Source: Streptomyces sp. NBC_00390 | GTDB taxonomy: Bacteria; Actinomycetota; Actinomycetes; Streptomycetales; Streptomycetaceae | Assembly: GCF_036057275.1 (NCBI RefSeq) | Contig: NZ_CP107945.1 | Span: 5,766,001 to 5,830,000, forward strand | Reading direction: 5' to 3' | DNA length: 64,000 nt | In this document: positions 1 to 64,000 of the stretch, piece by piece | Layout of the letters: every line of letters begins with the position of its first letter | Numbering within the stretch: position 1 is the first letter of the stretch | Notes under the pieces: model-generated | What the model was told of the DNA's origin: nothing | What the model saw: the letters and a program-made list of their open reading frames with translations, nothing else | Databases searched by the model: none | Position numbers and translations under genes: made by a program

Positions 1-662
1 CGCACGCCTCCGCCGCCCACATCCTCGGCACCAACAAGGCGGTCGCCATCGTCGGTACCACGGGCGCCGCCGTCACCTACGTGCGCAAGACCCCGGTCCA
101 GGTGAGGACCGCCGTACGGATCGGCCTGGCCGCTCTCGCCGGCTCGATGGGCGGTGCGTTCTTCGCGGCGGGGATCAGCAGCGACGTGCTGCGGCCCGTG
201 ATCATGGTGGTGCTGCTCGCTGTCGCCGCGTTCGTGATGCTGCGCCCTTCGTTCGGCACCGCGACGGACGCCGGCCGGCGGCGAGTGGGCCGGACCCGTG
301 CCGCCATGGCGGTGGTCCTGGTCGGTGGTGGGATCGGCTTCTACGACGGTCTGTTCGGGCCGGGCACCGGCACCTTCCTGGTCCTGGCGCTCACCGCGGT
401 GCTCCACCTCGATCTGGTGACCGCGTCCGCCACCGCCAAGATCGTCAACGTGTGCACGAACGCCGGCGCGCTGGCGATGTTCGCGTACCAGGGAACGGTG
501 CTGTGGCAGCCGGCCGCGCTGATGGCCGTATTCAATCTGGCGGGCGGGATGATCGGCGCCCGGATGGCCCTGAGCAAGGGCAGCGAGTTCGTCCGCGGGG
601 TTCTGCTGGTCGTCGTGTTCTCGCTGGTCGCGAAGCTGGGCTTCGACCAGTGGACGGCTTAG
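1..662 (+). CDS. TauE/SafE (TSUP) family permease, 5' truncated by window edge
   Basis: Integral membrane permease of the TauE/SafE anion-exporter superfamily, which usually moves sulfite, sulfonates or related small anions across the cytoplasmic membrane. The frame is open from base 3 to the TAG at 660-662. Visible residues begin with an LGTNK-type motif and a glycine-rich helix typical of the family. A GFYDGLFGPGTGTF motif near the middle is the second half-repeat of the family. Several hydrophobic helices follow, ending VVFSLVAKLGFDQW. A GTG at 81 is inside the domain, so the true start lies left of the window. The substrate cannot be told from sequence. A strong hairpin follows the gene. 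Confidence 0.85.
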   Translation, partial: HASAAHILGTNKAVAIVGTTGAAVTYVRKTPVQVRTAVRIGLAALAGSMGGAFFAAGISSDVLRPVIMVVLLAVAAFVMLRPSFGTATDAGRRRVGRTRAAMAVVLVGGGIGFYDGLFGPGTGTFLVLALTAVLHLDLVTASATAKIVNVCTNAGALAMFAYQGTVLWQPAALMAVFNLAGGMIGARMALSKGSEFVRGVLLVVVFSLVAKLGFDQWTA

Positions 663-730
663 GGGCCGCGCGCGGGCACGGGCGTCGGTCACACCGCTGC
701 AGCTTGCTGCCCGCCGGTGCCGGAGGGGAC

Positions 731-761
731 GCCCCACCGCGAGCGCCCAGCGCGGTGGGGC
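731..761 (+). terminator. Hairpin terminator after TauE/SafE gene
   Basis: Perfect 11-bp inverted repeat (731-741 with 751-761) around a 9-nt loop, 70 bases past the permease stop and upstream of the HAD gene. It lacks a T-tract, as is common for terminators in Streptomyces. Confidence 0.6.
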
Positions 762-801
762 CACCCAACTCCCTTGTCCGGGCGGCGCATAGGCTGCCGC
801 G

Positions 802-1455
802 ATGACCCGGGAAAGCGTTGAACTGGTGATCTTCGACTGTGACGGCGTGCTCGTGGACAGCGAACGGATCTGCGTCAGGGTGGACGCGTTGATCATGGCG
901 GATCTGGGGATCTCGTTCACCGAGGCCGAAATCATCGAGAATTTCGTGGGCTCCTCCACGGAGGTCTACACGGCCGCTGTGGAGGAGCGGCTCGGACGCC
1001 GCCTGGAGAAGGGCTGGCAGCTGCGGTACGAGCACCTCTACGACGCCGCCTTCGCCGCCGAACTGACCGCCGTCGACGGCATCGTGGAAGCCTTGGCCGG
1101 CCTGACCGCCGCCGTCTGCGTGGCGTCGAACGGCCACCATGACGGCATCCGGAGCAGCCTGAAGATCACCGGACTGAGCGCCCACTTCGAGGGACGCATC
1201 TTCAGTGCGGCCGATGTGGCGAGGGGCAAGCCCGCGCCCGATCTCTTCCTGTTTGCCGCCCGCTCCATGGGGGTGGAGCCGCAGCGGTGCGCGGTGGTCG
1301 AGGACAGTGCGTACGGAGTGCAGGCCGCCCGGGCCGCCGGGATGCGTGCCTTCGGCTACTGCGGAGGACTCACCCCGGCGCACCGGCTCGAGGGTCAGGG
1401 CACGGTGGTCTTCGACGACATGCGGGCACTGCCCGGGCTGCTGCGCACCCACTGA
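802..1455 (+). CDS. HAD-superfamily phosphatase (phosphoglycolate phosphatase-like)
   Basis: Cytoplasmic HAD hydrolase of 217 residues, likely a small-molecule phosphatase of the beta-phosphoglucomutase/phosphoglycolate phosphatase type. Motif I is FDCDGVLVDSE with nucleophile D12 and acid/base D14, followed by a helical cap. Motif II is VASNG, motif III the lysine in GKPAPD, and motif IV VVEDS. Length is normal. The ATG at 802 has no Shine-Dalgarno, but a TAGGCT -10-like hexamer lies 6 nt upstream, suggesting a leaderless transcript. A broken paralogue with nearly identical motif surroundings lies at 45947-46596. The substrate is unknown. Confidence 0.88.
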   Translation: MTRESVELVIFDCDGVLVDSERICVRVDALIMADLGISFTEAEIIENFVGSSTEVYTAAVEERLGRRLEKGWQLRYEHLYDAAFAAELTAVDGIVEALAGLTAAVCVASNGHHDGIRSSLKITGLSAHFEGRIFSAADVARGKPAPDLFLFAARSMGVEPQRCAVVEDSAYGVQAARAAGMRAFGYCGGLTPAHRLEGQGTVVFDDMRALPGLLRTH

Positions 1456-1479
1456 CCCGGGGGCGCCGGCCGGTCCCGG

Positions 1480-1941
1480 TCAGGAGGCATAGCCGTTCGC
1501 CGTCTCGGCGAAGACCGTCTCGGCCCGTGCGGTGATCTCGGTCAGGACCCGCGCGGCGATCGCCTGTTCGTGTTCCGGGATGTCGCCGTAGACCCGTGCG
1601 CCCAGCTCGGCGCCGAGCGCCGCGATCCGGGCCTGGAAGGCGCGGCCCGGCTCGGTGAGGGTGACGCGGCTCGCCTCGCCCTCGGCCGGCTCGAGCAGCC
1701 CGGCACCGGTCAGCTCGGCCACGGTGGCGAGCGCCGTCGCCTCGTCGAACTTCAGGGTCGACGTCAGACGGTGCACGATCGCGTCCACGTCGGCGGTGCC
1801 GCCCTCGCTCACGGTCGCGTTCAGGGCCATGGACTGGAAGAACGTATTGCCGGTACGGGCCAGTTCGCGGTCGAGCAGGGCCCGCGTCGCGTAGTGTGCC
1901 CGGCCGACGATCTGGCTGTTGAGTGTCGGGGTGGTGGACAT
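1480..1941 (-). CDS. MarR-like winged-helix protein (second gene of regulator pair)
   Basis: Small 153-residue protein with a predicted winged-helix core (DAIVHRLTSTLKFDEATALATVAELTGAGLLEP) followed by a long C-terminal helix. It resembles MarR-related proteins but lacks a strong canonical recognition helix, so it could be a diverged regulator or a partner of the adjacent MarR protein. Its ATG lies 2 bases past the stop of the upstream MarR gene, with GAGGAG as ribosome-binding site inside the end of that gene. The two are therefore one operon and probably translationally coupled. It converges with the HAD gene, 24 bases away. Target and ligand are unknown. Confidence 0.7.
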   Translation of the reverse strand: MSTTPTLNSQIVGRAHYATRALLDRELARTGNTFFQSMALNATVSEGGTADVDAIVHRLTSTLKFDEATALATVAELTGAGLLEPAEGEASRVTLTEPGRAFQARIAALGAELGARVYGDIPEHEQAIAARVLTEITARAETVFAETANGYAS

Positions 1942-1943
1942 GG

Positions 1944-2444
1944 TTACTCCTCGGACGAAGTGGAAGTCGGTGTCGTGGGCGAGCCGGGTGGTGCGTCGAG
2001 GGGTGCGTCGAGCAGCAGCCTCAGCTCGCGGGTGAGCGCTTCGGTGCGCTCGGTGTGCAGTCCGCCGAGCGGGGCGAGCAGGCGGTCGAGCAGTTCGTGG
2101 GTGACCGTGATGGCCCGCCCGGCGGTCTCCCTGCCCTCAGGGGTGAGCGAGAGCTGTACCGCCCGGGTGTCGGCCGGGTCGGGCGTGCGCCGCAGAAGTC
2201 CCGCGGATTCCAGGGTGCGGGCCAGCTTGGAGACGTACAGCGGCTCGAGACCGGTGTGGTCGGCCAGCCGGCGCTGGCTGGGGCTGTGCCCGGAGCGCTG
2301 CATGCCGTACAGAGAGGCGAGCAGGGTGTACTGCGCGTGGGTCAGCCCCAGAGGTGCGAGGGCCCGGTCGACGGCGACGCGCCACTTCGTCGACAGCCGC
2401 CAGACCAGATAGCCGGGCGTAGGGCCCTTCGGTTCCATGCTCAT
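1944..2444 (-). CDS. MarR family transcriptional regulator
   Basis: DNA-binding repressor of 166 residues, the usual MarR length. The core reads LTHAQYTLLASLYGM, then the recognition helix region SQRRLADHTGLEPLYVSKL, then a DPADTRAVQLSLTPEG wing, which is the classic MarR wing motif. The C-terminal helix would form the dimer interface. Its start region is followed upstream by only 33 bases before the sortase stop, and that gap holds a perfect 8-bp inverted repeat, so autoregulation is likely. ATG codons at 2444 and 2438 are both possible starts. Together with the gene at 1480-1941 it forms a two-gene regulator unit with no obvious enzyme target next to it. Confidence 0.85.
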   Translation of the reverse strand: MSMEPKGPTPGYLVWRLSTKWRVAVDRALAPLGLTHAQYTLLASLYGMQRSGHSPSQRRLADHTGLEPLYVSKLARTLESAGLLRRTPDPADTRAVQLSLTPEGRETAGRAITVTHELLDRLLAPLGGLHTERTEALTRELRLLLDAPLDAPPGSPTTPTSTSSEE

Positions 2445-2457
2445 GGCAAATACGGTA

Positions 2458-2476
2458 CATGGATACTATATCCATG
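2458..2476. promoter_or_regulatory. Palindromic operator candidate upstream of MarR gene
   Basis: CATGGATA-CTA-TATCCATG is a perfect 8-bp inverted repeat with a 3-nt spacer, filling most of the 33-bp gap between the sortase stop and the MarR start. It is AT-rich against a GC-rich background. Size and place fit a MarR dimer site overlapping the promoter. Confidence 0.65.
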
Positions 2477-2477
2477 G

Positions 2478-3122
2478 CTACTGTTTCTGGGCGGTGCCGT
2501 TCCCGCGCACTCCGATCAGGTGCCCGTACGCCACCACGTTGCCCCGGTAGCCGGTCCCCTTCGTGAATCCGCCGCCGCAGGTGATCAGCCGCAGCTCGGC
2601 GCGTGCGCTCGGCCCGTAGACCCTCTCGTCCGGAAAGGCGTCGGCCTCGTACACCTCGATGGCGTCGATCGTGAACACCGCGGTCCGCCCGTCCCTGCGG
2701 GCCACCTCGATCCGGTGGCCCTTCTTCAGCGCGCCGAGGTTGTAGAGGACGGCCGGCCCCTTCGCGTTGTCGACATGGCCGGCCATGATCGCCGTGCCCT
2801 TGGCGCCCGGCGCCGTGCCGTCCTCGTACCAGCCGGCCAGATTGCGGTTCTCGGCGGGCGGCACCGCCAGGCTGCCGTTCCGGTTCAGCCCGAGCCGCAT
2901 GACCGGGGCGTCGACGTCGATCTCCGGGATGCGCAGGCGCAGCGGTGCGGACGGCGGCAGCGGGTCGGCGGCGGCGTCCGTGTGGATCCGCGGCCCGGCC
3001 GCGAACGCCTCGGCCGCCGACGGCATCGGCGGAGTGATGCCCTGCATGCCGCTGTGCACGAGCCACAGGCCGACGCAGACGCCGACCGCTATGCACCACC
3101 CCTTGCCCTTGCGCGTCATCAC
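2478..3122 (-). CDS. Class F sortase
   Basis: Membrane-anchored transpeptidase of 214 residues. An N-terminal signal anchor (about residues 8-25) is followed by an extracytoplasmic linker and the sortase beta-barrel. The catalytic triad is visible: His116 in MAGHVDN, Cys182 in LITCGGG and Arg193 in GYRGNVVAYG. The short chain and TCGG motif match class F (actinobacterial) enzymes, whose substrates are poorly defined. It lies just downstream of a secreted protein with a C-terminal membrane anchor (3296-3970), its probable substrate partner. The start follows a GGAGG-type ribosome-binding site. Confidence 0.85.
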   Translation of the reverse strand: MMTRKGKGWCIAVGVCVGLWLVHSGMQGITPPMPSAAEAFAAGPRIHTDAAADPLPPSAPLRLRIPEIDVDAPVMRLGLNRNGSLAVPPAENRNLAGWYEDGTAPGAKGTAIMAGHVDNAKGPAVLYNLGALKKGHRIEVARRDGRTAVFTIDAIEVYEADAFPDERVYGPSARAELRLITCGGGFTKGTGYRGNVVAYGHLIGVRGNGTAQKQ

Positions 3123-3295
3123 CTCTCCGCCTTCCTCCGGGCTCCGGGAATCCCCGGCCTCCAGGGCCGGGCCCGGGCGCCGGGGCGGATCGGGCGCCCG
3201 GGCGCATCCGGGCGCCGGGGAAAGGCCCCGCCCCCGTCGGTCATCGGCCGGACGGGAGCGGGGGATTCGGCGGTGCGGGCGGTGGAACCGGCCCG

Positions 3296-3970
3296 TCAGC
3301 TGTCCTGCGCGCCGCTCGCCCGACGGCGCAGGAGCAGTGTCCCGCCGGCGGCGGACGCGGCCAGCACTGCCACGCCCGCCGCGATCTGGGTGGTGTCCGG
3401 GCCGACGCTGCCACCGACGCCCGTACTGACATGGCCGCTCGGCCTGCTGTGCTCACGCACCTCCAGGTCGCCACTGGCCTTGTTGCCGTTCTTGCAGCGC
3501 ACCTTGATCTCGTAGGTGCCCGGGTCGGTGTGGTCGGGGACCGTGAACTGGCCCACCGAGACCTCCTTGTGGGTGGCGGCCCGCAGCGGGAACACGCCCG
3601 CGTCGAGCGACCGCGCGTCGCCTGTGCCTCGGTCACCCTTCCCGCGGTCGTTCTTCGCCTTGTCGTCCTTCTCGCGGTCGCTCTTCTCGCGGTCGTCCTT
3701 CGCTTGGTCGTCGTTCCCGCGGTCGTCCTTCTCGCGGTCGTCCTTCTCGCGGTCGTCCTTCTCGCGGTCGTCGTTCCCGCGGTCGTCCTTCTTCCCGTGG
3801 TCGTCCTTGCCGCACGCCGTGGTGTTCACGGTGATCGTCGTTCCGGGCTTCGCCGGTGACGGGAACACCTCCAGCGCGTCCCGGTCCCCTGCGTGTGCAG
3901 CCAAGGCGCCGATGCCTGTCCAGCCGAGAGCCAGGGCTATGACGGGGAGCAGGCGGGACGTGCTGCGCAT
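3296..3970 (-). CDS. Secreted, C-terminally anchored surface protein with KDDRE repeats
   Basis: Predicted 224-residue exported protein. It has a signal peptide ending near AAHAGD, then a short beta-rich region, then an extremely charged segment of about 11 KDDRE/KDDRG-type pentapeptides, then a domain ending KVRCKNGNKASGDLEV. The C-terminus has a GGSVGPDTTQ stretch, one transmembrane helix and an RRR tail. That is the layout of a cell-wall sorted protein, but there is no LPXTG or LAXTG. The ATG at 3970 is chosen for its GGAGGA ribosome-binding site and signal peptide; the frame runs open further upstream. The neighbouring class F sortase suggests a functional pair. Confidence 0.7.
   Translation of the reverse strand: MRSTSRLLPVIALALGWTGIGALAAHAGDRDALEVFPSPAKPGTTITVNTTACGKDDHGKKDDRGNDDREKDDREKDDREKDDRGNDDQAKDDREKSDREKDDKAKNDRGKGDRGTGDARSLDAGVFPLRAATHKEVSVGQFTVPDHTDPGTYEIKVRCKNGNKASGDLEVREHSRPSGHVSTGVGGSVGPDTTQIAAGVAVLAASAAGGTLLLRRRASGAQDS
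3636..3808 (-). repeat. 15-bp tandem repeat encoding KDD(R/K)(E/G/A) pentapeptides
   Basis: Imperfect 15-bp repeat, about 11 units, inside the surface protein gene. On the plus strand each unit reads close to CGCGGTCGTCCTTCT. Central units around 3720-3770 are nearly identical, so copy number is probably variable between strains. Confidence 0.8.
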
Positions 3971-4315
3971 GGAGTCCTCCGGAAAGCGGGTGGGGCGGTG
4001 GGCCGTCCTCTTCCGAGGTAAGGGCCGACCTGCCCGTCGCGCCTGCTGATGAGCCATCAGATTCACCTGGTGGATATGGCGTGTCGCACTGGACAGAAGG
4101 CGTTTTTGCAGGTCAATGCCTGGTGCGCGGCTGATCGGGTGGCATGGGACACCGGCCGAACCGAATGGGTGACGCGGGCGCCTCGCCCGTGCCGTCGGCG
4201 CCGGCCGGGCACGCTCGCCGCACCGGGGGCGGCGTCCGGCCGGGGCCTGCGTACGGTGGCGTCGTGGGCCCTGCCCGGCCCGGCATCCGCCGATCACCAC
4301 GAAGGAGTCCCAGCC
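3971..4315. other. Divergent intergenic region between surface protein and cutA
   Basis: 345 bases with no convincing gene. It must hold the promoters of both flanking genes. On the minus strand a TTGACC hexamer near 4110 could be a -35 box, and a plus-strand TACGGT near 4251 could be a -10 box for cutA. A frame open through here on each strand has no good start or domain. Confidence 0.4.
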
Positions 4316-4657
4316 GTGGACCGACCGCCCGCCCCGCCGGCGCTGCTGGCCGTCCTGACCACCACCGACAGCGCGCAGAAGGCGCATGAACTGGCCCAGG
4401 GCGCGGTGGAGGCGCGGCTGGCGGCCTGCGCGCAGATCTCCGCGCCCGTCACGTCGGTCTACCACTGGCAGAACGCGATCGAGACCGCCGAGGAGTGGCA
4501 GATCCTCTTCAAGACCACCCCGGAGGGCTACGACGCGCTCGAAGCCCATCTGATCGCGGCCCACGACTACGACACGCCCGAGATCATCGCCACGCCGGTG
4601 GTACGCGGCTCCGCGGCGTACACGGCCTGGGTCCGGGCGGAGACCGCCGCGCGATGA
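4316..4657 (+). CDS. cutA: CutA1 divalent-ion tolerance protein
   Basis: Cytoplasmic PII-like trimeric protein of 113 residues, the normal CutA length. Family marks are LTTTDSAQKAHELAQGAVEARLAACAQI, the YHWQ strand and EWQILFKTTPEGYDALEAHL, ending TPEIIATPVVRG. CutA binds divalent metals in vitro and is linked to copper tolerance in E. coli; its role here is not established. The GTG at 4316 is chosen because a GAAGGAG ribosome-binding site sits 8 bases upstream; longer in-frame starts have no family similarity. Its stop overlaps the next start as ATGA, so the two genes are co-translated. Confidence 0.9.
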   Translation: MDRPPAPPALLAVLTTTDSAQKAHELAQGAVEARLAACAQISAPVTSVYHWQNAIETAEEWQILFKTTPEGYDALEAHLIAAHDYDTPEIIATPVVRGSAAYTAWVRAETAAR

Positions 4658-5085
4658 CCGCCGTGGAGCTCCCGTTCTTCGTCTACGGCACGCTGCGCCC
4701 CGGTCAGCACAACCACGACGCCGTCCTGCACGGCCGCACGGCCGCCGAGAAGCCCGCGACCCTGCCGGGCGCGCTGCTGTACGACGGGCCGGGTTATCCG
4801 TACGCCGTCGAGGACCCCGGCGGTGGCACGGTCGCCGGCGAGGTGGTGACGGCGGCGCCGGGGGAGTACCGGGAGCTGCTCGTTGTGCTCGACCACTTGG
4901 AGGAGTTCATCGAACCGGGCCACCCGCGCAATCTGTACGAGCGGGTGGCGCGCGAGGTCATCGGCGAGGACGGCACGGCGGTACGGGCCTGGGTGTATGT
5001 CGCCGCGGAGGGTGTCGCGCGCGAACTGCGGGACCGGGGCCGGACGATCGAGGGCGGCGACTGGGTGGAGAGGGCCAGGCGGTAG
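4654..5085 (+). CDS. Gamma-glutamylcyclotransferase (AIG2/GGCT-like) family protein
   Basis: Cytoplasmic 143-residue protein of the GGCT/AIG2 fold. The signature YGTLRPGQHNH near the N-terminus forms the substrate loop, and the conserved acid is in the LDHLEEF segment. GDWVERARR closes the domain. Family members release 5-oxoproline from gamma-glutamyl compounds, but many bacterial members have unknown substrates. It overlaps cutA by 4 bp (ATGA), so it is the second gene of a two-gene operon. The next gene converges beyond a hairpin-rich gap. Confidence 0.85.
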   Translation: MTAVELPFFVYGTLRPGQHNHDAVLHGRTAAEKPATLPGALLYDGPGYPYAVEDPGGGTVAGEVVTAAPGEYRELLVVLDHLEEFIEPGHPRNLYERVAREVIGEDGTAVRAWVYVAAEGVARELRDRGRTIEGGDWVERARR

Positions 5086-5221
5086 GACTGGGGCCCGGCC
5101 GCCGGCCGGGACGTGGGAGACCCGGCCGGGCGGTGGGACGAGAGGCCGGGCCGGGCGGTGCGGGACCCGGCCCGGCCGACCGGGGTCACGGCCACGTCCC
5201 GGACGGCGGCCGTGTACCGGC

Positions 5222-5260
5222 GCGCCGGCCGGACCGTGTGCGGTGCGGTCCGGCCGGCGC
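5222..5260. terminator. Perfect 15-bp hairpin, bidirectional terminator candidate
   Basis: Arms 5222-5236 and 5246-5260 are perfectly complementary, with a 9-nt loop. It lies in the gap between convergent genes (GGCT ending 5085, nasA ending 5462). Confidence 0.6.
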
Positions 5261-5337
5261 GTCGCGGCCCTGTGAGGTCCTGTCCGCCGGGCCCGGCGAA
5301 CCTGGGAGGTCCGGTCGCCCGGCACGGCCGACCCTTG

Positions 5338-5368
5338 GGATCCCGGCGCGCGCGGCGCGCCGGGATCC
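5338..5368. terminator. Second perfect hairpin (14-bp stem, 3-nt loop)
   Basis: Arms 5338-5351 and 5355-5368 are perfectly complementary and flanked by GGATCC at both ends. With 5222-5260 it makes a double terminator in the same convergent gap. Confidence 0.55.
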
Positions 5369-5461
5369 GGTGCGCCCGGCCGCGGCGGTCCGGCCGCTCG
5401 CGAGGCCGGACCGGCGGACCGGGACGGACCGCGCCGGGCCCGGCCTGAGGTCCCCCGTACC

Positions 5462-7603
5462 TCAGGCCGCGGCCACCGGCGCGGTCTGCTGCGCGAGTTC
5501 CACGCGGACCGCGCACACCTTGAACTCGGGCATCCGTGAGGTCGGGTCGAGTGCCGGATTCGTCACGCTGTTGACCCGGCCCTCGCCCGGCCAGTGGAAG
5601 GGCATGAACACGGTGTCCGGCCGTATGCCGCCCGTGATGCGTGCCGGGCCCACCGCCCGGCCGCGCCGCGACACCACCGCGACGGAGTCCCCCTCACGGA
5701 CCCCGAGGCGTTCGGCGAGCTGCGGATGCAGCTCCACGAACGGCCCGGGCGCGGCCGCGTTGAGCTCGTCGACCCGCCGGGTCTGCGCGCCGGACTGGTA
5801 CTGGGCCACGACCCGCCCGGTCGTCAGCAGCACCGGGTACTCCGCGTCCGGCTCCTCGGCGGCGGGCCGGTGGCCGACCGGGACGAACCGGGCCAGCCCG
5901 TCCGGCGTCGCGAACCGGTCCAGGAACAGTCGCGGCGTCCCCGGATGGGCGGGCGCGCCCCCCTCGTCGGAGGGGCTGTCCGGGCACGGCCAGAACACGC
6001 CGTTCTCCTGTGTGATCCTGGGGTACGTGATGCCCGAGTAGTCCGCCGGACCGCCCGCCGACGCACGGCGCAGTTCGTCGAAGACCTCCTCCGGGTCGCA
6101 GGAGAACCCCTTCTCGTGGCCGAGCAGTCCGGCGAGCGCGCCCAGCACCTCGAGATCGCTGCGTACTCCGGGGGGCGCGTCGACGGCCTTGCGGCGCAGC
6201 AGTACCCGGCCCTCCAGGTTCGTCGTCGTACCCGTCTCCTCCGCCCACTGGGTGACCGGAAGCACCACGTCCGCCAGCGCGGCCGTCTCCGACAGCACCA
6301 CGTCCGCGACGGCGAGGAAGTCCAGGGAGCGCAGCCGCTCCTCGATGTGCGCCGCACGCGGCGCGGACACGACCGGGTTCGACCCCATCAGCAGCAGCGA
6401 CTTCACGTCCTGGCCCAGCGCGTCCAGCAGCTCGTACGCACTGCGTCCCGGCCCGGGCAGCGTCTGTGGCTCCACACCCCACACCGCGGCGACATGGGCG
6501 CGCGCCGCCGGGTCGTCCAGCTTGCGGTAGCCCGGCAGCTGGTCGGCCTTCTGGCCGTGCTCCCGGCCGCCCTGCCCGTTGCCCTGCCCGGTCAGACACC
6601 CGTAGCCGGACAGCGGGCGGCCCGCCCGGCCGGTGGCCAGGCACAGATTGATCCAGGCGCTGACCGTGTCCGTGCCCTTGGAGTGCTGCTCGGGCCCGCG
6701 CGCGGTGAGCACCATCCCGGTCGGCGCGTCGCAGAACATCGCCGTCGCCTCGCGCAGCTGGGGCACGCCGACGCCGGTGATCCGCTCGACCAGTTCGGGC
6801 CAGTGCGCCATCGCCGCGGCCCGCGCCTCCGGCCAGCCGCTCGTACGGGACCGGATGAACTCCTCGTCCGTGCGCCCCTGGGCCACCACCACGTGCAGCA
6901 GCCCGAGCGCCAGCGCGAGATCCGTGCCGGGCCGGGGCGCCAGATGCAGATCGGCCTGCTCGGCGGTCTTCGTGCGGCGCGGGTCGATGACGATCAGCTT
7001 GCCGCCGTTCTCCTTCAGCTCGGTCAGATAGCGCAGCGCGGGCGGCATCGTCTCGGCGAGATTGGAGCCGACGAGGATCACGCACCCGGTGCGGGCGATG
7101 TCCTCCAGCGGGAACGGCAGCCCCCGGTCGAGCCCGAAGGCCTTGTTGTGCGCGGCCGCCGCCGACGACATGCAAAAACGCCCGTTGTAGTCGATCTGCG
7201 AGGTGCCGAGCACGACCCGGGCGAACTTGCCGAGCGTGTACGCCTTCTCGTTCGTCAGACCGCCGCCGCCGAAGACTCCCACCGCGTCCGGACCGTGCTG
7301 CGCCCTCGTACGGCGCAGCCCGTCCGCGATCGCGGCCAGGGCCTCCTCCCAGGTGGCCGGCTCGAGCCGGTCTGTGGCGTGGGATCGGACGAGCGGTTCG
7401 GTCAGGCGCACCCGGGAGGAGAGCAGGGAGGGGGAGGTGCGGCCCTTGCCACACAGCGCACCCCGGTTGACGGGAAAATCGGCCCGTTCCACCACCTCGA
7501 CGACCGCGCCGCCACCGGCACCGGGGGCAGGCGTGGCGCGCAGATTCATGCCGCACTGCAGGGCGCAGTACGGGCAGTGGGTCGGGGTGGTCTCGTCGCG
7601 CAT
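5462..7603 (-). CDS. nasA: Assimilatory nitrate reductase catalytic subunit (NasA type)
   Basis: Cytoplasmic molybdopterin oxidoreductase of 713 residues. The N-terminal [4Fe-4S] site is Cys10, Cys13, Cys17 and Cys51. The molybdenum ligand region reads NGRFCMSSAAAA, with Cys as ligand, which fits NasA/NapA-type nitrate reductases rather than selenocysteine formate dehydrogenases. The molybdopterin-binding C-terminal domain contains VLLTTGRVVAQYQSG and TNPALDPTSRMPEFK. There is no signal peptide, in keeping with an assimilatory enzyme. No nitrite reductase or electron-donor subunit is adjacent, although a sirohydrochlorin chelatase, a ferredoxin reductase and an NNP transporter occur in the same window. 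Formate dehydrogenase-like activity cannot be excluded from sequence alone. Confidence 0.82.
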   Translation of the reverse strand: MRDETTPTHCPYCALQCGMNLRATPAPGAGGGAVVEVVERADFPVNRGALCGKGRTSPSLLSSRVRLTEPLVRSHATDRLEPATWEEALAAIADGLRRTRAQHGPDAVGVFGGGGLTNEKAYTLGKFARVVLGTSQIDYNGRFCMSSAAAAHNKAFGLDRGLPFPLEDIARTGCVILVGSNLAETMPPALRYLTELKENGGKLIVIDPRRTKTAEQADLHLAPRPGTDLALALGLLHVVVAQGRTDEEFIRSRTSGWPEARAAAMAHWPELVERITGVGVPQLREATAMFCDAPTGMVLTARGPEQHSKGTDTVSAWINLCLATGRAGRPLSGYGCLTGQGNGQGGREHGQKADQLPGYRKLDDPAARAHVAAVWGVEPQTLPGPGRSAYELLDALGQDVKSLLLMGSNPVVSAPRAAHIEERLRSLDFLAVADVVLSETAALADVVLPVTQWAEETGTTTNLEGRVLLRRKAVDAPPGVRSDLEVLGALAGLLGHEKGFSCDPEEVFDELRRASAGGPADYSGITYPRITQENGVFWPCPDSPSDEGGAPAHPGTPRLFLDRFATPDGLARFVPVGHRPAAEEPDAEYPVLLTTGRVVAQYQSGAQTRRVDELNAAAPGPFVELHPQLAERLGVREGDSVAVVSRRGRAVGPARITGGIRPDTVFMPFHWPGEGRVNSVTNPALDPTSRMPEFKVCAVRVELAQQTAPVAAA

Positions 7604-7724
7604 GGTGCCCAGCGTGGAACGTCCGTGTTACGCGGGCGGACGCTTCGCATTACGAGCGGGGTACGCCTGCCTCCGTGCGCACCCCGCCGCCCGGTGAGGA
7701 CACCTCGTGGGCCGTGGCCCCGGG

Positions 7725-8306
7725 TCAGCCGCGCCGGCCCAGCATTGCCAGGAGCCGGGACTGGTGGCTGTCACCCGGTGGCGGCTCGATCGGCGGCGCG
7801 AACAGCCCGGACTTCGACAGTTCGGCCGCATACGGAGTGACCTCCTCCAGGGCGAAGGCCACCAGCTCGTCCGGCAGCCGCTCCGACGCGCCGATCGCCC
7901 GTGACAGGTCCCAGGAGTGCACCACCGCGTCCGTGATCATCTGCGCGCAGTACGCGACCGCCGGAGTCTCCCCGTACGACAGCCGCACGGTCCGCTCCAG
8001 CGCCCCCTCGGCGGCGAAGGCCTTGCGTGCCGCCCGCGCGGCCTCGTCCCAGGCGGTCTTGGGGCGGCTGCCGAGAACGTCTCCGTCATAGGCGTCGCCC
8101 ACCTCCGCGATCGACGCCCCGTCGCTCACCAGATCGGGCACCCACAGCTGCTCGGCGGTGAGGTGATTGACCAGATCGCGTACGGACCACTCCGTGCACG
8201 GCGTCGGATCGTCCCACTGGTCGGTGTGCACGGCGTGCACACGCTCGGTGAACAGGGTGAGCGCCTCGGAGTGCCGGGCCAGGAGCGTTGCCACGTCGTT
8301 TTCCAT
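7725..8306 (-). CDS. TIGR03086/DinB-like metal-binding protein
   Basis: Cytoplasmic protein of 193 residues related to the mycothiol-dependent maleylpyruvate isomerase N-terminal (DinB-like four-helix) fold. The typical segment DQWDDPTPCTEWSVRDLVNHL places a histidine ligand after the CTEW motif. A further histidine lies in MITDAVVHSWDLSRAIG, and the protein ends in a helical C-terminus. Relatives are usually annotated TIGR03086 family; some act as thiol-dependent transferases. The specific reaction is unknown. ATG 8306 is used; a GTG three codons upstream is possible. No strong ribosome-binding site is seen. Confidence 0.8.
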   Translation of the reverse strand: MENDVATLLARHSEALTLFTERVHAVHTDQWDDPTPCTEWSVRDLVNHLTAEQLWVPDLVSDGASIAEVGDAYDGDVLGSRPKTAWDEAARAARKAFAAEGALERTVRLSYGETPAVAYCAQMITDAVVHSWDLSRAIGASERLPDELVAFALEEVTPYAAELSKSGLFAPPIEPPPGDSHQSRLLAMLGRRG

Positions 8307-8368
8307 ACGGATCACTGTTGCGCGCCGCGGACCGGGACGCGAGTCCGGCGGGGGACCGCCGGTGCCTG

Positions 8369-9085
8369 TCAGCGGCCGGTGGCGTCGGCCAGGGCGTCGT
8401 GCACCCCCGGCTCCTTCGCGCCGAGGAAGTGCGGGTCGGGCCGCAGCGCCGCGTCCAGCGACGCCTTGCCGGCCGCGAACATCTCCCGTACGCCGCCGTA
8501 GTACCAGGTCGCGTCGTGCGGCTCGACGACCCCGACGCCGTACGCATCGACCCCGGCCGCGTTGCACAGCGCGACGGCGCGCCGGATGTGGAAGCCCTGT
8601 GTCACCAGGACCGCGTGATCGACCCCGAAGATCTTCTTGGCCCGTACGCACGAGTCCCAGGTGTCGAACCCGGCGTAGTCGCTGACGATCAGCCTGTCCG
8701 GCACACCGCGCTCGGCGAGATAGGTGCGCATCGCGTCGGGCTCGTCGTACTCCGCCCGGCTGTTGTCGCCGGTGACCAGCACGACCTTGACCTTGCCCGT
8801 CCGGTACAGCTCGGCTGCGGTATCCAGGCGGTGGGCGAGATACGGCGTGGGCCGGCCGTTCCACAGCCCGGCCCCGAAAACGACGGCGACCTCCTGTGCG
8901 GGGACCTCGGCGGCGGTACGGACCCGGCTGTCGGCGACCGCGTGCATCCAGGTCGCGGGCGCGAGCGCGAACACGCACCCGAGCATGACCGCCTGCACGG
9001 TCCGGCGCCGGGCGCGCCGAGTACGCGGCAGCCGGGGTCTCGGCAGGCTCCTGGGCAGGCGCAGCTTCTTCAGAGGTCCCCTCAT
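8369..9085 (-). CDS. SanA/YdcF-like DUF218 membrane protein
   Basis: Predicted 238-residue protein with a basic N-terminus, one signal-anchor helix (about residues 30-52) and an extracytoplasmic DUF218 domain. Motifs are VAVVFGAGLWNGRPTPYLAHRLDTA, VLVTGDNS with an acidic AEYDEPDAM, and VTQGFHIRRAV. These match the SanA/vancomycin-sensitivity branch, whose members affect envelope permeability. The catalytic chemistry is not established. It is divergent from the gene at 9143 and shares that 57-base promoter gap. Confidence 0.85.
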   Translation of the reverse strand: MRGPLKKLRLPRSLPRPRLPRTRRARRRTVQAVMLGCVFALAPATWMHAVADSRVRTAAEVPAQEVAVVFGAGLWNGRPTPYLAHRLDTAAELYRTGKVKVVLVTGDNSRAEYDEPDAMRTYLAERGVPDRLIVSDYAGFDTWDSCVRAKKIFGVDHAVLVTQGFHIRRAVALCNAAGVDAYGVGVVEPHDATWYYGGVREMFAAGKASLDAALRPDPHFLGAKEPGVHDALADATGR

Positions 9086-9142
9086 GCCAGGTCAGACGTC
9101 GTCCCGCGGTAAAAGGTTCGGTCGGCCGCACGGCTTCCTGAC

Positions 9143-9928
9143 ATGATCACCGCCATGATGGCCGAGAGGGCGCTCGTGGGGGCCCGCAACAACGCAGAGT
9201 GGTGCGACGCGATGTGCCGCGCCCACGCAGTGCCGGGCGGCTTCGGCGCCCGCGCCTGGACCAGCGCGCGCCGGACACCGCTGCTGTACCCCGACGCGGT
9301 GACGCTGACCCGGGACGCGAGGGCCGACGACGTCCTCGGCACGGTCGACACGGCGAGCGCCGGCTGCTCGGTCAAGGACAGCTTCGCGGCCCTCGATCTG
9401 ACGGCGGCGGGGTTCGATGTGCTCTTCGAGGCGCAGTGGCTGCACCGCCCGGGCGATCTGCCCGCCCCCGCGGCGCCGCCGGAGACCGAGTGGAAGCAGG
9501 TGACGAGCCCCGCCGGACTCACCGAGTGGGCGGCCGCCTGGGACGGCGGACAGGGCCTGGCCGGCCTGTTCCGCCCGGAGCTCCTGTCCGACCCGGCGGT
9601 CACCTTCCTGGCCGCGCACTCCCGGTCCGGCACGCGACAGGGGCGCATCGTCGCCGGAGCCGTGGTGAACCTCGGCGCCGGGGCCGCGGGAGTCTCGAAC
9701 CTGTTCGCCGTGGACGACGACCTGGACGGCGCCTGGGCCGGCTGCCTGGGCGCCGTCGCCCGGCGGTGGCCGGGCACGCCCGTCGTCGGGTACGAGCACG
9801 GGGACGACCTGGACGCCGCGATCCGTCAGGGCTGCGCCCCGGCCGGGCCGCTGCGGGTCTGGCTCGCGTCCGGGCCGGCTGCAGACCATGCCGCCGCAAG
9901 CAGCGAACCGGCCGCCGCCGACACATAG
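9143..9928 (+). CDS. Uncharacterised protein with GNAT-like features
   Basis: Protein of 261 residues with no signal peptide or membrane helix. The N-terminal part (VGARNNAEWCDAMCRAHAVPGGFGARAWTS) is typical of actinobacterial hypothetical proteins. The C-terminal half resembles an acetyltransferase fold: RIVAGAVVNLGAGAAGVSNLFAVDDD followed by a segment ending PVVGYEHGDDLDAA. No acetyl-CoA loop is clear, so the function is left open. ATGs at 9143, 9155 and 9158 are possible starts. Its 3' end overlaps the convergent SWIM gene by 103 bp, which is unusual. Confidence 0.65.
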   Translation: MITAMMAERALVGARNNAEWCDAMCRAHAVPGGFGARAWTSARRTPLLYPDAVTLTRDARADDVLGTVDTASAGCSVKDSFAALDLTAAGFDVLFEAQWLHRPGDLPAPAAPPETEWKQVTSPAGLTEWAAAWDGGQGLAGLFRPELLSDPAVTFLAAHSRSGTRQGRIVAGAVVNLGAGAAGVSNLFAVDDDLDGAWAGCLGAVARRWPGTPVVGYEHGDDLDAAIRQGCAPAGPLRVWLASGPAADHAAASSEPAAADT

Positions 9929-11700
9929 ACCGCGGCCGCCAGCCATGCCGTCGCGAACGCGTCCGGGTCGCCGGGCAGCAGCCGCCCGAGGGCGTCGTGC
10001 CGTCGCTCGGCCGCTGCTGCGGCCAGCGCCCGTGCACAGTCCGCACCCGTGGTGAGGCCCACCGCCCGCAGCCGGCGCGGCAGTTCACCGTCGGCGGCCG
10101 CTGCCGTGACGGCCCGGCCGCCCGCGACCGCACGGTGGACGGCACGCCGCAGCAGATCCAGCTCGACCGGGAACGCGGGAGGCGGGGGGCACGGGGCGAA
10201 GACGGCCGACGGAGCGGGCACATCGGTGCGGTGAACCCGGCGCAGACCCAGGTCCACGCGTACGGTCCCGCCGTCGTGCCCCCTCCAGGCGGCGGCGAGC
10301 GCCCGTATGCCGTCCGGGCGGTCCGGCACGACCCGGCCGGCCAGCCGCAGCGCGAGCCCCGGGTACGAACCGAGCAGCCGGAGATTCTCCGCGTACGGCA
10401 ACTCGGGCCGCTCGTCCGGGGCGAGCAGCCGCAGCGTGGGGCCACCCGTGACGGCGAAGCCGCCCTGACCGGTCATGACTCCGGAGAGGAACAGCAGATC
10501 GCCGCCCGCCGGACGGTCGTCGGCCGGCAGATGCAGCCAGTCCAGCGCGGATGCGAGCTGGTCCGCGGGTGGTTTCTGCCACAGCGCATCGAGCGGCGGT
10601 TCGTGCCAGGCCGCACCGGGCGCCCGTACGGAACGCAGACGGGCACCCCCGCCGATCCTGCCCTCCGGTGACACGGTCGGGTCGGTGAGGATCACCGCGC
10701 CGCCGTCGCCCCACTCGCGCAGCGACAGCGCACAGCCACCGGGCACCGGTGACAGGGCTGCCGCGGCGGCCCGCTCGGGACCTCCGGGGGCGATGTCCGA
10801 GAGCGTGCGCAGCCCGCCGTCGGGAGCGAGTGCGTAGCCGGTCGCGCCCACATACCCGGAGGCGGTGACCACCGGTTCGGTGAACAGGCCGTGCAGACGC
10901 AGCGGTTTGGCGGGCCGGTAGGCACGGCGGGCGGGCGTGACGGCGTCGGCCGGGCGCCGCAGAAGACCGAGCAGACCCGCGAGCTCGGCCGAGAGCTCGG
11001 ACAGCCGGAAGCCGGGGTCGCCGGACCGCGCCTCGTCCAGCCGCCGGGCGATCCGCACCGCGGCAGCGGCGGGCAGCGGCAGCCCGGCGATGCGCGCCGA
11101 GTGCGCGGCGTGCAGCAGTTCCACCCGCTGTACGGCCCCGCCCCCGGCGACCCCCGCCACGAGCACGCCGGTGGCGGCGCGTCGCAGCCCGACGAGAGCG
11201 GACTGCTGCGCGGCGGTGAGGGGTTGGACGCCGCCGTCCGGCGCGTCCGGCTCCTTTGGTGCGGCGGCCGCGTCCGGCTTCTCCGGTACGGCGGCCGCGT
11301 CCGGCTCGTCCGACGTGGTGTGCGGCTCGTCCGGCGCGGTGTCCGGCTGAGGGCCTGTCCCGGCGGCCTGCTCCACGGCGGCCGGTCCGGCGGCCCCGGT
11401 TTCGGCCAGCGGCGCACTCGACAGCAGCGCGGCGCGGTGCAGGCAGGCAGGGGACAGCAGGCAGTCGCAGACGGCGTCCTCCGGGCGGGCCACGATCCCG
11501 TCCGTGACCTTCAGTGTCACGGACGTGTCCGCGTCCACCCGGACACGCACCCCGTCGTGCGTCGCCTCCACCGGCCAGCCGGAGGCCTTGGCGACGGCCG
11601 GGTCGATGCGCTTGCGCAGGCGCTGCGGGAGCAGTTCCAGCGCACCGGCCGCGACGTCGGCGGCGACCGGGGGCAGCGCGGGAGATGAGGGGCTGGTCAC
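9826..11700 (-). CDS. SWIM zinc-finger protein (last gene of MoxR/VWA operon)
   Basis: Protein of 624 residues. The N-terminus has a SWIM zinc finger with ligands Cys78, Cys80, Cys86 and His88 (CDCLLSPACLH). A Pro/Ala/Asp-rich linker follows, with tandem EPDAA-like repeats at about residues 120-155, then a long alpha/beta region without a recognised domain. SWIM fingers bind nucleic acid or protein. In E. coli the YehQ protein of the yeh operon is also a SWIM protein found next to an AAA+ ATPase and a VWA protein, which supports the same system here. The GTG start overlaps the VWA stop as GTGA, showing translational coupling. Confidence 0.8.
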   Translation of the reverse strand: MTSPSSPALPPVAADVAAGALELLPQRLRKRIDPAVAKASGWPVEATHDGVRVRVDADTSVTLKVTDGIVARPEDAVCDCLLSPACLHRAALLSSAPLAETGAAGPAAVEQAAGTGPQPDTAPDEPHTTSDEPDAAAVPEKPDAAAAPKEPDAPDGGVQPLTAAQQSALVGLRRAATGVLVAGVAGGGAVQRVELLHAAHSARIAGLPLPAAAAVRIARRLDEARSGDPGFRLSELSAELAGLLGLLRRPADAVTPARRAYRPAKPLRLHGLFTEPVVTASGYVGATGYALAPDGGLRTLSDIAPGGPERAAAAALSPVPGGCALSLREWGDGGAVILTDPTVSPEGRIGGGARLRSVRAPGAAWHEPPLDALWQKPPADQLASALDWLHLPADDRPAGGDLLFLSGVMTGQGGFAVTGGPTLRLLAPDERPELPYAENLRLLGSYPGLALRLAGRVVPDRPDGIRALAAAWRGHDGGTVRVDLGLRRVHRTDVPAPSAVFAPCPPPPAFPVELDLLRRAVHRAVAGGRAVTAAAADGELPRRLRAVGLTTGADCARALAAAAAERRHDALGRLLPGDPDAFATAWLAAAVYVSAAAGSLLAAAWSAAGPDASQTRSGPAGAQP

Positions 11701-14700
11701 CGGTGCGAACCTCCTACGCGTTCGCCGACCCAGCGGGCCAGCTCCAGAGGGCTGAGGGCGGCCACCGGCATGCCCGCGGCGACGAGCCTGCCCGCCACGC
11801 CCGCCGAGTAGCGCGGGCGGCCCTGGTCGTCCAGGGAGGCGCAGCCCAGCACATGGCAGCCCGCGTCGACCAGCGCCCGCACCTCGGACAGCAGCGGGCC
11901 GACCGGGCCGCCCTCCTCGAAGTCGCTGACCAGGACGACCAGCGTGCGCGACGGCACGGTCACCAGCTCGCGCGCGTGGCGCAGGCCGCGGGCGATGTTC
12001 GTACCGCCGCCGACGCGGACCTCGAGGAGCAGGCTCAGCGGGTCGTCGACATGGTCGGTCAGGTCGAGGACCTCGGTGGAGAACGCGACGAAGTGCGTGC
12101 TCAGGACAGGGACCCCGGCCAGGACGGAGGCAGTCAGCGCCGACCAGATGGTGGAGGCCTCCATGGAACCGGACACGTCGACGACGAGCACCAGCCGCCA
12201 GTCGGCGGCGCGCCGCGAGCGCGTGCGGAAGACCGGCCGCTCCGGCAGGACCGTGACGGCCCCGGTGGCGGGGTCCCGGCTCGCGGTCGCCAGGTTGGCC
12301 CGCAGCGTGCGCGGGAGATCCAGCGGGCCGCCGGGGCGGCGGGTGGGACGCGGGCGGGCGAGCCCGGTGAGCGCGGGGCGCAGCCGGTTCGCGAGCGCTG
12401 TGGTCAACTCCCTTACCAGCCGGGCCACCAGCGGCCGGAGCCGGGCGAGCTGCTGCTCGGGCATGCCGCCGGCGTAGGACAGGACCGTGCGCAGCAGCTC
12501 CACGGAGGGCCGCGCGGCGGCGGGGTCCACCTCGAGGGCGGCGTCGAGCCGTCCGGCGTCGGCGGCGGCTGCGAGCACCTCCTCACGCACACCGGGCCCG
12601 AAGAGGGCGGTGAGCTCCTCGGCCCAGGCCCGGACATCGGGGTACGGCGCCTCGGTGCCGCCGCCCTGACCGCTGCCGCCGTACCCGTCCTCACCGCGCG
12701 AGCCCTCACCGTGCCCGCGCCCGTACAACTCGTCGAGTGCGGTGGCCACCCGCCCGGCACTGCCGGTCAACTCCCGGCCCTGCCCGAGCAGAAGCCGCCA
12801 CCGCTCGCCGGCCCCGAGTCCGGCCGGGGCGGCAGGTGCCCCGCTCTCGGGGGTTCCGGGGTCGCCCGGGACACCGGACGGGGCTGTCTCCGGCCCGGTG
12901 GTCGCCGCGCCTGCGGGGGCGTCCGCCGCTGTCGCGGCACCCGACGCGGTGGTTCGGCCGGTCGTGGGTCCGGGTGGGGCGGGGGCCGCCCCGGGCGCGT
13001 TCGCGGCGGGGACGGCACCGGGACCGAGCGGTCCGACGAGGCCGTCGAGGCCGTGGCCGGACTCGGCACTGTGGCGGTGCGCTCGGTCACGCACGCCGAC
13101 GGCTGCCGCACCGGGGTTGCCCGCAGGGGCGGTTCCGGGATCGCCCGGCGGGGCGGTCTCCGGCCCGGTCGCCGCCGCGACCGGCGACAACTGCCTTGCC
13201 GTGAGCGTCTCGCGGCCAGTCAGGTCCGCATCGGCCAGGAGGGCCAGGATCACCGGGTCGGTGACGGGGCCCGTGAGAGTGCCGGCCGCCGTGCCTGTGC
13301 GATCCTCCACCACTGCGAGCAGGCGGCCGCGCGCCGCCGGGGCGAGTGCTTCGAATCCAGCGCGCAGTGCCGGGAGCCGGTTCAGGAAGGCACGGTCGGG
13401 GAGGGACTCCACCCGCTCCAGCAGCGGATCCAGCGCCCGGCCCGCCTCCAGCAGCGGGCCCGCCGCGAGCAGCGTGCCGCGCAGGAACCCGGTGAGTGCG
13501 GTCCGCAGTTCCGGTGATGTGGCGCTGTCCGTTCGGGACGCCAGCCGGGTGCCGAACTCGCCCGCGTCCCGCTGCCCCAGCAGCACCCGCGCCGCGCCGG
13601 CCGCACCCCGGATCAGCGGCGTCGCCGACGCGTCCAGACGGGCCAGCGCGTCGGCGAGGCGCAGACCGCCGCCGAGGGCATCGGCCCGGCCGGCGAGCGC
13701 CACCAGTGCACGGGCGTCGTCCGGCTCGGTGGAGCCCGCGAGCCCGTCGAGCGCGCGTACACCGGCCGCCGACAGCTCCTCGTACGCCGCGTCGACCGCG
13801 GCCCGCTCCCAGGCCTCGCCGAGACCCGCCAGATGCCCGGAGCGGACGCGGTCCAACAGGGTCATCCCGGCCAGCAGTTCGGGCAGCGTGCCGGTGGCCG
13901 GGAGCAGCACGGCCGCCTCGGCCAGCAGCGAGAGGGCTAGCTCGGGAAGCGCGCAGCGCGCTGCCTCGGTCAGCCCCTCGATGACGTCGGCGGCGGTCGG
14001 GCCACCCTGCCGCTGCTGCTCGTGGCGCCGCCGTCGCAGCATCCCTGCGGCGGCCTGTTCGAGGGTCACGCCGTGCGCGCCCGCCATGTCGAGCATCGCC
14101 GTCGTGGACGGTGACCAGGCCGCCGCCCAGCGGGTCGTCAGCGCGGCGGCGTCGCCGACACCGGCGACGTGGGACTCCTCCCCGTAAGGGACATGGCAGA
14201 GCGTCAGCCGTCTCAGACAGATCTCGCGGCGCCGGTCCAGGTCACTGCGCAGGATGTCGAGCCGCAGCTCGCGTCGCCCGGGTTCGCCGGGTCCGGGCAG
14301 GCGCAGCTCGCCGAGCAGCGCCTCGACCGCGGGACCGAGTCCGGAACGCGGCGTGCCCGGTGCGAGCCGCCCGAGCCGTGTGCCGACCAGGACCCGCTCC
14401 ATCGCGGCGGCCACCACCCGGCCACGCCCCAGCAACTGGCCCTGGGTGAGCACGGTCCGGGCCGCCTCCGCCAGTTCCCCCCGCCCGGCGGCGGGCAGCC
14501 CGCGCAGGGTCGCCAGGTCGCGTGCCATGCGCACCACTTCGCGGGCATCGGCGGGCCCGCTGGGATGCCCGGCGTCCCGCACGGCGGCACAGATCCGCAC
14601 GGCCGTGCCGGTCAGCAGCTCGTCCAGCCGCCTGTGATCGCCGGCCGCGTGGAACACACCGTGCTGCCACTCCGGATCCCGGATCCCGGCGGGGTAGCCG

Positions 14701-15899
14701 GAGCGCTCGTCGAGCAGGGCGTACGAGTACGGCACCAGCGAGGTGACGACCGCAGGTCCCTCCGCCGACGGTTCCGTCTCCGCCGGGGCGGTGACGGACC
14801 CCGGCAGCAGTGCGGGTGCGTGGAACGCACCGATCACGGCAGCCGCCCGCCGGCCTGTCCAGGCCCGCAGATGACGCCGCATGTTCGCCTCGCGCCGCAG
14901 GTCGTGGGTGTCGACGGCACCCGTGTCCGAGCGCAGTGCCCAGCCGACGGCCAGTGCGGCGCGCCGCAGCGCCTCGGGTTCGGAGCCGGGTGCGGTCGCC
15001 TCCACCAGCCGGTCCCACAGATCGTCCCCGGGCCGTCCGCCGGCCCTGGCCCGCAGCGCGGCCGCGAGCGCTCCGGCGCGGGTCGGCCTCGCGGTCCGCG
15101 GACCGGTCTGCGCACCGGATCGTGCGCCCGTACCCGACCGCGGCTGCGCGCCGGCAACCGGCCCCTGACCCGGTCCGGCGTCCGGTCCGGCGTCCGGGCC
15201 CGGACCGGCAGGAGGATCCTCGGCAGGACGGGCGACCGGATCCGTCCCGGCATCCGAACCGGCATCCCACCGGGCCGCGAGCGGCAGATCGAACGGCACC
15301 ACCTGCACGCCCGCCTCCCGTGCCCAGCGGATCGCCGCCATTTCCGGTGAGAACTCTGCGAACGGCAGGAACACCAGTCCGCGTCCGCCGTCTCCCCCAC
15401 TGCCCGCGAGCGCGACCGGTGGCACCGTCGCCGGGTCGGCCAGATGCTCCAGCCACGGCGCGAACTCCTCGGGCAGCTCGATGAACAGCACCTCCGGCGC
15501 CGCCTCGGCCAGCAGCGCGGGCACCGCCGCCGCGAGCGCGGGGGAGTGGTGCCGTACCCCGATCAGATACGGGTCACGGCACCCGGCGAGCTCCGCCACC
15601 GCCCGCGCGGGCGACGCCGATCCTCCGTCGGACCCGGGGGTGCCGGCTCCGGTGGGCCCGGGTGATCCATCGGCTTCCGATGGCCGGCGCGATGCGGCTG
15701 CTTCGGCGTGTCCGGCCGATCCGGCCTGTTCGCCCGATCCGACCGACGCGGCGGCTCCGGGTGACCTGTCGGCTCCGGAGGCGCCGGTGGATCCGGGTGG
15801 TCCGGGTGGCCAAGGGGGTCCCGGTGCCTCGGAGGGGCCGGAGGCACCGGACCGCCCCCGCGCTCCGAGCGACCCGCGAGGCTGCTCACCTGAGCTCAT
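11697..15899 (-). CDS. DUF5682-VWA fusion protein of the MoxR/VWA operon
   Basis: Very large protein of 1400 residues. A low-complexity Gly/Pro/Ser-rich N-terminus of about 100 residues is followed by a DUF5682-like domain starting YLIGVRHHSPALAAAVPALL, with VLFIELPEEFAPW and VQVVPFDLPLAARW. A second low-complexity linker lies around residues 900-1030. The C-terminus is a von Willebrand A domain with an intact MIDAS: D1241-x-S-x-S in DVSGSM, GGGTNI and SDFEEGG. VWA proteins act as substrate adaptors for MoxR ATPases. E. coli has these parts as separate YehM- and YehP-like proteins, so this is a natural fusion. The ATG at 15899 is chosen for its GGGAG ribosome-binding site; it overlaps the ATPase gene by 14 bp. 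Confidence 0.82.
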   Translation of the reverse strand: MSSGEQPRGSLGARGRSGASGPSEAPGPPWPPGPPGSTGASGADRSPGAAASVGSGEQAGSAGHAEAAASRRPSEADGSPGPTGAGTPGSDGGSASPARAVAELAGCRDPYLIGVRHHSPALAAAVPALLAEAAPEVLFIELPEEFAPWLEHLADPATVPPVALAGSGGDGGRGLVFLPFAEFSPEMAAIRWAREAGVQVVPFDLPLAARWDAGSDAGTDPVARPAEDPPAGPGPDAGPDAGPGQGPVAGAQPRSGTGARSGAQTGPRTARPTRAGALAAALRARAGGRPGDDLWDRLVEATAPGSEPEALRRAALAVGWALRSDTGAVDTHDLRREANMRRHLRAWTGRRAAAVIGAFHAPALLPGSVTAPAETEPSAEGPAVVTSLVPYSYALLDERSGYPAGIRDPEWQHGVFHAAGDHRRLDELLTGTAVRICAAVRDAGHPSGPADAREVVRMARDLATLRGLPAAGRGELAEAARTVLTQGQLLGRGRVVAAAMERVLVGTRLGRLAPGTPRSGLGPAVEALLGELRLPGPGEPGRRELRLDILRSDLDRRREICLRRLTLCHVPYGEESHVAGVGDAAALTTRWAAAWSPSTTAMLDMAGAHGVTLEQAAAGMLRRRRHEQQRQGGPTAADVIEGLTEAARCALPELALSLLAEAAVLLPATGTLPELLAGMTLLDRVRSGHLAGLGEAWERAAVDAAYEELSAAGVRALDGLAGSTEPDDARALVALAGRADALGGGLRLADALARLDASATPLIRGAAGAARVLLGQRDAGEFGTRLASRTDSATSPELRTALTGFLRGTLLAAGPLLEAGRALDPLLERVESLPDRAFLNRLPALRAGFEALAPAARGRLLAVVEDRTGTAAGTLTGPVTDPVILALLADADLTGRETLTARQLSPVAAATGPETAPPGDPGTAPAGNPGAAAVGVRDRAHRHSAESGHGLDGLVGPLGPGAVPAANAPGAAPAPPGPTTGRTTASGAATAADAPAGAATTGPETAPSGVPGDPGTPESGAPAAPAGLGAGERWRLLLGQGRELTGSAGRVATALDELYGRGHGEGSRGEDGYGGSGQGGGTEAPYPDVRAWAEELTALFGPGVREEVLAAAADAGRLDAALEVDPAAARPSVELLRTVLSYAGGMPEQQLARLRPLVARLVRELTTALANRLRPALTGLARPRPTRRPGGPLDLPRTLRANLATASRDPATGAVTVLPERPVFRTRSRRAADWRLVLVVDVSGSMEASTIWSALTASVLAGVPVLSTHFVAFSTEVLDLTDHVDDPLSLLLEVRVGGGTNIARGLRHARELVTVPSRTLVVLVSDFEEGGPVGPLLSEVRALVDAGCHVLGCASLDDQGRPRYSAGVAGRLVAAGMPVAALSPLELARWVGERVGGSHR

Positions 15900-17052
15900 C
15901 GCGCAGCTCCCACAGCGTCCGCCACAGCGGTGCCCCGCCCTCCGCCCGGCGCCGTACCGGCCCGTCCCAGTACCCGAGCAGCCGTGCATGATCGGCCGGA
16001 TCGTCCTTGCGCACGGTGCCGAGCAGATGGCCGGGCAGGGTGCGCGCCACGTCCCGCCCGGCACCCAGATACGCCGCCCCGAGCCCCATCGCCGTGGCGA
16101 CATGCACCGCCTCCGCCGTCGACATCACCGTCGAGGGCCGCTCCACCTCCCAGCCCTCGGCGCTGCGCCCGCTGCGCAGATCCCGGAACGCCGTCACCAG
16201 CGCCTCCAGCACGGCGTCGTCCACCGAGAACGCGGCCCCGGAGCGTGCCAGCGCCGCCGTGGCCTGACCGCGCACCAGTTCGGTCTCGGCCTCGATGTCG
16301 CCGATCGGGCCGACTTCCTCGAAGTTGAACCGGCGCTTCAGCGCCGCGGACATCTCCGACACGCCCTTGTCCCGCAAGTTGGCCGTGGCGATCAGCGTGA
16401 AGCCGGGCACCGCGTGCACGGTGCCGTCCGCGGCGTCACCACCGGCCAGTTCCGGTACGGACATCCGGCGCTCCGAGAGCAGCGAGACCAGCGCGTCCTG
16501 CACCTCGGGCAGACAGCGGGTGACCTCCTCGACCCGGGCCACCGCCCCCCGCGACATCGCGGTGAGCACGGGAGAGGGCACAAGTGCCTCCCGGCTCGGG
16601 CCCCTGGCGAGCAGCATCGCGTAGTTCCAGCCGTACCGCAGCTGGTCCTCCGTCGTACCCGCCGTGCCCTGCACGGTCAGCGTGCTCGTGCCGCAGACCG
16701 CGGCGGACAGCAGCTCCGACAGCATCGACTTGGCCGTGCCCGGCTCGCCGACCAGCAGCAGTCCACGCTCGCCCGCCAGCGTCACCACGCACCGCTCGAC
16801 CAGTGCACGGTCGCCGACGAACTTGCGCGACACCACCAGCTCTTGGCCGTCCGGCGCGCGCAGCGGCTCGCCGCCCGAGCCGCACACGAACAGCACGACG
16901 GCACGCGGCGTCATCCGCCAGCCCGGCGGCCTCGGCCCCTCGTCGTACCCGGCGAGGAACTCCAGCTCGTGCGCGTACCGGTCCTCCGGCAGCTCGACCT
17001 GCCGCCTCCCGCTCACCGCGACGCCACCGCCCGGCCCGTTCCGCGTGCTCAT
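15886..17052 (-). CDS. MoxR-type AAA+ ATPase
   Basis: Cytoplasmic AAA+ ATPase of 388 residues. Walker A is GEPGTAKS at 102-109. The Walker B equivalent is VARVEE, with Glu in place of the usual first Asp. Sensor 1 is in TLIATANLRDKG, and the arginine finger lies in ALKRRFNFEEVG. MoxR ATPases work as hexameric chaperones together with VWA proteins, and a VWA-domain gene is immediately downstream. The equivalent in the E. coli yeh cluster is YehL. The start overlaps the stop of the large DUF4132 gene as ATGA. What the complex remodels is not known. Confidence 0.88.
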   Translation of the reverse strand: MSTRNGPGGGVAVSGRRQVELPEDRYAHELEFLAGYDEGPRPPGWRMTPRAVVLFVCGSGGEPLRAPDGQELVVSRKFVGDRALVERCVVTLAGERGLLLVGEPGTAKSMLSELLSAAVCGTSTLTVQGTAGTTEDQLRYGWNYAMLLARGPSREALVPSPVLTAMSRGAVARVEEVTRCLPEVQDALVSLLSERRMSVPELAGGDAADGTVHAVPGFTLIATANLRDKGVSEMSAALKRRFNFEEVGPIGDIEAETELVRGQATAALARSGAAFSVDDAVLEALVTAFRDLRSGRSAEGWEVERPSTVMSTAEAVHVATAMGLGAAYLGAGRDVARTLPGHLLGTVRKDDPADHARLLGYWDGPVRRRAEGGAPLWRTLWELRDELR

Positions 17053-20000
17053 CGTGAACCTCCCCGGCCGCCACGGCCCTTGAACTCCTCGAACCCCGGT
17101 GCGTCACCGCTCACCACCCGCTGCCACGCCGCCGCGTACAGCTGCTCCACAGGCCGGTCGGGCACCACGAAGCGGTTCCCGATCGCGGGCAGCAGCGGTG
17201 CCTTCCAGCTCTCGGCAGGCAGCCGCGGGGTCTTCTGCTCCAGCCAGCCGCCGGGCAGGAACAGCGAACGTCCCGCCCGCGCCCGCTTGGCCTCCACCAC
17301 CAGGTCGGTGGCGGCCAGTTCGGCACGGGCCTTCTTCAGCCGGGCCGGCTTCCAGCCCGTCCACTCCGCCTGATTGCGGTCGGTCGGGTCGGGCAGCGCC
17401 AGCAGCATCAGATAGAGCGTGGCCGCGTCCTCCGAGAGCCCGAACCGCCCGGCCGCCTCCGTCACCAGCTTCGGCGCACTCACCTGCGGATGCTGCGGCG
17501 CACCGGCCGGCCCGTCGGCGGTGACCAGCGTCGTGAGCTCCTCGCCCAGGACCGTGCGCAGCGCCCTGAGCGCCACCGACTCGCCCGCGAGCCCGGACAG
17601 CAGTCGCAGCGCCGGATGGTCGGTGCCCCCTTCTCCGGAGACCGCTCCCGACAGGACCGCTGCGGGACGCACCCACACCGACTCCCACTCCGACCGGTAC
17701 CGCATCGGCGCGAGCACGATCGCGTCCGACAGCTCCACCAGACCACTGGGACGCGGCCCGGAGCCCGCGGTCGACGGCAGCCCGTGCGCCTCGCGCAGCC
17801 GCATCGACATCGACGCGCCGTCCTTGTCCCAGTCCACTCCCACGTGGAGCAGCAGCCCCGGGTCGGCCAGCCGCTCGCGCAGCATCCGCAGCGTGACGGG
17901 CAGCACCTCGCGCAGCGGGTCGCCGTACGGGAGCCGGTAGGCGAGCCAGCGCAGCATGGACACGTACGAGGTCAACTCGGATGTGGTGAGCAGCAGCTGT
18001 GGATCCACGGGCATGGGTCCGTCGTCGCCGCACGGCTGCTCGGTCCGGCCGGTGATCACCGGCTGCGAGTGCGGGTTCAGCACGGAGTCGAGGACCGTAC
18101 CCGAGCCGACCTCGCTCACCATCCGGGCGATCAGCGCGTCGGGAGCAACGCGCCGCTTCCCGCGCGCGGCGACCCAGGCTACGGTCAGCGGCGCCAGATC
18201 GAAGCCGTCCGTCCACAGCTCGCTCACGCGCTGCGGCTCGGCGGGCAGCAACTGTGCGGCGAAGGCGGTCCGTTCCGCAGGCTTCATGGAGGCCAGCACC
18301 CCGCGTCCGGCCTGTGCGTGCGCGCTCTTGGCGCCGAGCGGGGCGAGATACTCCGCAGGGAGCAGCCCGTCCCTGCCGTAGCCGTTCAGACCGGGCAGCC
18401 CGAGCAGCAGCAGCGCGCCGGTCACGGCCCCGACCCCGACCAGGGCGGCGAACTCCTGTGCCTGCTCCGGCCGGTAGGGCACCGGTCCGCGGGCCCGCAC
18501 CTCGTCGACCAGCCGGCGCACGGCCTCCGCGCGCACCGGGTCGCCGGCCGCTCCCAGCACCTCCGACTCGATGAGTGTGAAGCCGTCCCAGGCGCCGAAG
18601 GCGCCCGCAGGGTCGTACTCGATGGCGTTGAAGAAGTCGTGCCGCTCGTCCGTGCGTTGGCACGCCACGATCAGCAGACGGCGCTCGCCGGCGTGCCGAA
18701 CCTCACCCAGCCGCTGGGTGCCGTTGGGGACCCGTTCCGCCCGCAGCTGGACGATCCGCAGCCTGCCCCGCGGATCGGCGAGCACCGCGTCACCGTCCTC
18801 CGGCGCACCCGCACGCACGTCGAGGGCGGCGTCGAGGAACTCCAGCAGCGCGGCCCGCTCCGCCTCGTCCGTCGTCGGCGACGCCGCGCGCACCGCGGTG
18901 GCCGCAAGGCCTGCGCCGGGCAGCGTCAGCCAGCCCACGCCGGTCCCGGCCAGCGGCACTCTGCCGGCCTCGCCGTCAGGCGCCAGCACCGTGCGCAGCG
19001 CCCGCAGCTGGTCCATGACCGTGGTGGGGCTGCGCTCCCAGGAACGGACTCCGTAGAAGTGCGCGGATCCGGTGAATCCGCTGAGTGCGTCACGCAGCCG
19101 GCCGTCGTTCGCATGCCGCACCGCCTGCTTCGGCCCGGTCTCTTCGGCCACCTTCGGTGCCTTCGCCGAGCGCTCCGCGATGACGCCGATACGCCTGGCG
19201 TGCCGCGCGGCTTCCGCCACGTGACCGGCCACACCCGCGACAAGGGACGGGTGGATGACCGCCGGCAGCAACTCCCTGACGGCCGCTTGTGGTTCAGCCC
19301 CGGCCGCCACGGCCGCCAGCAGAACTTCCGCGTCCTTGTCCGTGACCGACCGCAGCGCCGCCGAGCCCTGCTCGTCACGCGGCCGCAGTGCATGCCAGTG
19401 GCTCACCGGTGGCACCAGGGACGTGCCCTCGGCGACGGCCCTGCCCCGGTCGCCTTCCTGCAGGGCGGCCAGCGCCACACCCTCGGTGTCGTACAGATGG
19501 ATCACGGCGTCGAAGCCGCGCGTCTCGCGCGGATGCAGGACGGCCCCGCCCGGCAGCCGTAGCGGCGGCAGCGGAATGCCGTGCGTCAGACGATCGGTCC
19601 GGCTGTCCGGGGGCACCGGGACGGCCGGGCTGCGGGTGCCGTCCACGCTGCACGCGGTGAGCGTCCCGGCCTGCGGGTCGTGCCGCACCCACCAGCCGAC
19701 CAGGCCGTCCTTGCTGCCGAACGGCGAGGACTCCAGGCCCGGCTGCACCGGCAGCAGCCGGCAGGCGTGGGCCAGAAGGACGCTCCCGCCTCCTGGGGCC
19801 GCTCCCTCACCCTCGGCCAGTGCCGAGTCGAAGAAGGCGGGCACCGAGACCCTGCCCCTGCGCGCGGACCCAGGGTCGTAGTCCCACCATTCCCTGTCGT
19901 GCAGCACCCACAAGGAGAGGCCGTCCGACGCGACCGGCCGCCGCTCGGGCGCGAACGAGGTGTCGCCCGGCTGGACCGGCCTGCCGCCGAACGTACGGCT

Positions 20001-22115
20001 GCCGTCGGGCAGTTGCAGAGTCGCGTGCTGGGCGGAGGTCCAGTGGTCGTGCAATTCGCCGCCGGGCCTGAACACATCGGCCGGCCGCCCCGTCCACACT
20101 GCGCGTCGGTCCGCGCCGTGCCCGTTGGCGACCAGCCACTGGCCGCCCACATGGCGCACGGTCGGGACGTCGTACGAGGACGTGGACGCCGCCGGCAGCG
20201 TGAGGTCGCGGCGTTCCAGTACGGCGTCCGGTCCCACCAGCGCCACCCGGGCGCCGACCCGGACGATCAGCGCGGGCCAGGCGTCCGCCATCCGGTAGAA
20301 CGCGTCGGACAGATAGCCGTGCCGTTGCCCCGCCGCCATCGGATTGACCTTGCCGAGCCCTTCCAGCGCCTCCTCCAGCGCCGGCCAGCCCAGCTCGTCG
20401 AAGATCCCCGCGCGCAGGGTGCGTGCCAGGGCCCCGGCGGGGGAGAACGCGGCGATACGCTCCACGGCCTGAGGCGCCGCCGACAGCACCGCGTGCGAGG
20501 AGAACTTCGCCACCCGGCTCAGCAGCTTCCCGAGCCCAGGCAGGCCCAGCGGCCGGTCCAGCTCGCCGGCTCGTTCGGCGAGCCAGGACGCCAGCACCGT
20601 GCGCAGCGCCGGGTGCTCCGCGATCTGCTGGAGCCGCGCCGACCCTTCATTGGTACCCGCCACCCGCTCCACCCCGCCGCGCAGCAGGGGGCCGAACCGG
20701 GGATCGGTGCTCAGCGCCGCCAAGTCCCTGCGCCCGTCACCCTCGTCCGTCAGCCAGGGGCCGAGCTCCAGGTTCTCCGCGCCGGCCGAGGGCGGCTCGA
20801 CGGGCACGCCCGATGCCAGACACGCGTCGAGCAGATCCAGGTCGACCGTGGTGCGCCAGCCGCCGCCCTTCATCAGGCGCACCGGCGTGCCCTCGGCGAC
20901 CAGGCGCGCCGCCAGTCGCTCCAGCAGGGTCAGTTCGGCCGCGAGCCTTTTCATACCGCGCCAGCTGCGCTGCCGGTGCCGTGCCCACGACGACAGCCAC
21001 TCGGCCGCAGCCACGGTCCCGTCCAGCAGCAGCTCGATCGCGCCGCATCTGTCCAGCACATCGAGCCACGCCGCGTCGAACTGCTCCGGATGGTCGCCGC
21101 CCGCATCAGGGAACAGCTCCAGCAGCCGCTCCCGTACCGCCCGGTCCTCGGCGGCCGCCGCGGTCAGTGCCGGCAGCGCCGCCTTCCAGAAGGCCGCGGG
21201 CGCGCGGTTCACCGCGCCGGTGTGGACGATCCGTGCGATCAGCGCACGCTCCTCGCCCGCCGCGTCGAGCCCCGCGCTCTTCGCGAGCCGCCGCAGGTCC
21301 TCGACCATGCCCGTGTACGGTGCCAGGCCGGCCGCGCACCGCTCCAGGCACACCGTACGGAACTGCGCGTACGCCTCCTCGGACGCCAGCCGGACGGCCA
21401 GCCCCTTCGCGTGGTCCCGCAGGGACTTGGCGCTGAGCGCGCCCGCCCCGGCGAACTCCAGGAACACCTCGCGCAGCCGGTCCTCGTCGACCGCCAGCGC
21501 GTGCCGCTGCTCGGCCGCCCGCGCCTTGCCGAAGAACACCGAAGCCTGCTGCTTCGCGTCCACGGCCAGGAGCAGCCGTCCGGCCTGCTCGTAGAACGTC
21601 GGAAGGAAATGCGGCACCGAACGGTCCAGCCGCGCCCCGATGTCGTCGAACCCCTCCTTGGCCAGGCCCGGTTTGGTCGCGACGAGCCGTGTGAGGCGCT
21701 CCATCTCCTTGACCACGGCCAGCGCGTGATGGCCGCGGTCAGGGTCGTGGACCAGCGCCCAGGCGGGGAACCCGAGCGACCGGCGCTTCACGCGCCCCAC
21801 TGGCTCGGACCCTGCTCCCGTGAAGCCCAGGTACTCCAGGGCGAGATCCTCGGCCGGCCCGATGGCCCCGGGCACCAGCCGCACCACCGTGCGCCCCTGG
21901 AGCACCGGGTGCTCGTACGCCCGCGCCGTCAATCCGTCACCGGCGCCGTCCCCGCTGTCACCGCCGCCGTCCCCGGAATCGCCGCCGTCTGCGCCGAGCG
22001 GCAGTACCGCACCGGCCTCGAGGAGCTGCGCCGCGCCCAGCCCCGCGTCCTGCTGTCCGCCCACCGGTTCCCCCGATTCCGCCGTCGCCGATCCAGCCGC
22101 TCCCGTCGTCGTCAC
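17049..22115 (-). CDS. Giant DUF4132-family protein
   Basis: Protein of 1688 residues, the largest of the operon, with no signal peptide or membrane helix. Long stretches look like helical repeats (for example ERLTRLVATKPGLAKEG and the segment around LRRLAKSAGLDAAGEE). A middle beta-rich part may be propeller-like, with recurring W-x-YDPG and GSRTFGGRPVQPG-type strands. It most resembles the DUF4132/MolR-YehI group in size, context and style, but I cannot point to a catalytic motif. GTG at 22115 overlaps the upstream stop as GTGA. In E. coli YehI accompanies the same ATPase, VWA and SWIM partners. Confidence 0.65.
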   Translation of the reverse strand: MTTTGAAGSATAESGEPVGGQQDAGLGAAQLLEAGAVLPLGADGGDSGDGGGDSGDGAGDGLTARAYEHPVLQGRTVVRLVPGAIGPAEDLALEYLGFTGAGSEPVGRVKRRSLGFPAWALVHDPDRGHHALAVVKEMERLTRLVATKPGLAKEGFDDIGARLDRSVPHFLPTFYEQAGRLLLAVDAKQQASVFFGKARAAEQRHALAVDEDRLREVFLEFAGAGALSAKSLRDHAKGLAVRLASEEAYAQFRTVCLERCAAGLAPYTGMVEDLRRLAKSAGLDAAGEERALIARIVHTGAVNRAPAAFWKAALPALTAAAAEDRAVRERLLELFPDAGGDHPEQFDAAWLDVLDRCGAIELLLDGTVAAAEWLSSWARHRQRSWRGMKRLAAELTLLERLAARLVAEGTPVRLMKGGGWRTTVDLDLLDACLASGVPVEPPSAGAENLELGPWLTDEGDGRRDLAALSTDPRFGPLLRGGVERVAGTNEGSARLQQIAEHPALRTVLASWLAERAGELDRPLGLPGLGKLLSRVAKFSSHAVLSAAPQAVERIAAFSPAGALARTLRAGIFDELGWPALEEALEGLGKVNPMAAGQRHGYLSDAFYRMADAWPALIVRVGARVALVGPDAVLERRDLTLPAASTSSYDVPTVRHVGGQWLVANGHGADRRAVWTGRPADVFRPGGELHDHWTSAQHATLQLPDGSRTFGGRPVQPGDTSFAPERRPVASDGLSLWVLHDREWWDYDPGSARRGRVSVPAFFDSALAEGEGAAPGGGSVLLAHACRLLPVQPGLESSPFGSKDGLVGWWVRHDPQAGTLTACSVDGTRSPAVPVPPDSRTDRLTHGIPLPPLRLPGGAVLHPRETRGFDAVIHLYDTEGVALAALQEGDRGRAVAEGTSLVPPVSHWHALRPRDEQGSAALRSVTDKDAEVLLAAVAAGAEPQAAVRELLPAVIHPSLVAGVAGHVAEAARHARRIGVIAERSAKAPKVAEETGPKQAVRHANDGRLRDALSGFTGSAHFYGVRSWERSPTTVMDQLRALRTVLAPDGEAGRVPLAGTGVGWLTLPGAGLAATAVRAASPTTDEAERAALLEFLDAALDVRAGAPEDGDAVLADPRGRLRIVQLRAERVPNGTQRLGEVRHAGERRLLIVACQRTDERHDFFNAIEYDPAGAFGAWDGFTLIESEVLGAAGDPVRAEAVRRLVDEVRARGPVPYRPEQAQEFAALVGVGAVTGALLLLGLPGLNGYGRDGLLPAEYLAPLGAKSAHAQAGRGVLASMKPAERTAFAAQLLPAEPQRVSELWTDGFDLAPLTVAWVAARGKRRVAPDALIARMVSEVGSGTVLDSVLNPHSQPVITGRTEQPCGDDGPMPVDPQLLLTTSELTSYVSMLRWLAYRLPYGDPLREVLPVTLRMLRERLADPGLLLHVGVDWDKDGASMSMRLREAHGLPSTAGSGPRPSGLVELSDAIVLAPMRYRSEWESVWVRPAAVLSGAVSGEGGTDHPALRLLSGLAGESVALRALRTVLGEELTTLVTADGPAGAPQHPQVSAPKLVTEAAGRFGLSEDAATLYLMLLALPDPTDRNQAEWTGWKPARLKKARAELAATDLVVEAKRARAGRSLFLPGGWLEQKTPRLPAESWKAPLLPAIGNRFVVPDRPVEQLYAAAWQRVVSGDAPGFEEFKGRGGRGGSR

Positions 22116-22987
22116 CGCAGCTCCCCCTCCTCGTCACCGGTCACGCGCCCGGCGTACACCAGCGCCGCCATCCGTTCGCCCTCCGACCAGGCCACCGGCC
22201 CGACCTCGCCGAGCGGCACCTGAAGCCCGTGCCGGTCCCGCCACTCCAGTGACCCCGTCAGCGACTCGGCGTCCGGATACTCGTCGCCCAGCCAGTACGC
22301 CGCCTCCAGCGGACGGCCGAACTCCACCAGCGGGCACACCGCCTCACCGCCGCGCACCCGGTAGCCGAGCGCCACCGCCCGTGCGGTCGCATGCCGCAGC
22401 TGGGCGAACTTCCCGTTCTCGTAAGCGCGCCAGTGCAGGCCGCCGGCGTCGTCCGGGCGCCGCCACACTTCCCGGAACAACTGCTCCACGCCTTGCTCGA
22501 CCTCGAGCTCCAGCGCGAACTCCCGCAGGTCGTCCAGGTCTTCCAGCAGCACCGGATGCGGTATCAGCACCGTCTCGCACGCGAGCCGCTTCGAGTCGCC
22601 GTCCAGGTCGACGATCCCGGCGCCCTTCTGCGGGTCGGCGTCCCGCAGGAATCCCGCCCGCGCCATGTCCGCCGACCCGTCGGCCGCCGGCGGAGCCACC
22701 ACCAGATCGCGCAGCGCCGCCTGCCACGCCGGGTCCGGCCACACCCTGGCCAGCAGCGCCACAGGCACCGGCAGCGAGCGCACCAGCCATGTGTCCACCT
22801 GCTCCCGGCACTCGCGCGCGTGCCGCTCCAGCCACTCGGCGAGCTGCCGCAGCCGCACCACCGCCGCGTCGTCCTTCAGCTTGGGCGGCACCTGCTTCAG
22901 CGTGCGCCCCGCGGCGTTGCGGCACAGCACATGCGTGCCGTCCAGCGTCACGGCGTAGCCGCCGTGCTCCGTCTCGATCCAGCCCAT
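22112..22987 (-). CDS. DUF4132-domain protein, first gene of MoxR/VWA operon
   Basis: Protein of 291 residues. The C-terminal half contains VEQLFREVWRRP, then ENGKFAQLRHATARAVALGY, resembling the core of the DUF4132 domain that ends MolR/YehI-type proteins. The N-terminal part is helical with several Trp residues. In enterobacteria this domain sits at the C-terminus of one long protein; here it is a separate gene ahead of the giant protein. It is followed by a GTGA overlap. Upstream is a 7-bp inverted repeat and a -10-like hexamer that may control the whole operon. No enzymatic motif is evident. Confidence 0.65.
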   Translation of the reverse strand: MGWIETEHGGYAVTLDGTHVLCRNAAGRTLKQVPPKLKDDAAVVRLRQLAEWLERHARECREQVDTWLVRSLPVPVALLARVWPDPAWQAALRDLVVAPPAADGSADMARAGFLRDADPQKGAGIVDLDGDSKRLACETVLIPHPVLLEDLDDLREFALELEVEQGVEQLFREVWRRPDDAGGLHWRAYENGKFAQLRHATARAVALGYRVRGGEAVCPLVEFGRPLEAAYWLGDEYPDAESLTGSLEWRDRHGLQVPLGEVGPVAWSEGERMAALVYAGRVTGDEEGELR

Positions 22988-23295
22988 GGCGAGAGCGCCT
23001 CCCCGACGGTCCCCGACCGCCCACGACCCTGCTCGGAACCCCGATCGGTTCCGTTGGCGATCACAGTAGGTGAGGGGACTGACAACGCCGCCGGGAGGCA
23101 GTGAGCCTGTGGAAAAGACCCGTCACCCTCACGCAACAACCCGGCAACCTGCGCGGGTCACCATCGGTGCATGACGGAGCCGGAACACCTTCGTGACTCC
23201 CTGCCCCTCGACTCGACCGCGCAGCTGCTCACGCGCATCACCGCTCAGCTCGGCACCCAGCTGAGTCACGTCAGACTGAACGGAACCCGCCGCGT
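22988..23295. other. Divergent control region between MoxR/VWA operon and chelatase
   Basis: 308 bases between divergent genes. It holds the inverted repeat at 23034-23053. A short frame starts at ATG 23171, with a CACCAT hexamer 6 nt before it, and runs out of frame into the chelatase gene (see findings). No other gene is supported. Confidence 0.5.
23034..23053. promoter_or_regulatory. Inverted repeat upstream of the MoxR/VWA operon
   Basis: CGGAACC-N6-GGTTCCG, a perfect 7-bp inverted repeat, 47-66 bases upstream of the operon's first start codon. On the minus strand a TACTGT -10-like hexamer (23068-23063) lies just upstream of it, so the repeat would cover the transcription start. It may be an operator; the binding protein is unknown. 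Confidence 0.4.
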
Positions 23296-24045
23296 ATGCC
23301 CCAGACCGACCGGCCCACCCTCGTCGCCGTCGCCCACGGCAGCCGCGACCCGCGCGCCGTGCGCACCGTCTCCGCTCTCCTCGACCGCGTCCGCGAGCTC
23401 CGCCCCGGGCTCGATGTCCGGCTCGGCCACATCGAGCTGAACGAGCCGCTGCTCGGCGACACCCTCGCCGCCCTGCCCGCCCGCGGCGTGCTCGTCCCGC
23501 TGCTGCTCAGCCGTGGCTACCACGTCAAGCACGACCTGCCGCTGGCCGCGGCGGCGCACCCCGGCGCTCAGCTGCGTGTCGCCGAGCCGCTCGGCCCGCA
23601 CCCGCTGCTGGTGGAAGCGCTGTGCTCCCGGCTCGCCGAGGCGGGCTTCCGGCCCGAGGACGGCACCAGCCGCAGTGCGGGAGTGGTCCTCGCCTCCGCG
23701 GGTTCCCGCGACCCGGACTCGGCCGTCGACACCCGCCGCACGGCGGACCTGCTCAGCGAACGGCTCGGCGGCGTGCCCGTCGTCCCCGCCTATGCATCCG
23801 CCCTCACGCCCACCGTTCCCACGGCCGTGCGCGCGCTCACCGCCCGCGGCCGGCACCGCATAGCCGTCGCCTCGTACTTCGCCGCCCCCGGTCTCTTCGC
23901 CGCCCGCAGCGCCGCCGCCGCACCCTGGGTGGCCGCCGAGCCGCTCGGTGCCCACCCGGCCCTCGCCCGGCTGCTGCTGCACCGCTACGACGAGGCACTC
24001 AGCCGCTCGCAGGCGCCCCAGGGGCTCGAACTGGCCGCCGCATAG
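23296..24045 (+). CDS. Sirohydrochlorin chelatase (CbiX type)
   Basis: Cytoplasmic chelatase of 249 residues made of two CbiX-like halves. The first begins [12 protein letters not shown] with the conserved metal-site His and has GYHVKHDLP with two more histidines. The second half starts [14 protein letters not shown]. The reaction inserts Fe2+ (or Co2+) into sirohydrochlorin to make sirohaem for nitrite and sulfite reductases. This suits a genome region that also has a nitrate reductase. The ATG at 23296 has no clear Shine-Dalgarno. The next gene dgt starts 34 bases downstream with its own -10-like element. Confidence 0.85.
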
Positions 24046-24079
24046 CCCGAGTGTCGGCTGCTCCGGATACCTTCGGTGC

Positions 24080-25483
24080 ATGGATGGCACCACCGGCCCC
24101 ACCGGCAGCAGCGCCTCGTCCACGCCCGGCGTGCACGGCTCCGGCGCGTACGGCACCGCTCCGTACCACCTCTCACCCTTCGGCCCCGACGCGTACGACC
24201 CCGACATCTACGACGAGGCCGCCACCGAACGCTGGGCGGCCGAGCCGGACAAGCGTCCCGGCCGCACCGCCTTCCAGCGCGACCGTGCCCGCGTCCTGCA
24301 CTCATCGGCGCTGCGCCGCCTGGCCGGCAAGACCCAGGTGGTCACGCCCGGCACCCGCAGCCACGCCTGGGACGCCAGCCCGCGCACCCGGCTGACCCAC
24401 TCCCTGGAGTGCGCCCAGGTCGGGAGGGAGCTGGGCGCGGCGCTGGGCTGCGACCCCGACCTCGTCGAGGCGGCCTGCCTCGCCCACGACATGGGCCACC
24501 CGCCCTTCGGGCACAACGGCGAGCAGGCGCTCAACGACTTCGCGAAGGACTGCGGCGGCTTCGAGGGCAACGCCCAGTCGCTGCGGCTGCTGACCCGCAT
24601 CGAGCCCAAGCGGTTCATCCACAGCGAGAGCACCGGCGAACCGGTCAGCGTCGGCCTCAACCTCACCCGTGCCGTCCTCGACGCCGCGACCAAATACCCC
24701 TGGCCGCGTGGCGGACACCCCACCGAGCCTGGTTCGGTGAAGTTCGGGGTGTACGAGGACGACCTGCCGGTCTTCGAATGGGCGCGCACGGGGGCCCCGG
24801 CGTACCGCAAGTGCTTCGAGGCCCAGGTCATGGACTGGTCCGACGACGTCGCGTATTCGGTCCACGACTTCGAGGACGGACTGCACGCGGGCCACATCGA
24901 CCCGAACTGCCTGATGTCCCGGACCGAGCGCGAGGCCGTCTGGGCCGTGGCGATCGGGCGGTACGTACCCGAGGACACCGACCCGCACGAGCTGTCCGAC
25001 GCCCTGGACCGTCTGGTCGACCAGGTGTGGTGGCCGCACCACTACGACGGGTCGGCCGTTGCCCAGGCCCGCCTCAAGGACGCCACCAGCCAGATGATCG
25101 GCCGGTTCTGCCTGGCCGCCGAGGGCGCGACCCGCGAGGCGTACGGCTCCGGCCGTCTCACGCGGTACGCGGCGGAGCTGGTGGTCCCCCGCGAGACCCG
25201 CAACGAGTGCGCGGTGCTCAAGGCCGTTGCCGACCGCTATGTCATGCAGCGTGCCGAGCAGGAGACCCTGCGCGCGGACCAGCGCGTGGTGCTCGCGGAG
25301 CTGGCGCACGCGCTCACCACCCGCGCCCCGGAGGGTCTCGAGCCGCAGTTCCGCGCCTGGTACGAGGCGGCGCCTGACGACCGGGCCCGCAAGCGGGTGA
25401 TCGTCGACCAGATCGCCAGCCTCACCGACGCCTCCGCCCGCACCCTCCACGCCCGCCTCACCGACCGGCGGCCGCCTGGCTGA
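24080..25483 (+). CDS. dgt: Deoxyguanosinetriphosphate triphosphohydrolase (dGTPase)
   Basis: Cytoplasmic HD-domain enzyme of 467 residues that splits dNTPs to nucleoside and triphosphate. The metal site shows His136-Asp137 in [15 protein letters not shown], and the preceding [15 protein letters not shown] supplies another His. [17 protein letters not shown] contains the later conserved Asp. The N-terminus matches the family at [29 protein letters not shown]. The ATG at 24080 is preceded at 6 nt by TACCTT, a -10-like hexamer, and has no ribosome-binding site, so the mRNA may be leaderless. It lies upstream of dnaG, a common arrangement in actinobacteria. Confidence 0.92.
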
Positions 25484-25610
25484 GCACGGGAGGGTCCACC
25501 GGTTCATCCTGATATGACCCGCCCGGAAGGTAGCCCCTCTTTCGTCATCACGCTCCGTGCGGGACGCTCGCTGAAGGCTGCGCAGCGCAGAAGCAACGAG
25601 GAGGTATCAC

Positions 25611-26873
25611 GTGGTCGACGCACATCGGACCTTCGTCATCGTCGGCGGTGGACTGGCCGGGGCCAAGGCTGCCGAGACGCTTCGTTCCGAAGGGTTCACC
25701 GGCCGAGTGATCCTCATCGGTGACGAACGCGACCATCCTTACGAGCGTCCGCCCCTGTCCAAGGGCTATCTGTCCGGCAAGGAGGAACGCGACTCCGTCT
25801 TCGTCCACGAGACCGCCTGGTACGCGCAGGCCGACGTCGAACTCCATCTCGGCCAGTCCGTCGTCGCCATCGACCGCGACGCGAAGTCGGTCCGCCTCGG
25901 TGACGGTGCCGTCGTGCGCTACGACAAGCTGCTGCTGGTCACCGGCGCCGAACCGCGCCGTCTGGACATCCCCGGCACCGACCTCGCGGGCGTCCACCAT
26001 CTGCGCCGCCTCGCCCACGCCGACCGGCTGCGCCACCGGCTCACCGCACTCGGCCGGGACAACGGCCATCTGCTCATCGCCGGGGCGGGCTGGATCGGCC
26101 TGGAGGTCGCGGCCGCAGCCCGCGGCTACGGCGCCGAGGTCACTGTCGTCGAACCGCTGCCCACGCCGTTGCACCAGGTCATCGGCCCCGAGCTGGGCCA
26201 GGTCTTCACCGAGCTGCACACCGAGCACGGCGTCCGCTTCCGCTTCGGGACCCGCCTCACCGAGATCACCGGCCAGGACGGCATGGTGCTTGCCGCCCGT
26301 ACCGACGACGGCGAGGAGCAGCCGGCCCATGACGTGCTGGCCGCGATCGGCGCCGCTCCGCGCGCGGCGCTCGCCGAAACCGCGGGTCTGGCGCTGGCCG
26401 ACCGGGCGCACGGCGGCGGTATCGCCGTCGACGCGGGTCTGCGCACCTCCGACCCCGACATCTACGCGGCCGGCGACGTGGCCGCCGTCCACCATCCGCT
26501 GCTGGGCATCCGGCTGCGGGTCGAGCACTGGGCGAACGCGCTGAACTCCGGCCCGGCAGCCGCGCGCGCCATGCTCGGCCAGGACGTCTCCTACGACCGT
26601 GTCCCCTACTTCTTCTCCGACCAGTACGACGTGGGGCTGGAGTACTCGGGCTGGGCTCCTGCCGGCTCCTACGACCAGGTGGTGCTGCGCGGTGACGTGG
26701 GCAAGCGGGAGTTCATCGCCTTCTGGCTGAAGGACCGCCGGGTGCTCGCCGGGATGAACGTGAATGTGTGGGACGTCACCGACTCCATCCAGCAGCTCGT
26801 CCGTTCCGGTGCGCAGATGGACCCCGACGCCCTCGGCGACCCGTCGGTGCCACTGGCTTCCCTCAACGGCTGA
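25611..26873 (+). CDS. FAD-dependent ferredoxin reductase (rhodocoxin reductase-like)
   Basis: Cytoplasmic flavoprotein of 420 residues. It has an FAD-binding Rossmann motif at the N-terminus (VIVGGGLAGAKAAETLR), a second NAD(P)H-binding motif (LIAGAGWIGLEVAAAARGYG), and the family DIYAAGDVAAVHHP segment that contacts FAD. A C-terminal domain follows. These features match putidaredoxin/rhodocoxin/terpredoxin reductases, which pass electrons from NAD(P)H to a [2Fe-2S] ferredoxin, often for P450s. No ferredoxin or P450 is adjacent. The GTG at 25611 is preceded by a strong GAGGAGG site. Confidence 0.88.
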   Translation: MVDAHRTFVIVGGGLAGAKAAETLRSEGFTGRVILIGDERDHPYERPPLSKGYLSGKEERDSVFVHETAWYAQADVELHLGQSVVAIDRDAKSVRLGDGAVVRYDKLLLVTGAEPRRLDIPGTDLAGVHHLRRLAHADRLRHRLTALGRDNGHLLIAGAGWIGLEVAAAARGYGAEVTVVEPLPTPLHQVIGPELGQVFTELHTEHGVRFRFGTRLTEITGQDGMVLAARTDDGEEQPAHDVLAAIGAAPRAALAETAGLALADRAHGGGIAVDAGLRTSDPDIYAAGDVAAVHHPLLGIRLRVEHWANALNSGPAAARAMLGQDVSYDRVPYFFSDQYDVGLEYSGWAPAGSYDQVVLRGDVGKREFIAFWLKDRRVLAGMNVNVWDVTDSIQQLVRSGAQMDPDALGDPSVPLASLNG

Positions 26874-26907
26874 CGGGAGTGTCACCGCACCGCCGTAGAC
26901 TTCACGC

Positions 26908-28806
26908 GTGGCAGGCAGGATCAACGATGACGACGTGAAGGCGGTGCGGGACGCCGTCCCGATCGACGCCGTCGTGTCCGAGTACCTCCAGCTGCGCAAC
27001 GCCGGCGGTGGAAACCTCAAGGGCCTGTGCCCTTTCCACGACGAGAAGTCCCCCTCCTTCCAGGTCAGCCCCAGCAAGGGGCTCTTCCACTGCTTCGGCT
27101 GCCAGGAGGGCGGCGACACCATCGCCTTCGTGATGAAGATCGACCATCTCTCCTTCTCCGAGACGGTCGAGCGCCTCGCCGCGACGGCGGGCATCACCCT
27201 GCGCTACGAGGAGGGCGGGTACAACCCCACCCACCAGCGCGGCGAGCGGATCCGGCTGGTCGAGGCCCACAAGGCCGCCGCACAGTTCTATGTCGAGCAG
27301 CTCGACGGCGCCGAGGCGGAGATCGGCCGGAAGTTCCTTGCCGAGCGCGGCTTCGACCAGGGCGCCGCCCAGCACTTCGGCGTCGGCTACAGCCCGGCAG
27401 GCTGGGACCATCTGACCCGGTTCCTGCGCGGAAAGGGCTTCAGCGACAAGGAGCTGCTCCTGTCCGGCCTCTCCCAGGAGGGCCGCCGCGGACCCATCGA
27501 CCGGTTCCGCGGCCGGCTGATGTGGCCGATCCGCGACATCACCGGGGAGGTCGTCGGCTTCGGCGCGCGCAAGCTGCGCGACGACGACAACGGCCCGAAG
27601 TACCTGAACACCCCCGAGACCGCGATCTACAAGAAGTCGCAGGTGCTGTACGGCATCGACCTCGCCAAGAAGGAGATCGCGAGAACGAGCACGGCCGTGG
27701 TCGTCGAGGGGTACACCGACGTCATGGCCTGCCATCTCGCGGGTGTCACCACCGCGATCGCCACCTGCGGCACGGCCTTCGGCGGCGACCACATCAAGAT
27801 CCTGCGCCGTCTGCTGATGGACAACGCCACGGCCGAGGTGATCTTCACCTTCGACGGTGACGCGGCCGGCCAGAAGGCCGCCCTGCGTGCCTTCGAGGAC
27901 GACCAGAAGTTCGCCGCCGAGACCTCGATCGCGATCACCCCCGGCGGCATGGACCCCTGCGAGCTGCGTCTGGCCGAGGGCGACCCCGCCGTGCAGAAGC
28001 TCGTCGAATCGCGCACCCCGCTCTTCGAGTTCGCGATCCGCCAGATGGTGGTCCGGCACAACCTGGAGACCCCCGCGGGCCGCGCCGCCGCCCTCGACGA
28101 GGCCGCACCCATCGTCGCCGGGATCAAGAACGTCGCGATCCAGCACGAGTCGGCCGTCCAGCTCGCCGGCATTCTCGGCATCCTCGACACCCAGTTCGTG
28201 GTCAAGCGGGTCTCCCAGCTCGCCCGTTGGGCCCGAGAGCGCGGCGGCCGCGGCCCCGCGGCCCCCCAGCAGCCGCGTGCGTACGACGCCCAGCACGCCC
28301 CCCAGGCCCCGGCCGGCCCCGCGCTCAATCTGCGCAGCCCCGCCCACCGCACCGAGCGCGAGCTGCTCAAGCTCGCGCTCCAGCATCCTGAGCTGGTGTC
28401 CCCGGCCTTCGATGCATACGGCGCCGACGAGTTCACCGCCCCGCCGTACGCGGCGGTCCGCCAGACCATCATGGAGGCGGGCGGCGCCGAGCAGGGCACC
28501 CAGGACACCCCCGGCTATCTGGCCCGGGTCCGCGACACGGCACCGAACGACACGGTGCGCGCCCTGGTCACCGAGCTCGCCGTGGAGGCCGTCCACTCCC
28601 GTACGGTCGACGAGACCTATGCGGGCATGCAGCTGGTCCAGGTCCGGCTGCGCGCCGTCGACCGCCGTATCCGCGACGTCCAGGGCACGCTGGCCCGCCT
28701 CGGGCAGCACGCCGACCCGGAGCATGTGTCCGCCGTGCAGAACGAGTTGTGGGTGCTCCAGCAGTACGCCCAGTCCCTGCGGAACCAGGGCGCGGACGCG
28801 CTCTGA
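26908..28806 (+). CDS. dnaG: DNA primase
   Basis: Replicative primase of 632 residues that makes RNA primers at the fork. The CHC2 zinc-binding domain has ligands Cys41, His44, Cys62 and Cys65. The primase catalytic core includes the TOPRIM acidic residues in VVVEGYTDVMACH and FTFDGDAAGQKAA. A proline/alanine/glutamine-rich linker (near residue 455) precedes the C-terminal helicase-interaction domain. Length is normal. The GTG start lies 6 nt after a TAGACT -10-like hexamer with no Shine-Dalgarno, so the message may be leaderless. It is 34 bases past the ferredoxin reductase stop. Confidence 0.95.
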   Translation: MAGRINDDDVKAVRDAVPIDAVVSEYLQLRNAGGGNLKGLCPFHDEKSPSFQVSPSKGLFHCFGCQEGGDTIAFVMKIDHLSFSETVERLAATAGITLRYEEGGYNPTHQRGERIRLVEAHKAAAQFYVEQLDGAEAEIGRKFLAERGFDQGAAQHFGVGYSPAGWDHLTRFLRGKGFSDKELLLSGLSQEGRRGPIDRFRGRLMWPIRDITGEVVGFGARKLRDDDNGPKYLNTPETAIYKKSQVLYGIDLAKKEIARTSTAVVVEGYTDVMACHLAGVTTAIATCGTAFGGDHIKILRRLLMDNATAEVIFTFDGDAAGQKAALRAFEDDQKFAAETSIAITPGGMDPCELRLAEGDPAVQKLVESRTPLFEFAIRQMVVRHNLETPAGRAAALDEAAPIVAGIKNVAIQHESAVQLAGILGILDTQFVVKRVSQLARWARERGGRGPAAPQQPRAYDAQHAPQAPAGPALNLRSPAHRTERELLKLALQHPELVSPAFDAYGADEFTAPPYAAVRQTIMEAGGAEQGTQDTPGYLARVRDTAPNDTVRALVTELAVEAVHSRTVDETYAGMQLVQVRLRAVDRRIRDVQGTLARLGQHADPEHVSAVQNELWVLQQYAQSLRNQGADAL

Positions 28807-29119
28807 CGCGGGGCGCGCCCGCACCCGGCTCCCGCGCTCGATGCCGACGCGGGAGGGGGCACCGGCCGGGCGGCCCGCCGACACGCGTCGCGAGCCCGGC
28901 GCCCGCCGACACGCGTGGCGAGCCCGGCGCCCGCCGACACGCGTCGCGAGCCCGGCGCCCGCCGACACGCGTGGCGAGCCCGGCGCCCGCCGACACGCGT
29001 CGCGAGCCCGGCGCCCGCCGGCCGCGCCGATGTCCGGGACGTCCGGGCCTCTTCAGCGGATCGCCCGCCGGACGGCGAAGCGCCGTCCTCGGGCAGGGCG
29101 CCGCCGGATCACCGGCGCG
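28807..29119. other. Convergent intergenic region after dnaG
   Basis: 313 bases between convergent genes, almost half taken by the 28-bp tandem repeat. The rest is GC-rich without coding character. A frame through the repeat stays open on both strands only because the unit has no stop in some phases. Confidence 0.6.
28874..29013. repeat. Five-copy 28-bp minisatellite, alternating subtypes
   Basis: Five head-to-tail copies of a 28-bp unit beginning CCCGCCGACACGCGT. Odd copies continue CGCGAGCCCGGCG and even copies GGCGAGCCCGGCG, so the true period is a 56-bp doublet. Each unit has the palindrome ACGCGT. It sits in the 313-base gap after dnaG. Confidence 0.9.
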
Positions 29120-30106
29120 TCAGCCGGTGAACGTGGGCGCGAGCGCGGTCAGCAGCCGCTGCACGAACGCCTGCTCGTCGTCCGCGAACTGCGGGTACTC
29201 CGCGACGAAGTGGTTCCACTCCACATAGCCGAGAGCCTCTTCGACGTCCTCGAAGAGGATCTCCTCCCGGTCGGGGTGCGGCCACTCGCCGGACAGCCGG
29301 AAGACGTCGCGCAACAGTGGGTACGGCAGCGGATGGCGCTCGGCCAGCAGTACGGCGTCGTACAGGTCCTTGCCCTGCGCGTAGCAGTCGTTGATCAGCC
29401 ACATCAGCTTCCAGGCCAGCGACAGTTCGGGGGTGGCCGCCCACACGGTCGTGACGGCGGACAGCTCCACCGGTTCGGGCTGAGCGGGCAGCTTCTCGTT
29501 GAAGACGAAGTCGAGCTGCACATGCCCGCCGGGAAGGCCCGGGGCGGACCACGGCAGCACCATCCGGCGGCCCGGTACGCGTTCGTACGTCCAGATGTCC
29601 TCGACCACGGCGCCCTGCGCGGAGATCCGCACCTGAGTGCCGGATCCACGCGCCATGCGCTCCGCAGCAGCGGCGATGCCGTCCAGCAGTTCGCCGGTGC
29701 GCGCATCGTCGATGTGCCAGGCCGACGGGACGACGACGAAGTCCAGGTCGCCCGGCTCCCGGGCCGCCCCGCCGAACCACGCCGAGAGAAGCACGCTGCC
29801 GCGCAGCACCAGCGACTCGGCCCACTCGGATCCGGCGATCCCGGCGAGCACGACGTCCAGCGCCTCGCGCCGGGCCGCCCGCCAGGCCACTCCCTTGGCC
29901 GGATCGTCGAACCGGGGGTCCGCGGCCCGGTAGGCATTGGCGTACTGCTTGAGCGCCGGCTCGAAGACAGGGCGCTGCACCAGGTCGTCCCCGGTCACGG
30001 GCCTTAGCGTGCGCGGCAGGTGGCGCCTGGCGCGCGTCGCCTCGTCCAGCGGAGCCTGAGGCACCCTCTCGCTGGTCCAGCCGAATGTCTCCCACGGCCC
30101 GCTCAT
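29120..30106 (-). CDS. AbiEii-like nucleotidyltransferase
   Basis: Protein of 328 residues resembling the AbiEii/AbiGii nucleotidyltransferase fold. The diagnostic segment is LVLRGSVLLSAWFGGAAREPGDLDFVV, with a GS motif and a DLD acidic pair for metal binding. HVQLDFVFNEKLP gives the third acidic strand, and LAWKLMWLINDCYAQGKDLYDAVLL is the helix typical of AbiEii relatives. Family members act as toxins that modify tRNA or transfer nucleotides in phage defence, but many genomic homologues have no known role. The ATG at 30106 overlaps the upstream stop as ATGA. The upstream gene is not a recognisable AbiEi antitoxin. Confidence 0.75.
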   Translation of the reverse strand: MSGPWETFGWTSERVPQAPLDEATRARRHLPRTLRPVTGDDLVQRPVFEPALKQYANAYRAADPRFDDPAKGVAWRAARREALDVVLAGIAGSEWAESLVLRGSVLLSAWFGGAAREPGDLDFVVVPSAWHIDDARTGELLDGIAAAAERMARGSGTQVRISAQGAVVEDIWTYERVPGRRMVLPWSAPGLPGGHVQLDFVFNEKLPAQPEPVELSAVTTVWAATPELSLAWKLMWLINDCYAQGKDLYDAVLLAERHPLPYPLLRDVFRLSGEWPHPDREEILFEDVEEALGYVEWNHFVAEYPQFADDEQAFVQRLLTALAPTFTG

Positions 30107-30747
30107 GCTCCCGCCCCCTTGTCGATCCACCCGTCGTCCACCGACAGATCACTGTCGTACAGCACGAACTCCCGTTCCTGGGAACGGATTTCGTACCCCG
30201 CCGCCGCGAGCTCCGCCACCATCGCATCGCACGCCCGGCCGGCCTCCTCGGCCGAACCCCCGTGGCAGCGCTGCGTCACAAAGCGCTCGTGGCGCCCGAC
30301 CGCAGTCACCCGCCGGGCGTTCCACGACAGGTGCGCCCCGTGCCGTACCGCGAGCGCGGTCAGCGTCTCCCGGTCGAAGTCCTCGTCCAGTTCCAGCTTC
30401 ACGTGATGCTCGAAGTACCCGTCGGACGAGCCGGCTTCGGGCGACCACGGCGTCGTCTCGATCTTCACCCGCACCGGATCGAAGCCGTCCGCCCGCAGCC
30501 GCCCCACCAGCACGTCCGCGGCCGCACGCTGCCCGGCAAGGCCGTTTGTGCCCTTCAGGGTCAGCATCGGCTGCACCGGCATCCGGCCGCGCGCCAGCAC
30601 GATATGGGTCACTTTCAGTCCCGCGGCACGGGCCCACGTGTCCAGCCGCTGCGCACCGTCGTCGTCGCAGCGCACCGTCACATGGGTCTCGTACTCGTAG
30701 TTCTCGCGCACCGGCCGATCCTTCCAGACGTATGTGCGAGCGGGCAT
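30103..30747 (-). CDS. Uncharacterised partner of the nucleotidyltransferase gene
   Basis: Protein of 214 residues with no membrane segment or signal. It looks internally duplicated. An N-terminal half starts with [16 protein letters not shown], and a second half has [17 protein letters not shown]. Both have a Y-E-x-H-V-x-(V/L) strand, a ferredoxin-like pattern reminiscent of 2H-phosphoesterase folds but without paired HxT motifs. The end reads [19 protein letters not shown], including an LYD-type strand. It overlaps the next gene by 4 bp. It diverges from hrdA, sharing an 88-base promoter gap. I do not recognise a named family. Confidence 0.6.
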
Positions 30748-30835
30748 CCGAGTAACCGGCCGGTCACGCACGGGTCTCAAAAAGTCACCGCACGCCCCTC
30801 GTGGCAGAGATGTGTCGTACTCCACACTGGGGGCG

Positions 30836-32116
30836 GTGTCCGAGTCCTCGGAGCGCGGCCGGTCCACCCGAAGTGGGCCTGACATCCCCGCGGATCCGCT
30901 CATCCTGAACGGGACGGAAAACGGCCAGGCGGCCGCTGCCGTCCCGCTGCCGCACGCCCCCGAACCGGCAGCGATCATTCTGGAGGTCGCCCCCGTGCAG
31001 ACCCTGACCGAGACCGTACCCGCCACGACCGCCACCGCTTCGGCCTCCGGCACGGCCGAGCAGGTCCCTGCGCAGAGCCGGGCCGCAGCGCACCCCGAAG
31101 CGGTGCCCGACGCCGCGGCACCGGCTGCGGAGGCGGAGCCGGGGGATGAGCCCGAGCTGCAGGAGACGCCCGAGCCGCGGGCCGTCGCCCGGTTGGACGG
31201 CGGCGGTCCCTCCTCCGACCTCTTCCGCCAGTACCTGCGGGAGATCGGCCGCATTCCGCTGCTCACCGCGGTCGAGGAGGTGGAGCTGGCGCGCCGGGTC
31301 GAGGCGGGTCTCTTCGCCGAGGAGCGGCTCGGCAACACCCCCGACCCGGACTCCCAACTCGCCGTCGACCTCGATAAGTTGGTGGTCATGGGCCGGATGG
31401 CCAAGCGCCGGCTGATCGAGGCCAACCTCCGGCTCGTCGTCTCGGTGGCCAAACGCTACGTGGGCCGCGGGCTGACGATGCTCGACCTGGTCCAGGAGGG
31501 AAACCTCGGTCTGATCAGGGCGGTCGAGAAATTCGACTACGCCCGCGGCTACAAGTTCTCGACGTACGCGACCTGGTGGATCCGCCAGGCCATGTCGCGT
31601 GCGCTCGCCGACCAGGCGCGCACCATCCGCGTCCCGGTCCATGTGGTCGAGCTGATCAACAGGGTGGTGCGGGTGCAGCGCCGCATGCTCCAGGAGCGCG
31701 GCTACGAACCCACCCCCGAGGAGGTCGCCGCCCACCTCGAACTGCAGCCCGAGAGGGTCAGCGAGGTGCTGCGGCTCGCCCAGGAGCCTGTGTCGCTGCA
31801 CGCGCCCGTGGGGGAGGAGGACGACGTCGCCCTCGGCGACCTCATCGAGGACGGAGACGCCGCGTCCCCCGTCGAGTCGGCCGCCTTCCTCCTGCTGCGC
31901 GAACACCTGGAGGCGGTGCTGTCCACGCTCGGCGAGCGGGAACGCAAGGTCGTGCAGCTCCGCTACGGGCTGGTCGACGGCCGGCCGCGCACGCTCGAGG
32001 AGATCGGCAGGCTCTTCGGCGTGACCCGCGAACGGATCCGCCAGATCGAGTCCAAGACCCTCAACAAGCTGCGCGACCACGCCTTCGCCGACCAGCTGCG
32101 CGGCTACCTCGACTGA
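30836..32116 (+). CDS. hrdA: Principal-like RNA polymerase sigma factor (HrdA type)
   Basis: Sigma-70 family factor of 426 residues. After a low-complexity Ala/Pro/Glu-rich N-terminus it has region 1.2 ([19 protein letters not shown]), region 2 with [15 protein letters not shown] and [13 protein letters not shown], region 3, and region 4.2 with a helix-turn-helix in [13 protein letters not shown]. That makes it a group 1/2 factor. In Streptomyces the non-essential HrdA gene lies near dnaG, which is the reason for the symbol. GTG at 30836 is chosen after a CTGGGGG site; a GTG at 30812 is an alternative. It is divergent from the pair at 29120-30747. Confidence 0.85.
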
Positions 32117-32126
32117 GCGCCGGCGC

Positions 32127-32321
32127 TCAGCCCTCGTCCTCGGGCGACCCCTGCCGCTTGGCGCGCGCGTCGATTCCGGCACCGACACCGACGCCGAGAG
32201 CGAGCCCGAGCGCGATGCCCAGGCCCAGGTTGTCGGTGAGCTGCCCGAGCGAGATCCCCAGCGCCACGCCCAGCGGCAGCCACAGCGCGATGCCGTAGCC
32301 GGGCCTGCTCCTGTCCGTCAT
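32127..32321 (-). CDS. Small glycine-zipper-like membrane protein
   Basis: Predicted 64-residue membrane protein. Two hydrophobic, glycine-rich segments (IALWLPLGVALGISLGQL and LGLGIALGLALGVGVGAGI) are followed by a charged tail. The helical G-x3-G pattern suggests tight helix packing. ATG at 32321 is preceded by GGGGGA; longer upstream starts add only charged residues. Its 3' end converges on hrdA 10 bases away. Function is unknown. Confidence 0.65.
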   Translation of the reverse strand: MTDRSRPGYGIALWLPLGVALGISLGQLTDNLGLGIALGLALGVGVGAGIDARAKRQGSPEDEG

Positions 32322-32432
32322 GTGTTCCCCCTTGTGCGGTGTGGCCATACGCACGGATGTGGTCATGGTCCGTGAAGGCACCATTCTCCTCACCGAGATC
32401 ACGGCCGTACGAGGGGGGCCGGGCGCGAGCGG

Positions 32433-32822
32433 TCAGTGCCGGGCGGCGATCTGGATCAGGTTGCCGCATGTGTCGTCGAGGACCGCCAGCGTCACCCCGC
32501 CCATCTCCAGCGGCTCCTGGGTGAAGCGCACCCCGAGCGCGCTCAGACGCTCGTACTCCGCCCGGGCGTCGTCGACCGCGAACGACGTGGCCGGGATGCC
32601 GTCCTCGACCAGGGCCTTCTTGTAGGGGCCGACGGCCGGGTGGCCGTCCGGCTCCAGCAGCAGCTCGGTGCCGTCGGTGTCCTCCGGCGAGACGACGGTC
32701 AGCCAGCGATGCTCGCCGCCGAGCGGGACATCGTGCTTCTTCACGAAGCCGAGCACATCCGTGTAGAAGGCCAGGGCCTTGTCCTGGTCGTCGACGAAGA
32801 CGCTCGTGATGTTGATCCTCAT
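32433..32822 (-). CDS. VOC family (glyoxalase-fold) protein
   Basis: Cytoplasmic 129-residue protein with the vicinal-oxygen-chelate fold. The start MRINITSVFVDDQDKALAFY and the end DTCGNLIQIAARH are typical. Residues His-38 (GGEHRWL) and the Glu of TELLLEPDG fit metal-ligand positions. The reaction is unknown; relatives include antibiotic-binding and glyoxalase-like proteins. It is 13 bases downstream of an ArsR-type regulator and has a GGAAGG ribosome-binding site. It is therefore the likely target of that regulator in a two-gene operon. Confidence 0.82.
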   Translation of the reverse strand: MRINITSVFVDDQDKALAFYTDVLGFVKKHDVPLGGEHRWLTVVSPEDTDGTELLLEPDGHPAVGPYKKALVEDGIPATSFAVDDARAEYERLSALGVRFTQEPLEMGGVTLAVLDDTCGNLIQIAARH

Positions 32823-32835
32823 TGCGCCCTTCCTC

Positions 32836-33108
32836 TCATGTCCTGGGAGGCCACCGCTCCGCGATGCTCTGCAGCGGGGCGGTGTCGAGGTGGTGGAACT
32901 TGAACTTGCCGTCGCGTCTGCTGGTCACGAGTCCGGCCGCCTCCAGCACATCGAGGTGCTGGGACACGGCCTGACGGGACAGGCCGAGCCCGTGCTTCAT
33001 CGTCAGCCGGGTGCACAGCTCGAACAGCGTCTGGCCGTCGCGGTCGTGCAGCTCGTCGAGGATCGCTCTCCTCGCAGGCGCGGCGAGGGCGTGGAAGATG
33101 TCACCCAC
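32836..33108 (-). CDS. ArsR-family transcriptional regulator
   Basis: Winged-helix regulator of 90 residues. GDIFHALAAPARRAILDEL, the helix-turn-helix LGLSRQAVSQHLDVLEAAGLV and wing SRRDGKFKFHHLDTAPL match the ArsR/SmtB group, a subtype without the ELCVCDL metal site. It probably represses the downstream VOC gene and itself. I place the start at GTG 33108: a TTGACA/TATAAC promoter with an 18-bp spacer ends 7 nt upstream, so the transcript would begin at the start codon (leaderless). A TTG at 33126 in frame lies inside the promoter and is unlikely. Confidence 0.82.
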   Translation of the reverse strand: MGDIFHALAAPARRAILDELHDRDGQTLFELCTRLTMKHGLGLSRQAVSQHLDVLEAAGLVTSRRDGKFKFHHLDTAPLQSIAERWPPRT

Positions 33109-33115
33109 GCCTCCC

Positions 33116-33145
33116 GTTATAGGCAAGTGGCCACTTGCTTGTCAA
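33116..33145 (-). promoter_or_regulatory. Promoter of the ArsR-VOC operon
   Basis: On the minus strand: -35 TTGACA at 33145-33140, 18-bp spacer, -10 TATAAC at 33121-33116, then 7 nt to the ArsR GTG at 33108. It is close to the sigma-70 consensus, the best promoter in the window. Confidence 0.75.
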
Positions 33146-33156
33146 GTGGCCACTTG
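33123..33156. promoter_or_regulatory. Twin ArsR operator palindromes
   Basis: CAAGTGGCCACTTG occurs twice as a perfect palindrome: at 33124-33137 (extended to 16 bp by flanking G and C) and 33143-33156, centres 19 bp apart. The first fills the promoter spacer and the second overlaps the -35 box, so a bound ArsR dimer would block RNA polymerase. Confidence 0.75.
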
Positions 33157-33185
33157 CCTGTCGCGGCCGCTCCGCCGCCCGGCGG

Positions 33186-35117
33186 TCAGTCCACCTCCAC
33201 CACGGCCTGCGCGAACTGCGCCGCGTACAGCCGCGCGTACGCACCCTCGGCCGTCAGCAGCTCCTCGTGCGTGCCCTGCTCGACGATCGACCCGTTCTCC
33301 ATCACCAGGATCACGTCCGCGTCCCGGACGGTGGAGAGCCGGTGCGCGATCACGAAGCTGGTCCGGCCGTGCGCCAGGCGCGCCATCGCCTTCTGGATCA
33401 GCACCTCGGTACGGGTGTCCACCGAGCTCGTGGCCTCGTCCAGCACCAGGATCACCGGATCGGACAGGAACGCGCGCGCAATGGTGATCAGCTGCTTCTC
33501 GCCCGCGCTCACGCCCGAGCCCTCGTCGTCGATCACCGTGTCGTACCCGTCCGGAAGGGTCCGGATGAAGCGGTCGGCGTGCGCGGCGCGCGCCGCCTCC
33601 TCGATCTCCTCGCGTGTCACCGTCCGGGACGTGCCGTAGGCGATGTTGTCGGCGATGGTCCCGCCGAACAGCCAGGTGTCCTGCAGCACCATCCCGATGC
33701 CGGAACGCAGCTCGTCCCGCGACATCGTGGCGACATCCACACCGTCGAGGGTGATCCGGCCGCCGGTCACCTCGTAGAACCGCATCAGCAGGTTGACCAG
33801 AGTGGTCTTGCCCGCGCCGGTCGGCCCGACGATCGCCACCGTGTGACCGGGATCGACGGACAGGGACAGATCCTCGATGAGGGGCCTGTCGGGCGTGTAG
33901 CGGAACGACACCTTCTCCAGCGACACCGCACCGCGCAGCTCCTCGGGCCGCGCGCCCACTACCGGATCGGGAGCCTGCTCCTCCGCGTCCAGCAGCTCGA
34001 ATATCCGCTCGGCGGACGCGACGCCCGACTGCACCAGGTTCGCCATCGACGCCACCTGGGTCAGCGGCATCGAGAACTGCCGCGAGTACTGGATGAACGC
34101 CTGCACATCACCGATCGACAGCGCGCCCGAGGCCACCCGCAGTCCGCCCACGACGGCCACCAGCACATAGTTGAGGTTGGAGACGAAGAACATCAGCGGC
34201 TGCATGACCCCGCTGTTGAACTGGGCCTTGAAACCGGCCTGGTACAGCGCGTCGTTCTGCTCGGCGAAGTCCTTCGCGGACTCCTCCTGCCGTCCGAAGA
34301 CCTTCACCAGCGCATGACCGGTGTACATCTCCTCGATATGGGCGTTGAGTCTGCCGGTGGACTTCCACTGCTGCACGAAGTGCGGCTGAGAGCGCTTGCC
34401 GACCTTGGTCGCCACAAGCACCGACACCGGCACGGTCACCAGGGCGACCAGCGCCAGCAGCGGCGAGATCCAGAACATCATCGCCAGCACGCCCACGATG
34501 GTGAGCAGCGAGTTGATCAGCTGCCCCATCGTCTGCTGGAGCGTTTGCGAGATGTTGTCGATGTCGTTGGTGGCCCGGCTCAGCACCTCGCCGCGCTTGG
34601 CCCGGTCGAAGTACGACAGCGGCAGCCGCGACAGCTTCGCCTGCACGTCCTCGCGCATCCGGTACACGGTCCGGTTGATCACCCGGATCGACAGCCGGGT
34701 CGACACCAGCATCAGCAGCCCGGCCGCCACGTAGATCACGAGTGCCACCAGCAGCACATCACCCACGGCCCCGAAGTCGATGCCGTCGCCGGGCGTGAAG
34801 TCCACCCCGGTGAGCATGTCGGCGAGGCCGCCCTCGCCCCGTTCGCGCAGGCCCTCGATCGCCTGCTCCTTGCTGGTCCCCTCCTTCATCTCCCGGCCGA
34901 CGACCCCGGCGAAGACCAGGTCGGTCGCCTGTCCCAGGATCATCGGACCGACCACCGAGAACGCGACACTCAGCACGCCGGCCGCGAGCATCACCCACAG
35001 CGTCGCCCGCTCCGGAGCGAGTTGCCGCAGCAGCCGCTTGACCGAGCCCCTGAAGTCCATCGACCGCTCGGCGGGCGAGCCGCCGGCCATCATCCGTGCA
35101 GCAGGTCCCCCGCTCAT
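33186..35117 (-). CDS. ABC exporter half-transporter, consensus-site subunit
   Basis: Membrane ABC exporter subunit of 643 residues. An N-terminal six-helix domain is interrupted by an insertion of about 70 residues in the first loop (KEGTSKEQAIEGLRERGEGG). The nucleotide-binding domain has Walker A GPTGAGKTT, signature SAGEKQ and Walker B VILVLDEATSS with the catalytic Glu. It pairs with the upstream subunit as a heterodimer, the usual arrangement for Streptomyces multidrug-type exporters. Its ATG overlaps the stop of the partner as ATGA. The substrate is unknown. Confidence 0.88.
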   Translation of the reverse strand: MSGGPAARMMAGGSPAERSMDFRGSVKRLLRQLAPERATLWVMLAAGVLSVAFSVVGPMILGQATDLVFAGVVGREMKEGTSKEQAIEGLRERGEGGLADMLTGVDFTPGDGIDFGAVGDVLLVALVIYVAAGLLMLVSTRLSIRVINRTVYRMREDVQAKLSRLPLSYFDRAKRGEVLSRATNDIDNISQTLQQTMGQLINSLLTIVGVLAMMFWISPLLALVALVTVPVSVLVATKVGKRSQPHFVQQWKSTGRLNAHIEEMYTGHALVKVFGRQEESAKDFAEQNDALYQAGFKAQFNSGVMQPLMFFVSNLNYVLVAVVGGLRVASGALSIGDVQAFIQYSRQFSMPLTQVASMANLVQSGVASAERIFELLDAEEQAPDPVVGARPEELRGAVSLEKVSFRYTPDRPLIEDLSLSVDPGHTVAIVGPTGAGKTTLVNLLMRFYEVTGGRITLDGVDVATMSRDELRSGIGMVLQDTWLFGGTIADNIAYGTSRTVTREEIEEAARAAHADRFIRTLPDGYDTVIDDEGSGVSAGEKQLITIARAFLSDPVILVLDEATSSVDTRTEVLIQKAMARLAHGRTSFVIAHRLSTVRDADVILVMENGSIVEQGTHEELLTAEGAYARLYAAQFAQAVVEVD

Positions 35118-36847
35118 GCGGCCTCAGCCTCCGTCAACTGCGAGAGGACGATCTCCCGGTACGTCTCATTGCCCTGCATCAGCTCGTGATGGTTTCCGGT
35201 GCCCACGACCTGCCCCTCGTCCAGGACCACGATCCGGTCCGCGTCACGGATCGTCGACACCCGCTGGGCGACGATCACCACCGTTGCCCGGGACGTCTCG
35301 CGGGACAGCGCACCGCGCAGCGCCGCGTCGGTCGCGTAGTCCAGCGCCGAGAAGGAGTCGTCGAAGAGATAGATCTCCGGCTGCTGCACCAGCGTGCGCG
35401 CGATGGCGAGCCGCTGACGCTGCCCGCCGGAGACATTGGTGCCGCCCTGCGCGATCGGCGCGTTCAGCCCGCCCTCGAGTTCCCGTACGAAGTCGGCGGC
35501 CTGCGCGACCTCGAGCGCCTGCCACAGCTCGTCGTCGCTCGCTCCGGGGTTCCCGTACCGCAGATTCGTGGCCACGGTCCCCGAGAACAGATACGGCTTC
35601 TGCGGCACGAGCCCCACCGTCCGCGCCATCAGCGCCGGATCCAGCTCCCGTACGTCCACGCCGTCGACGAGCACTTCGCCGCCCGTCACATCGAACAGCC
35701 GCGGCACCAGGCCCAGCAGGGTCGACTTGCCGCTTCCGGTCGACCCGATGATCGCGGTCGTCTCACCCGGCCGCGCCACCAGATCGACACCCCGCAGTAC
35801 CGACTCCTCGGCACCCGGATAGCGGAAGTCGACGCCGCGCACCTCGAGATGACCGCTGCGGCGCAGCTCCCGCACGGGCGCGCTCGGCGGCACCACGCTC
35901 GAATCGGTGCCCAGCACCTCCTGGATCCGCTCGGCACACACCTCGGCGCGCGGCACCATCATGAACATGAACGTGGCCATCATCACGGCCATCACGATCT
36001 GCATCAGATACGCAAGGAAAGCGGTCAGCGCGCCGATCTGGATCGCACCGCTGTCGACCCGGTGCGCACCGAACCAGACGACGGCGATCGACGACACGTT
36101 CACCACCGTCATCACGGTCGGGAACATCAGCGCCATCAGCCGGCCGGTCGACAGCGACACTTCGGTCAGCTCGCCGTTGGCCCCGCGGAAGCGCTCCTTC
36201 TCGTACGTGTCGCGTACGAAGGCGCGGATCACCCGATTGCCGGTGATCTGCTCACGCAGCACCCGGTTCACCGTGTCCAGGCGCTCCTGCATGGCCCGGA
36301 ACAACGGCCGCATCCGCTTCACGATCAGCGCCACCGCGATACCGAGCACCGGCACGACCGCCAGCAGCACCGCGGACAGCGGCACGTCCTGGCCGAGCGC
36401 CATGACGATGCCGCCGACGCACATGATGGGCGCCGAGACCATCAGGGTGAACGCCAGCAGCACCAGCATCTGGACCTGTTGGACGTCATTGGTCGTCCGG
36501 GTGATCAGTGAAGGGGCACCGAAGTGCCCCACCTCGCGCGCGGAGAAGCTCTGCACCCGGTCGAAGACGGCGGCCCGGACGTCCCGCCCGAGCGCGGACG
36601 CGGTGCGGGCGCTGTAGAAGACGGCCCCGATGTTGCAGACCACCTGGACCACGCTGACGCCGATCATGACGGCGCCCAGGGCCAGGATGTAGCCCGTGTC
36701 CCCCTTCACGACACCGTTGTCGATGATGTCGGCGTTGAGGGTCGGCAGATAGAGGGTGGCACTGGTCTGCAGCAGCTGCAGCGCCACAAGGAAGGCGATG
36801 GGTTTCTTGTACGGACCGAGGAAGGTCCGCAGCAGTTGTATCAGCAC
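35114..36847 (-). CDS. ABC exporter half-transporter, degenerate-site subunit
   Basis: Membrane ABC exporter subunit of 577 residues with six transmembrane helices and a C-terminal nucleotide-binding domain. Walker A is GSTGSGKST and the signature is SGGQRQ. Walker B ends YLFDDSFSALD, so Asp replaces the catalytic Glu. That is the mark of a degenerate ATP site seen in heterodimeric exporters such as TM287/288-type. It is the first gene of a two-gene operon with a 4-bp overlap. GTG at 36847 is the start. A long upstream gap of 125 bases separates it from the FGGY kinase. Confidence 0.87.
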   Translation of the reverse strand: MLIQLLRTFLGPYKKPIAFLVALQLLQTSATLYLPTLNADIIDNGVVKGDTGYILALGAVMIGVSVVQVVCNIGAVFYSARTASALGRDVRAAVFDRVQSFSAREVGHFGAPSLITRTTNDVQQVQMLVLLAFTLMVSAPIMCVGGIVMALGQDVPLSAVLLAVVPVLGIAVALIVKRMRPLFRAMQERLDTVNRVLREQITGNRVIRAFVRDTYEKERFRGANGELTEVSLSTGRLMALMFPTVMTVVNVSSIAVVWFGAHRVDSGAIQIGALTAFLAYLMQIVMAVMMATFMFMMVPRAEVCAERIQEVLGTDSSVVPPSAPVRELRRSGHLEVRGVDFRYPGAEESVLRGVDLVARPGETTAIIGSTGSGKSTLLGLVPRLFDVTGGEVLVDGVDVRELDPALMARTVGLVPQKPYLFSGTVATNLRYGNPGASDDELWQALEVAQAADFVRELEGGLNAPIAQGGTNVSGGQRQRLAIARTLVQQPEIYLFDDSFSALDYATDAALRGALSRETSRATVVIVAQRVSTIRDADRIVVLDEGQVVGTGNHHELMQGNETYREIVLSQLTEAEAA

Positions 36848-36972
36848 GCGCTGTCTCTCGGGCTCGGCAAGATCGGGGGGTCACCCCATCTTCCGGCACC
36901 GGGCAGGGGAAACCTCAAGGGAATTCCTCCAAAGCCCGGTCAAGAACAGCTGAAGGAACCGCCGTCGGCGGC

Positions 36973-38418
36973 CTAGCCACCGAAGCTGAACGCCCCCGGG
37001 TGGATCTGGTCCCGGGTCGCCCCGTACTGCTGGCGCACGGCCCGGCCCACCGCGAGCTCGTCGCCCGGCTCGAAGACCTGCACCGCGGCCCCCTGCCAGG
37101 CCGGCGGTGACTGCGGCGACAGCGTCCCCTGCGCGACCCCCAGCGCCCACGCGGCCTGGCGCGCCGCACCGAGGGCCGCATAGTCGGCGGGCTGCGGCAC
37201 GACGACCTGCGCCGCGAAGATCGCCGGCGCGGCGGCCTGCACGGCGGGCAGCTCGGCGGCCGCACCCAGCAGGAACACCCGGCGCACCTCGACGCCCCGG
37301 CTGCGCAGCACGTCCATCGCGTCCGCGAGCGAGCACAGCATGCCCTCGAACGATGCCCGCGCCAGATGCTCCGCCTTCATCGACTCGCGCCGCAGCCCGC
37401 TCAGCGTGCCCGCCGTGTGGGGCAGCTGCGGAGTGCGCTCGCCCTCCAGATACGGCAGCAGCACCAGGCCGGACGAGCCCGGCGTCGACTTCATGGCGAG
37501 ATCCGAGAGCTCCGCGAGGTCCCCCAGGCCGAGCAGCTCGGCGGTGCCGCGCAGAGCCCGTACGGCATTGAGCGTGTGCACCACGGGAAGATGCATCCCG
37601 GTCGCGTCGGCGAACGAGGTGATCATCCCGCTGGGGTCGGCCAGCGCCTCGTGGTGCACGGCCATCACCGAACCCGACGCGCCCAGGGACACCACCGCGT
37701 CGCCGACGCCGAGCCCGAGCCCGAACGCCGCCGCCATCGTCTCGCCGGTCCCCGCGGAGATCAGCAGCCCCTCGGGCGTGGTGCCCGCGGCCTCGGCCGG
37801 ACCGAGCACGTCCGGCAGCGCACACGGGTGCCCGAGCGCGAGCTCCACCAGATCGGGACGGTAGGACCCGGTGCCCGCGGACCAGTAGCCGGTCCCCGAG
37901 GCGGCGCCGCGGTCGGTGGTCCGCCGGGCGGGCCGGCCCAGCAGCTGCCACACCAGCCAGTCGTGCGGCTGCATCAGCGCAGCGATCCGCTGCGCGGCCT
38001 CGGGCTCGGAGCGTGCCAGCCAGCGCAGTTTCGCCACCGGCTGGGCGGCCTGCGGCACGCAGCCGACAGCCTCGGCCCAGGCCTGCCGCCCGCCGAGGCC
38101 GTCGATGAGATCGGCTGCCGCGACCTGGGCGCGCTTGTCGTTGCCCAGCAGGGCGGGACGGACCGGCCCGCCCTGTGCATCCAGGGGAACCAGACCGTTC
38201 TGCTGCGCGGAGACGCCGATGGCCTGCACGCCCTCGAGCAGCCCGCCTCCCGCGGCCTCGCCGAGGGAGAGGAGCCACACCTGCGGATCGACCTCGGTGG
38301 CCTTGGCCTCGACGGGGTGCGGAGCGTACCCCTGGCGCAGCACGGCGCCCGTGTCTGCGTCACAGACGACGATGCGTGTGAACTCGGACGAGCTGTCCAG
38401 CCCTGCGACTATCCCCAT
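36973..38418 (-). CDS. FGGY carbohydrate kinase, xylulokinase-like
   Basis: Cytoplasmic kinase of 481 residues with the two-domain FGGY fold. The N-terminus VAGLDSSSEFTRIVV is the phosphate-binding loop, a diverged form of the usual GTSS motif. Next come ALMQPHDWLVWQLLG and TDRGAASGTGYW, a segment common in xylulokinases, then GASGSVMAVHH. The acidic catalytic residue probably lies in the first third. The product would be D-xylulose 5-phosphate or a related sugar phosphate. There is no adjacent isomerase or sugar ABC transporter, so the substrate is uncertain. The ATG at 38418 is well placed. Confidence 0.8.
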   Translation of the reverse strand: MGIVAGLDSSSEFTRIVVCDADTGAVLRQGYAPHPVEAKATEVDPQVWLLSLGEAAGGGLLEGVQAIGVSAQQNGLVPLDAQGGPVRPALLGNDKRAQVAAADLIDGLGGRQAWAEAVGCVPQAAQPVAKLRWLARSEPEAAQRIAALMQPHDWLVWQLLGRPARRTTDRGAASGTGYWSAGTGSYRPDLVELALGHPCALPDVLGPAEAAGTTPEGLLISAGTGETMAAAFGLGLGVGDAVVSLGASGSVMAVHHEALADPSGMITSFADATGMHLPVVHTLNAVRALRGTAELLGLGDLAELSDLAMKSTPGSSGLVLLPYLEGERTPQLPHTAGTLSGLRRESMKAEHLARASFEGMLCSLADAMDVLRSRGVEVRRVFLLGAAAELPAVQAAAPAIFAAQVVVPQPADYAALGAARQAAWALGVAQGTLSPQSPPAWQGAAVQVFEPGDELAVGRAVRQQYGATRDQIHPGAFSFGG

Positions 38419-38453
38419 GTCCAGAATTCTGCCGCACTTCGCCGACGGTCACG

Positions 38454-38753
38454 TCATGTGTTGGTGGTACCCCAGTCGTCGTCGAGACTGCCGTTCTTGT
38501 CGCGCAGTGCCCTCACCCGCTCGGCCACCGAGACGGGCACATGGTCACCGACCTTGTCGCTGACCTTGTGGAACGCCTTGCCGGCCGCATGGCGGCTGTT
38601 GTGCGCCGCGGACTCGGCGGCGTTGCGCACCGCGGGGTTCTGGGCGAACTGCCGCGCGGACTTCTTGAGCTGTTCGTACTTCTCGCGCCCGGCCCGCGCG
38701 CCGAGCACGAAGCCGAGGGCCAGTCCGGCGACGAACGTGAGCTTGTACCGCAT
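38454..38753 (-). CDS. YtxH-like small membrane-associated protein
   Basis: Protein of 99 residues starting MRYKLTFVAGLALGFVLGARAGREKYEQL: a short glycine-rich hydrophobic anchor with a GxxxGAxxG pattern, then a basic amphipathic helix and an acidic tail. This is the YtxH-type layout common in Streptomyces. ATG 38753 has a GGAAGGG site. Function is unknown, possibly membrane stress. It is 36 bases upstream of the FGGY kinase and probably has its own promoter. Confidence 0.7.
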   Translation of the reverse strand: MRYKLTFVAGLALGFVLGARAGREKYEQLKKSARQFAQNPAVRNAAESAAHNSRHAAGKAFHKVSDKVGDHVPVSVAERVRALRDKNGSLDDDWGTTNT

Positions 38754-38926
38754 GGCTGCGACCCTTCCGTTGCGTCGGTGCTGCTCGCCTACCCGGCTGG
38801 GCCCGTGATCACCCCGGGACATACCGATTGGCGGAGCACCCCCCTGCTTGCGCTAATGTATGTGTCGCAGCGAGCGCACGCCCCCTGGGACGCCCCGGGT
38901 AGGTACGTTCGGTGCAAACGCAGCAA

Positions 38927-38999
38927 TCCCCTGTAGCTCAATTGGCAGAGCAGCCGGCTGTTAACCGGCAGGTTACTGGTTCGAGTCCAGTCGGGGGAG
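38927..38999 (+). tRNA. tRNA-Asn (anticodon GTT)
   Basis: Complete 73-nt cloverleaf. The acceptor TCCCCTG (38927-38933) pairs with 38992-38998, discriminator G38999. The anticodon stem GCCGG/CCGGC surrounds loop CTGTTAA with GTT at 38960-38962. The T-loop is TTCGAGT. No CCA is encoded. The second copy follows 5 bases later. Confidence 0.97.
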
Positions 39000-39004
39000 C
39001 GCGA

Positions 39005-39077
39005 TCCCCTGTAGCTCAATTGGCAGAGCATTCGGCTGTTAACCGGAGGGTTGCTGGTTCGAGTCCAGCCGGGGGAG
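39005..39077 (+). tRNA. tRNA-Asn (anticodon GTT), second copy
   Basis: 73-nt copy of the preceding tRNA with a few changes in the anticodon and T stems (TTCGG/CCGGA stem with one T-G pair). Anticodon GTT at 39038-39040. Probably cotranscribed with the first copy and ended by the hairpin at 39090-39112. Confidence 0.97.
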
Positions 39078-39089
39078 CAGCTGAGAAAG

Positions 39090-39112
39090 AGGACCCCTCG
39101 AGGGTCCTTTTT
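39090..39112 (+). terminator. Intrinsic terminator of tRNA-Asn pair
   Basis: AGGACCC (39090-39096), loop CTCGA, GGGTCCT (39102-39108), then TTTT. It is a classical stem plus T-tract, 13 bases past the second tRNA-Asn. Confidence 0.85.
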
Positions 39113-39251
39113 CGCGTCTTCCGCACGGCATCCGGGGCGGCGACCAGCGCAGTCTTCATGGTCACGGGTTGCCGACCATCCGAAGCGAGAGATCGTATGA
39201 CCGGCTATGCTGCGGCAGACGGCGCGCACAAATGTGCGCGACGCGCCGTTA

Positions 39252-39325
39252 GGGGCGGTAGCTCAGCCGGTTAGAGCAGCGGACTCATAATCCGTCGGCC
39301 GTGGGTTCGAGTCCCACCCGCCCCA
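39252..39325 (+). tRNA. tRNA with anticodon CAT (elongator Met or Ile2)
   Basis: Complete 74-nt cloverleaf: acceptor GGGGCGG (39252-39258) pairs with CCGCCCC (39318-39324), discriminator A39325. Anticodon stem GCGGA/TCCGT, loop CTCATAA, anticodon CAT at 39286-39288. T-loop TTCGAGT. The first acceptor pair is G-C, so it is not initiator tRNA. Elongator Met and Ile2 (lysidine-modified) cannot be separated by eye. Confidence 0.93.
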
Positions 39326-40406
39326 CCGCAGGCCTGTGGTTACGGATCGATCCGACCGGCACCTTTGCCGGTCGGGCGAGTCGTGAAGTTGATCGTGACG
39401 GCCCATTCCTACGGCCGTCCTCCTAGTGTGAGGACAATGTGAGGACAGAGGCGTAGCGACACGCGCTCGTCACGCTGTCTCACGGCCGGGCCCGCAACGA
39501 GTCAACCCGTATGCAACGAGCCCCTCCGTTCGGGGGCCGCGGACGGTTGCTTGTGCCGCAGCGATCTCGCCCCGGGGCGGCCTCGGCTCGAGCGCGACCG
39601 GACCGCAACACCCTTGGCCTTGCTCGGCATGGCCCCTCCGGCGCTCGCCATGTCCCGTGCCGCTCTGCTGCGTGCCGCCGGTGACACCAGGACCGTCGTG
39701 ATCGCCCTCCGTGGCCGGCGGCCATGTCCTCCTCATCCCGCTCTGCCGGCTCCTCGGCGTCCGCGCCGGGCTCGAACCTCCGGGCCTCTGTCCGGCGTGG
39801 ACGGCGTTCGCTGTTGTCTACGCCGCGCTGCTGCGGGGTCCCTGCGAACGCCGGTTCTACGACCGCACCGCGGAGGCTCCGACGGTGTCCGCCGGTTCGG
39901 CTGACGCTTGGTCACAGTGGTGCAGGCTTCCAAGGCTTGTGCCTGGACACTGATGATCAGAGTGGCAGCAGGCCTCGCGCCACAGGCGGGGTGTCGCCCG
40001 GACATCGCCGGGGCGCGGCTGGACCGCCCGGCGGCGACGCCGGAACGGAAGCGCCATGGGAGACCGCTGTCGGGCGCCGCAGGTTGTCGGACCCATCGAG
40101 CCCAGGACGGCGTCAGCGGTTCGTCCTCCGCGCGGCCGGGGTGAGCCCGTCCGGCAGGCACAGTCCGGGTGACGGCTGCGACATCGGGTCGCTGCGGTCC
40201 CAAATCACCGAGATGCCGGCGCCGTTGCGGACGGCTCCGTACTCGACGTCTCGGTCGGCGCCCGGAGTCGGCTCAACCTTGCCACGACCGAGTGGCGGGC
40301 GCGGACCTGCGCCGACCGGCACCAGGCTGTACGGACCAAATGGTTCGGCCGACGCGACAGCACGGGGTGGCAGCGCCGTCCCGGGCTGTCTCCCGACGCC
40401 CTTTGC
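39326..40406. other. Non-coding or decayed 1.1-kb region downstream of tRNA
   Basis: About 1.1 kb with no convincing gene. It has a lower GC impression than its neighbours and several short open frames of poor coding character. An 11-bp-period direct repeat TGTGAGGACA lies at 39427-39436 and 39438-39447, close after the tRNA. A minus-strand frame directly behind the TetR stop (40113-40406) stays open for about 98 codons with protein-like text (EYGAVRNGAGISVIWDRSD), possibly a gene fragment. The site next to a tRNA suggests scars of an integrated element, but no integrase can be read. Confidence 0.45.
39353..39374 (+). terminator. Hairpin downstream of CAT tRNA
   Basis: Perfect 9-bp stem CGACCGGCA/TGCCGGTCG with a CCTT loop, 28 bases past the tRNA. 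There is no T-tract. A 12-bp palindrome CGGATCGATCCG (39343-39354) abuts it. Confidence 0.5.
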
Positions 40407-41093
40407 TCACTCGCGTGCGTCGAGAGCATCGGCGAGGTGCGGGTCGATGTTTCTGAGCGCCGCCACGGCGAACTGGGTCGTGAACTCGGCGGCCGATGCC
40501 GGACCCAGTGAGTCGGCGACCAGCGTGTACCGCGCGCCCTCGACGACCAGGCCGACGACGAAGGAGGCGCAGAGCTCCGCACTCGTCCCCCAGGTACCAC
40601 GGCCGTGGCGCTCGGTGAAGTACCGGATCCGGCGCGTGATCTCCCGGTCGGCGGCCGACATGAGCCGTTGCCTGGCCTCGGCCGCCGACCCTGTCGCGTG
40701 CGCGCCGAAGAGCAGGCGGAATCTCGCCGGATGGACGTCCGCGTAATCGAAGAACGAGGCCACGCCCGCGCGCACCTGCTGTTCGAGCGGGAGATCGGCC
40801 GCTGCCGCGTAGGCCTCGAAGAGCGCGCTCGCCAACGTGTCGGCTGCGAGGTCGGCGCATTTGCCGAACAGGTCCTCCTTGCTGCCGAAGTGCGCGTACA
40901 GCGTGGGTTTGGTCGATCTCGCACGTGCGGCGACGACGTCCATGGTCGCCGCGTGGAATCCGGACTCACCGAAGACCGCGGAGGCCGCGTCCAGCATCTC
41001 TTCGTCGGTCGGGCGTGCCGCAGACGGGCGGCGACGGCCCGCTGGACGCTGTGGCGCGGGGCCGGCCTTGGGCGGGTGATCAGCCATGTCCAT
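40407..41093 (-). CDS. TetR family transcriptional regulator
   Basis: Regulator of 228 residues. The N-terminal helix-turn-helix reads TDEEMLDAASAVFGESGFHAATMDVVAARA, then STKPTLYAHFGSKEDLF, the family signature. The C-terminal ligand domain is close to the TetR_C type, with a segment around ARFRLLFGAHATG. A short Pro/Arg-rich N-terminal extension precedes the domain. ATG 41093 follows a GGAAG site; GTG 41096 and ATG 41087 are alternatives. Two palindromes directly upstream (41097-41112 and 41126-41141) suggest autoregulation. No enzyme gene is adjacent to name a target. Confidence 0.87.
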   Translation of the reverse strand: MDMADHPPKAGPAPQRPAGRRRPSAARPTDEEMLDAASAVFGESGFHAATMDVVAARARSTKPTLYAHFGSKEDLFGKCADLAADTLASALFEAYAAAADLPLEQQVRAGVASFFDYADVHPARFRLLFGAHATGSAAEARQRLMSAADREITRRIRYFTERHGRGTWGTSAELCASFVVGLVVEGARYTLVADSLGPASAAEFTTQFAVAALRNIDPHLADALDARE

Positions 41094-41096
41094 CAC

Positions 41097-41141
41097 TTTA
41101 CTTCCGGGTAAACCAGGATTACGATTTTACTCCGTAGTAAA
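41097..41141. promoter_or_regulatory. Two TetR-type palindromic sites
   Basis: TTTACT-CCGT-AGTAAA is perfect at 41126-41141. TTTACT-TCCG-GGTAAA at 41097-41112 differs at one arm position. Centres are 29 bp apart. They lie immediately upstream of the TetR start and stand out as AT-rich in the local sequence. Confidence 0.7.
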
Positions 41142-41198
41142 TGCGGTTGTATCGACTCCCTGACTGGAGAAACCGGCCAGGGCCTTGTGGAGGCTTTC

Positions 41199-41687
41199 AT
41201 GCACCACACTCACCTCATACGGCCCGCCGCGACCGCCGCAACGCGCCCCGTCCCTGTCTCGCCCCTGGGCTTCGCCCCCCACCGGGAGCTGACCGTCGCC
41301 GGCCCCTGGCGACTTCCGCGGGCTCCGGACGCCTGTGGTCAGGCCCGCAGAGCGGTGTGCAGCACCCTGGCCGACTGGGGCCTGGACCATCTTGCGGACA
41401 CGGCCGAACTCCTGGTCAGCGAACTGGTCGGCAATGCGCTGCTTCACGCGTACGGTTCCGTCCGCCTCACCGTGGTACGCCGCGAGGTCATCTGTTGCCA
41501 AGTCCGCGACGGCAGCCGGGAGCTGCCGCAGCTCCGTTCGGCGCGGACCACCGACGAATTCGGCCGCGGCCTGCATTTGGTCGATCTGATGGCGAGCAAA
41601 TGGGGCGCCGACCCCACACCCTGGGGCAAGGAGGTCTGGTTCGAACTTCCGGTGGCGCCGGATTCCTCCGGTGGAGGGCGGCACTGA
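41199..41687 (+). CDS. ATP-binding anti-sigma-type regulator (HATPase, RsbW-like)
   Basis: Cytoplasmic protein of 162 residues with a GHKL ATPase domain. The N box is ELLVSELVGNALLHAYG, the next glycine-rich segment is TTDEFGRGLHLVDLMASKWG, and the tail is GKEVWFELP. Streptomyces has dozens of such stand-alone proteins acting as anti-sigma factors or partners of anti-anti-sigma proteins. No STAS partner or sigma factor is adjacent. ATG 41199 is chosen because GGAGG lies 6 bases upstream; GTG 41187 is a poorer choice. Confidence 0.82.
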   Translation: MHHTHLIRPAATAATRPVPVSPLGFAPHRELTVAGPWRLPRAPDACGQARRAVCSTLADWGLDHLADTAELLVSELVGNALLHAYGSVRLTVVRREVICCQVRDGSRELPQLRSARTTDEFGRGLHLVDLMASKWGADPTPWGKEVWFELPVAPDSSGGGRH

Positions 41688-41849
41688 GCGAGGAGCCCTC
41701 GCGCGGACCGAGTCGCTTGGTCACATCACCGATTTCCCGTAGGGGAACGTCACCGCTCGATTCCGACCAGGAGGTCCCCAAGAACACGACCGTCCTCTCG
41801 GTCGCTTCGGCGAGTACCGTGATGAGCAAGGCCGTTGCTCGTGCCGTGC

Positions 41850-42000
41850 CGCCGCGTCGTTCCTGACCGCGACGTACACCGTCACCCAGGCCGACCTGAG
41901 CACCGGCACGGTGACGAACACGGCCCGCGCGACGGGCACTCCGCCCACCGGACCCGCGGTGACCTCGGCGCCCTCGAGCACGAAGGTGAACACATCGCAC
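41850..42000 (+). pseudogene. Relic of a surface-repeat (DUF11-like) gene
   Basis: In one frame the DNA reads [20 protein letters not shown] followed by [19 protein letters not shown]. This is the hallmark of Ig-like DUF11/DUF7507 repeats in actinobacterial surface proteins. There is no start codon, an in-frame stop lies upstream at 41740-41742, and the frame runs into a terminator hairpin. It is therefore a fragment of a lost gene rather than a working CDS. Confidence 0.6.
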
Positions 42001-42038
42001 GGCGCGGGGGCCGCATCCTTGGATGCGGCCCCCGCGCC
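42001..42038. terminator. Perfect 18-bp inverted repeat terminator
   Basis: Arms 42001-42018 and 42021-42038 match perfectly around TT; the practical loop is larger. It is 24 bases beyond the stop of the minus-strand PhnB-like gene and would stop transcripts from both sides. Confidence 0.75.
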
Positions 42039-42061
42039 GTCGTCGAGGTCTGTGGAGAGGG

Positions 42062-42481
42062 TCAGCCCTGCTGTTCGCTGATGTTGACCAGCCATGTGAT
42101 GCCGAACCGGTCGGTGCACATCCCGAACACGTCTCCCCACATCTGCTTCTCCATCGGCACCGTGACCGTGCCGCCCGAGCCGGACAGCTTCTCCCAGTAG
42201 CCGCGCAGTTCGGCTGCGTCGTCCCCGCTCAGGCTCACGGCGATGTTGTTGCCGGGCTTGTGCTCCATGCCGGGTGGTGTGTCGGCGCCCATGAGGGTGA
42301 AGCCCTTGTCCGTCTCGAGCATGCTGTGCATGACCTTGTCGGCGGCGTCACCGGCCTCCTCCGCCTGGAATTCGCCGAAGGTGCTCACCGTCAGGGTGCC
42401 GCCGAAGACTTCCTTGTAGAGCTCCATGGCTTCGCGTGCGTTGCCGTCGAAGCTGATGTACGGGTTGAGCCGAGAAGACAC
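42062..42481 (-). CDS. PhnB-like VOC family protein
   Basis: Protein of 139 residues of the PhnB/3-demethylubiquinone-like VOC group. The start is [25 protein letters not shown], with [10 protein letters not shown] in the middle and [17 protein letters not shown] toward the end. These proteins have a glyoxalase-like fold and mostly unknown substrates. GTG 42481 is chosen because AAGGA lies 7-11 bases upstream and longer forms add unrelated residues. It ends before a strong hairpin terminator. Confidence 0.85.
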
Positions 42482-42956
42482 GAGATGATCCTTTCGCGAG
42501 GCAGGTCCCTCTTGGCAGGTTAGGCGGTGCGGTACCTGTGCGGCGGGTGACTCCCCGGCGCTCAAGGCGCCGTCCGCCGCCGACGGCGGGCCGGGCTCCG
42601 CGGGTGATTTCCACGATCGAGGTCAAGGGCCCCCGCGGCAATGCTTCGTCATTGTTGTACTTACTCAAGTTCCAGAAGTCGGCCGCTGTGCCCGGAAGTG
42701 GACTTGACGCGCCGGAATGTGAATGGCGGGCGCCCGGAACTCTTGTTGTCGGGAGGCGAGTTGTGTAAGGGTGAGCTTCCTCACGTCCGAACAAGACTAT
42801 TTTGATCAACCGTTCGAATTTTCTCCGAAGGCGACCCGACTCCAAAAGAGGGGGCATCGCCCGCGTAGGTATGTACCAACAGGTGCGCGCCTTTCGACCG
42901 GCGTCCGCGGCCCCTCGGCCGAGGCTGCCACCCTTGCAACCCCCCACCGCAATGCC
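42482..42956. other. AT-richer intergenic promoter region
   Basis: 475 bases between divergent genes. The stretch 42640-42830 is notably richer in A and T. It contains TTGTTG (42743-42748) and TAAGGG (42766-42771) with 17-bp spacing as a possible promoter, and a short GTGAG-CTTC-CTCAC inverted repeat at 42771-42784. The open frame of the next gene extends back here, but without coding character. Confidence 0.45.
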
Positions 42957-44939
42957 ATGGATGGAACGACGTCTATGCAGCACGCCCGTACGCCCGGAAT
43001 CGCACCTTTGGCGCAGTCAAGCCCTGCTCCCGGGATCTCAGACGAAGAGCTCTCCGTCGCGCTGGGGGCCGGCGAAGGCGCCAAGGAGGCCTATCCTGCG
43101 GCCACTTTGCTGGCGCGGCACTGGCAACCGGTGTTCGATTACGCATCGATCTGTGCCCCTTCTTCGAATATTGCTTCGATGTTCACCACGGTGGCTTTCG
43201 CCCAGCTGATGGAGAATCTCGCGCACACCGGCGCACCGGCCGGTGCGCTGCGGCCGCATCTCCTGGTGGCCACCCGTCATATCGCCAAGGCGTGGGCCAG
43301 TGACGAGCGTGTGGCCGCCATGCTGCCCGGACTTCTCATTCCCGAGCTGCCTTCCGAGAATAGGCAGCTCGTCTCCCGCGCTTTCCACGCAATGCCGCTG
43401 ACCGCCCAGGTGCTGCTGTGGCATGCCGAGGTCGAGGCCGAGGGCATATCCATACCTGCCGGTTTGCTCGGCATCGACCCGCGTCTGGCGAGCGACCAGC
43501 TCGAGCATGCGCGCGAACAGTTCCGGCAGGGTTGTCTGCGCGCCCACCGGGAGCTCGCCACCGACCAGCGGTGCCGCCACTTCAACCGGCTGCTCGACGT
43601 GTCCCTGCGCCGCGGCGGCGCGCTGATTCCCGATATTCAGCAGCATCTGGCGAACTGCCGGCACTGCCGGTACGCGGCCGATCAGCTCAGGCAGTCCGGA
43701 GGCCGGCTCGGTCAGCTGCTCGCCGAGGCGCTCCTCGGCCGGGCCGCCCAGCCGTACCTGGAATCGCGCCCCGGCCGGCGCGGCACACAGGCCCGGGCCA
43801 GAGCAGAGGCTCGGCGGCCGGGCCGGCACTCCCGTGGCGGACGGGCCCGCGCGATGCCCCGTCTCGCCGTCCTGGGCAAGCACGTTCCGCTGCCCTTCTC
43901 GCCCCGGATGCTGGTGGCCGGAACAGCTCTCGCCGTGGTCGGGCTGCTCGTGCTCAGCCTGGTGGCCAGTGCATGGTCCGACGACGACGATCAGGCCGGC
44001 CCGGTCGTGCCCAGCGGAGCGGTCACCGGCCCTTCCCCCACCGCCCCCGCACCCGGCACCGGAACCGGCACGGCCCAGCCGTCCGGCACCGCGCCCCAGC
44101 CTTCGACGACCTCCGCCGCCCACCCGGGCGGCCCGCTCACCACACGGCTGCGCAATGCCGAGTCCAACCTCTGCCTCGACATCCCCACCGTCACACCGGA
44201 ACCCGGCACGGACGTCGCGATGGCGGTCTGCTCGTCGGCCCCCGCCCAGCAGTGGGTGTACGAGAGCGACGGCCGCCTGCGCAGTGCCCTGGCCCCCGAG
44301 TTGTGCCTGGACTCCCATGGGCTCGATGGCATCGTTGTCCTCGACACCTGTACGACGACGGCCGCGCCCGATGCCGTGGACGTCCGCTACGACCTGACGA
44401 TCCAGGGCCAGATGATCCCGCGGTGGAACGACAGACTGGCCGTGATGCCCGCCGCCCCCGAGCCGGACAGCCCGGTGGTCGTCAAGGTGCGGGACGACTC
44501 CATCAGCCAGATCTGGGCCACCGACACCATGGGCGCGGGGACCGCGCGGCAGTCGGGCACCGCCACCGCCTCCCCGTACGCCGCCGAGGTCGGCGGTCCG
44601 GCGAAGGGTGAGCACTGCGCCGGCGGGACTTGCCCGCGGCAGCCCACGCCGGCGGAAGACGACGCGGCGCCGTCACAGGACGACGGCGCACGCAAAGAGG
44701 CGAGGGACAAGAAGGCGGAGAAGGAGTCGGGCCAGGAGGCGGTCGAGGAGGCAGACGAGGAATCGGACGGAGGGCCGGACGAGGAAGCAGAGGAAGCGGC
44801 CGAGGACGACGGTCTGCGCCGGGTCGGCGACAGCGGGCAAAGCTCGCAGGGGCCCCGGTCCTTCCGACCGCCCTCGGCCGTCCCCGCCGTGACACCGTCC
44901 CGGGCGCAGGCGGCGGCGGACGAGGCGTCCGCCCCTTAG
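42957..44939 (+). CDS. Sigma-like / zinc-finger / ricin-lectin membrane protein
   Basis: Protein of 660 residues with unusual parts in order. Residues 10-220 resemble a degenerate sigma-70 region 2/4 (SDEELSVALGAGEG, then HWQPVFDYASICAP). A zinc-finger-like HLANCRHCRYAADQL, as in anti-sigma factors, follows. Then come a basic linker, one transmembrane helix (MLVAGTALAVVGLLVLSLVASAW), a Pro/Thr-rich spacer and a ricin-type beta-trefoil (LRNAESNLCLDIPTVTPE, SAPAQQWVYESDGRL). The tail is very acidic (about 60 residues of E/D/K). The layout suggests a membrane sensor of sugar or glycan outside with a cytoplasmic regulatory head. ATG 42957 is likely, though 42975 is possible; no strong ribosome-binding site is seen. 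Confidence 0.72.
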   Translation: MDGTTSMQHARTPGIAPLAQSSPAPGISDEELSVALGAGEGAKEAYPAATLLARHWQPVFDYASICAPSSNIASMFTTVAFAQLMENLAHTGAPAGALRPHLLVATRHIAKAWASDERVAAMLPGLLIPELPSENRQLVSRAFHAMPLTAQVLLWHAEVEAEGISIPAGLLGIDPRLASDQLEHAREQFRQGCLRAHRELATDQRCRHFNRLLDVSLRRGGALIPDIQQHLANCRHCRYAADQLRQSGGRLGQLLAEALLGRAAQPYLESRPGRRGTQARARAEARRPGRHSRGGRARAMPRLAVLGKHVPLPFSPRMLVAGTALAVVGLLVLSLVASAWSDDDDQAGPVVPSGAVTGPSPTAPAPGTGTGTAQPSGTAPQPSTTSAAHPGGPLTTRLRNAESNLCLDIPTVTPEPGTDVAMAVCSSAPAQQWVYESDGRLRSALAPELCLDSHGLDGIVVLDTCTTTAAPDAVDVRYDLTIQGQMIPRWNDRLAVMPAAPEPDSPVVVKVRDDSISQIWATDTMGAGTARQSGTATASPYAAEVGGPAKGEHCAGGTCPRQPTPAEDDAAPSQDDGARKEARDKKAEKESGQEAVEEADEESDGGPDEEAEEAAEDDGLRRVGDSGQSSQGPRSFRPPSAVPAVTPSRAQAAADEASAP

Positions 44940-44969
44940 CGCGTGGGCGCCGCGGCGCGCACGGCGAAC

Positions 44970-44993
44970 GGGGCCCGGCCGCCACCGGGCCCC
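44970..44993. terminator. Convergent terminator hairpin
   Basis: Perfect 9-bp stem GGGGCCCGG/CCGGGCCCC with a 6-nt loop, between the lectin-type gene and the convergent VOC gene. Confidence 0.55.
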
Positions 44994-45013
44994 GGATCAG
45001 CCGGTCGTGGCGA

Positions 45014-45802
45014 TCACTCGAACTCCGGGTTGTCGCCCTTGGCCGTCTTCGGATCGATGACCGCGAACCCCGCGCCCTGCTGGTCGGACACCGACGCGAA
45101 ACGCCCGAAGGGGCTGTCCGTCGGCCCGTGGTGCAGCCGGCCGCCCAGCCGCGTGACCGTGGCGACCGCCGCGTCGCAGTCCTCGACGGCGAAGTACACA
45201 TTGACGAACGGCCGCATGTCGTGCGGGAACTCGGCCGTCATCTTGAGGCGGCCCGCGACCGGCGCGCCTTCGATGTGCCACAGGTGATAGCCGACCGACT
45301 CGTCCTTCATCCGCTTCACCTCGAAGGAGAAGACGGCCGGGAAGAAGTGGTCGGCCTTCTCCACGTCCCGCGTGGTGACCTCCGTCCAGCAGTACGCCCC
45401 GGGTTCGCCGATCTTCTCGAAGCCCTCGTGGGTGCCGGCCTGCCAGACGCTGAAGTACACACCGCTGGGGTCCTCCGCCGTGACCATCGTGCCGAAGCCG
45501 GCGACCGGCATCGGGTCCATCAGCAGCGCCCCGCCGTTGTCGCTGATCCTGCGTGCGGTGGCTGCGATGTCCGACGTGGCGAAGTAGAGGTTCCAGGCGG
45601 GCGGTGTGTCCATGCCCGGCATCCGCGGGACGACCGCGGCCACGGCCTTGCCGTCCGACCGCGCCTGCGTGTACCCCCCGAACTCCGCCGAGCCCTCGTC
45701 GAAGGTCCAGCCGAGCAGCTCGCCGTAGAAGCTCTTGGCGGCCTCCACGTCGGGGAACATCGCGTCGGCCCAGCAGGGCGTGCCTTCGGGTAGCGCTGCC
45801 AT
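45014..45802 (-). CDS. Two-domain VOC family protein
   Basis: Protein of 262 residues with two glyoxalase-like domains: CWADAMFPDVEAAKSFYGELLGW, then GAYCWTEVTTRDVEKADHFF. Both have the strand pattern of the VOC fold, and the second ends GAGFAVIDP. Such duplicated proteins in Streptomyces are of unknown function (lactoylglutathione lyase-like or resistance proteins). ATG 45802 follows GGAGG at 10 nt. It converges with the lectin-type gene and is upstream of the broken HAD gene. Confidence 0.83.
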   Translation of the reverse strand: MAALPEGTPCWADAMFPDVEAAKSFYGELLGWTFDEGSAEFGGYTQARSDGKAVAAVVPRMPGMDTPPAWNLYFATSDIAATARRISDNGGALLMDPMPVAGFGTMVTAEDPSGVYFSVWQAGTHEGFEKIGEPGAYCWTEVTTRDVEKADHFFPAVFSFEVKRMKDESVGYHLWHIEGAPVAGRLKMTAEFPHDMRPFVNVYFAVEDCDAAVATVTRLGGRLHHGPTDSPFGRFASVSDQQGAGFAVIDPKTAKGDNPEFE

Positions 45803-45946
45803 GGTGTCCAAGCCTCCTGCTCGTGGATTGCCTGCTGCTGCCAAGCTAGGCGGCGCACCGGCCGATCGCCCGTCGAACGGCCCGCGAACACGCCGCAACG
45901 TCCGCCCGGCCGGTCGGCAGCCGGCCCGCACAGGTGCCGGGACGGT

Positions 45947-46596
45947 TCACGACCGCGCGATGAGGCCGGGCAGTGCGCTCATGTCGTGGAAGACGACCGT
46001 GCGGTCTCCTTCGAGCAGCTCGGGCCGGGTCGGTCCGCCGGCATACCCGAGTGCCCGCATACCCGCGGCCCGCGCGGCCTGGACACCGGGGCGGCTGTCC
46101 TCCACCACCACGCAAGCAGCCGGGTCGGTGTTCATCTGCCGCGCGGCATGGAGGAAGAGATCCGGAGCCGGCTTGCCGCGCGCGACGTCGGCCGCACTGT
46201 GGATGCGGCCCCTGAAGCGCTCGTACAGACCGGTACGGCCCAGAGTATGGCGCATCTTCTCGTGGGAGCCGCTGAGGCGACGCATGTGGGCACAGCGATC
46301 GCATCGAGTGCCCCGGGCAGTCCGTCGACGGGAGTCAGCCCCTCCTCGACCCCCTCTGCGTGGAGCTCCTCGAACCGCTCTCCTCAGACGGCTGCCGTCT
46401 CATGGCCGAGCCGGGCGGCTACCTGCTCGAGGATCGCCGCGTGGGAGCGCCCGATGAAACGCTCGACGACCTCCTCCTCGGTGAGCGGCCAGCCGAGCTC
46501 CGCCCCCAGCGCGATCTGTACGCGCGAGGCTATGCGTTCGCTGTCCACCAGCACGCCGTCGCAGTCGAAGATGACTAGTTCAACCGGTCTGATCAT
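45947..46596 (-). pseudogene. Broken HAD phosphatase gene (paralogue of 802-1455)
   Basis: A HAD hydrolase gene with two lesions. The N-terminal part runs from ATG 46596 (IRPVELVIFDCDGVLVDSER) to a TGA at 46384-46386, after HETAAV. Beyond the stop the same frame continues as GERFEELHAEGVEEGLTPVDG and PTCVAS. Then a 1-base loss near 46280 shifts the frame to SGSHEKMRHTLGRTGL and GKPAPDLFLHAARQM. The nucleophile and later motifs are intact, so the damage is recent, or there are sequence errors. It is closely related to the intact gene at 802-1455. Confidence 0.85.
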
Positions 46597-46851
46597 CCCT
46601 GCAGGACAGGGACTTGGGCGCGAAGCGCACGAAGCGGAATGCGGCGGCACGTGAGCCCGGACGCCGCCGCAGGGTGTCGTCGCCCGCCCGCCGCCCAGTG
46701 CGTCACCGATCCGTCTCCGCGCCCATGGCGGGAGGCCGCCATGGCAGCTATCCGCCAACAACTCCCATGCCTCAAGCAACTTGTGAGCACCCAGACTCTT
46801 CGCAGCGCCCGGAGCCACCCCCTTCACCGGGCGTCACAGGGAGAGACATCC

Positions 46852-49800
46852 ATGACCAGAGCAACCACGAGGCGCAGGGCCCGGCTGATGGCAGCCGGGC
46901 TCTCGCTCGTACTGCTCCCGGCCGGGCAGGCCGTCGCCGCCGGCGCGGATCGCGCGGCGGCCGGGAACACCGCCCCCGCGACCGCCGCCGCCCGGGCAGC
47001 GCACACCGTCACGCTGGTGACCGGGGACAAGGTGACCGTCACCGACCTCGGCGCGGGCCGGAAGACGGTGGCCGTGGAGCGGCCCAAGGGCGCGAGTGGC
47101 GCCGTCCGGAGCGAGATCTCCGGCGGTCGCGTCACCGTCGTGCCGGACGAGGCCCGGCCGTATCTGCGCTCCGGCATCCTCGACGAGCGGCTCTTCGACG
47201 TCACCGGGCTGATCGAGCAGGGGCTCGACGGCAAGGACGGGCTCCCGCTCATCGTGTCGTACGCCAAGGGCACGCAGGGCGCGGCCCCGCGCACCCGCGG
47301 CGCCCAGCCCACCCGCTCGCTGCCCAGCATCAACGCCATGGCGGTCGAGGCGGCGGCGTCCGGCGAGTTCTGGCGCACGGTCACCTCCGGCGCGGCGAAG
47401 TCCCGGTCCGCGTTCTCCGCCGGGGTCGGCAAGGTCTGGCTGGACGGCCGGGTCGAGGCGGCCATGGCCGCCTCCAACGCCCAGATCGGCACCCCGAAGG
47501 CGTGGGAGGCCGGCCTGACCGGCAAGGGCGTCACGGTCGCCGTCCTCGACACCGGGGTCGACGCCGGACACCCCGACCTCGCGGGCCGGATATCCGCGTC
47601 GAAGAGCTTCATCGAGGGACAGGAGGTCGCCGACCGCGACGGGCACGGCACCCATGTCACCTCCACCGTCGGCGGCAGCGGGGCAGCCTCGGACGGCAAG
47701 GAGAAGGGCGTCGCCCCGGGTGCCGACCTCGCTGTCGGCAAGGTGCTCAGCGACGAGGGCTCCGGCAGCGAGTCGCAGATCATCGCCGGCATGGAGTGGG
47801 CCGCCAAGGACATCGACGCCAAGATCGTGTCGATGAGCCTCGGTTCGCAGCAGGGCAGCGACGGCACCGACCCGATGGCGCAGGCCGTCAACACCCTGTC
47901 CGCCGAGACCGGTGCGCTCTTCGTCGTCGCCGCGGGGAACAGCGGCTACCCCGGCTCCATCGGCTCGCCCGGCGCCGCCGACTCCGCGCTGACCATCGGC
48001 GCCGTCGACGCGGCCGACGAGCCCGCCTACTTCACCAGCCAGGGCCCGCGCCTCGGCGACAACGCCCTCAAGCCGGATCTGTCCGCGCCCGGTGTCGGCA
48101 TCCTCGCCGCCCGCTCCACACTGGCGCCGGGCGAAGGCACGTACACGACGATGAGCGGCACCTCGATGGCCACCCCGCATGTCGCGGGCGTCGCCGCGCT
48201 GCTCGCCGAGAAGCACCCGGACTGGAGCGGACAGCAGCTCAAGGACGCGCTGATGTCCACGTCCGAGCAGCTCGGCGCGGACGCGTACACGATCGGCGCG
48301 GGCCGCGTCGACGTCCCGGCCGCCGTCGACGCGACGCTCACCGCGACCGGCAGCGCCGACCTCGGCTTCTACGCCTGGCCGTACGAGGAGAACCAGCCCG
48401 TCACCCGCACGGTGACGTACTCCAACCACTCCGACGCCGCCGTGACGCTGGACCTCGCCGTCGAGGGCGTGCCCGCCGGTGCCGTGACGCTCGCCGACAG
48501 CTCGCTCACCGTGCCCGCCCACGGCACTGCGCGGACGAAGGTCACCGGCGACGGCTCGAAGGCCCCGGTCGGCACCACCTCCGGCCGGATCACCGCCACC
48601 GCGGGCGGCAAGGCCGTCGCCCACACGGCGGTCGGTCTGGTCAAGGAGGAGGAGCGGTACAACCTCACCGTCCGCGTCCTGGACCGCGACGGAGCACCCA
48701 CCGCCGCCTTCCTCGGCGTGCAGCGGCTCGCCGAGGGACACGACCCCTTCCCGGCCGCCGTCGGCGACTCGGGCACCCTCGAACTGCGGCTGCCCCCGGG
48801 CACGTACACGGTCGACACCTTCCTCGACGTGCACGGCAGCAACGGGAAGGACTCGCTGGGCCTCGGTTTCCTGACCGACCCCGAGATCGTCCTCGACCGG
48901 GACCGTGAGATCACCCTCGACGGGCGTGAGCTGCGCGAGATCCGCGCGGACGTCGACCGCCGCACCGAGACCCGCCAGCTGCTGATGGAGTTCAGCCGCA
49001 CCGCGGGCGGCGCCGCGTACGGCGGCGTCGTGCAGGTGCCGCCGAAGTACGACAGCGTCTTCGCGGCGCCCACCCGCAAGCCCGCCACGGGCACCTTCGA
49101 GTACCGGACCGTCTGGAGGCTCGGCAAGCCCGTGCTCGACGTCACCGCCGACGGCCGGCGCCTCGGCGAGGCCGTCGTCCAGTCGGGAACGGCCGTCCTC
49201 GACGGGAGCGAGCGCCTCGGCGTCGTGGACGCGGGCGAGGGCGCGCCGGCCGACTACACGGGCAAGGACGTGCGCGGCAAGGCCGTCGTCGTACGGCGCA
49301 CGGACGCGATCAGCGCCGCGAAGCTCGCGCAGAACGCGCAGGACGCGGGCGCGAAGGCGCTGTTCGTCACCGATGACGCGCCGGGCCGGCTGATGGCCTG
49401 GTTCGGCACCGAGACCTGGGAGGAGCGCCCGCTCCATGTCGCCACCGTCAATGCGGCGGACGGCGCCCGGCTGATCGGGACGGCAAGTCGGCACGGCAGC
49501 CTGAAGCTGACCGGCACCCGGTACACGCCCTACGTCTACGACCTGTCCGAGGGCCACCCCGGCGCCGTACCGGACCGCGACCTCACCTACCGGCCGGGCA
49601 AGCGCGAACTGGCGGTGATCGACGCCAGGTTCCATGCGGCGAAGCCGGCCGACGGGGGCGAGTTCCGCTACTCGATCACCGACACCTTCCCGATCGGCTT
49701 CGGCTTCCAGGAGAAGATCGCGTTCCCGGTGGAGCGGACCGACCACGTCAGCACGGCCCCCGGGCAGCGCTGGCACGAGTCGATGAGCAACGGTCCGGGC

Positions 49801-50559
49801 GCCGTCGAGCAGCGCAGCGGCCTCGTGGACCACCGGGGCGGAAGCCGCCTCGAGCTCAACTGGTTCAAGCCCGTGCTGCACCCGTGGCTCGGCACCGGCC
49901 TCGGCTGGGGCCAGCAGCGCAGCGGCAACAACCTGCGGTTCAACACCCCTGGCTGGGGCGACTCGGGACCGGACCACACCGGCTTCGGCGATGTGTGGAA
50001 CGACAGCTCGATGACCCAGTTCACCGAGGTGTACGTGGACGGCGAGCGAGTCGACCGCAAGATGAGCTCGGCTGCCTACGTCTGGGACGCCGACCCGGCC
50101 GAGAAGACGTACAAGGTCGTCACGGACACCACGCTCGACCCCGAGCGCTGGGAGCTCTCCACGAAGGGCCACGCGGAGTGGACGGTACGGTCCGCCGAGA
50201 CCCCGGCCGACCGGATGACGTTCCTGCCGATGCTGAACCTCGGCTTCGACGTGGACACGGATCTGCACGGTGATGTGCGAGCCGGAAGCCGTCTGGAGCT
50301 CGGGATCTTCTCCGAGTACGTCAAGGGCGCGGCCTCCACCGGGAAGATCACCGGTGGGGCGCTGGAGGTGTCCTTCGACGACGGCGCGACGTGGGCGAAG
50401 GTCGAACTCGACGGCGCCCGCGGCAGGTCCGCCGCCTGGGAGGGCTCGGTCCGCGTCCCGGCGGGCGCGCAGTACATCTCCCTGCGGGCATCGGCCGCCG
50501 ATGACAAGGGCGGCTCGGTGAAGCAGGAGCTGATCCGCGCGGTCGGTGTGAAGAAGTAG
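46852..50559 (+). CDS. Secreted subtilisin-like serine protease (S8)
   Basis: Exported protease of 1235 residues. A signal peptide (residues 1-30, basic then hydrophobic, AVAA cut) is followed by a propeptide and an S8 domain with Asp233 (AVLDTGVDAGH), His265 (GHGTH) and Ser438 (GTSMATPHV). Long C-terminal beta-rich domains include a PA-like insert, which may help substrate binding. ATG 46852 is chosen because it gives the signal peptide and has an AGGGAGAG site; upstream codons are not coding. It ends in a strong bidirectional hairpin before the convergent carboxyltransferase gene. Substrates are not evident from sequence. Confidence 0.9.
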   Translation: MTRATTRRRARLMAAGLSLVLLPAGQAVAAGADRAAAGNTAPATAAARAAHTVTLVTGDKVTVTDLGAGRKTVAVERPKGASGAVRSEISGGRVTVVPDEARPYLRSGILDERLFDVTGLIEQGLDGKDGLPLIVSYAKGTQGAAPRTRGAQPTRSLPSINAMAVEAAASGEFWRTVTSGAAKSRSAFSAGVGKVWLDGRVEAAMAASNAQIGTPKAWEAGLTGKGVTVAVLDTGVDAGHPDLAGRISASKSFIEGQEVADRDGHGTHVTSTVGGSGAASDGKEKGVAPGADLAVGKVLSDEGSGSESQIIAGMEWAAKDIDAKIVSMSLGSQQGSDGTDPMAQAVNTLSAETGALFVVAAGNSGYPGSIGSPGAADSALTIGAVDAADEPAYFTSQGPRLGDNALKPDLSAPGVGILAARSTLAPGEGTYTTMSGTSMATPHVAGVAALLAEKHPDWSGQQLKDALMSTSEQLGADAYTIGAGRVDVPAAVDATLTATGSADLGFYAWPYEENQPVTRTVTYSNHSDAAVTLDLAVEGVPAGAVTLADSSLTVPAHGTARTKVTGDGSKAPVGTTSGRITATAGGKAVAHTAVGLVKEEERYNLTVRVLDRDGAPTAAFLGVQRLAEGHDPFPAAVGDSGTLELRLPPGTYTVDTFLDVHGSNGKDSLGLGFLTDPEIVLDRDREITLDGRELREIRADVDRRTETRQLLMEFSRTAGGAAYGGVVQVPPKYDSVFAAPTRKPATGTFEYRTVWRLGKPVLDVTADGRRLGEAVVQSGTAVLDGSERLGVVDAGEGAPADYTGKDVRGKAVVVRRTDAISAAKLAQNAQDAGAKALFVTDDAPGRLMAWFGTETWEERPLHVATVNAADGARLIGTASRHGSLKLTGTRYTPYVYDLSEGHPGAVPDRDLTYRPGKRELAVIDARFHAAKPADGGEFRYSITDTFPIGFGFQEKIAFPVERTDHVSTAPGQRWHESMSNGPGAVEQRSGLVDHRGGSRLELNWFKPVLHPWLGTGLGWGQQRSGNNLRFNTPGWGDSGPDHTGFGDVWNDSSMTQFTEVYVDGERVDRKMSSAAYVWDADPAEKTYKVVTDTTLDPERWELSTKGHAEWTVRSAETPADRMTFLPMLNLGFDVDTDLHGDVRAGSRLELGIFSEYVKGAASTGKITGGALEVSFDDGATWAKVELDGARGRSAAWEGSVRVPAGAQYISLRASAADDKGGSVKQELIRAVGVKK

Positions 50560-50570
50560 GAACGGGCGAA

Positions 50571-50608
50571 GACGAAGGGCCCGGTACCGCCGTACCGGGC
50601 CCTTCGTC
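50571..50608. terminator. Perfect 17-bp bidirectional terminator
   Basis: Arms 50571-50587 and 50592-50608 are perfectly complementary with a 4-nt loop, between the convergent protease and carboxyltransferase genes. Confidence 0.8.
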
Positions 50609-50615
50609 ATGCCTC

Positions 50616-52436
50616 TCAGACGGCGGCCGGTCCCACCACCCCGCGTACGACGCCGAGTTCGACCAGGTCCTGCGGTCGCAGCCGCAGCTGGTCCGCCGTG
50701 CGGGGCACCTCGGCGGGGTCGCGCTTGAGGATCGCGGCGGCGAGCTCCGGAGCGATGACGGAGAAGTAACTGTCGGGCGTGGCCCAGGTGTTGCCCGGCG
50801 CGGCGAGCGCGAGCGCGCCGCCTGAGCCGCCCTCGCCGATGAGCAGGCTGGTCAGCGGAGTACGGGCCGCTGCCATCGCCGCGAACAGCTCGGCGATCGC
50901 GGCACCCGCGCCCGCGTGCTCGGCCGCGGCGTCATTGGCCGCTCCCGGGGTGTCGATGAGCGTGAGCACAGGGATCCCCAGACGGTCGGCGAGCCGCACC
51001 ACGCGCGCGGCCGTGCGGTATCCGGCGGGCAGGGTCGGGGTGCCGCACTGCGCGACGAACGCGACCGGGCGTCCGTCCCGCACTCCGACACCGCACAGCA
51101 CGCCGGGGTCGACGCCCCCTGACCGGTCCCCGCGCAGCGGCTCCCGACGTGTGAAGTACGCCTCCAGATACGCCCCGGCCCGCGCCCGCCCCGGCTCGCG
51201 CGCCTGCCGCACGGCGTCCCAGCCGGTCGCCGGCAGCGCCGCAGCCCCGAGCGCGTGCGGAGGGGGCACGGGTTGGACACGAGGCGCGCCCCGCCCGGCG
51301 TCCGGGGCCTGCGGGCAGTCGGCGCCCGGTGCCGAACCAGCCTCCGCCTCACCCGGGCGGTTCGGCCCATGTGCCGATGCGTCACCGGGCGCGGGAGCCT
51401 CCTCGGGCGAGGAGCCATCGGCGGGACCATGCCCGACGCGGGGTGCGCCCGGCCGGCCGCCGGCCGGGGCAGCGGCCTCGGCCTCCGTCCCGCCTGGTGG
51501 CGAACCGACCTCGCCCGTCTCGCCGCCGCCGGCGGGCAGAAGGCTCGCCCGGCCCGGGCGGTCGGGTCGGGATGCCGGCCGTGCGCCGCCGGGGGCGGGA
51601 GCGTCTCCGGGCGCAGAACCATCGGCCGGCCGGCCGATGGGGCCAGTCGTACCGGTGTCGCTGTCGCCCGCGTCGGCCTCCGGCCCGCCCGGCGGTCCGT
51701 GCCTGCCACCGGGCACGGGCTCGGCACGGGACGCGTCCGCCGCAGTGCGGTCCTGGCCGGCCGCAGGGCCCAGTGCCGTCACCCAGAACTCCACCGTCGC
51801 CCGCAGCTCCTGCGGCCGCACGATCGCGTCGATCTGGCCCGCCGCCAGCTGGCCCTCCGCCGTGTACGCCGCCGGGTCCGCGTCAGCGGGGCGGACACGG
51901 GAGCCGGCGAAGCCGACCTGGGCGCCGGGAAGCGCCAGGACGACGTCCGCTCCCGCGCCCAGCGTCGCCCAGCCGCCGCCCGTCGTCGGATCGCGCAGCA
52001 CCGCGATGTGTGCCACGCCCGCCTCGCGCAGCAGCACGGACGCGCGGGCCACCCGCTGCAGCTGGGTCAGGGCCACCATGCCCTCCTGCATCCGGCTGCC
52101 GCCTGTGGCGATCAACGAGACCAGCGGCAGCCGCCGTTCGCGCGCAAGGGCGTACGCCGCCTCCAGACGGTCCCCGGCCCGCCGGCTCAACGAGCCGCCC
52201 AGGAAGCCGAACTCGAAGGCGATCACCACACAGCGGCGGCCGTCGCCGAGTGTCGCCTCACCGTGGACGACGGACTCCGGCGAGCCCGTGCGCCGTGCCG
52301 CGCGGTCGCGGGAGGCTCCGTACCCGTCCCAGCCGATCGGTCCCTCGCCCACCTCCGGCAGCTGAGCCGTGTGGTGCTCCGTGAAGTCGTCGCAGATCAG
52401 CGCTATCGCCTCGCGCGCACTCGCCCGTTCAGCCAT
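50616..52436 (-). CDS. Acyl-CoA carboxyltransferase, beta and alpha halves in one chain
   Basis: Protein of 606 residues joining two crotonase-like carboxyltransferase halves. The N-terminal half has VVIAFEFGFLGGSLSRRAGDR, ATGGSRMQEGM and TTGGGWATLGAGADV, typical of the beta subunit. The C-terminal half has RLADRLGIPVLTLIDTPGAA and GEGGSGGALALA, typical of the alpha subunit. A Pro/Gly/Ala-rich linker of about 180 residues joins them, which is unusual. It lacks the N-terminal zinc ribbon of AccD. It is cotranscribed with matB (8-bp overlap), which suggests use or making of malonyl- or methylmalonyl-CoA. No biotin carboxylase is near. Confidence 0.78.
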   Translation of the reverse strand: MAERASAREAIALICDDFTEHHTAQLPEVGEGPIGWDGYGASRDRAARRTGSPESVVHGEATLGDGRRCVVIAFEFGFLGGSLSRRAGDRLEAAYALARERRLPLVSLIATGGSRMQEGMVALTQLQRVARASVLLREAGVAHIAVLRDPTTGGGWATLGAGADVVLALPGAQVGFAGSRVRPADADPAAYTAEGQLAAGQIDAIVRPQELRATVEFWVTALGPAAGQDRTAADASRAEPVPGGRHGPPGGPEADAGDSDTGTTGPIGRPADGSAPGDAPAPGGARPASRPDRPGRASLLPAGGGETGEVGSPPGGTEAEAAAPAGGRPGAPRVGHGPADGSSPEEAPAPGDASAHGPNRPGEAEAGSAPGADCPQAPDAGRGAPRVQPVPPPHALGAAALPATGWDAVRQAREPGRARAGAYLEAYFTRREPLRGDRSGGVDPGVLCGVGVRDGRPVAFVAQCGTPTLPAGYRTAARVVRLADRLGIPVLTLIDTPGAANDAAAEHAGAGAAIAELFAAMAAARTPLTSLLIGEGGSGGALALAAPGNTWATPDSYFSVIAPELAAAILKRDPAEVPRTADQLRLRPQDLVELGVVRGVVGPAAV

Positions 52437-53952
52437 GAAGTGCCCGTTTCATGATCTTGCCCATGTCGTTGCGCGGCAGCACATCGAGGAAGCGCACCTC
52501 GCGCGGCCGCTTGTGCGGGGCGAGCTGGGACGCCACATGAGCCGTCAGATCCCCGGCCGACGGCGGCGCCTGGGGATCGGCCGCCACGATCCAGGCCACC
52601 ACCCGTTCGCCCAGATCCGGGTCCGGCTCGCCCGTCACCGCCGCCTCGCGCACGCCCGGGTGGTCCAGGAGCACGTTCTCGATCTCCCCGGCGCCGATCT
52701 TGTAGCCGCCGCTCTTGATCAGATCCGTGGCCTTGCGGCCGACGATCCGCACCTGGCCGTCCGCGTCGCGCACGGCCATGTCCCCGGTGCGGAACCAGTC
52801 CCCGTCGAAGGCTGCGGCCGTCGCGTCGGGACGGTTCAGATACTCCGTGAACACGTTCTCGCCGCGCACCTGGATCTCGCCGATCGTCTCCCCGTCCAGC
52901 GCGGTGATCTCCGTGCCGTCCTCCTCCACCAGCCGCAGCGACACCCCGCGCAGCGGCACCCCGACCGTGCCCGGCCGGGCCTCGCCGTCCACGCGGACGC
53001 TGGTGTTCATCAGCGTCTCGGTCATGCCGTACCGCTCGATGACCCGGCGGCCGGTCGCCGCGGCGATCCGCTCGTGGTCGGGCAGCGGCAGGGCGGCCGA
53101 GCCCGACACCAGCAGGCGCGCGCCCGCCAGGGCCTTGGCGAGCTCCGGGTCGTCGTCCAGCGCTTCGGCCAGCCGGTGGTACATCGTCGGTACGCCGAAG
53201 AGCATCGTCCCGCCGCCGGTGAGCTCCCGCCTCACCCCCTCGGGTGTGAACCGGCCCAGATGCCGCACCTGACCGCCGCGGCGCAGGGGACCGAGGATGC
53301 CCAGGATCAGGCCGTGCACATGGAACAGCGGCAGGCCGTGCACGAGTACGTCGTCGGCACTCCACTGCCACGCGTCCTGCAGTGCGTCCAGTGTCGTCGC
53401 GATCGCCCGGCGCGGCAGCACGGCACCCTTGGGCGGGCCCGTGGTCCCCGACGTGTAGACGATCAGCGCGGGGGAGTCCGGGCCGGCCTCCGGCGGCAGC
53501 GGCGTCGCGGTAACCCCGGACACCGGGATGTCGACACGCTCCAGGGCTTCCAGCGCCGCGGGCAGCTCGTCGTCGGGCCCGGCCAGCACCGCGAACGGGG
53601 CGCTGTCGGCGACGATGTGCGCCAGCTCCCGCTCACCGGTCCGCGGATTCAGCGGCACGACCGGCACGCCGGCCAGCAGCGCCGCCACGGCACCGACCGC
53701 GGTCTCCAGCGTCGGCGCGGCCCACAGAGCGACCCTCCCCGGGGCCGCGTCCGGGCGGAGCCCCGTCCCTGGCCCGGCCGCCGCGATCCGGCCCGCGAGC
53801 GCGCCCGCCGCCTCGGCCAGTTCCCGGTAGGTGAGGGCGCGTTCCCCGAAGCGCAGGGCGACCTTCCCCGGGTCCTTCGCCGGGGCGAGGCCCGTCTCCC
53901 TGCGCCCGGAGCCAGGGGCGGCGCTGTCCAGTGCCGGAAAGAGGGAACCCAC
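52429..53952 (-). CDS. matB: Malonyl-CoA ligase (MatB-like acyl-CoA synthetase)
   Basis: Cytoplasmic ANL-family ligase of 507 residues that activates a carboxylic acid as adenylate, then thioester. Motifs are VYTSGTTGPPKGAVLPRRAI, the MTETLMNTSVRVDGEARPGTVG region with the substrate-binding Arg, GDWFRTGDMAVRDADG and the catalytic Lys near KIMKRALHG at the C-terminus. These match the Streptomyces malonyl-CoA synthetase group, which makes malonyl- and methylmalonyl-CoA from the free acids. GTG 53952 has a clear AAGGAGG site. It is the first gene of an operon with the carboxyltransferase (8-bp overlap). Confidence 0.85.
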   Translation of the reverse strand: MGSLFPALDSAAPGSGRRETGLAPAKDPGKVALRFGERALTYRELAEAAGALAGRIAAAGPGTGLRPDAAPGRVALWAAPTLETAVGAVAALLAGVPVVPLNPRTGERELAHIVADSAPFAVLAGPDDELPAALEALERVDIPVSGVTATPLPPEAGPDSPALIVYTSGTTGPPKGAVLPRRAIATTLDALQDAWQWSADDVLVHGLPLFHVHGLILGILGPLRRGGQVRHLGRFTPEGVRRELTGGGTMLFGVPTMYHRLAEALDDDPELAKALAGARLLVSGSAALPLPDHERIAAATGRRVIERYGMTETLMNTSVRVDGEARPGTVGVPLRGVSLRLVEEDGTEITALDGETIGEIQVRGENVFTEYLNRPDATAAAFDGDWFRTGDMAVRDADGQVRIVGRKATDLIKSGGYKIGAGEIENVLLDHPGVREAAVTGEPDPDLGERVVAWIVAADPQAPPSAGDLTAHVASQLAPHKRPREVRFLDVLPRNDMGKIMKRALHG

Positions 53953-54212
53953 TCGTCGTCCTCCTTGAGTCGCGTGCTCGTGGACCGTCTCCGGTCATTC
54001 TGGCTCCCTCGCAAGGGGGAGAAGCCGGAAGCCTCCGGTCCGTCTGCGGGCCGATGTGCCGAGGCCACCGGTCCGGCACCATCGTGTCCTGCGGGGGAGA
54101 CACGGGGGCAACGGGGGAGAGAACGGGGGAGCGGCGGCGTGCCCCGCCGTCCGGACGTAAGGCACGGCCGACGCGTCCGGGCGGCGGGGGCCCGTGCGTG
54201 GGCGCGGCCGGC

Positions 54213-55400
54213 TCAGGCCGTCGGTCTGATGTTCCGCATCCGCCCGTACGCGTAGACACATCCCGCCAGTGCCAGGTCCGACAGCAGCATGAAGCCGATG
54301 GAGTACGAGCCCTGCGTGCTGTAGATGGCGCCCATCACCAGCGGTGGCACGAACCCGCCGAGTCCGCCCATCGCTCCGACGATGCCGGTCACGCTGCCGA
54401 CCTGCGGTTGCGGCGTCACCTGGGCGACGAGGGCGAAGACGCTGCCGCTCGCCGTACCGAGCCCGGCGGCCATGCACAGCAGCGCGATGGTGCCACCCGG
54501 GTACAGCGGGGGGTCGAAGGCCTGCACGATCGCCCACAGCGCCGCGAAGCCCAGCGCGGCGGTGGTCACCAGGGCCGGGTGGATCCGGTCGGACGCCCAG
54601 CCGCCGATCGGCCGGAACACGACGGTCATCAGGGCGAACCCGGCGGCCTTGGTACCGGCGTCGGTCGCACCCAGCTCGTACCAGGTCTTCAGATACGTCG
54701 GCAGGTAGACGCCGAACGCGACGATGCCGCCGAACCCGATCGCGTAGAGGGAGGACAGCTCCCATGTCACGCGCAGCCGTGCCGCCTGCCCCAGCCGGTG
54801 CCCGAGTGACGCCGTGGGCACCGGCCGGTCGGGCCGGTCGGTGATCGTTACGGCGGCGAGCGCGGCGAACACGGCGAGCGCGATCGCCACGATGACGGAC
54901 GGCAGGTTGTCGCCGCGCTCGGCGATCCGGGGCGTGAAGAAGCCCGACAGGGCCACACCGCCCATGCCCATGCCGAAGACGCCGATCGCGAAGCCGCGTC
55001 TGACGGGCGGAAACCACGAGTTGACCAGCGGAACCCCGATGGCGAACGTCGTGCCGCCGAGACCGAGCAGAAACCCCACGACGAGCATGGCGGCGTAGGA
55101 GTCCCTCGCCGGGATCAGCAGCAGCACGGGCACGATCGTGAGCGCGGACACCAGCGGGAACATCAGCTTCGCGCCGTACCTGTCGGTCAGCGCGCCCGCC
55201 GGGATCCGGCCCAGCGACCCGACGAGCACCGGCACCGCGACGAGCAACGACTGCTGGAACGAGGTCAGTTCGAGCCGTTCCTTGTAGTCGCCGCTCAGCG
55301 GTGCGATCAGGTTCCAGGCCCAGAAGGTGAGCGTGAACCCGACGGTGGCCGTGATCAGATTGCGGTACGCGGCGGCGGAGGGCTTCGCGACGGTGCTCAC
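54213..55400 (-). CDS. NNP-family nitrate/nitrite transporter (MFS)
   Basis: Twelve-helix major facilitator protein of about 395 residues. The nitrate-signature-like segment GGTTFAIGVPLVNSWFPPV is followed by GFAIGVFGMGMGG. A second copy of the motif occurs in the C-terminal half, with FALVAQVTPQPQVGSVTGIVG. It fits the NNP (NarK/NasA-type) group that imports nitrate or exports nitrite. This agrees with the nitrate reductase gene at 5.5 kb, though the two are far apart. GTG 55400 is chosen; TTG 55412 would add four residues. No ribosome-binding site is clear. Confidence 0.8.
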   Translation of the reverse strand: MSTVAKPSAAAYRNLITATVGFTLTFWAWNLIAPLSGDYKERLELTSFQQSLLVAVPVLVGSLGRIPAGALTDRYGAKLMFPLVSALTIVPVLLLIPARDSYAAMLVVGFLLGLGGTTFAIGVPLVNSWFPPVRRGFAIGVFGMGMGGVALSGFFTPRIAERGDNLPSVIVAIALAVFAALAAVTITDRPDRPVPTASLGHRLGQAARLRVTWELSSLYAIGFGGIVAFGVYLPTYLKTWYELGATDAGTKAAGFALMTVVFRPIGGWASDRIHPALVTTAALGFAALWAIVQAFDPPLYPGGTIALLCMAAGLGTASGSVFALVAQVTPQPQVGSVTGIVGAMGGLGGFVPPLVMGAIYSTQGSYSIGFMLLSDLALAGCVYAYGRMRNIRPTA

Positions 55401-55463
55401 ACGGCCAGTCAAGGTGTCGAGGGGTCGCGGAGCGCGCCGGACTGCTCCGTACGAGCGGACCGG

Positions 55464-56345
55464 TCAGGGCAGCGGCAGCGCGAGGTTCACGGCGTACACG
55501 GCGACCAGTCCGTACCCGAGGCGGAAGGTCCAGGCGCGGGCCCGGTCCGGGATCCGGGCCCCCGCGAGCCCGCTCGCCCCCACGAGCAGCTGCTGCCACG
55601 CCATCGAGGCGATGAGCACCCCGGCGACGAACACGGCACCGGCGGCGCCCCCGCGCAGCGTCGCGCCCTGGGCGGTGGTGAGGGCGGCGAAGTAGAGGGC
55701 GGTGGTGGGGTTGACGAGCGTGAGCGCGGCGAACCGCACGAACGTGCGCCCGGGGGTGCCGACCCGGCCGGGGTGGCCCTGCACGCCGTCCGCCCGCGCA
55801 CCGCGCCGACGTGCTGCCCCGACGGCGTCGCGGGCCGACGGACGGGTCTTCGCCCCGGCCGCGGGGGCCGGGTGTGACACCGGGAGGGGGGCGGCGCCGG
55901 TGGCCGGCGGCGGCGTGCCGCCGGCAAGGCGTGGCTGTGGCGGGTGCGGATCCGTGGCCTCGCTCGGGGCCGCGGATCCGCGTGGCCCCGGGTCGGCGAC
56001 CGTACGCACGGCGGGGTGCGCGGCGCGGTCCCGGTCGGCGCCCGGCCTGCGCACGCCTCGGGAGGCCAGCAGGCCGTGGACGGCGATCACCGCCAGGATC
56101 AGCGCCGACACCAGGCGGACCCATGCTTCGACCCCCGACAGGGCGGCGGCGACCAGCGGGCCGAGGGCCGTGGCCAGCGCCGCGTACGCCATGTCGACAC
56201 ATGCCACCGCCGCCGCCCCGGCCATCGCGCCGCGGCGGTCGCGCATCGCCTCCTGGACGAGCAGAACGCCTATCGCCCCCATCGGCATCGCCACACCCAG
56301 GCCGGCGATGGCCCCCGCCGTTGCTGTCGTCCAGATATCCGTCAT
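55464..56345 (-). CDS. LysE family amino-acid exporter with long central linker
   Basis: Predicted 293-residue exporter, against about 205 for normal LysE proteins. The N-terminal half has TAGAIAGLGVAMPMGAIGVLLV, the family signature, and helices to about residue 95. The C-terminal half resumes at FVRFAALTLVNPTTALYF. The extra length is a Pro/Ala/Arg-rich segment of about 90 residues between the two halves, probably cytoplasmic. The product would export amino acids or related metabolites. The divergent Lrp gene 69 bases away fits control by Lrp, the usual LysE-regulator layout. Confidence 0.82.
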   Translation of the reverse strand: MTDIWTTATAGAIAGLGVAMPMGAIGVLLVQEAMRDRRGAMAGAAAVACVDMAYAALATALGPLVAAALSGVEAWVRLVSALILAVIAVHGLLASRGVRRPGADRDRAAHPAVRTVADPGPRGSAAPSEATDPHPPQPRLAGGTPPPATGAAPLPVSHPAPAAGAKTRPSARDAVGAARRRGARADGVQGHPGRVGTPGRTFVRFAALTLVNPTTALYFAALTTAQGATLRGGAAGAVFVAGVLIASMAWQQLLVGASGLAGARIPDRARAWTFRLGYGLVAVYAVNLALPLP

Positions 56346-56414
56346 GGGCACACTGTCGGACCGCGGCCGCCGCTCACGCGGCCGGATTACGGCCGGGACT
56401 GCGACAATCGCGGC

Positions 56415-56855
56415 ATGGACAGCCTCGACAGTGAAATCCTCGGCGTGCTGCGTGAGGATGCGCGGATCTCCTACCGTGACCTCGGCGTCCGTGTCGGCCT
56501 CAGTGCCAACGCCGCCGCCGACCGCGTGCGCCGGATGCGCCGCGACGGCGTGATCCGCGGCTTCACCACCCTGGTCGACCCCACGGCGGAATCCCGCGCC
56601 GGTCTTGTCGTCTTCATCGACATCACCCTGCGCCTCGACACCACCAACGAGGAGTTCGAACGGGTCGTGCTCAAACTGCCGGGCATCACCGAAGTCGTCC
56701 ACGTCACCGGAGCGCACGACTATCTCGTCCGGGCCCGGGCAGCCGATCCCACCGAGCTGGACACGCTGCTGCGCACCCTCAAGCGCGAGGCCGGCGTCGC
56801 CCAGTCCAGCACCCGGATCGCGCTGCGGGCCGCCACCGGGGGGCCTGCCGGATGA
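56415..56855 (+). CDS. Lrp/AsnC family regulator
   Basis: Regulator of 146 residues, normal for the family. The helix-turn-helix starts at MDSLDSEILGVLREDARISY with RVGLSANAAADRVRRMRRDGVI, followed by the RAM ligand domain with PGITEVVHVTGAHDYLVRARA. It is divergent from the LysE exporter, so it likely activates or represses that gene in answer to amino acids. ATG 56415 lacks a Shine-Dalgarno but has GACAAT 6 nt upstream, suggesting a leaderless transcript. Much longer upstream starts in frame are not coding. Confidence 0.88.
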   Translation: MDSLDSEILGVLREDARISYRDLGVRVGLSANAAADRVRRMRRDGVIRGFTTLVDPTAESRAGLVVFIDITLRLDTTNEEFERVVLKLPGITEVVHVTGAHDYLVRARAADPTELDTLLRTLKREAGVAQSSTRIALRAATGGPAG

Positions 56856-56940
56856 CCGTCGTGTCCTGCTCCCAGCCCTCCCCGACGCCGTCGTCCGTGA
56901 CCGTCAGCCGCACCGCGTCCCGCCCGAGCCGGTCATCGCC

Positions 56941-58011
56941 TCACTCGGCGTCGGCGAGCGGATCGGCGGTGTCGGCCTCGGCGAGAGGATCGAAGACGAG
57001 CGGACGGATCTGACCGTCCAGCATCGCGCCGAGGCCCAGCACGGCGCAGGTGTCCGGTCGGTCGGCGATATTCACCGGCATGCCCGTCGCTTCGCGCAGC
57101 ATCTGGTCCAGGCCCGGCAGCAGCGCGCTTCCGCCGACCATCACGATGCCGCGGTCGACCAGATCGGCGACCAGGTCGGGCGGGCAGTCCCGCAGCACCT
57201 TGCCGATGCCGTCGAGCACGGAGGTCAGCGGGGTGTGGATGGCATCCCGTACCGCGGCGGTGTCCACCGTGACCGAACGGGCGAGGCCGGTGGCCACGTC
57301 CCGGCCATGGATCTCGGTCGAGGCGGGACCGTGGGGGGTCAGGCCGTTCCCGCTCAGGGCCAGCTGGAGCGGGCGTACGGACTGGCTGGGCAGCATCAGC
57401 TCGTGCTGGTGGCGCAGATGCTGGATCACCGCGTGGTCGATGGCGTTGCCGCCGATGGGGATCCGCGTGGCCGTGACGATCGACCCGAGGGAGAGCACCG
57501 CGACCTGGGTGGTCGCCGCCCCGCACATCATGATCATGGTCGCGGTGGGCTGTTCAACCGGCAGCCCGCAGCCTACGGCCGCGGCGATCAGCGTGTCGAC
57601 CAGCTCCACCCGGCGTGCACCGAGGCCCACCAGGGTCTCCACGGTGGCGCGCTGGGCGAGCGGGTCGCTGTCGTGCGGGGTGCTCGCGGCGGCGCGCAGC
57701 CGTGGCCTGCGGCGCAGCTGCCTACGGAGCTTCTCGCCGAGCAGATGGCGCAGCATCCGCTGGGCCATCTCGATGTCGACGACGGTACCGCCGGCGACCG
57801 GCCGGGCCACCCGGATGTAGTGCGGCGTGCGGCCCGTCATCTTCTCGGCGAGCGCGCCGACCGCGATCAGCGCACCGGTGCGGGTGTTCACGGCGGCGAC
57901 GCTGGGCTCGTCCACGACAAGGCCGAGACCCTTGACGAAGACCCGGGTGCGGGCGGCCCCCATATCGACGGCGACATGGCAACGGCGCAACTGATCAAGG
58001 CTGACGGTCAC
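56941..58011 (-). CDS. mbl: MreB-like actin homologue (Mbl type)
   Basis: Cytoplasmic actin-fold protein of 356 residues. Phosphate-1 motif VAVDMGAARTRVFV is diverged from the DLGTANT of MreB. The connecting segment PVAGGTVVDIEMAQRML, the TMIMMCGAATTQVAVLSLG phosphate-2 region and GIVMVGGSALLPGLDQ adenosine motif complete the ATP site. Streptomyces has MreB plus Mbl-type paralogues that act in spore-wall formation; the diverged P-loop and lack of the mreCD genes favour Mbl. GTG 58011 has a GGGAGGA site. It is preceded by a small uncharacterised gene on the same strand. Confidence 0.8.
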   Translation of the reverse strand: MTVSLDQLRRCHVAVDMGAARTRVFVKGLGLVVDEPSVAAVNTRTGALIAVGALAEKMTGRTPHYIRVARPVAGGTVVDIEMAQRMLRHLLGEKLRRQLRRRPRLRAAASTPHDSDPLAQRATVETLVGLGARRVELVDTLIAAAVGCGLPVEQPTATMIMMCGAATTQVAVLSLGSIVTATRIPIGGNAIDHAVIQHLRHQHELMLPSQSVRPLQLALSGNGLTPHGPASTEIHGRDVATGLARSVTVDTAAVRDAIHTPLTSVLDGIGKVLRDCPPDLVADLVDRGIVMVGGSALLPGLDQMLREATGMPVNIADRPDTCAVLGLGAMLDGQIRPLVFDPLAEADTADPLADAE

Positions 58012-58134
58012 GGCAGGTCCTCCCGAGAGCGGTACTTGTACGCATTGTCCGATTACCGCAGGAGTTGTGCGCGTCGAGTTGCGCCGCCCGGGGGGCGGGA
58101 CCTGACGCTCCGCCAGATCCGCTGTGCTGCCCGG

Positions 58135-58713
58135 TCAGCCGTCCTGGAGGAGTCGTTGGAGCAGCCCCCAGGTGAATTCCGCGACCCGCTCCCCGCCGTC
58201 GGGGAGGGTGAAGGCCAGCCGCCATCTGGTCGGTGCCGAGCCCTCCAGCGGACGGGCCGGCGGGAAGGCCCGGGCCACCTCGTCCACGGTGCACGACCAG
58301 GGCGTCAGATCGCCGGCCGTACGCAGTTCGGGCCCGGGCGCCCCCGGCGCCCTCACCAGCCATTCGTTCCACACCGCTCCGGAGTCCGGTGCCGTCAGCA
58401 CCTCGAAGCGCAGATCGGGCCAGAGCGGCAGCCGCCACAGCAGCGCATCGCACTCCAGATCGCCGATCCGCCTGCGGGCGACCTGCTCGGGGTCGCCCAG
58501 GACCGATCGGTAGCGGGTCAGCGCGCCGCGGCTGCGCGGCGAGTGTCGCATCGCCTGCCAGCGGCGGTTGGCCTCGCGCTGGTCGGCGAGCGAGGCGCCG
58601 AGCTCCCGCCGGGCGTCCTCGGCGAGACCGGGCTGGAAGTCGGCCATCCGGCGCAGCAGCACCAGCTGGAAGTCGAGCGGACCGAAGGGTGCGGCAGGGG
58701 TCATGGCAGACAT
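58135..58713 (-). CDS. Uncharacterised protein upstream of mbl
   Basis: Protein of 192 residues, no signal or membrane segment. The N-terminal 90 residues are helical and Arg-rich (ADFQPGLAEDARRELGASLA). The C-terminal part has strands and several Trp residues (CDALLWRLPLWPDLRFEVL, GAVWNEWLVRAP). It ends in EFTWGLLQRLLQDG. I do not recognise a family. ATG 58713 or 58704 are possible starts. It is 123 bases upstream of mbl on the same strand, so the two may be cotranscribed. Confidence 0.6.
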   Translation of the reverse strand: MSAMTPAAPFGPLDFQLVLLRRMADFQPGLAEDARRELGASLADQREANRRWQAMRHSPRSRGALTRYRSVLGDPEQVARRRIGDLECDALLWRLPLWPDLRFEVLTAPDSGAVWNEWLVRAPGAPGPELRTAGDLTPWSCTVDEVARAFPPARPLEGSAPTRWRLAFTLPDGGERVAEFTWGLLQRLLQDG

Positions 58714-58835
58714 CCTGCCCCTCGCGCAACGTCAACCAGGGCGACGGGACTCGCCGCGGAAGTGAAGATTCCTCACAGGATCCACACAAGGTGCCCAACA
58801 TCTCGTACCCCGCGGGCGCATAGCCTGCGGGCGCC

Positions 58836-59582
58836 ATGGATTACTGCCACCCCTGCGGACGGCACCTCAACGGCGCCCTGGCCTGTGCCGGGTGCGGTAC
58901 ACCTGTCGAGGAGCTGCGCCACTTCAGCCCCACCGCGGCCGAAGGGGACCACGTCTACGAACTGGACGTGGTGTCCGAGCCCGCGGTGCCCCGGCGTGCG
59001 CGGCGGCAGCAGCCGGCGCAGCGCCGAGAGGCGCCCTCGGGCCGCAAGGCCACCAGGGCGCGCCGTGCGCGCAAGCGGCGCGGGCGCAACGTGGTGCTCG
59101 GTACGTTCGGGCTGGCGCTGGCGGCCGGGGCGCTGAGCCTGGCCGAACTGGCCACCGAGAAGGGCGGCTCCGACGGAGCGGCGACCTCCGTGCGGGACAA
59201 GCCGGTGGTCGAGTCGGAGGTGCCGGAGCCCACCGAGAGCGACGACGCGCCGGAACTGCCGGCCGGGGTGGAAGAGCCCGCGGTCACCTCCTCCGGCTCC
59301 CCGCGCCCCGCCACGTCCGCCACGGGCACGGGCAGGAGCGGCAAGCGTTCGGGCGGCCCGGGCAAGGGGGCGGGCACGCTGCCCTCCGCGTCCGAGTCGG
59401 CAGGCGGCGGCCCGTCGCCGTCCTCCTCCGCGGACCCCTCGCCCGGCGAAGGGTCCCCCGGTTCCACTGCCGACCCCTCGCAGGGTCCGGGTGATCCCGC
59501 GCCTCCGGGCCAGGAGCCCCCGCCCCCGCCGGAACCGACTCCCACGGAGACGTGCGAGCCGTTCCTGTGGTGGTGCATCTGA
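58836..59582 (+). CDS. Membrane-anchored zinc-ribbon protein with Pro/Ser-rich tail
   Basis: Protein of 248 residues. The N-terminus has a zinc-ribbon pattern with Cys4, Cys7, Cys17 and Cys20. A very basic segment of about 25 residues (GRKATRARRARKRRGRN) precedes one hydrophobic helix (VVLGTFGLALAAGALSLAEL). The rest is Pro/Ser/Gly/Glu-rich and disordered, ending CEPFLWWCI with two Cys. It would be cytoplasmic at the N-terminus and extracytoplasmic at the tail. ATG 58836 is 9 bases after a TAGCCT hexamer. No enzymatic domain is seen. Confidence 0.65.
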   Translation: MDYCHPCGRHLNGALACAGCGTPVEELRHFSPTAAEGDHVYELDVVSEPAVPRRARRQQPAQRREAPSGRKATRARRARKRRGRNVVLGTFGLALAAGALSLAELATEKGGSDGAATSVRDKPVVESEVPEPTESDDAPELPAGVEEPAVTSSGSPRPATSATGTGRSGKRSGGPGKGAGTLPSASESAGGGPSPSSSADPSPGEGSPGSTADPSQGPGDPAPPGQEPPPPPEPTPTETCEPFLWWCI

Positions 59583-59587
59583 GAGCT

Positions 59588-59609
59588 GTCCCGCAGAAGT
59601 GTGCGGGAC
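59588..59609. terminator. Hairpin after zinc-ribbon protein gene
   Basis: Perfect 8-bp stem GTCCCGCA/TGCGGGAC with a 6-nt loop, 6 bases past the stop, between convergent genes. Confidence 0.5.
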
Positions 59610-59673
59610 GGCAGGGGTGTGCGGGGCGGCGGTCCGACGCCGTACGACGGACTCCGGGGCGGGCAGGGCCGCG

Positions 59674-60114
59674 CTACCCGGTGCCCGGATCCTCGCCCAG
59701 CATCCGCTTGAGCAGGTCCCGCAGCGCCGTGCGCTCGTCGGTGGACAGCTCGGCCAGCGGTTCGCGCGCGAAGCCCAGTGAATCCCGCAGCCGATGCGCC
59801 GTGTCACGGCCCTCTTCGGTGGCCGCGGCGATCTTCACCCGGCGGTCGGCCGGGTCGGGGCGGCGTTCGACCAGGCCGCGGATCTCCAGCCGGTCCACGA
59901 TGCCGGTGATGTTCGACGGTTCGCACTTCAGCTTCTGGGCTATCCGGCGCATGGGTGTGGGCTCCAGGGACAGCAGTCCCAGCACGCGCGCCTGGGCCCC
60001 GGTGAGGGAGTGCGCGGCCGCGGCCCGCTCGTACTCGTCGTAGTAGCGGGCCACCACGGCACCGATGAGCTCGACGACCTCGAGGGTCAGGGGATCTGTT
60101 CGCTGGCTGGCCAT
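59674..60114 (-). CDS. MarR family regulator of the MDR/Ohr cluster
   Basis: Regulator of 146 residues with the core AHSLTGAQARVLGLLSLEPTP, recognition region LKCEPSNITGIVDRLEIRGLV and wing RRPDPADRRVKIAAATEEG. It has one Cys (LKCEP) but not the N-terminal Cys of OhrR sensors. ATG 60114 is preceded at 7 nt by TACTCT, so the mRNA may be leaderless; TTG 60120 is less likely. It diverges from the MDR oxidoreductase, and the 91-base gap carries both promoters, so it probably controls that gene. Confidence 0.85.
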   Translation of the reverse strand: MASQRTDPLTLEVVELIGAVVARYYDEYERAAAAHSLTGAQARVLGLLSLEPTPMRRIAQKLKCEPSNITGIVDRLEIRGLVERRPDPADRRVKIAAATEEGRDTAHRLRDSLGFAREPLAELSTDERTALRDLLKRMLGEDPGTG

Positions 60115-60136
60115 GGACAACAGAGTACCCAGTTAC

Positions 60137-60166
60137 TTGACAACATGAAATATTCAGGAGCATGGT
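60137..60166 (+). promoter_or_regulatory. Promoter candidate for MDR oxidoreductase
   Basis: TTGACA at 60137-60142 and CATGGT at 60161-60166 with an 18-bp spacer, in an AT-rich gap between divergent genes. An imperfect inverted pair (ACTTGACAACA and the complement of TGTTTCAGGT) spans it and could be the MarR site. Confidence 0.5.
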
Positions 60167-60205
60167 TGTTTCAGGTAATGAAGCTTTACGAGGAGGAACC
60201 GCACC

Positions 60206-61225
60206 ATGTCCGCACTTCCCGCAACTGGCCGTGAATGGCACCTTGTCGCCCGCCCGCACGGCTGGCCCAAGGCCGAGGACGTCGCACTGCGTGAGGTTCC
60301 GGTCGCCGCGCCGGGCGAGGGGCGCATCCTGGTGCGCAACCACTACTTCTCGGTCGACCCGTACATGCGCGGCCGGATGAACGACGTCAAGTCGTACGTC
60401 CCGCCGTTCCAGCTCGACCAGCCCATGGACGGCGGCGCCGTCGGCGAGGTCATCGCCTCCGAGGCCGAGGGCTTCGAGGTCGGCGACCATGTCCTGCACG
60501 GTCTCGGCTGGCGCGAGTACGCGAACGTGCCCGCCAAGCACGCCACCAAGGTCGCCCCCTCGCTCGCCCCGCTCTCCGCGTACCTCGGCGTGCTCGGCAT
60601 GACCGGCCTCACCGCCTACGCGGGCCTGTTCGACGTGGCCTCCTTCAAGGAGGGCGACGCCGTCTTCGTCTCCGGCGCGGCAGGCGCGGTGGGCAGCCAG
60701 GTCGGCCAGATGGCCAAGCTCCGCGGCGCCTCGCGCGTCATCGGTTCCGCCGGCTCCGACGAGAAGGTCAAGCTCCTCGTCGAGGAGTACGGCTTCGACG
60801 CAGCGTTCAACTACAAGAGCGGCCCCGTGGCCCAGCAGCTGAAGGACGCCGCCCCCGACGGCATCGACGTCTACTTCGACAACGTGGGCGGCGACCACCT
60901 CGAGGCGGCCATCTCCTCGCTCAACGTCCACGGCCGGGCCACCATCTGCGGCATGATCGCCCAGTACAACGCCACGGAGCCGAGCCCCGCCCCGCGCAAC
61001 CTCGCCCTTGTCATCGGCAAGCGGCTGCGTCTGCAGGGCATGCTCGTCGGCGACCACGCGGCGCTCCAGGCGCAGTTCGTCCAGGACGTGGCCGGCTGGA
61101 TCCGCTCAGGCGAGCTCAAGTACGACGAGACCGTCGTCGAGGGCATGGAGCACGGCTTCGACGCGTTCCTCGGTCTGCTGCGCGGTGAGAACACCGGAAA
61201 GATGATCGTTTCGCTCACCCGCTAG
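60206..61225 (+). CDS. NADP-dependent MDR oxidoreductase (curcumin/prostaglandin reductase-like)
   Basis: Cytoplasmic zinc-independent medium-chain reductase of 339 residues. The N-terminus has LPATGREWHLVARPHGWPKA and VDPYMRGRMNDVKSYVPPF, matching the leukotriene B4/CurA group. The cofactor motif is VSGAAGAVGSQVGQMAKLRGA. VYFDNVGGDHLEAA and CGMIAQYNA complete the NADPH site. It reduces alpha,beta-unsaturated ketones or quinones. ATG 60206 follows a clear CGAGGAGG site. It is probably induced through the divergent MarR regulator and lies just upstream of Ohr. Confidence 0.9.
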   Translation: MSALPATGREWHLVARPHGWPKAEDVALREVPVAAPGEGRILVRNHYFSVDPYMRGRMNDVKSYVPPFQLDQPMDGGAVGEVIASEAEGFEVGDHVLHGLGWREYANVPAKHATKVAPSLAPLSAYLGVLGMTGLTAYAGLFDVASFKEGDAVFVSGAAGAVGSQVGQMAKLRGASRVIGSAGSDEKVKLLVEEYGFDAAFNYKSGPVAQQLKDAAPDGIDVYFDNVGGDHLEAAISSLNVHGRATICGMIAQYNATEPSPAPRNLALVIGKRLRLQGMLVGDHAALQAQFVQDVAGWIRSGELKYDETVVEGMEHGFDAFLGLLRGENTGKMIVSLTR

Positions 61226-61291
61226 GCTCGCAGGCAGGCCGTCGCGATCGTGGGCGCGAGTCGCGGCGTCACCCCAGGAGGAACACGCAGT

Positions 61292-61720
61292 ATGTCCATC
61301 CAAGCCATAGACGTCCTCTACACCGCTGTCGCCACCGCGGAGAACGGCCGTGACGGGCGCGTCGCCACCGACGACGGCATGCTCGACGTCGTCGTCGCGG
61401 CGCCCAAGGAGCTCGGCGGCAACGGCACCGGCACCAACCCGGAGCAGCTGTTCGCCGCCGGCTACAGCGCCTGCTTCCAGGGCGCGCTCGGTGTCGTCGC
61501 CCGCCAGGAGAAGGCCGACATCTCCGGTTCGACGGTGACCGCGTCGGTCGGCATCGGCAAGAACGGCAACGGCGGCTTCGGCCTGGAGGTCGCGATCAGC
61601 GTCTCCGTTCCGAACGTCGACGCGGCCACGGCTCAGGCGCTCGTGGACAAGGCCCACCAGGTCTGCCCGTACTCCAACGCCACGCGCGGCAACATCAAGG
61701 TCGAGCTTTCCGTCGTCTGA
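61292..61720 (+). CDS. ohr: Organic hydroperoxide resistance protein
   Basis: Thiol peroxidase of 142 residues in the Ohr/OsmC family. The two redox cysteines are Cys61 (AAGYSACFQGAL) and Cys125 (HQVCPYSNAT); the Arg partner is in DGRVATDDG. It reduces organic peroxides with lipoyl or similar dithiols. ATG 61292 is preceded by AGGAGG. It lies 66 bases past the MDR gene on the same strand, possibly cotranscribed, and ends at a strong hairpin. Confidence 0.93.
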   Translation: MSIQAIDVLYTAVATAENGRDGRVATDDGMLDVVVAAPKELGGNGTGTNPEQLFAAGYSACFQGALGVVARQEKADISGSTVTASVGIGKNGNGGFGLEVAISVSVPNVDAATAQALVDKAHQVCPYSNATRGNIKVELSVV

Positions 61721-61737
61721 CCAGCGGCACGCTTCGG

Positions 61738-61775
61738 CCGAGGGCCGCATCCCCGCAGGGGGATGCGGCCCTCGG
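61738..61775. terminator. Perfect 17-bp bidirectional terminator after ohr
   Basis: Arms 61738-61754 and 61759-61775 are perfectly complementary around a GCAG loop, between ohr and the convergent M14 peptidase gene. Confidence 0.8.
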
Positions 61776-61791
61776 TCCTTTGGGCTTGCCG

Positions 61792-64000
61792 CTATCCGAC
61801 CAGCGCCCGGCCGATCTGCGCGAACACCCCCTTGGGGTGGGCGCGGAAGAGCGGCTCCGTGCCGAACAGCACCACAGAAGCGCCCGCCCGGGAGACACCG
61901 CTGACGACCGACGCCTTGCCGGCCGCGGCCGACGGACCGCCCGTGCCGTCCTCGTCCGCCCGCCAGTGGCCCGCGACCAGCGGGTTCCCCGTGGCGTACG
62001 ACTGCTCGACGCGTACACCGGCGCCGAGGCCGGTGAACCAGCGCGGCGCGTACACAAAGGTGTGCGGCAGGGACCCGGCCGTGATCCGCGCACCCGGCGG
62101 ATTGACCACCCGGACCACGCCGTTGGCGTCCCCGTTGCCCGCCACCGGCGTCACCTTCAGCAGCCCCGCCGCCGTGTTGAACGCCGCTCCCTGCTCCCCG
62201 AGCGCCACCACGCGACCCTTGCCGCCCGTCAGGAACGCGTCGAGCGCGCTGCGCGCCTGATCACCGAGTCCGGCGTGATCCAGCCCGCTGGACACGTACA
62301 GGGCCCCGAAGCCCGACCAGTCGAAGCCCGCGTTGAGCGTGGCCGTCGTCACCGGTGTCACGTCGAAGCCCATCTCGCGCAGCGCGAACAGCTCACCGGA
62401 GGTCACCGCGGCAGCCACCTTCGTCCGCCGCAGTGTGGTCGTCCCCTCGGCCCTCGTGGCAGGGAACGCGACCCCGAGCCGGTCCGCGAGCACCCGCGCC
62501 GCACCCCGGGCAGAACCGGGCACCACCGCCGAGCCGTCCGCCGCGCCCCGCACCCGGACTCCTTGCGCGAGCAGGGAGTTGAGTGCGGCGAGCTCCTTGG
62601 GATCGTCCAGGCGCAGCCGCAGGTCACCGAAGGGGGCGACGTACCCGGTCGCCGATGCCGCGTGGACCGTGCGCGTCGGTACCCGGGGCGTGCCCGAGTC
62701 CGCCCGGTCCACGCGCGCACCCCACAGCAGCCCGAGGCTCCAGCCCGAGATGTCGTACATCGTGGAGACGTCCGCGCTGATGTCACGGCCGGCGTCGAGG
62801 ATCACATTCGCGAGCCCCCGCTTGGGCTGGCGCATGTCGACGATGTACGAACCGGCCGCATAGCGGCGGCCCGCGAGCGAGAAGCCCGTGCGCGCCCGCT
62901 CCACGCGTACGTCGTTGGCGACCAGGTGGTCCACCAGCCGGGCCGCCGCCGTCGCGCTGCGCTGACCCCTGCCCGCCGGGATCACATACGCCCGCGGGAA
63001 GGTGGTCGTGTACACATCCTCCGGGCCGATGCCCGGCACCCCGGGCACCGTCTCCTTCGACACCGGCCGCTGTGCCTCACCCGCCGCTCCGCGCCGGAAG
63101 GTCTCTATCTGGTCGGCGATCACAGAAGTGCGGTGGGTGTACGTGTAGTCGAGCGTCGCCCGCATCGCCGCGCCCGCGACAGCGGTGTTGACGGCTGCCC
63201 GGCGGCGCAGCTCGTCCACGGGCAGCGTGGTGTACGCGCTGTTGTTGACGGCCATCGGGAACTCGATCGTGTGCGAGGCCACCGCGCCCTGGAACGGCAT
63301 GTACTGCGGAGTGAAGACGGGCGGCCAGTCGTCCCAGCCCTCCTGCTCGTCCCGGAAGGGGATCACGGCGGGCCGCACGCCGTCCTTGTCCGGGGTGTAG
63401 CCGAGTCCGTTGACGGCCTTCTCCATACCCAGCGCGTTGGCGTACGCGTTCTTCAGGAAGAGGTCGTACTCGTAGTTCTCGCCGTGCGGCGGGGTCGTCG
63501 GCTCGATCAGCGTGCCGTTGACGTATCCGTGCAGGTCCAGCATCACGGCCGGCTGCTTGTCGATGGCGATCCGCCGGATGGCGCGCGCCTCGGGCTGGGT
63601 CGCGGTGATGAAGTCGCGGTTGAGGTCGAAGCCGTTCGCGTTGGCGCGGGTGCCCGCGATCCGGCCGTCCGGATTGGCCGTCACATTGAGATGGACACGG
63701 CTCGTGCCGAGCAGCGCGGCGGTCCTCGCGTCCTTCGCCTTCGCCAGGTCCTCGATGAGCTTCAGGGCAGCATCCGTGCCCTCCCACTCGTTGCCGTGGA
63801 TGTTGTTGTTGATGAAGACGGGCGTCTTGTACGCGGCCTTGATCCGACGGTCCCCGGCAGCGGCGGCGGGCTCGTTCTCGATCCGTTCCCGCATCCGCTC
63901 CTGCTCACGTGCCTGCGCGGCGCTCTCCGGCGCGGTGACGGTGACCAGATACAGCTCGTGCCCGCCGGCCGAGTGCCCGGCGACCTCCACGCTGACCCGG
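61792..64000 (-). CDS. M14 zinc carboxypeptidase, 5' end beyond window
   Basis: Large secreted-type peptidase; 736 residues are visible, and the N-terminus lies outside. The zinc site shows HGNE (NNIHGNEWEG) and a downstream histidine, while the substrate segment NPDGR and NGFDLNRD with a later SHTIEFP are typical of the M14 family. The C-terminal half is beta-rich without a recognised domain. A frame continues past 63990, so that GTG is not the true start. It converges with ohr across the terminator at 61738-61775. Whether it removes residues from peptides or from peptidoglycan stems cannot be decided. Confidence 0.85.
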   Translation of the reverse strand, partial: RVSVEVAGHSAGGHELYLVTVTAPESAAQAREQERMRERIENEPAAAAGDRRIKAAYKTPVFINNNIHGNEWEGTDAALKLIEDLAKAKDARTAALLGTSRVHLNVTANPDGRIAGTRANANGFDLNRDFITATQPEARAIRRIAIDKQPAVMLDLHGYVNGTLIEPTTPPHGENYEYDLFLKNAYANALGMEKAVNGLGYTPDKDGVRPAVIPFRDEQEGWDDWPPVFTPQYMPFQGAVASHTIEFPMAVNNSAYTTLPVDELRRRAAVNTAVAGAAMRATLDYTYTHRTSVIADQIETFRRGAAGEAQRPVSKETVPGVPGIGPEDVYTTTFPRAYVIPAGRGQRSATAAARLVDHLVANDVRVERARTGFSLAGRRYAAGSYIVDMRQPKRGLANVILDAGRDISADVSTMYDISGWSLGLLWGARVDRADSGTPRVPTRTVHAASATGYVAPFGDLRLRLDDPKELAALNSLLAQGVRVRGAADGSAVVPGSARGAARVLADRLGVAFPATRAEGTTTLRRTKVAAAVTSGELFALREMGFDVTPVTTATLNAGFDWSGFGALYVSSGLDHAGLGDQARSALDAFLTGGKGRVVALGEQGAAFNTAAGLLKVTPVAGNGDANGVVRVVNPPGARITAGSLPHTFVYAPRWFTGLGAGVRVEQSYATGNPLVAGHWRADEDGTGGPSAAAGKASVVSGVSRAGASVVLFGTEPLFRAHPKGVFAQIGRALVG

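Follow-up and report, generated by a model that had tools for sequence, protein, structure and literature searches.

The window analyzed here, a stretch of 64,000 nucleotides of contig NZ_CP107945.1 from Streptomyces sp. NBC_00390, contains on its minus strand (22987 to 9826) an operon of five overlapping genes that appears, from its promoter motif, to be DNA-damage-inducible and that combines a YehL-subfamily MoxR ATPase with a VWA protein whose fused DUF5682 part carries a predicted Tiki/TraB-like hydrolase domain. We hypothesize, at roughly even chances, that the operon encodes a genotoxic-stress-induced MoxR-VWA chaperone-hydrolase which remodels or cleaves DNA-bound protein. The relatives of this operon in Escherichia coli and elsewhere make up a widespread orphan machine: 5162 of 5426 E. 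coli genomes cover yehLMPQ at 80% or more, and 146 of 150 same-genus genomes have a DUF5682 protein of some type. The damage-type promoter, found at two distinct systems of this family in one genus, and the Tiki/TraB-like catalytic signature of DUF5682 would give this machine a concrete, testable role. The five genes are:

22112..22987, minus strand: gene 1, short DUF4132 protein, 291 aa (PF13569, E 6.3e-27)
17049..22115, minus strand: gene 2, giant protein, 1688 aa, with an N-terminal alpha-solenoid, a beta-propeller-like middle and a conserved C-terminal block (AlphaFold model and structural comparison)
15886..17052, minus strand: gene 3, MoxR AAA+ ATPase, YehL subfamily, 388 aa (AAA_5, E 2.4e-38)
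11697..15899, minus strand: gene 4, DUF5682-VWA fusion, 1400 aa (DUF5682, E 6.5e-190; VWA_CoxE, E 1.4e-66)
9826..11700, minus strand: gene 5, SWIM-like protein, 624 aa (SWIM model below cut-off; zinc-ligand motif)

The ORF list confirms the junctions of 4, 4, 14 and 4 bp described in the first-pass annotation, the 14-bp MoxR/DUF5682 overlap hinging on the start chosen for gene 4 (starting at 15899, it encodes 1400 aa; the ORF at 11697-16103 gives 1468 aa from the earliest possible start). The Pfam matches likewise bear out its DUF4132, MoxR, DUF5682 and VWA assignments. Its synteny claim also holds: all five genes are found in 68 of 80 related loci from other actinomycetes, with the order conserved by best-match positions, so the arrangement is not due to chance, although the 80 loci are a biased sample because they were picked as best matches to the MoxR of the window. 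Eleven of the 12 loci without the full set sit on shortened contigs, close relatives of the DUF4132 and giant genes are missing from one locus (L069) and another (L075) has one additional gene. A 4-bp overlap is possible in 75/77 loci for DUF4132-giant, 48/79 for giant-MoxR, 17/78 for MoxR-DUF5682 and 60/67 for DUF5682/VWA-SWIM. With counts that vary to this extent, the description of the operon as fully overlapping applies to the window and not to each junction in its relatives.

In line with its family, the MoxR protein encoded by gene 3 would act as a hexameric motor. It belongs by sequence to the YehL subfamily, being nearer to YehL (46% identity, E 1e-96) than to RavA (17%, E 0.11), a placement that compares two of the seven MoxR subfamilies. 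Its Walker A motif is kept in 80 of 81 homologues and a sensor-1 motif is found in 81/81:

16726..16749, minus strand: Walker A GEPGTAKS of the MoxR ATPase

The gene neighborhood holds VWA, DUF5682 and SWIM-like genes, as does that of E. coli yehL, and the bpMoxR model scores gene 3 below its cut-off in the Pfam scan. MoxR ATPases fall into seven named subfamilies, of which YehL is one (PMC3893208), and a literature search for a function of this subfamily found no study.

Upstream of gene 1, the operon carries a promoter motif:

23063..23085, minus strand: RecA-NDp/PafBC-type promoter motif TTGTCRG-N10-TANNNT, exact, 75 bp upstream of gene 1

The letters TTGTCRG-N10-TANNNT, which we take to be the RecA-NDp/PafBC consensus, are matched exactly only once in the whole window. 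The motif is found with at most one mismatch upstream of all 77 gene 1 homologues (exact in 51), loci that are close relatives and not independent. For comparison, flanking genes have it in 8 of 476 cases and genes 2 to 5 of the operon in 3 of 303 upstream regions; no exact match arose when the complete upstream set was dinucleotide-shuffled 30 times. The genome itself contains 38 sites, compared with 2 for a backwards control, and sites lie ahead of recA, ung, rarA and recD2-like genes. Among ten downstream proteins scanned, chosen by eye among 20, five fall into DNA-repair families, namely RecA, a RecD2-like protein, MgsA/RarA, UDG and an exonuclease-BRCT protein. An exact match is also present in 18 of 19 genomes at a core DUF5682 locus, between divergent SWIM and MoxR genes. 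In D. radiodurans, a DUF4132 operon is strongly induced upon DdrO depletion (PMC8533742). The operon therefore appears to be DNA-damage-inducible, and of the conflict or stress response suggested earlier, the stress part stands, specifically as DNA damage, whereas conflict is less supported.

The same promoter bears on the view that the operon encodes a metallo-enzyme maturation chaperone, similar to CoxD/CoxE or NorQ/NorD, which would insert metal into an oxidoreductase or activate it, one candidate being the molybdopterin enzyme whose gene lies nearby at 5462-7603. The nearby oxidoreductase, the VWA_CoxE family of the VWA domain and known MoxR roles (PMC3893208) are in line with such a function, as is the molybdopterin link suggested for a DUF4132 protein in PMC8533742, which cites the molybdate role of MolR. 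We regard it as very unlikely: the promoter is of the damage type, a molybdopterin neighbor was found in just 4 of 82 survey sources (window included, with short flanks), and molybdate-metabolism genes were unchanged with DdrO depletion (PMC8533742).

The N-terminal part of DUF5682 is predicted to be a Tiki/TraB-like domain with a complete putative active site and hydrolase activity. The following features were identified in gene 4, with conservation given for 14 unselected, diverse DUF5682 sequences from several phyla:

14790..15608, minus strand: Tiki/TraB-like N-terminal alpha/beta domain, residues about 98-370 (model, TraB profile match)
15546..15560, minus strand: GxxH motif 1, GVRHH, residues 114-118 (R, H and H 14/14, first G 13/14)
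15477..15479, minus strand: conserved Glu 141 (14/14)
14892..14894, minus strand: conserved Arg 336, in RREANMR (14/14)
14820..14831, minus strand: GxxH motif 2, GAFH, residues 357-360 (G and H 14/14)
11727..12395, minus strand: VWA_CoxE domain with MIDAS, DVSGS at 12165-12179

Glu, Arg and the G and H of motif 2 are also present in 89/89 rows of an alignment whose rows were mostly chosen by the GxxH motif 1 pattern itself. The motif order GxxH, Glu, Arg, GxxH is common to the Tiki/TraB/EreA/ChaN superfamily and is invariant in nine TraB/GumN proteins. Spacing is similar from H to E (24 in DUF5682, 26 in TraB) and identical from R to H (24), whereas the E to R distance is longer in DUF5682 (195 versus 161). 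Against the TraB profile, DUF5682 scores 32.2 in a local, 33-column match (hhalign probability 16%); 0 of 150 shuffles reach this score (maximum 20.4) and three unrelated profiles give 16.7-19.7. In global mode, hhalign yielded no match of DUF5682 to TraB, and YbaP was the sole protein to which the GxxH motif 1/Glu pair could be aligned (P 0.06 and 0.10). In the model covering the N-terminal domain (pLDDT 86.4), strands alternate with helices and the motifs sit at the ends of strands or close to them. The best VIA match of this part is chain 7w5z_E (Z 9.5, model 8-273), a candidate TraB-family subunit; Foldseek returned nothing at E <=0.001. Unlike in the Tiki/TraB superfamily, helical repeats and a VWA domain follow the domain, and a MoxR ATPase is its partner. 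As for the VWA metal site, all 63 aligned homologues carry DVSGS, 61 carry SDFEEG and 51 carry the T motif.

DUF5682 could instead lack catalytic activity and serve as a scaffold, or it could regulate transcription, in a system that tunes gene expression and does not process protein. A published precedent comes from the core locus of the genus, arranged as DUF5691-SWIM / MoxR-DUF5682-VWA and likely corresponding to SCO4803-SCO4805 and neighbors, in which SCO4804 of S. coelicolor is the likely DUF5682 paralogue, mapped through synteny and size. The core locus shares MoxR, DUF5682, VWA and SWIM-motif components and the damage-type promoter motif with the operon, but has DUF5691 in place of DUF4132 and the giant, a separate VWA protein and divergent genes, and adjoins sucCD. 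SCO4804 disruption leads to less TopA (topoisomerase I), overexpression to more topA and gyrB transcription, and SCO4804 and adjacent genes are induced eightfold on TopA depletion; the published interpretation is that SCO4804, in which DNA-binding regions are predicted, activates topA (PMC8120823). The same source reports unchanged chromosome supercoiling in the SCO4804 mutant. The long helical-repeat C-terminal part of the DUF5682 model would also suit a scaffold. Nevertheless, we consider an inert or regulatory DUF5682 rather unlikely, as invariance of the putative active-site residues across several phyla (14/14) would be unusual in a pure scaffold and DUF5682 is fused or adjacent to a VWA protein and a MoxR ATPase. 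SCO4804 would then be reread as a subunit of a MoxR-VWA machine instead of a transcription factor.

Genes 5, 2 and 1 encode the remaining components, for which the following parts can be delineated:

11437..11469, minus strand: CxCx5CxH zinc-ligand motif of gene 5
20355..21722, minus strand: alpha-solenoid (TPR-like) part of the giant, residues about 132-587 (model secondary structure)
19458..20294, minus strand: beta-rich, propeller-like part of the giant, residues about 608-886 (model strands)
17196..17495, minus strand: most conserved block of the giant, residues about 1541-1640 (conservation; winged-helix-like by eye)

Gene 5 had been called a SWIM zinc-finger protein; the motif is there, while the Pfam model stays below its cut-off (14.7 versus 19.6 bits, E 0.023). 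C-x-C-x(4-6)-C-x-H is found in 54 of 60 aligned homologues, and some of the misses have cut starts. The motif can be aligned with the SWIM of E. coli YehQ, albeit at a poor overall probability. We therefore refer to the protein as SWIM-like. At the thresholds applied, none of the Pfam, PADLOC and NCBIfam models matched the giant. An AlphaFold model of residues 41-1200 (pLDDT 85.9) places its solenoid nearest to TRC35/Get4 among solved folds (Z 12.6, rmsd 5.4 over 171), a likeness that may reflect just a common helical arrangement, and the propeller-like part resembles the Nup133 propeller with a middling score (Z 7.2, rmsd 6.3 over 256). DNA binding by the giant, possibly through a C-terminal winged helix, is suggested by weak HTH_36 matches in 3 of 30 family members (best E 0.034) and by one homologue annotated as "DNA-binding protein".

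Distribution and evolution raise the possibility that the operon acts against phages or in biological conflict, as a "ternary" MoxR-VWA system whose ATPase and VWA protein set an effector threshold after invasion. The five-gene system is patchy, with a strong giant signature in 57 of 150 same-genus genomes. In 16/20 chosen genomes its copies are located within the outermost 20% of the contig, versus 5/27 for the core locus. Plasmid-borne copies exist, one of them adjoining an IS110 transposase, and flanking genes vary from locus to locus. Sequence divergence of the giant is rapid, pairs of homologues sharing a median of 44% identity (78% for MoxR), and its propeller-like element recalls propeller ternary systems (PMC7159879). 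We nonetheless judge this function unlikely. A PADLOC scan at E 0.1 (2023 library) yielded nothing save one weak ATPase match (E 0.008), the bpMoxR score is below its cut-off, and flanking genes are mostly ordinary, as judged without a control set. The gene set is constant in the 68 loci, close relatives among which no swapped effector domains were seen. Furthermore, the sister systems are core, as the yehLMPQ and DUF5682 counts illustrate, and the damage promoter accounts for the stress link directly.

We favor the damage-induced chaperone-hydrolase because of the promoter motif, its recurrence at the core locus and at repair genes of the same genome, the D. radiodurans operon induced on DdrO depletion, the SCO4804 data, the TraB-like hallmarks and the kinship to YehL. 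Damage-activated PafBC would turn on the promoter at 23063-23085, the YehL-type MoxR hexamer would serve as motor, and the DUF5682 subunit, to which the VWA adaptor is fused, would act as a putative hydrolase through its Tiki/TraB-like domain. The SWIM-like protein, the giant and the DUF4132 protein may recruit nucleic acid and/or clients. The targets of the machine would most likely be proteins on DNA that is damaged or under topological stress, which it would extract, remodel or cleave. A bolder extension, which we consider quite unlikely, is that the YehL-MoxR/DUF5682/VWA/SWIM family represents a widespread, unrecognized machine for repair of DNA-protein crosslinks and stalled nucleoprotein, a bacterial analogue of p97-SPRTN. 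The AAA+ motor would then pass trapped proteins, for example topoisomerase/gyrase adducts, to the Tiki/TraB-type protease, while SWIM, DUF4132 and giant proteins would grip DNA.

Three further known systems invite comparison. MoxR-VWA ternary conflict systems (VMAP, iSTAND, FtsH and beta-propeller types; PMC7159879) resemble the operon in combining MoxR and VWA with a putative third component and in having a propeller-like element, the propeller-like part residing here in the separate giant versus being fused to VWA there. The term YehL is absent from PMC7159879, and the Pfam scan of the five proteins named no VMAP, iSTAND, FtsH or variable effector. The giant, which has no assigned family, may be a divergent third ternary component. 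RavA-ViaA of E. coli has, to our knowledge, no DUF5682 or SWIM partners, and RavA is the more distant relative of gene 3. This MoxR and VWA pair has been proposed to aid complex maturation (PMC3893208). The closest counterpart is the E. coli cluster yehI-yehK-yehL-yehM-yehP-yehQ, whose kinship had been proposed from the outset and is borne out by an identical gene order of DUF4132, MoxR, DUF5682, VWA and SWIM. The Streptomyces operon differs by its 1688-aa giant, by a DUF4132 protein of 291 aa versus a domain within a 1210-aa protein, by having no YehK-sized protein among the five and by the fusion of DUF5682 and VWA into a single polypeptide.

The first-pass annotation described five overlapping minus-strand genes (22987-9826), and all five are present as claimed, with overlaps of 4, 4, 14 and 4 bp. 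The families proposed for them stood in large part: family scans assign DUF4132 to gene 1, AAA_5 (MoxR-type) to gene 3 and DUF5682 plus VWA_CoxE to gene 4, while the SWIM match of the last protein (gene 5) stayed below threshold. The 1688-residue product of gene 2, hereafter the giant, received no family in these scans. Within the 8.69 Mb host genome, the operon is flanked on one side by a molybdopterin oxidoreductase and an MDMPI_N protein and on the other by a sirohydrochlorin-chelatase-like gene, a dGTPase-like gene and a DNA primase, the latter three recognised by eye only. Elsewhere, the window holds a tRNA cluster (38927-39327; two tandem tRNA-Asn and one tRNA-Met) and very long opposite-strand ORFs over one stretch (46834-50610 and 46639-50559), of which the plus strand is favoured by composition.

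The proposed co-occurrence of the five genes in other genomes was confirmed. We sampled 80 loci with the closest MoxR relatives; best-match positions place the complete set of five, in unchanged order, in 68 of them. Where the closest relatives carry names, these are mostly Streptomyces. Gene calls outside the window were made with our own codon-composition finder. Contig ends cut 11 of the 12 incomplete loci, and one Kineosporia locus encodes MoxR, DUF5682-VWA and SWIM only. Outside the block no gene conservation was found between loci, the largest flank family occurring in 13 of 82 sources. Over 300 random pairs per protein, MoxR has the highest median pairwise identity (78%), followed by DUF5682-VWA (62%), DUF4132 (61%), SWIM (45%) and the giant (44%). 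Two irregularities were seen: one locus (L075, 8370-9971) has, inserted between its giant and MoxR genes, an additional gene for a weakly SUKH-like protein of 533 residues, which shares a 4 bp overlap with MoxR, and in two others (L044 and L048) the gene finder recovered the giant only in pieces, perhaps through frameshifts or sequence errors.

Comparison of upstream regions revealed that the word TTGTCAG is over-represented upstream of the operon. Combined with a TANNNT that follows at a constant distance, it fits what we take to be the RecA-NDp consensus, TTGTCRGTG-N8-TANNNT, whose letters reportedly go back to Gamulin 2004. The window contains a single exact match to this motif:

23063-23085, minus strand, RecA-NDp-type motif, 75 bp before gene 1

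Upstream of the first gene of the operon, the motif is exact in 51 of 77 cases and has one mismatch in the other 26. With up to one mismatch it occurs in only 8 of 476 flank-gene upstream regions and in 3 of 303 upstream regions of the other four operon genes. No exact motif was found in 30 dinucleotide shuffles of the upstream set or on the antisense strand. Five other promoter patterns, including SigR, SigB and LexA-like ones, showed background or near-background frequencies in front of the operon. PafBC activates DNA-damage genes through the RecA-NDp promoter, as stated in PMC6789036, and the operon would presumably be under PafBC control.

The same genome encodes a second DUF5682 system, the core locus, in which DUF5691-SWIM is divergent from MoxR-DUF5682-VWA:

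G000:C1 (the window's own genome) 3362450-3366200, continuing to about 3369160 (9060-17161 of the fetched locus L003), core locus with an exact damage-type motif in its divergent promoter region

The core locus, adjoining sucC-sucD, was found in all 19 genomes checked (the own genome and 18 picked ones). An exact motif between SWIM and MoxR, directed at the SWIM gene, is present in 18 of the 19; of two exceptional loci, L113 has no motif and L112 has a second, opposite one. Genome-wide, there are 38 exact sites, both DUF5682 loci included, versus 2 for the backwards pattern. Five of ten scanned downstream proteins are RecA, a RecD2-type helicase, MgsA/RarA, a uracil-DNA glycosylase and an exonuclease with a BRCT domain; this share comes from a selected sample, the ten having been hand-picked after viewing first residues from 20 stretches fetched for the 38 sites. 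One of these 20 (L159) falls on the wrong side of its site. The remaining five comprise ribosomal S6, a SUKH-4 protein and three proteins to which no family was assigned. The SUKH-4 family protein (L156, 66-1295; G000:C1 near 1742634) lies just downstream of an exact motif, and a protein downstream of another motif (L155, 1160-2215; G000:C1 near 1568577) starts with a VWA-like DCSGSM, recognised by eye and without a Pfam match at 1e-5.

The core locus likely corresponds to a characterized region of S. coelicolor. According to PMC8120823, SCO4804 (815 residues) lies between the hypothetical genes SCO4803 and SCO4805, followed by the secreted SCO4806. SCO4809 is sucD and SCO4808 a succinyl-CoA synthase subunit. 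Based on gene order and size, SCO4803-SCO4805 are most likely MoxR, DUF5682 and VWA. In the same paper, disruption of SCO4804 lowers TopA, its overexpression raises topA and gyrB transcription, and TopA depletion induces SCO4804 and adjacent genes eightfold, with supercoiling itself unaltered by the mutation. A damage promoter would offer a simple explanation of why topological stress induces these genes.

The N-terminal part of DUF5682 resembles the Tiki/TraB superfamily. In an unselected alignment of 14 DUF5682 proteins from Actinomycetota, Pseudomonadota, Bacteroidota and Deinococcota, R116, H117, H118, E141, S184, E186, D204, R336, E337, M340, G357 and H360 (window numbering) are invariant, and the first G of the first GxxH motif is kept in 13. 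A wider set of 89 rows agrees; it consists of the 14 plus rows kept for the G-x-R-H-H pattern, with seven proteins entered twice, so that invariance of the first motif is circular there, while the Glu, the Arg and the second GxxH are independent. Nine TraB/GumN proteins share invariant G38xxH41, E67, R228 and G249xxH252. The motifs follow the same order in both families, with spacings (DUF5682 vs TraB) of 24 vs 26 residues from His to Glu, 195 vs 161 from Glu to Arg and 24 in both from Arg to His. The DUF5682-TraB profile score is 32.2. Column shuffling reached at most 20.4 in 150 trials, the alignment read in reverse gave 13.6, three unrelated profiles lay at 16.7-19.7, and EreA scored 25.7. 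With alignments this small, even TraB-EreA, an accepted pair of the superfamily, reaches only 19.7; the EreA profile was built from 3 ORFs taken from 8 loci. The DUF5682-TraB alignment covers a short stretch of 33 columns, from the Arg to the second GxxH (hhalign probability 16%); for the first GxxH/Glu pair, YbaP alone gave an alignment (P 0.06 and 0.10). In global mode, hhalign did not align DUF5682 with TraB or EreA. No PF01963 match turned up in 11 near genomes, and the DUF5682 profile had no hit in a sequence search of solved structures.

In an AlphaFold model of DUF5682 (pLDDT 86.4), the motifs lie at or near strand ends of an alpha/beta domain that is followed by helical repeats. Structure comparison of this domain ranks chain E of 7w5z (Tetrahymena complex IV) first, with Z 9.5 and an rmsd of 4.5 over 185; a designed protein ties with it in Z but fits only the helical half. 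Chain E is a candidate TraB protein because PMC10060162 names a TraB-family subunit in that complex; it was not reached by sequence from YbaP or the TraB profile. Foldseek gave no match at E <=0.001 for the DUF5682 or the giant model. PMC6254334 describes the superfamily as using a catalytic His-Glu pair and a second His on ester or peptide bonds. DUF5682 may likewise be a hydrolase. Published work on Tiki includes Bazan 2013 and Sanchez-Pulido 2013.

The giant was modeled over residues 41-1200 (AlphaFold, pLDDT 85.9) as an alpha-solenoid, a propeller-like beta region and mixed parts. The solenoid is nearest to TRC35/Get4 (Z 12.6) and the beta region to Nup133 (Z 7.2), both scores being possibly generic. 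Its best conserved block is C-terminal and looks winged-helix-like, with weak profile support. Solved-structure searches returned no match for the giant profile and nothing usable for the giant C-terminus or DUF4132; against single-sequence templates, the giant profile did not resemble YehI, YehQ or the core-locus DUF5691 region, and gene 1 gave no hhalign alignment with YehI, though PF13569 matches both. Compact relatives of the giant carry a DUF4132-like N-terminus:

L116 8305-12387, compact giant-like protein, N-terminus fused in one ORF or abutting
L127 4933-9183, as above
L118 12348-12764 with 8605-12348, as above

This N-terminus has no Pfam match and was recognised by tblastn in L118 and L127 and by eye in L116. 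These fused or abutting forms, with no MoxR match in the 17-19 kb of their loci, suggest that genes 1 and 2 act as a single unit.

As a marker of the five-gene type, the giant C-terminal profile matches 68 of 150 same-genus genomes (57 strongly, >=220 bits) but only 7 of 296 genomes, in 2 of 198 genera, sampled across the phylum. In the same 150 genomes, DUF5682 of any type is present in 146 and DUF4132 of any kind in 88. In 20 genomes chosen for one main contig, the five-gene type is the more terminal of the two systems in 17, and 16/20 copies lie in the outer 20% versus 5/27 for the core locus. In this count four lengths are rounded and one of the 20 genomes (G054) has a split match below the 220-bit group; rotated deposited chromosomes, if present, would blur it. 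A Streptomyces atratus plasmid carries a copy adjoining an IS110 transposase. Because this distribution is patchy and mobile and the giant evolves fast, a phage-conflict function keeps some weight. Of the 226 flanking genes, 75 (taken from 90 random ones) went into a defence-island test without a matched control set, and their matches were mainly generic.

We hypothesize that the operon most likely encodes a damage-responsive remodelling machine. It would be induced by damage or topological stress, the VWA/DUF5682 subunit would link the MoxR hexamer with a client, nucleoprotein would be where the giant/DUF4132 and SWIM-like proteins keep the complex, and the client would then be remodelled or cut. 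Gene order, family assignments, the motif counts against controls and the invariant residues are direct observations; PafBC control, hydrolase activity, contact with nucleic acid and the client are proposed.

Earlier work already covers the MoxR subfamily and the yeh cluster (PMC3893208); our search of the open-access literature listed no study of what this system does. The DUF5691 type also occurs on plasmids of Rhizobium, Hymenobacter, Deinococcus and Methylosinus, the SWIM gene being unannotated in the first two, and a Sinorhizobium plasmid encodes MoxR, DUF5682, DUF4132, VWA and SWIM. The E. coli type comprises yehI-K-L-M-P-Q, with yehLMPQ covered to at least 80% in 5162 of 5426 E. coli genomes. 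Two loci from the window's genus (L094 and L095) contain an E. coli-like YehI-YehL pair, a third system type in the genus, with a YehL relative 64% identical. Independently of the promoter data, PMC8533742 reports that depletion of the DNA-damage repressor DdrO strongly upregulates a DUF4132 operon in Deinococcus radiodurans, for which a molybdopterin role is suggested; E. coli MolR is described there as a LexA regulon member, with a WGR domain common to another induced protein.
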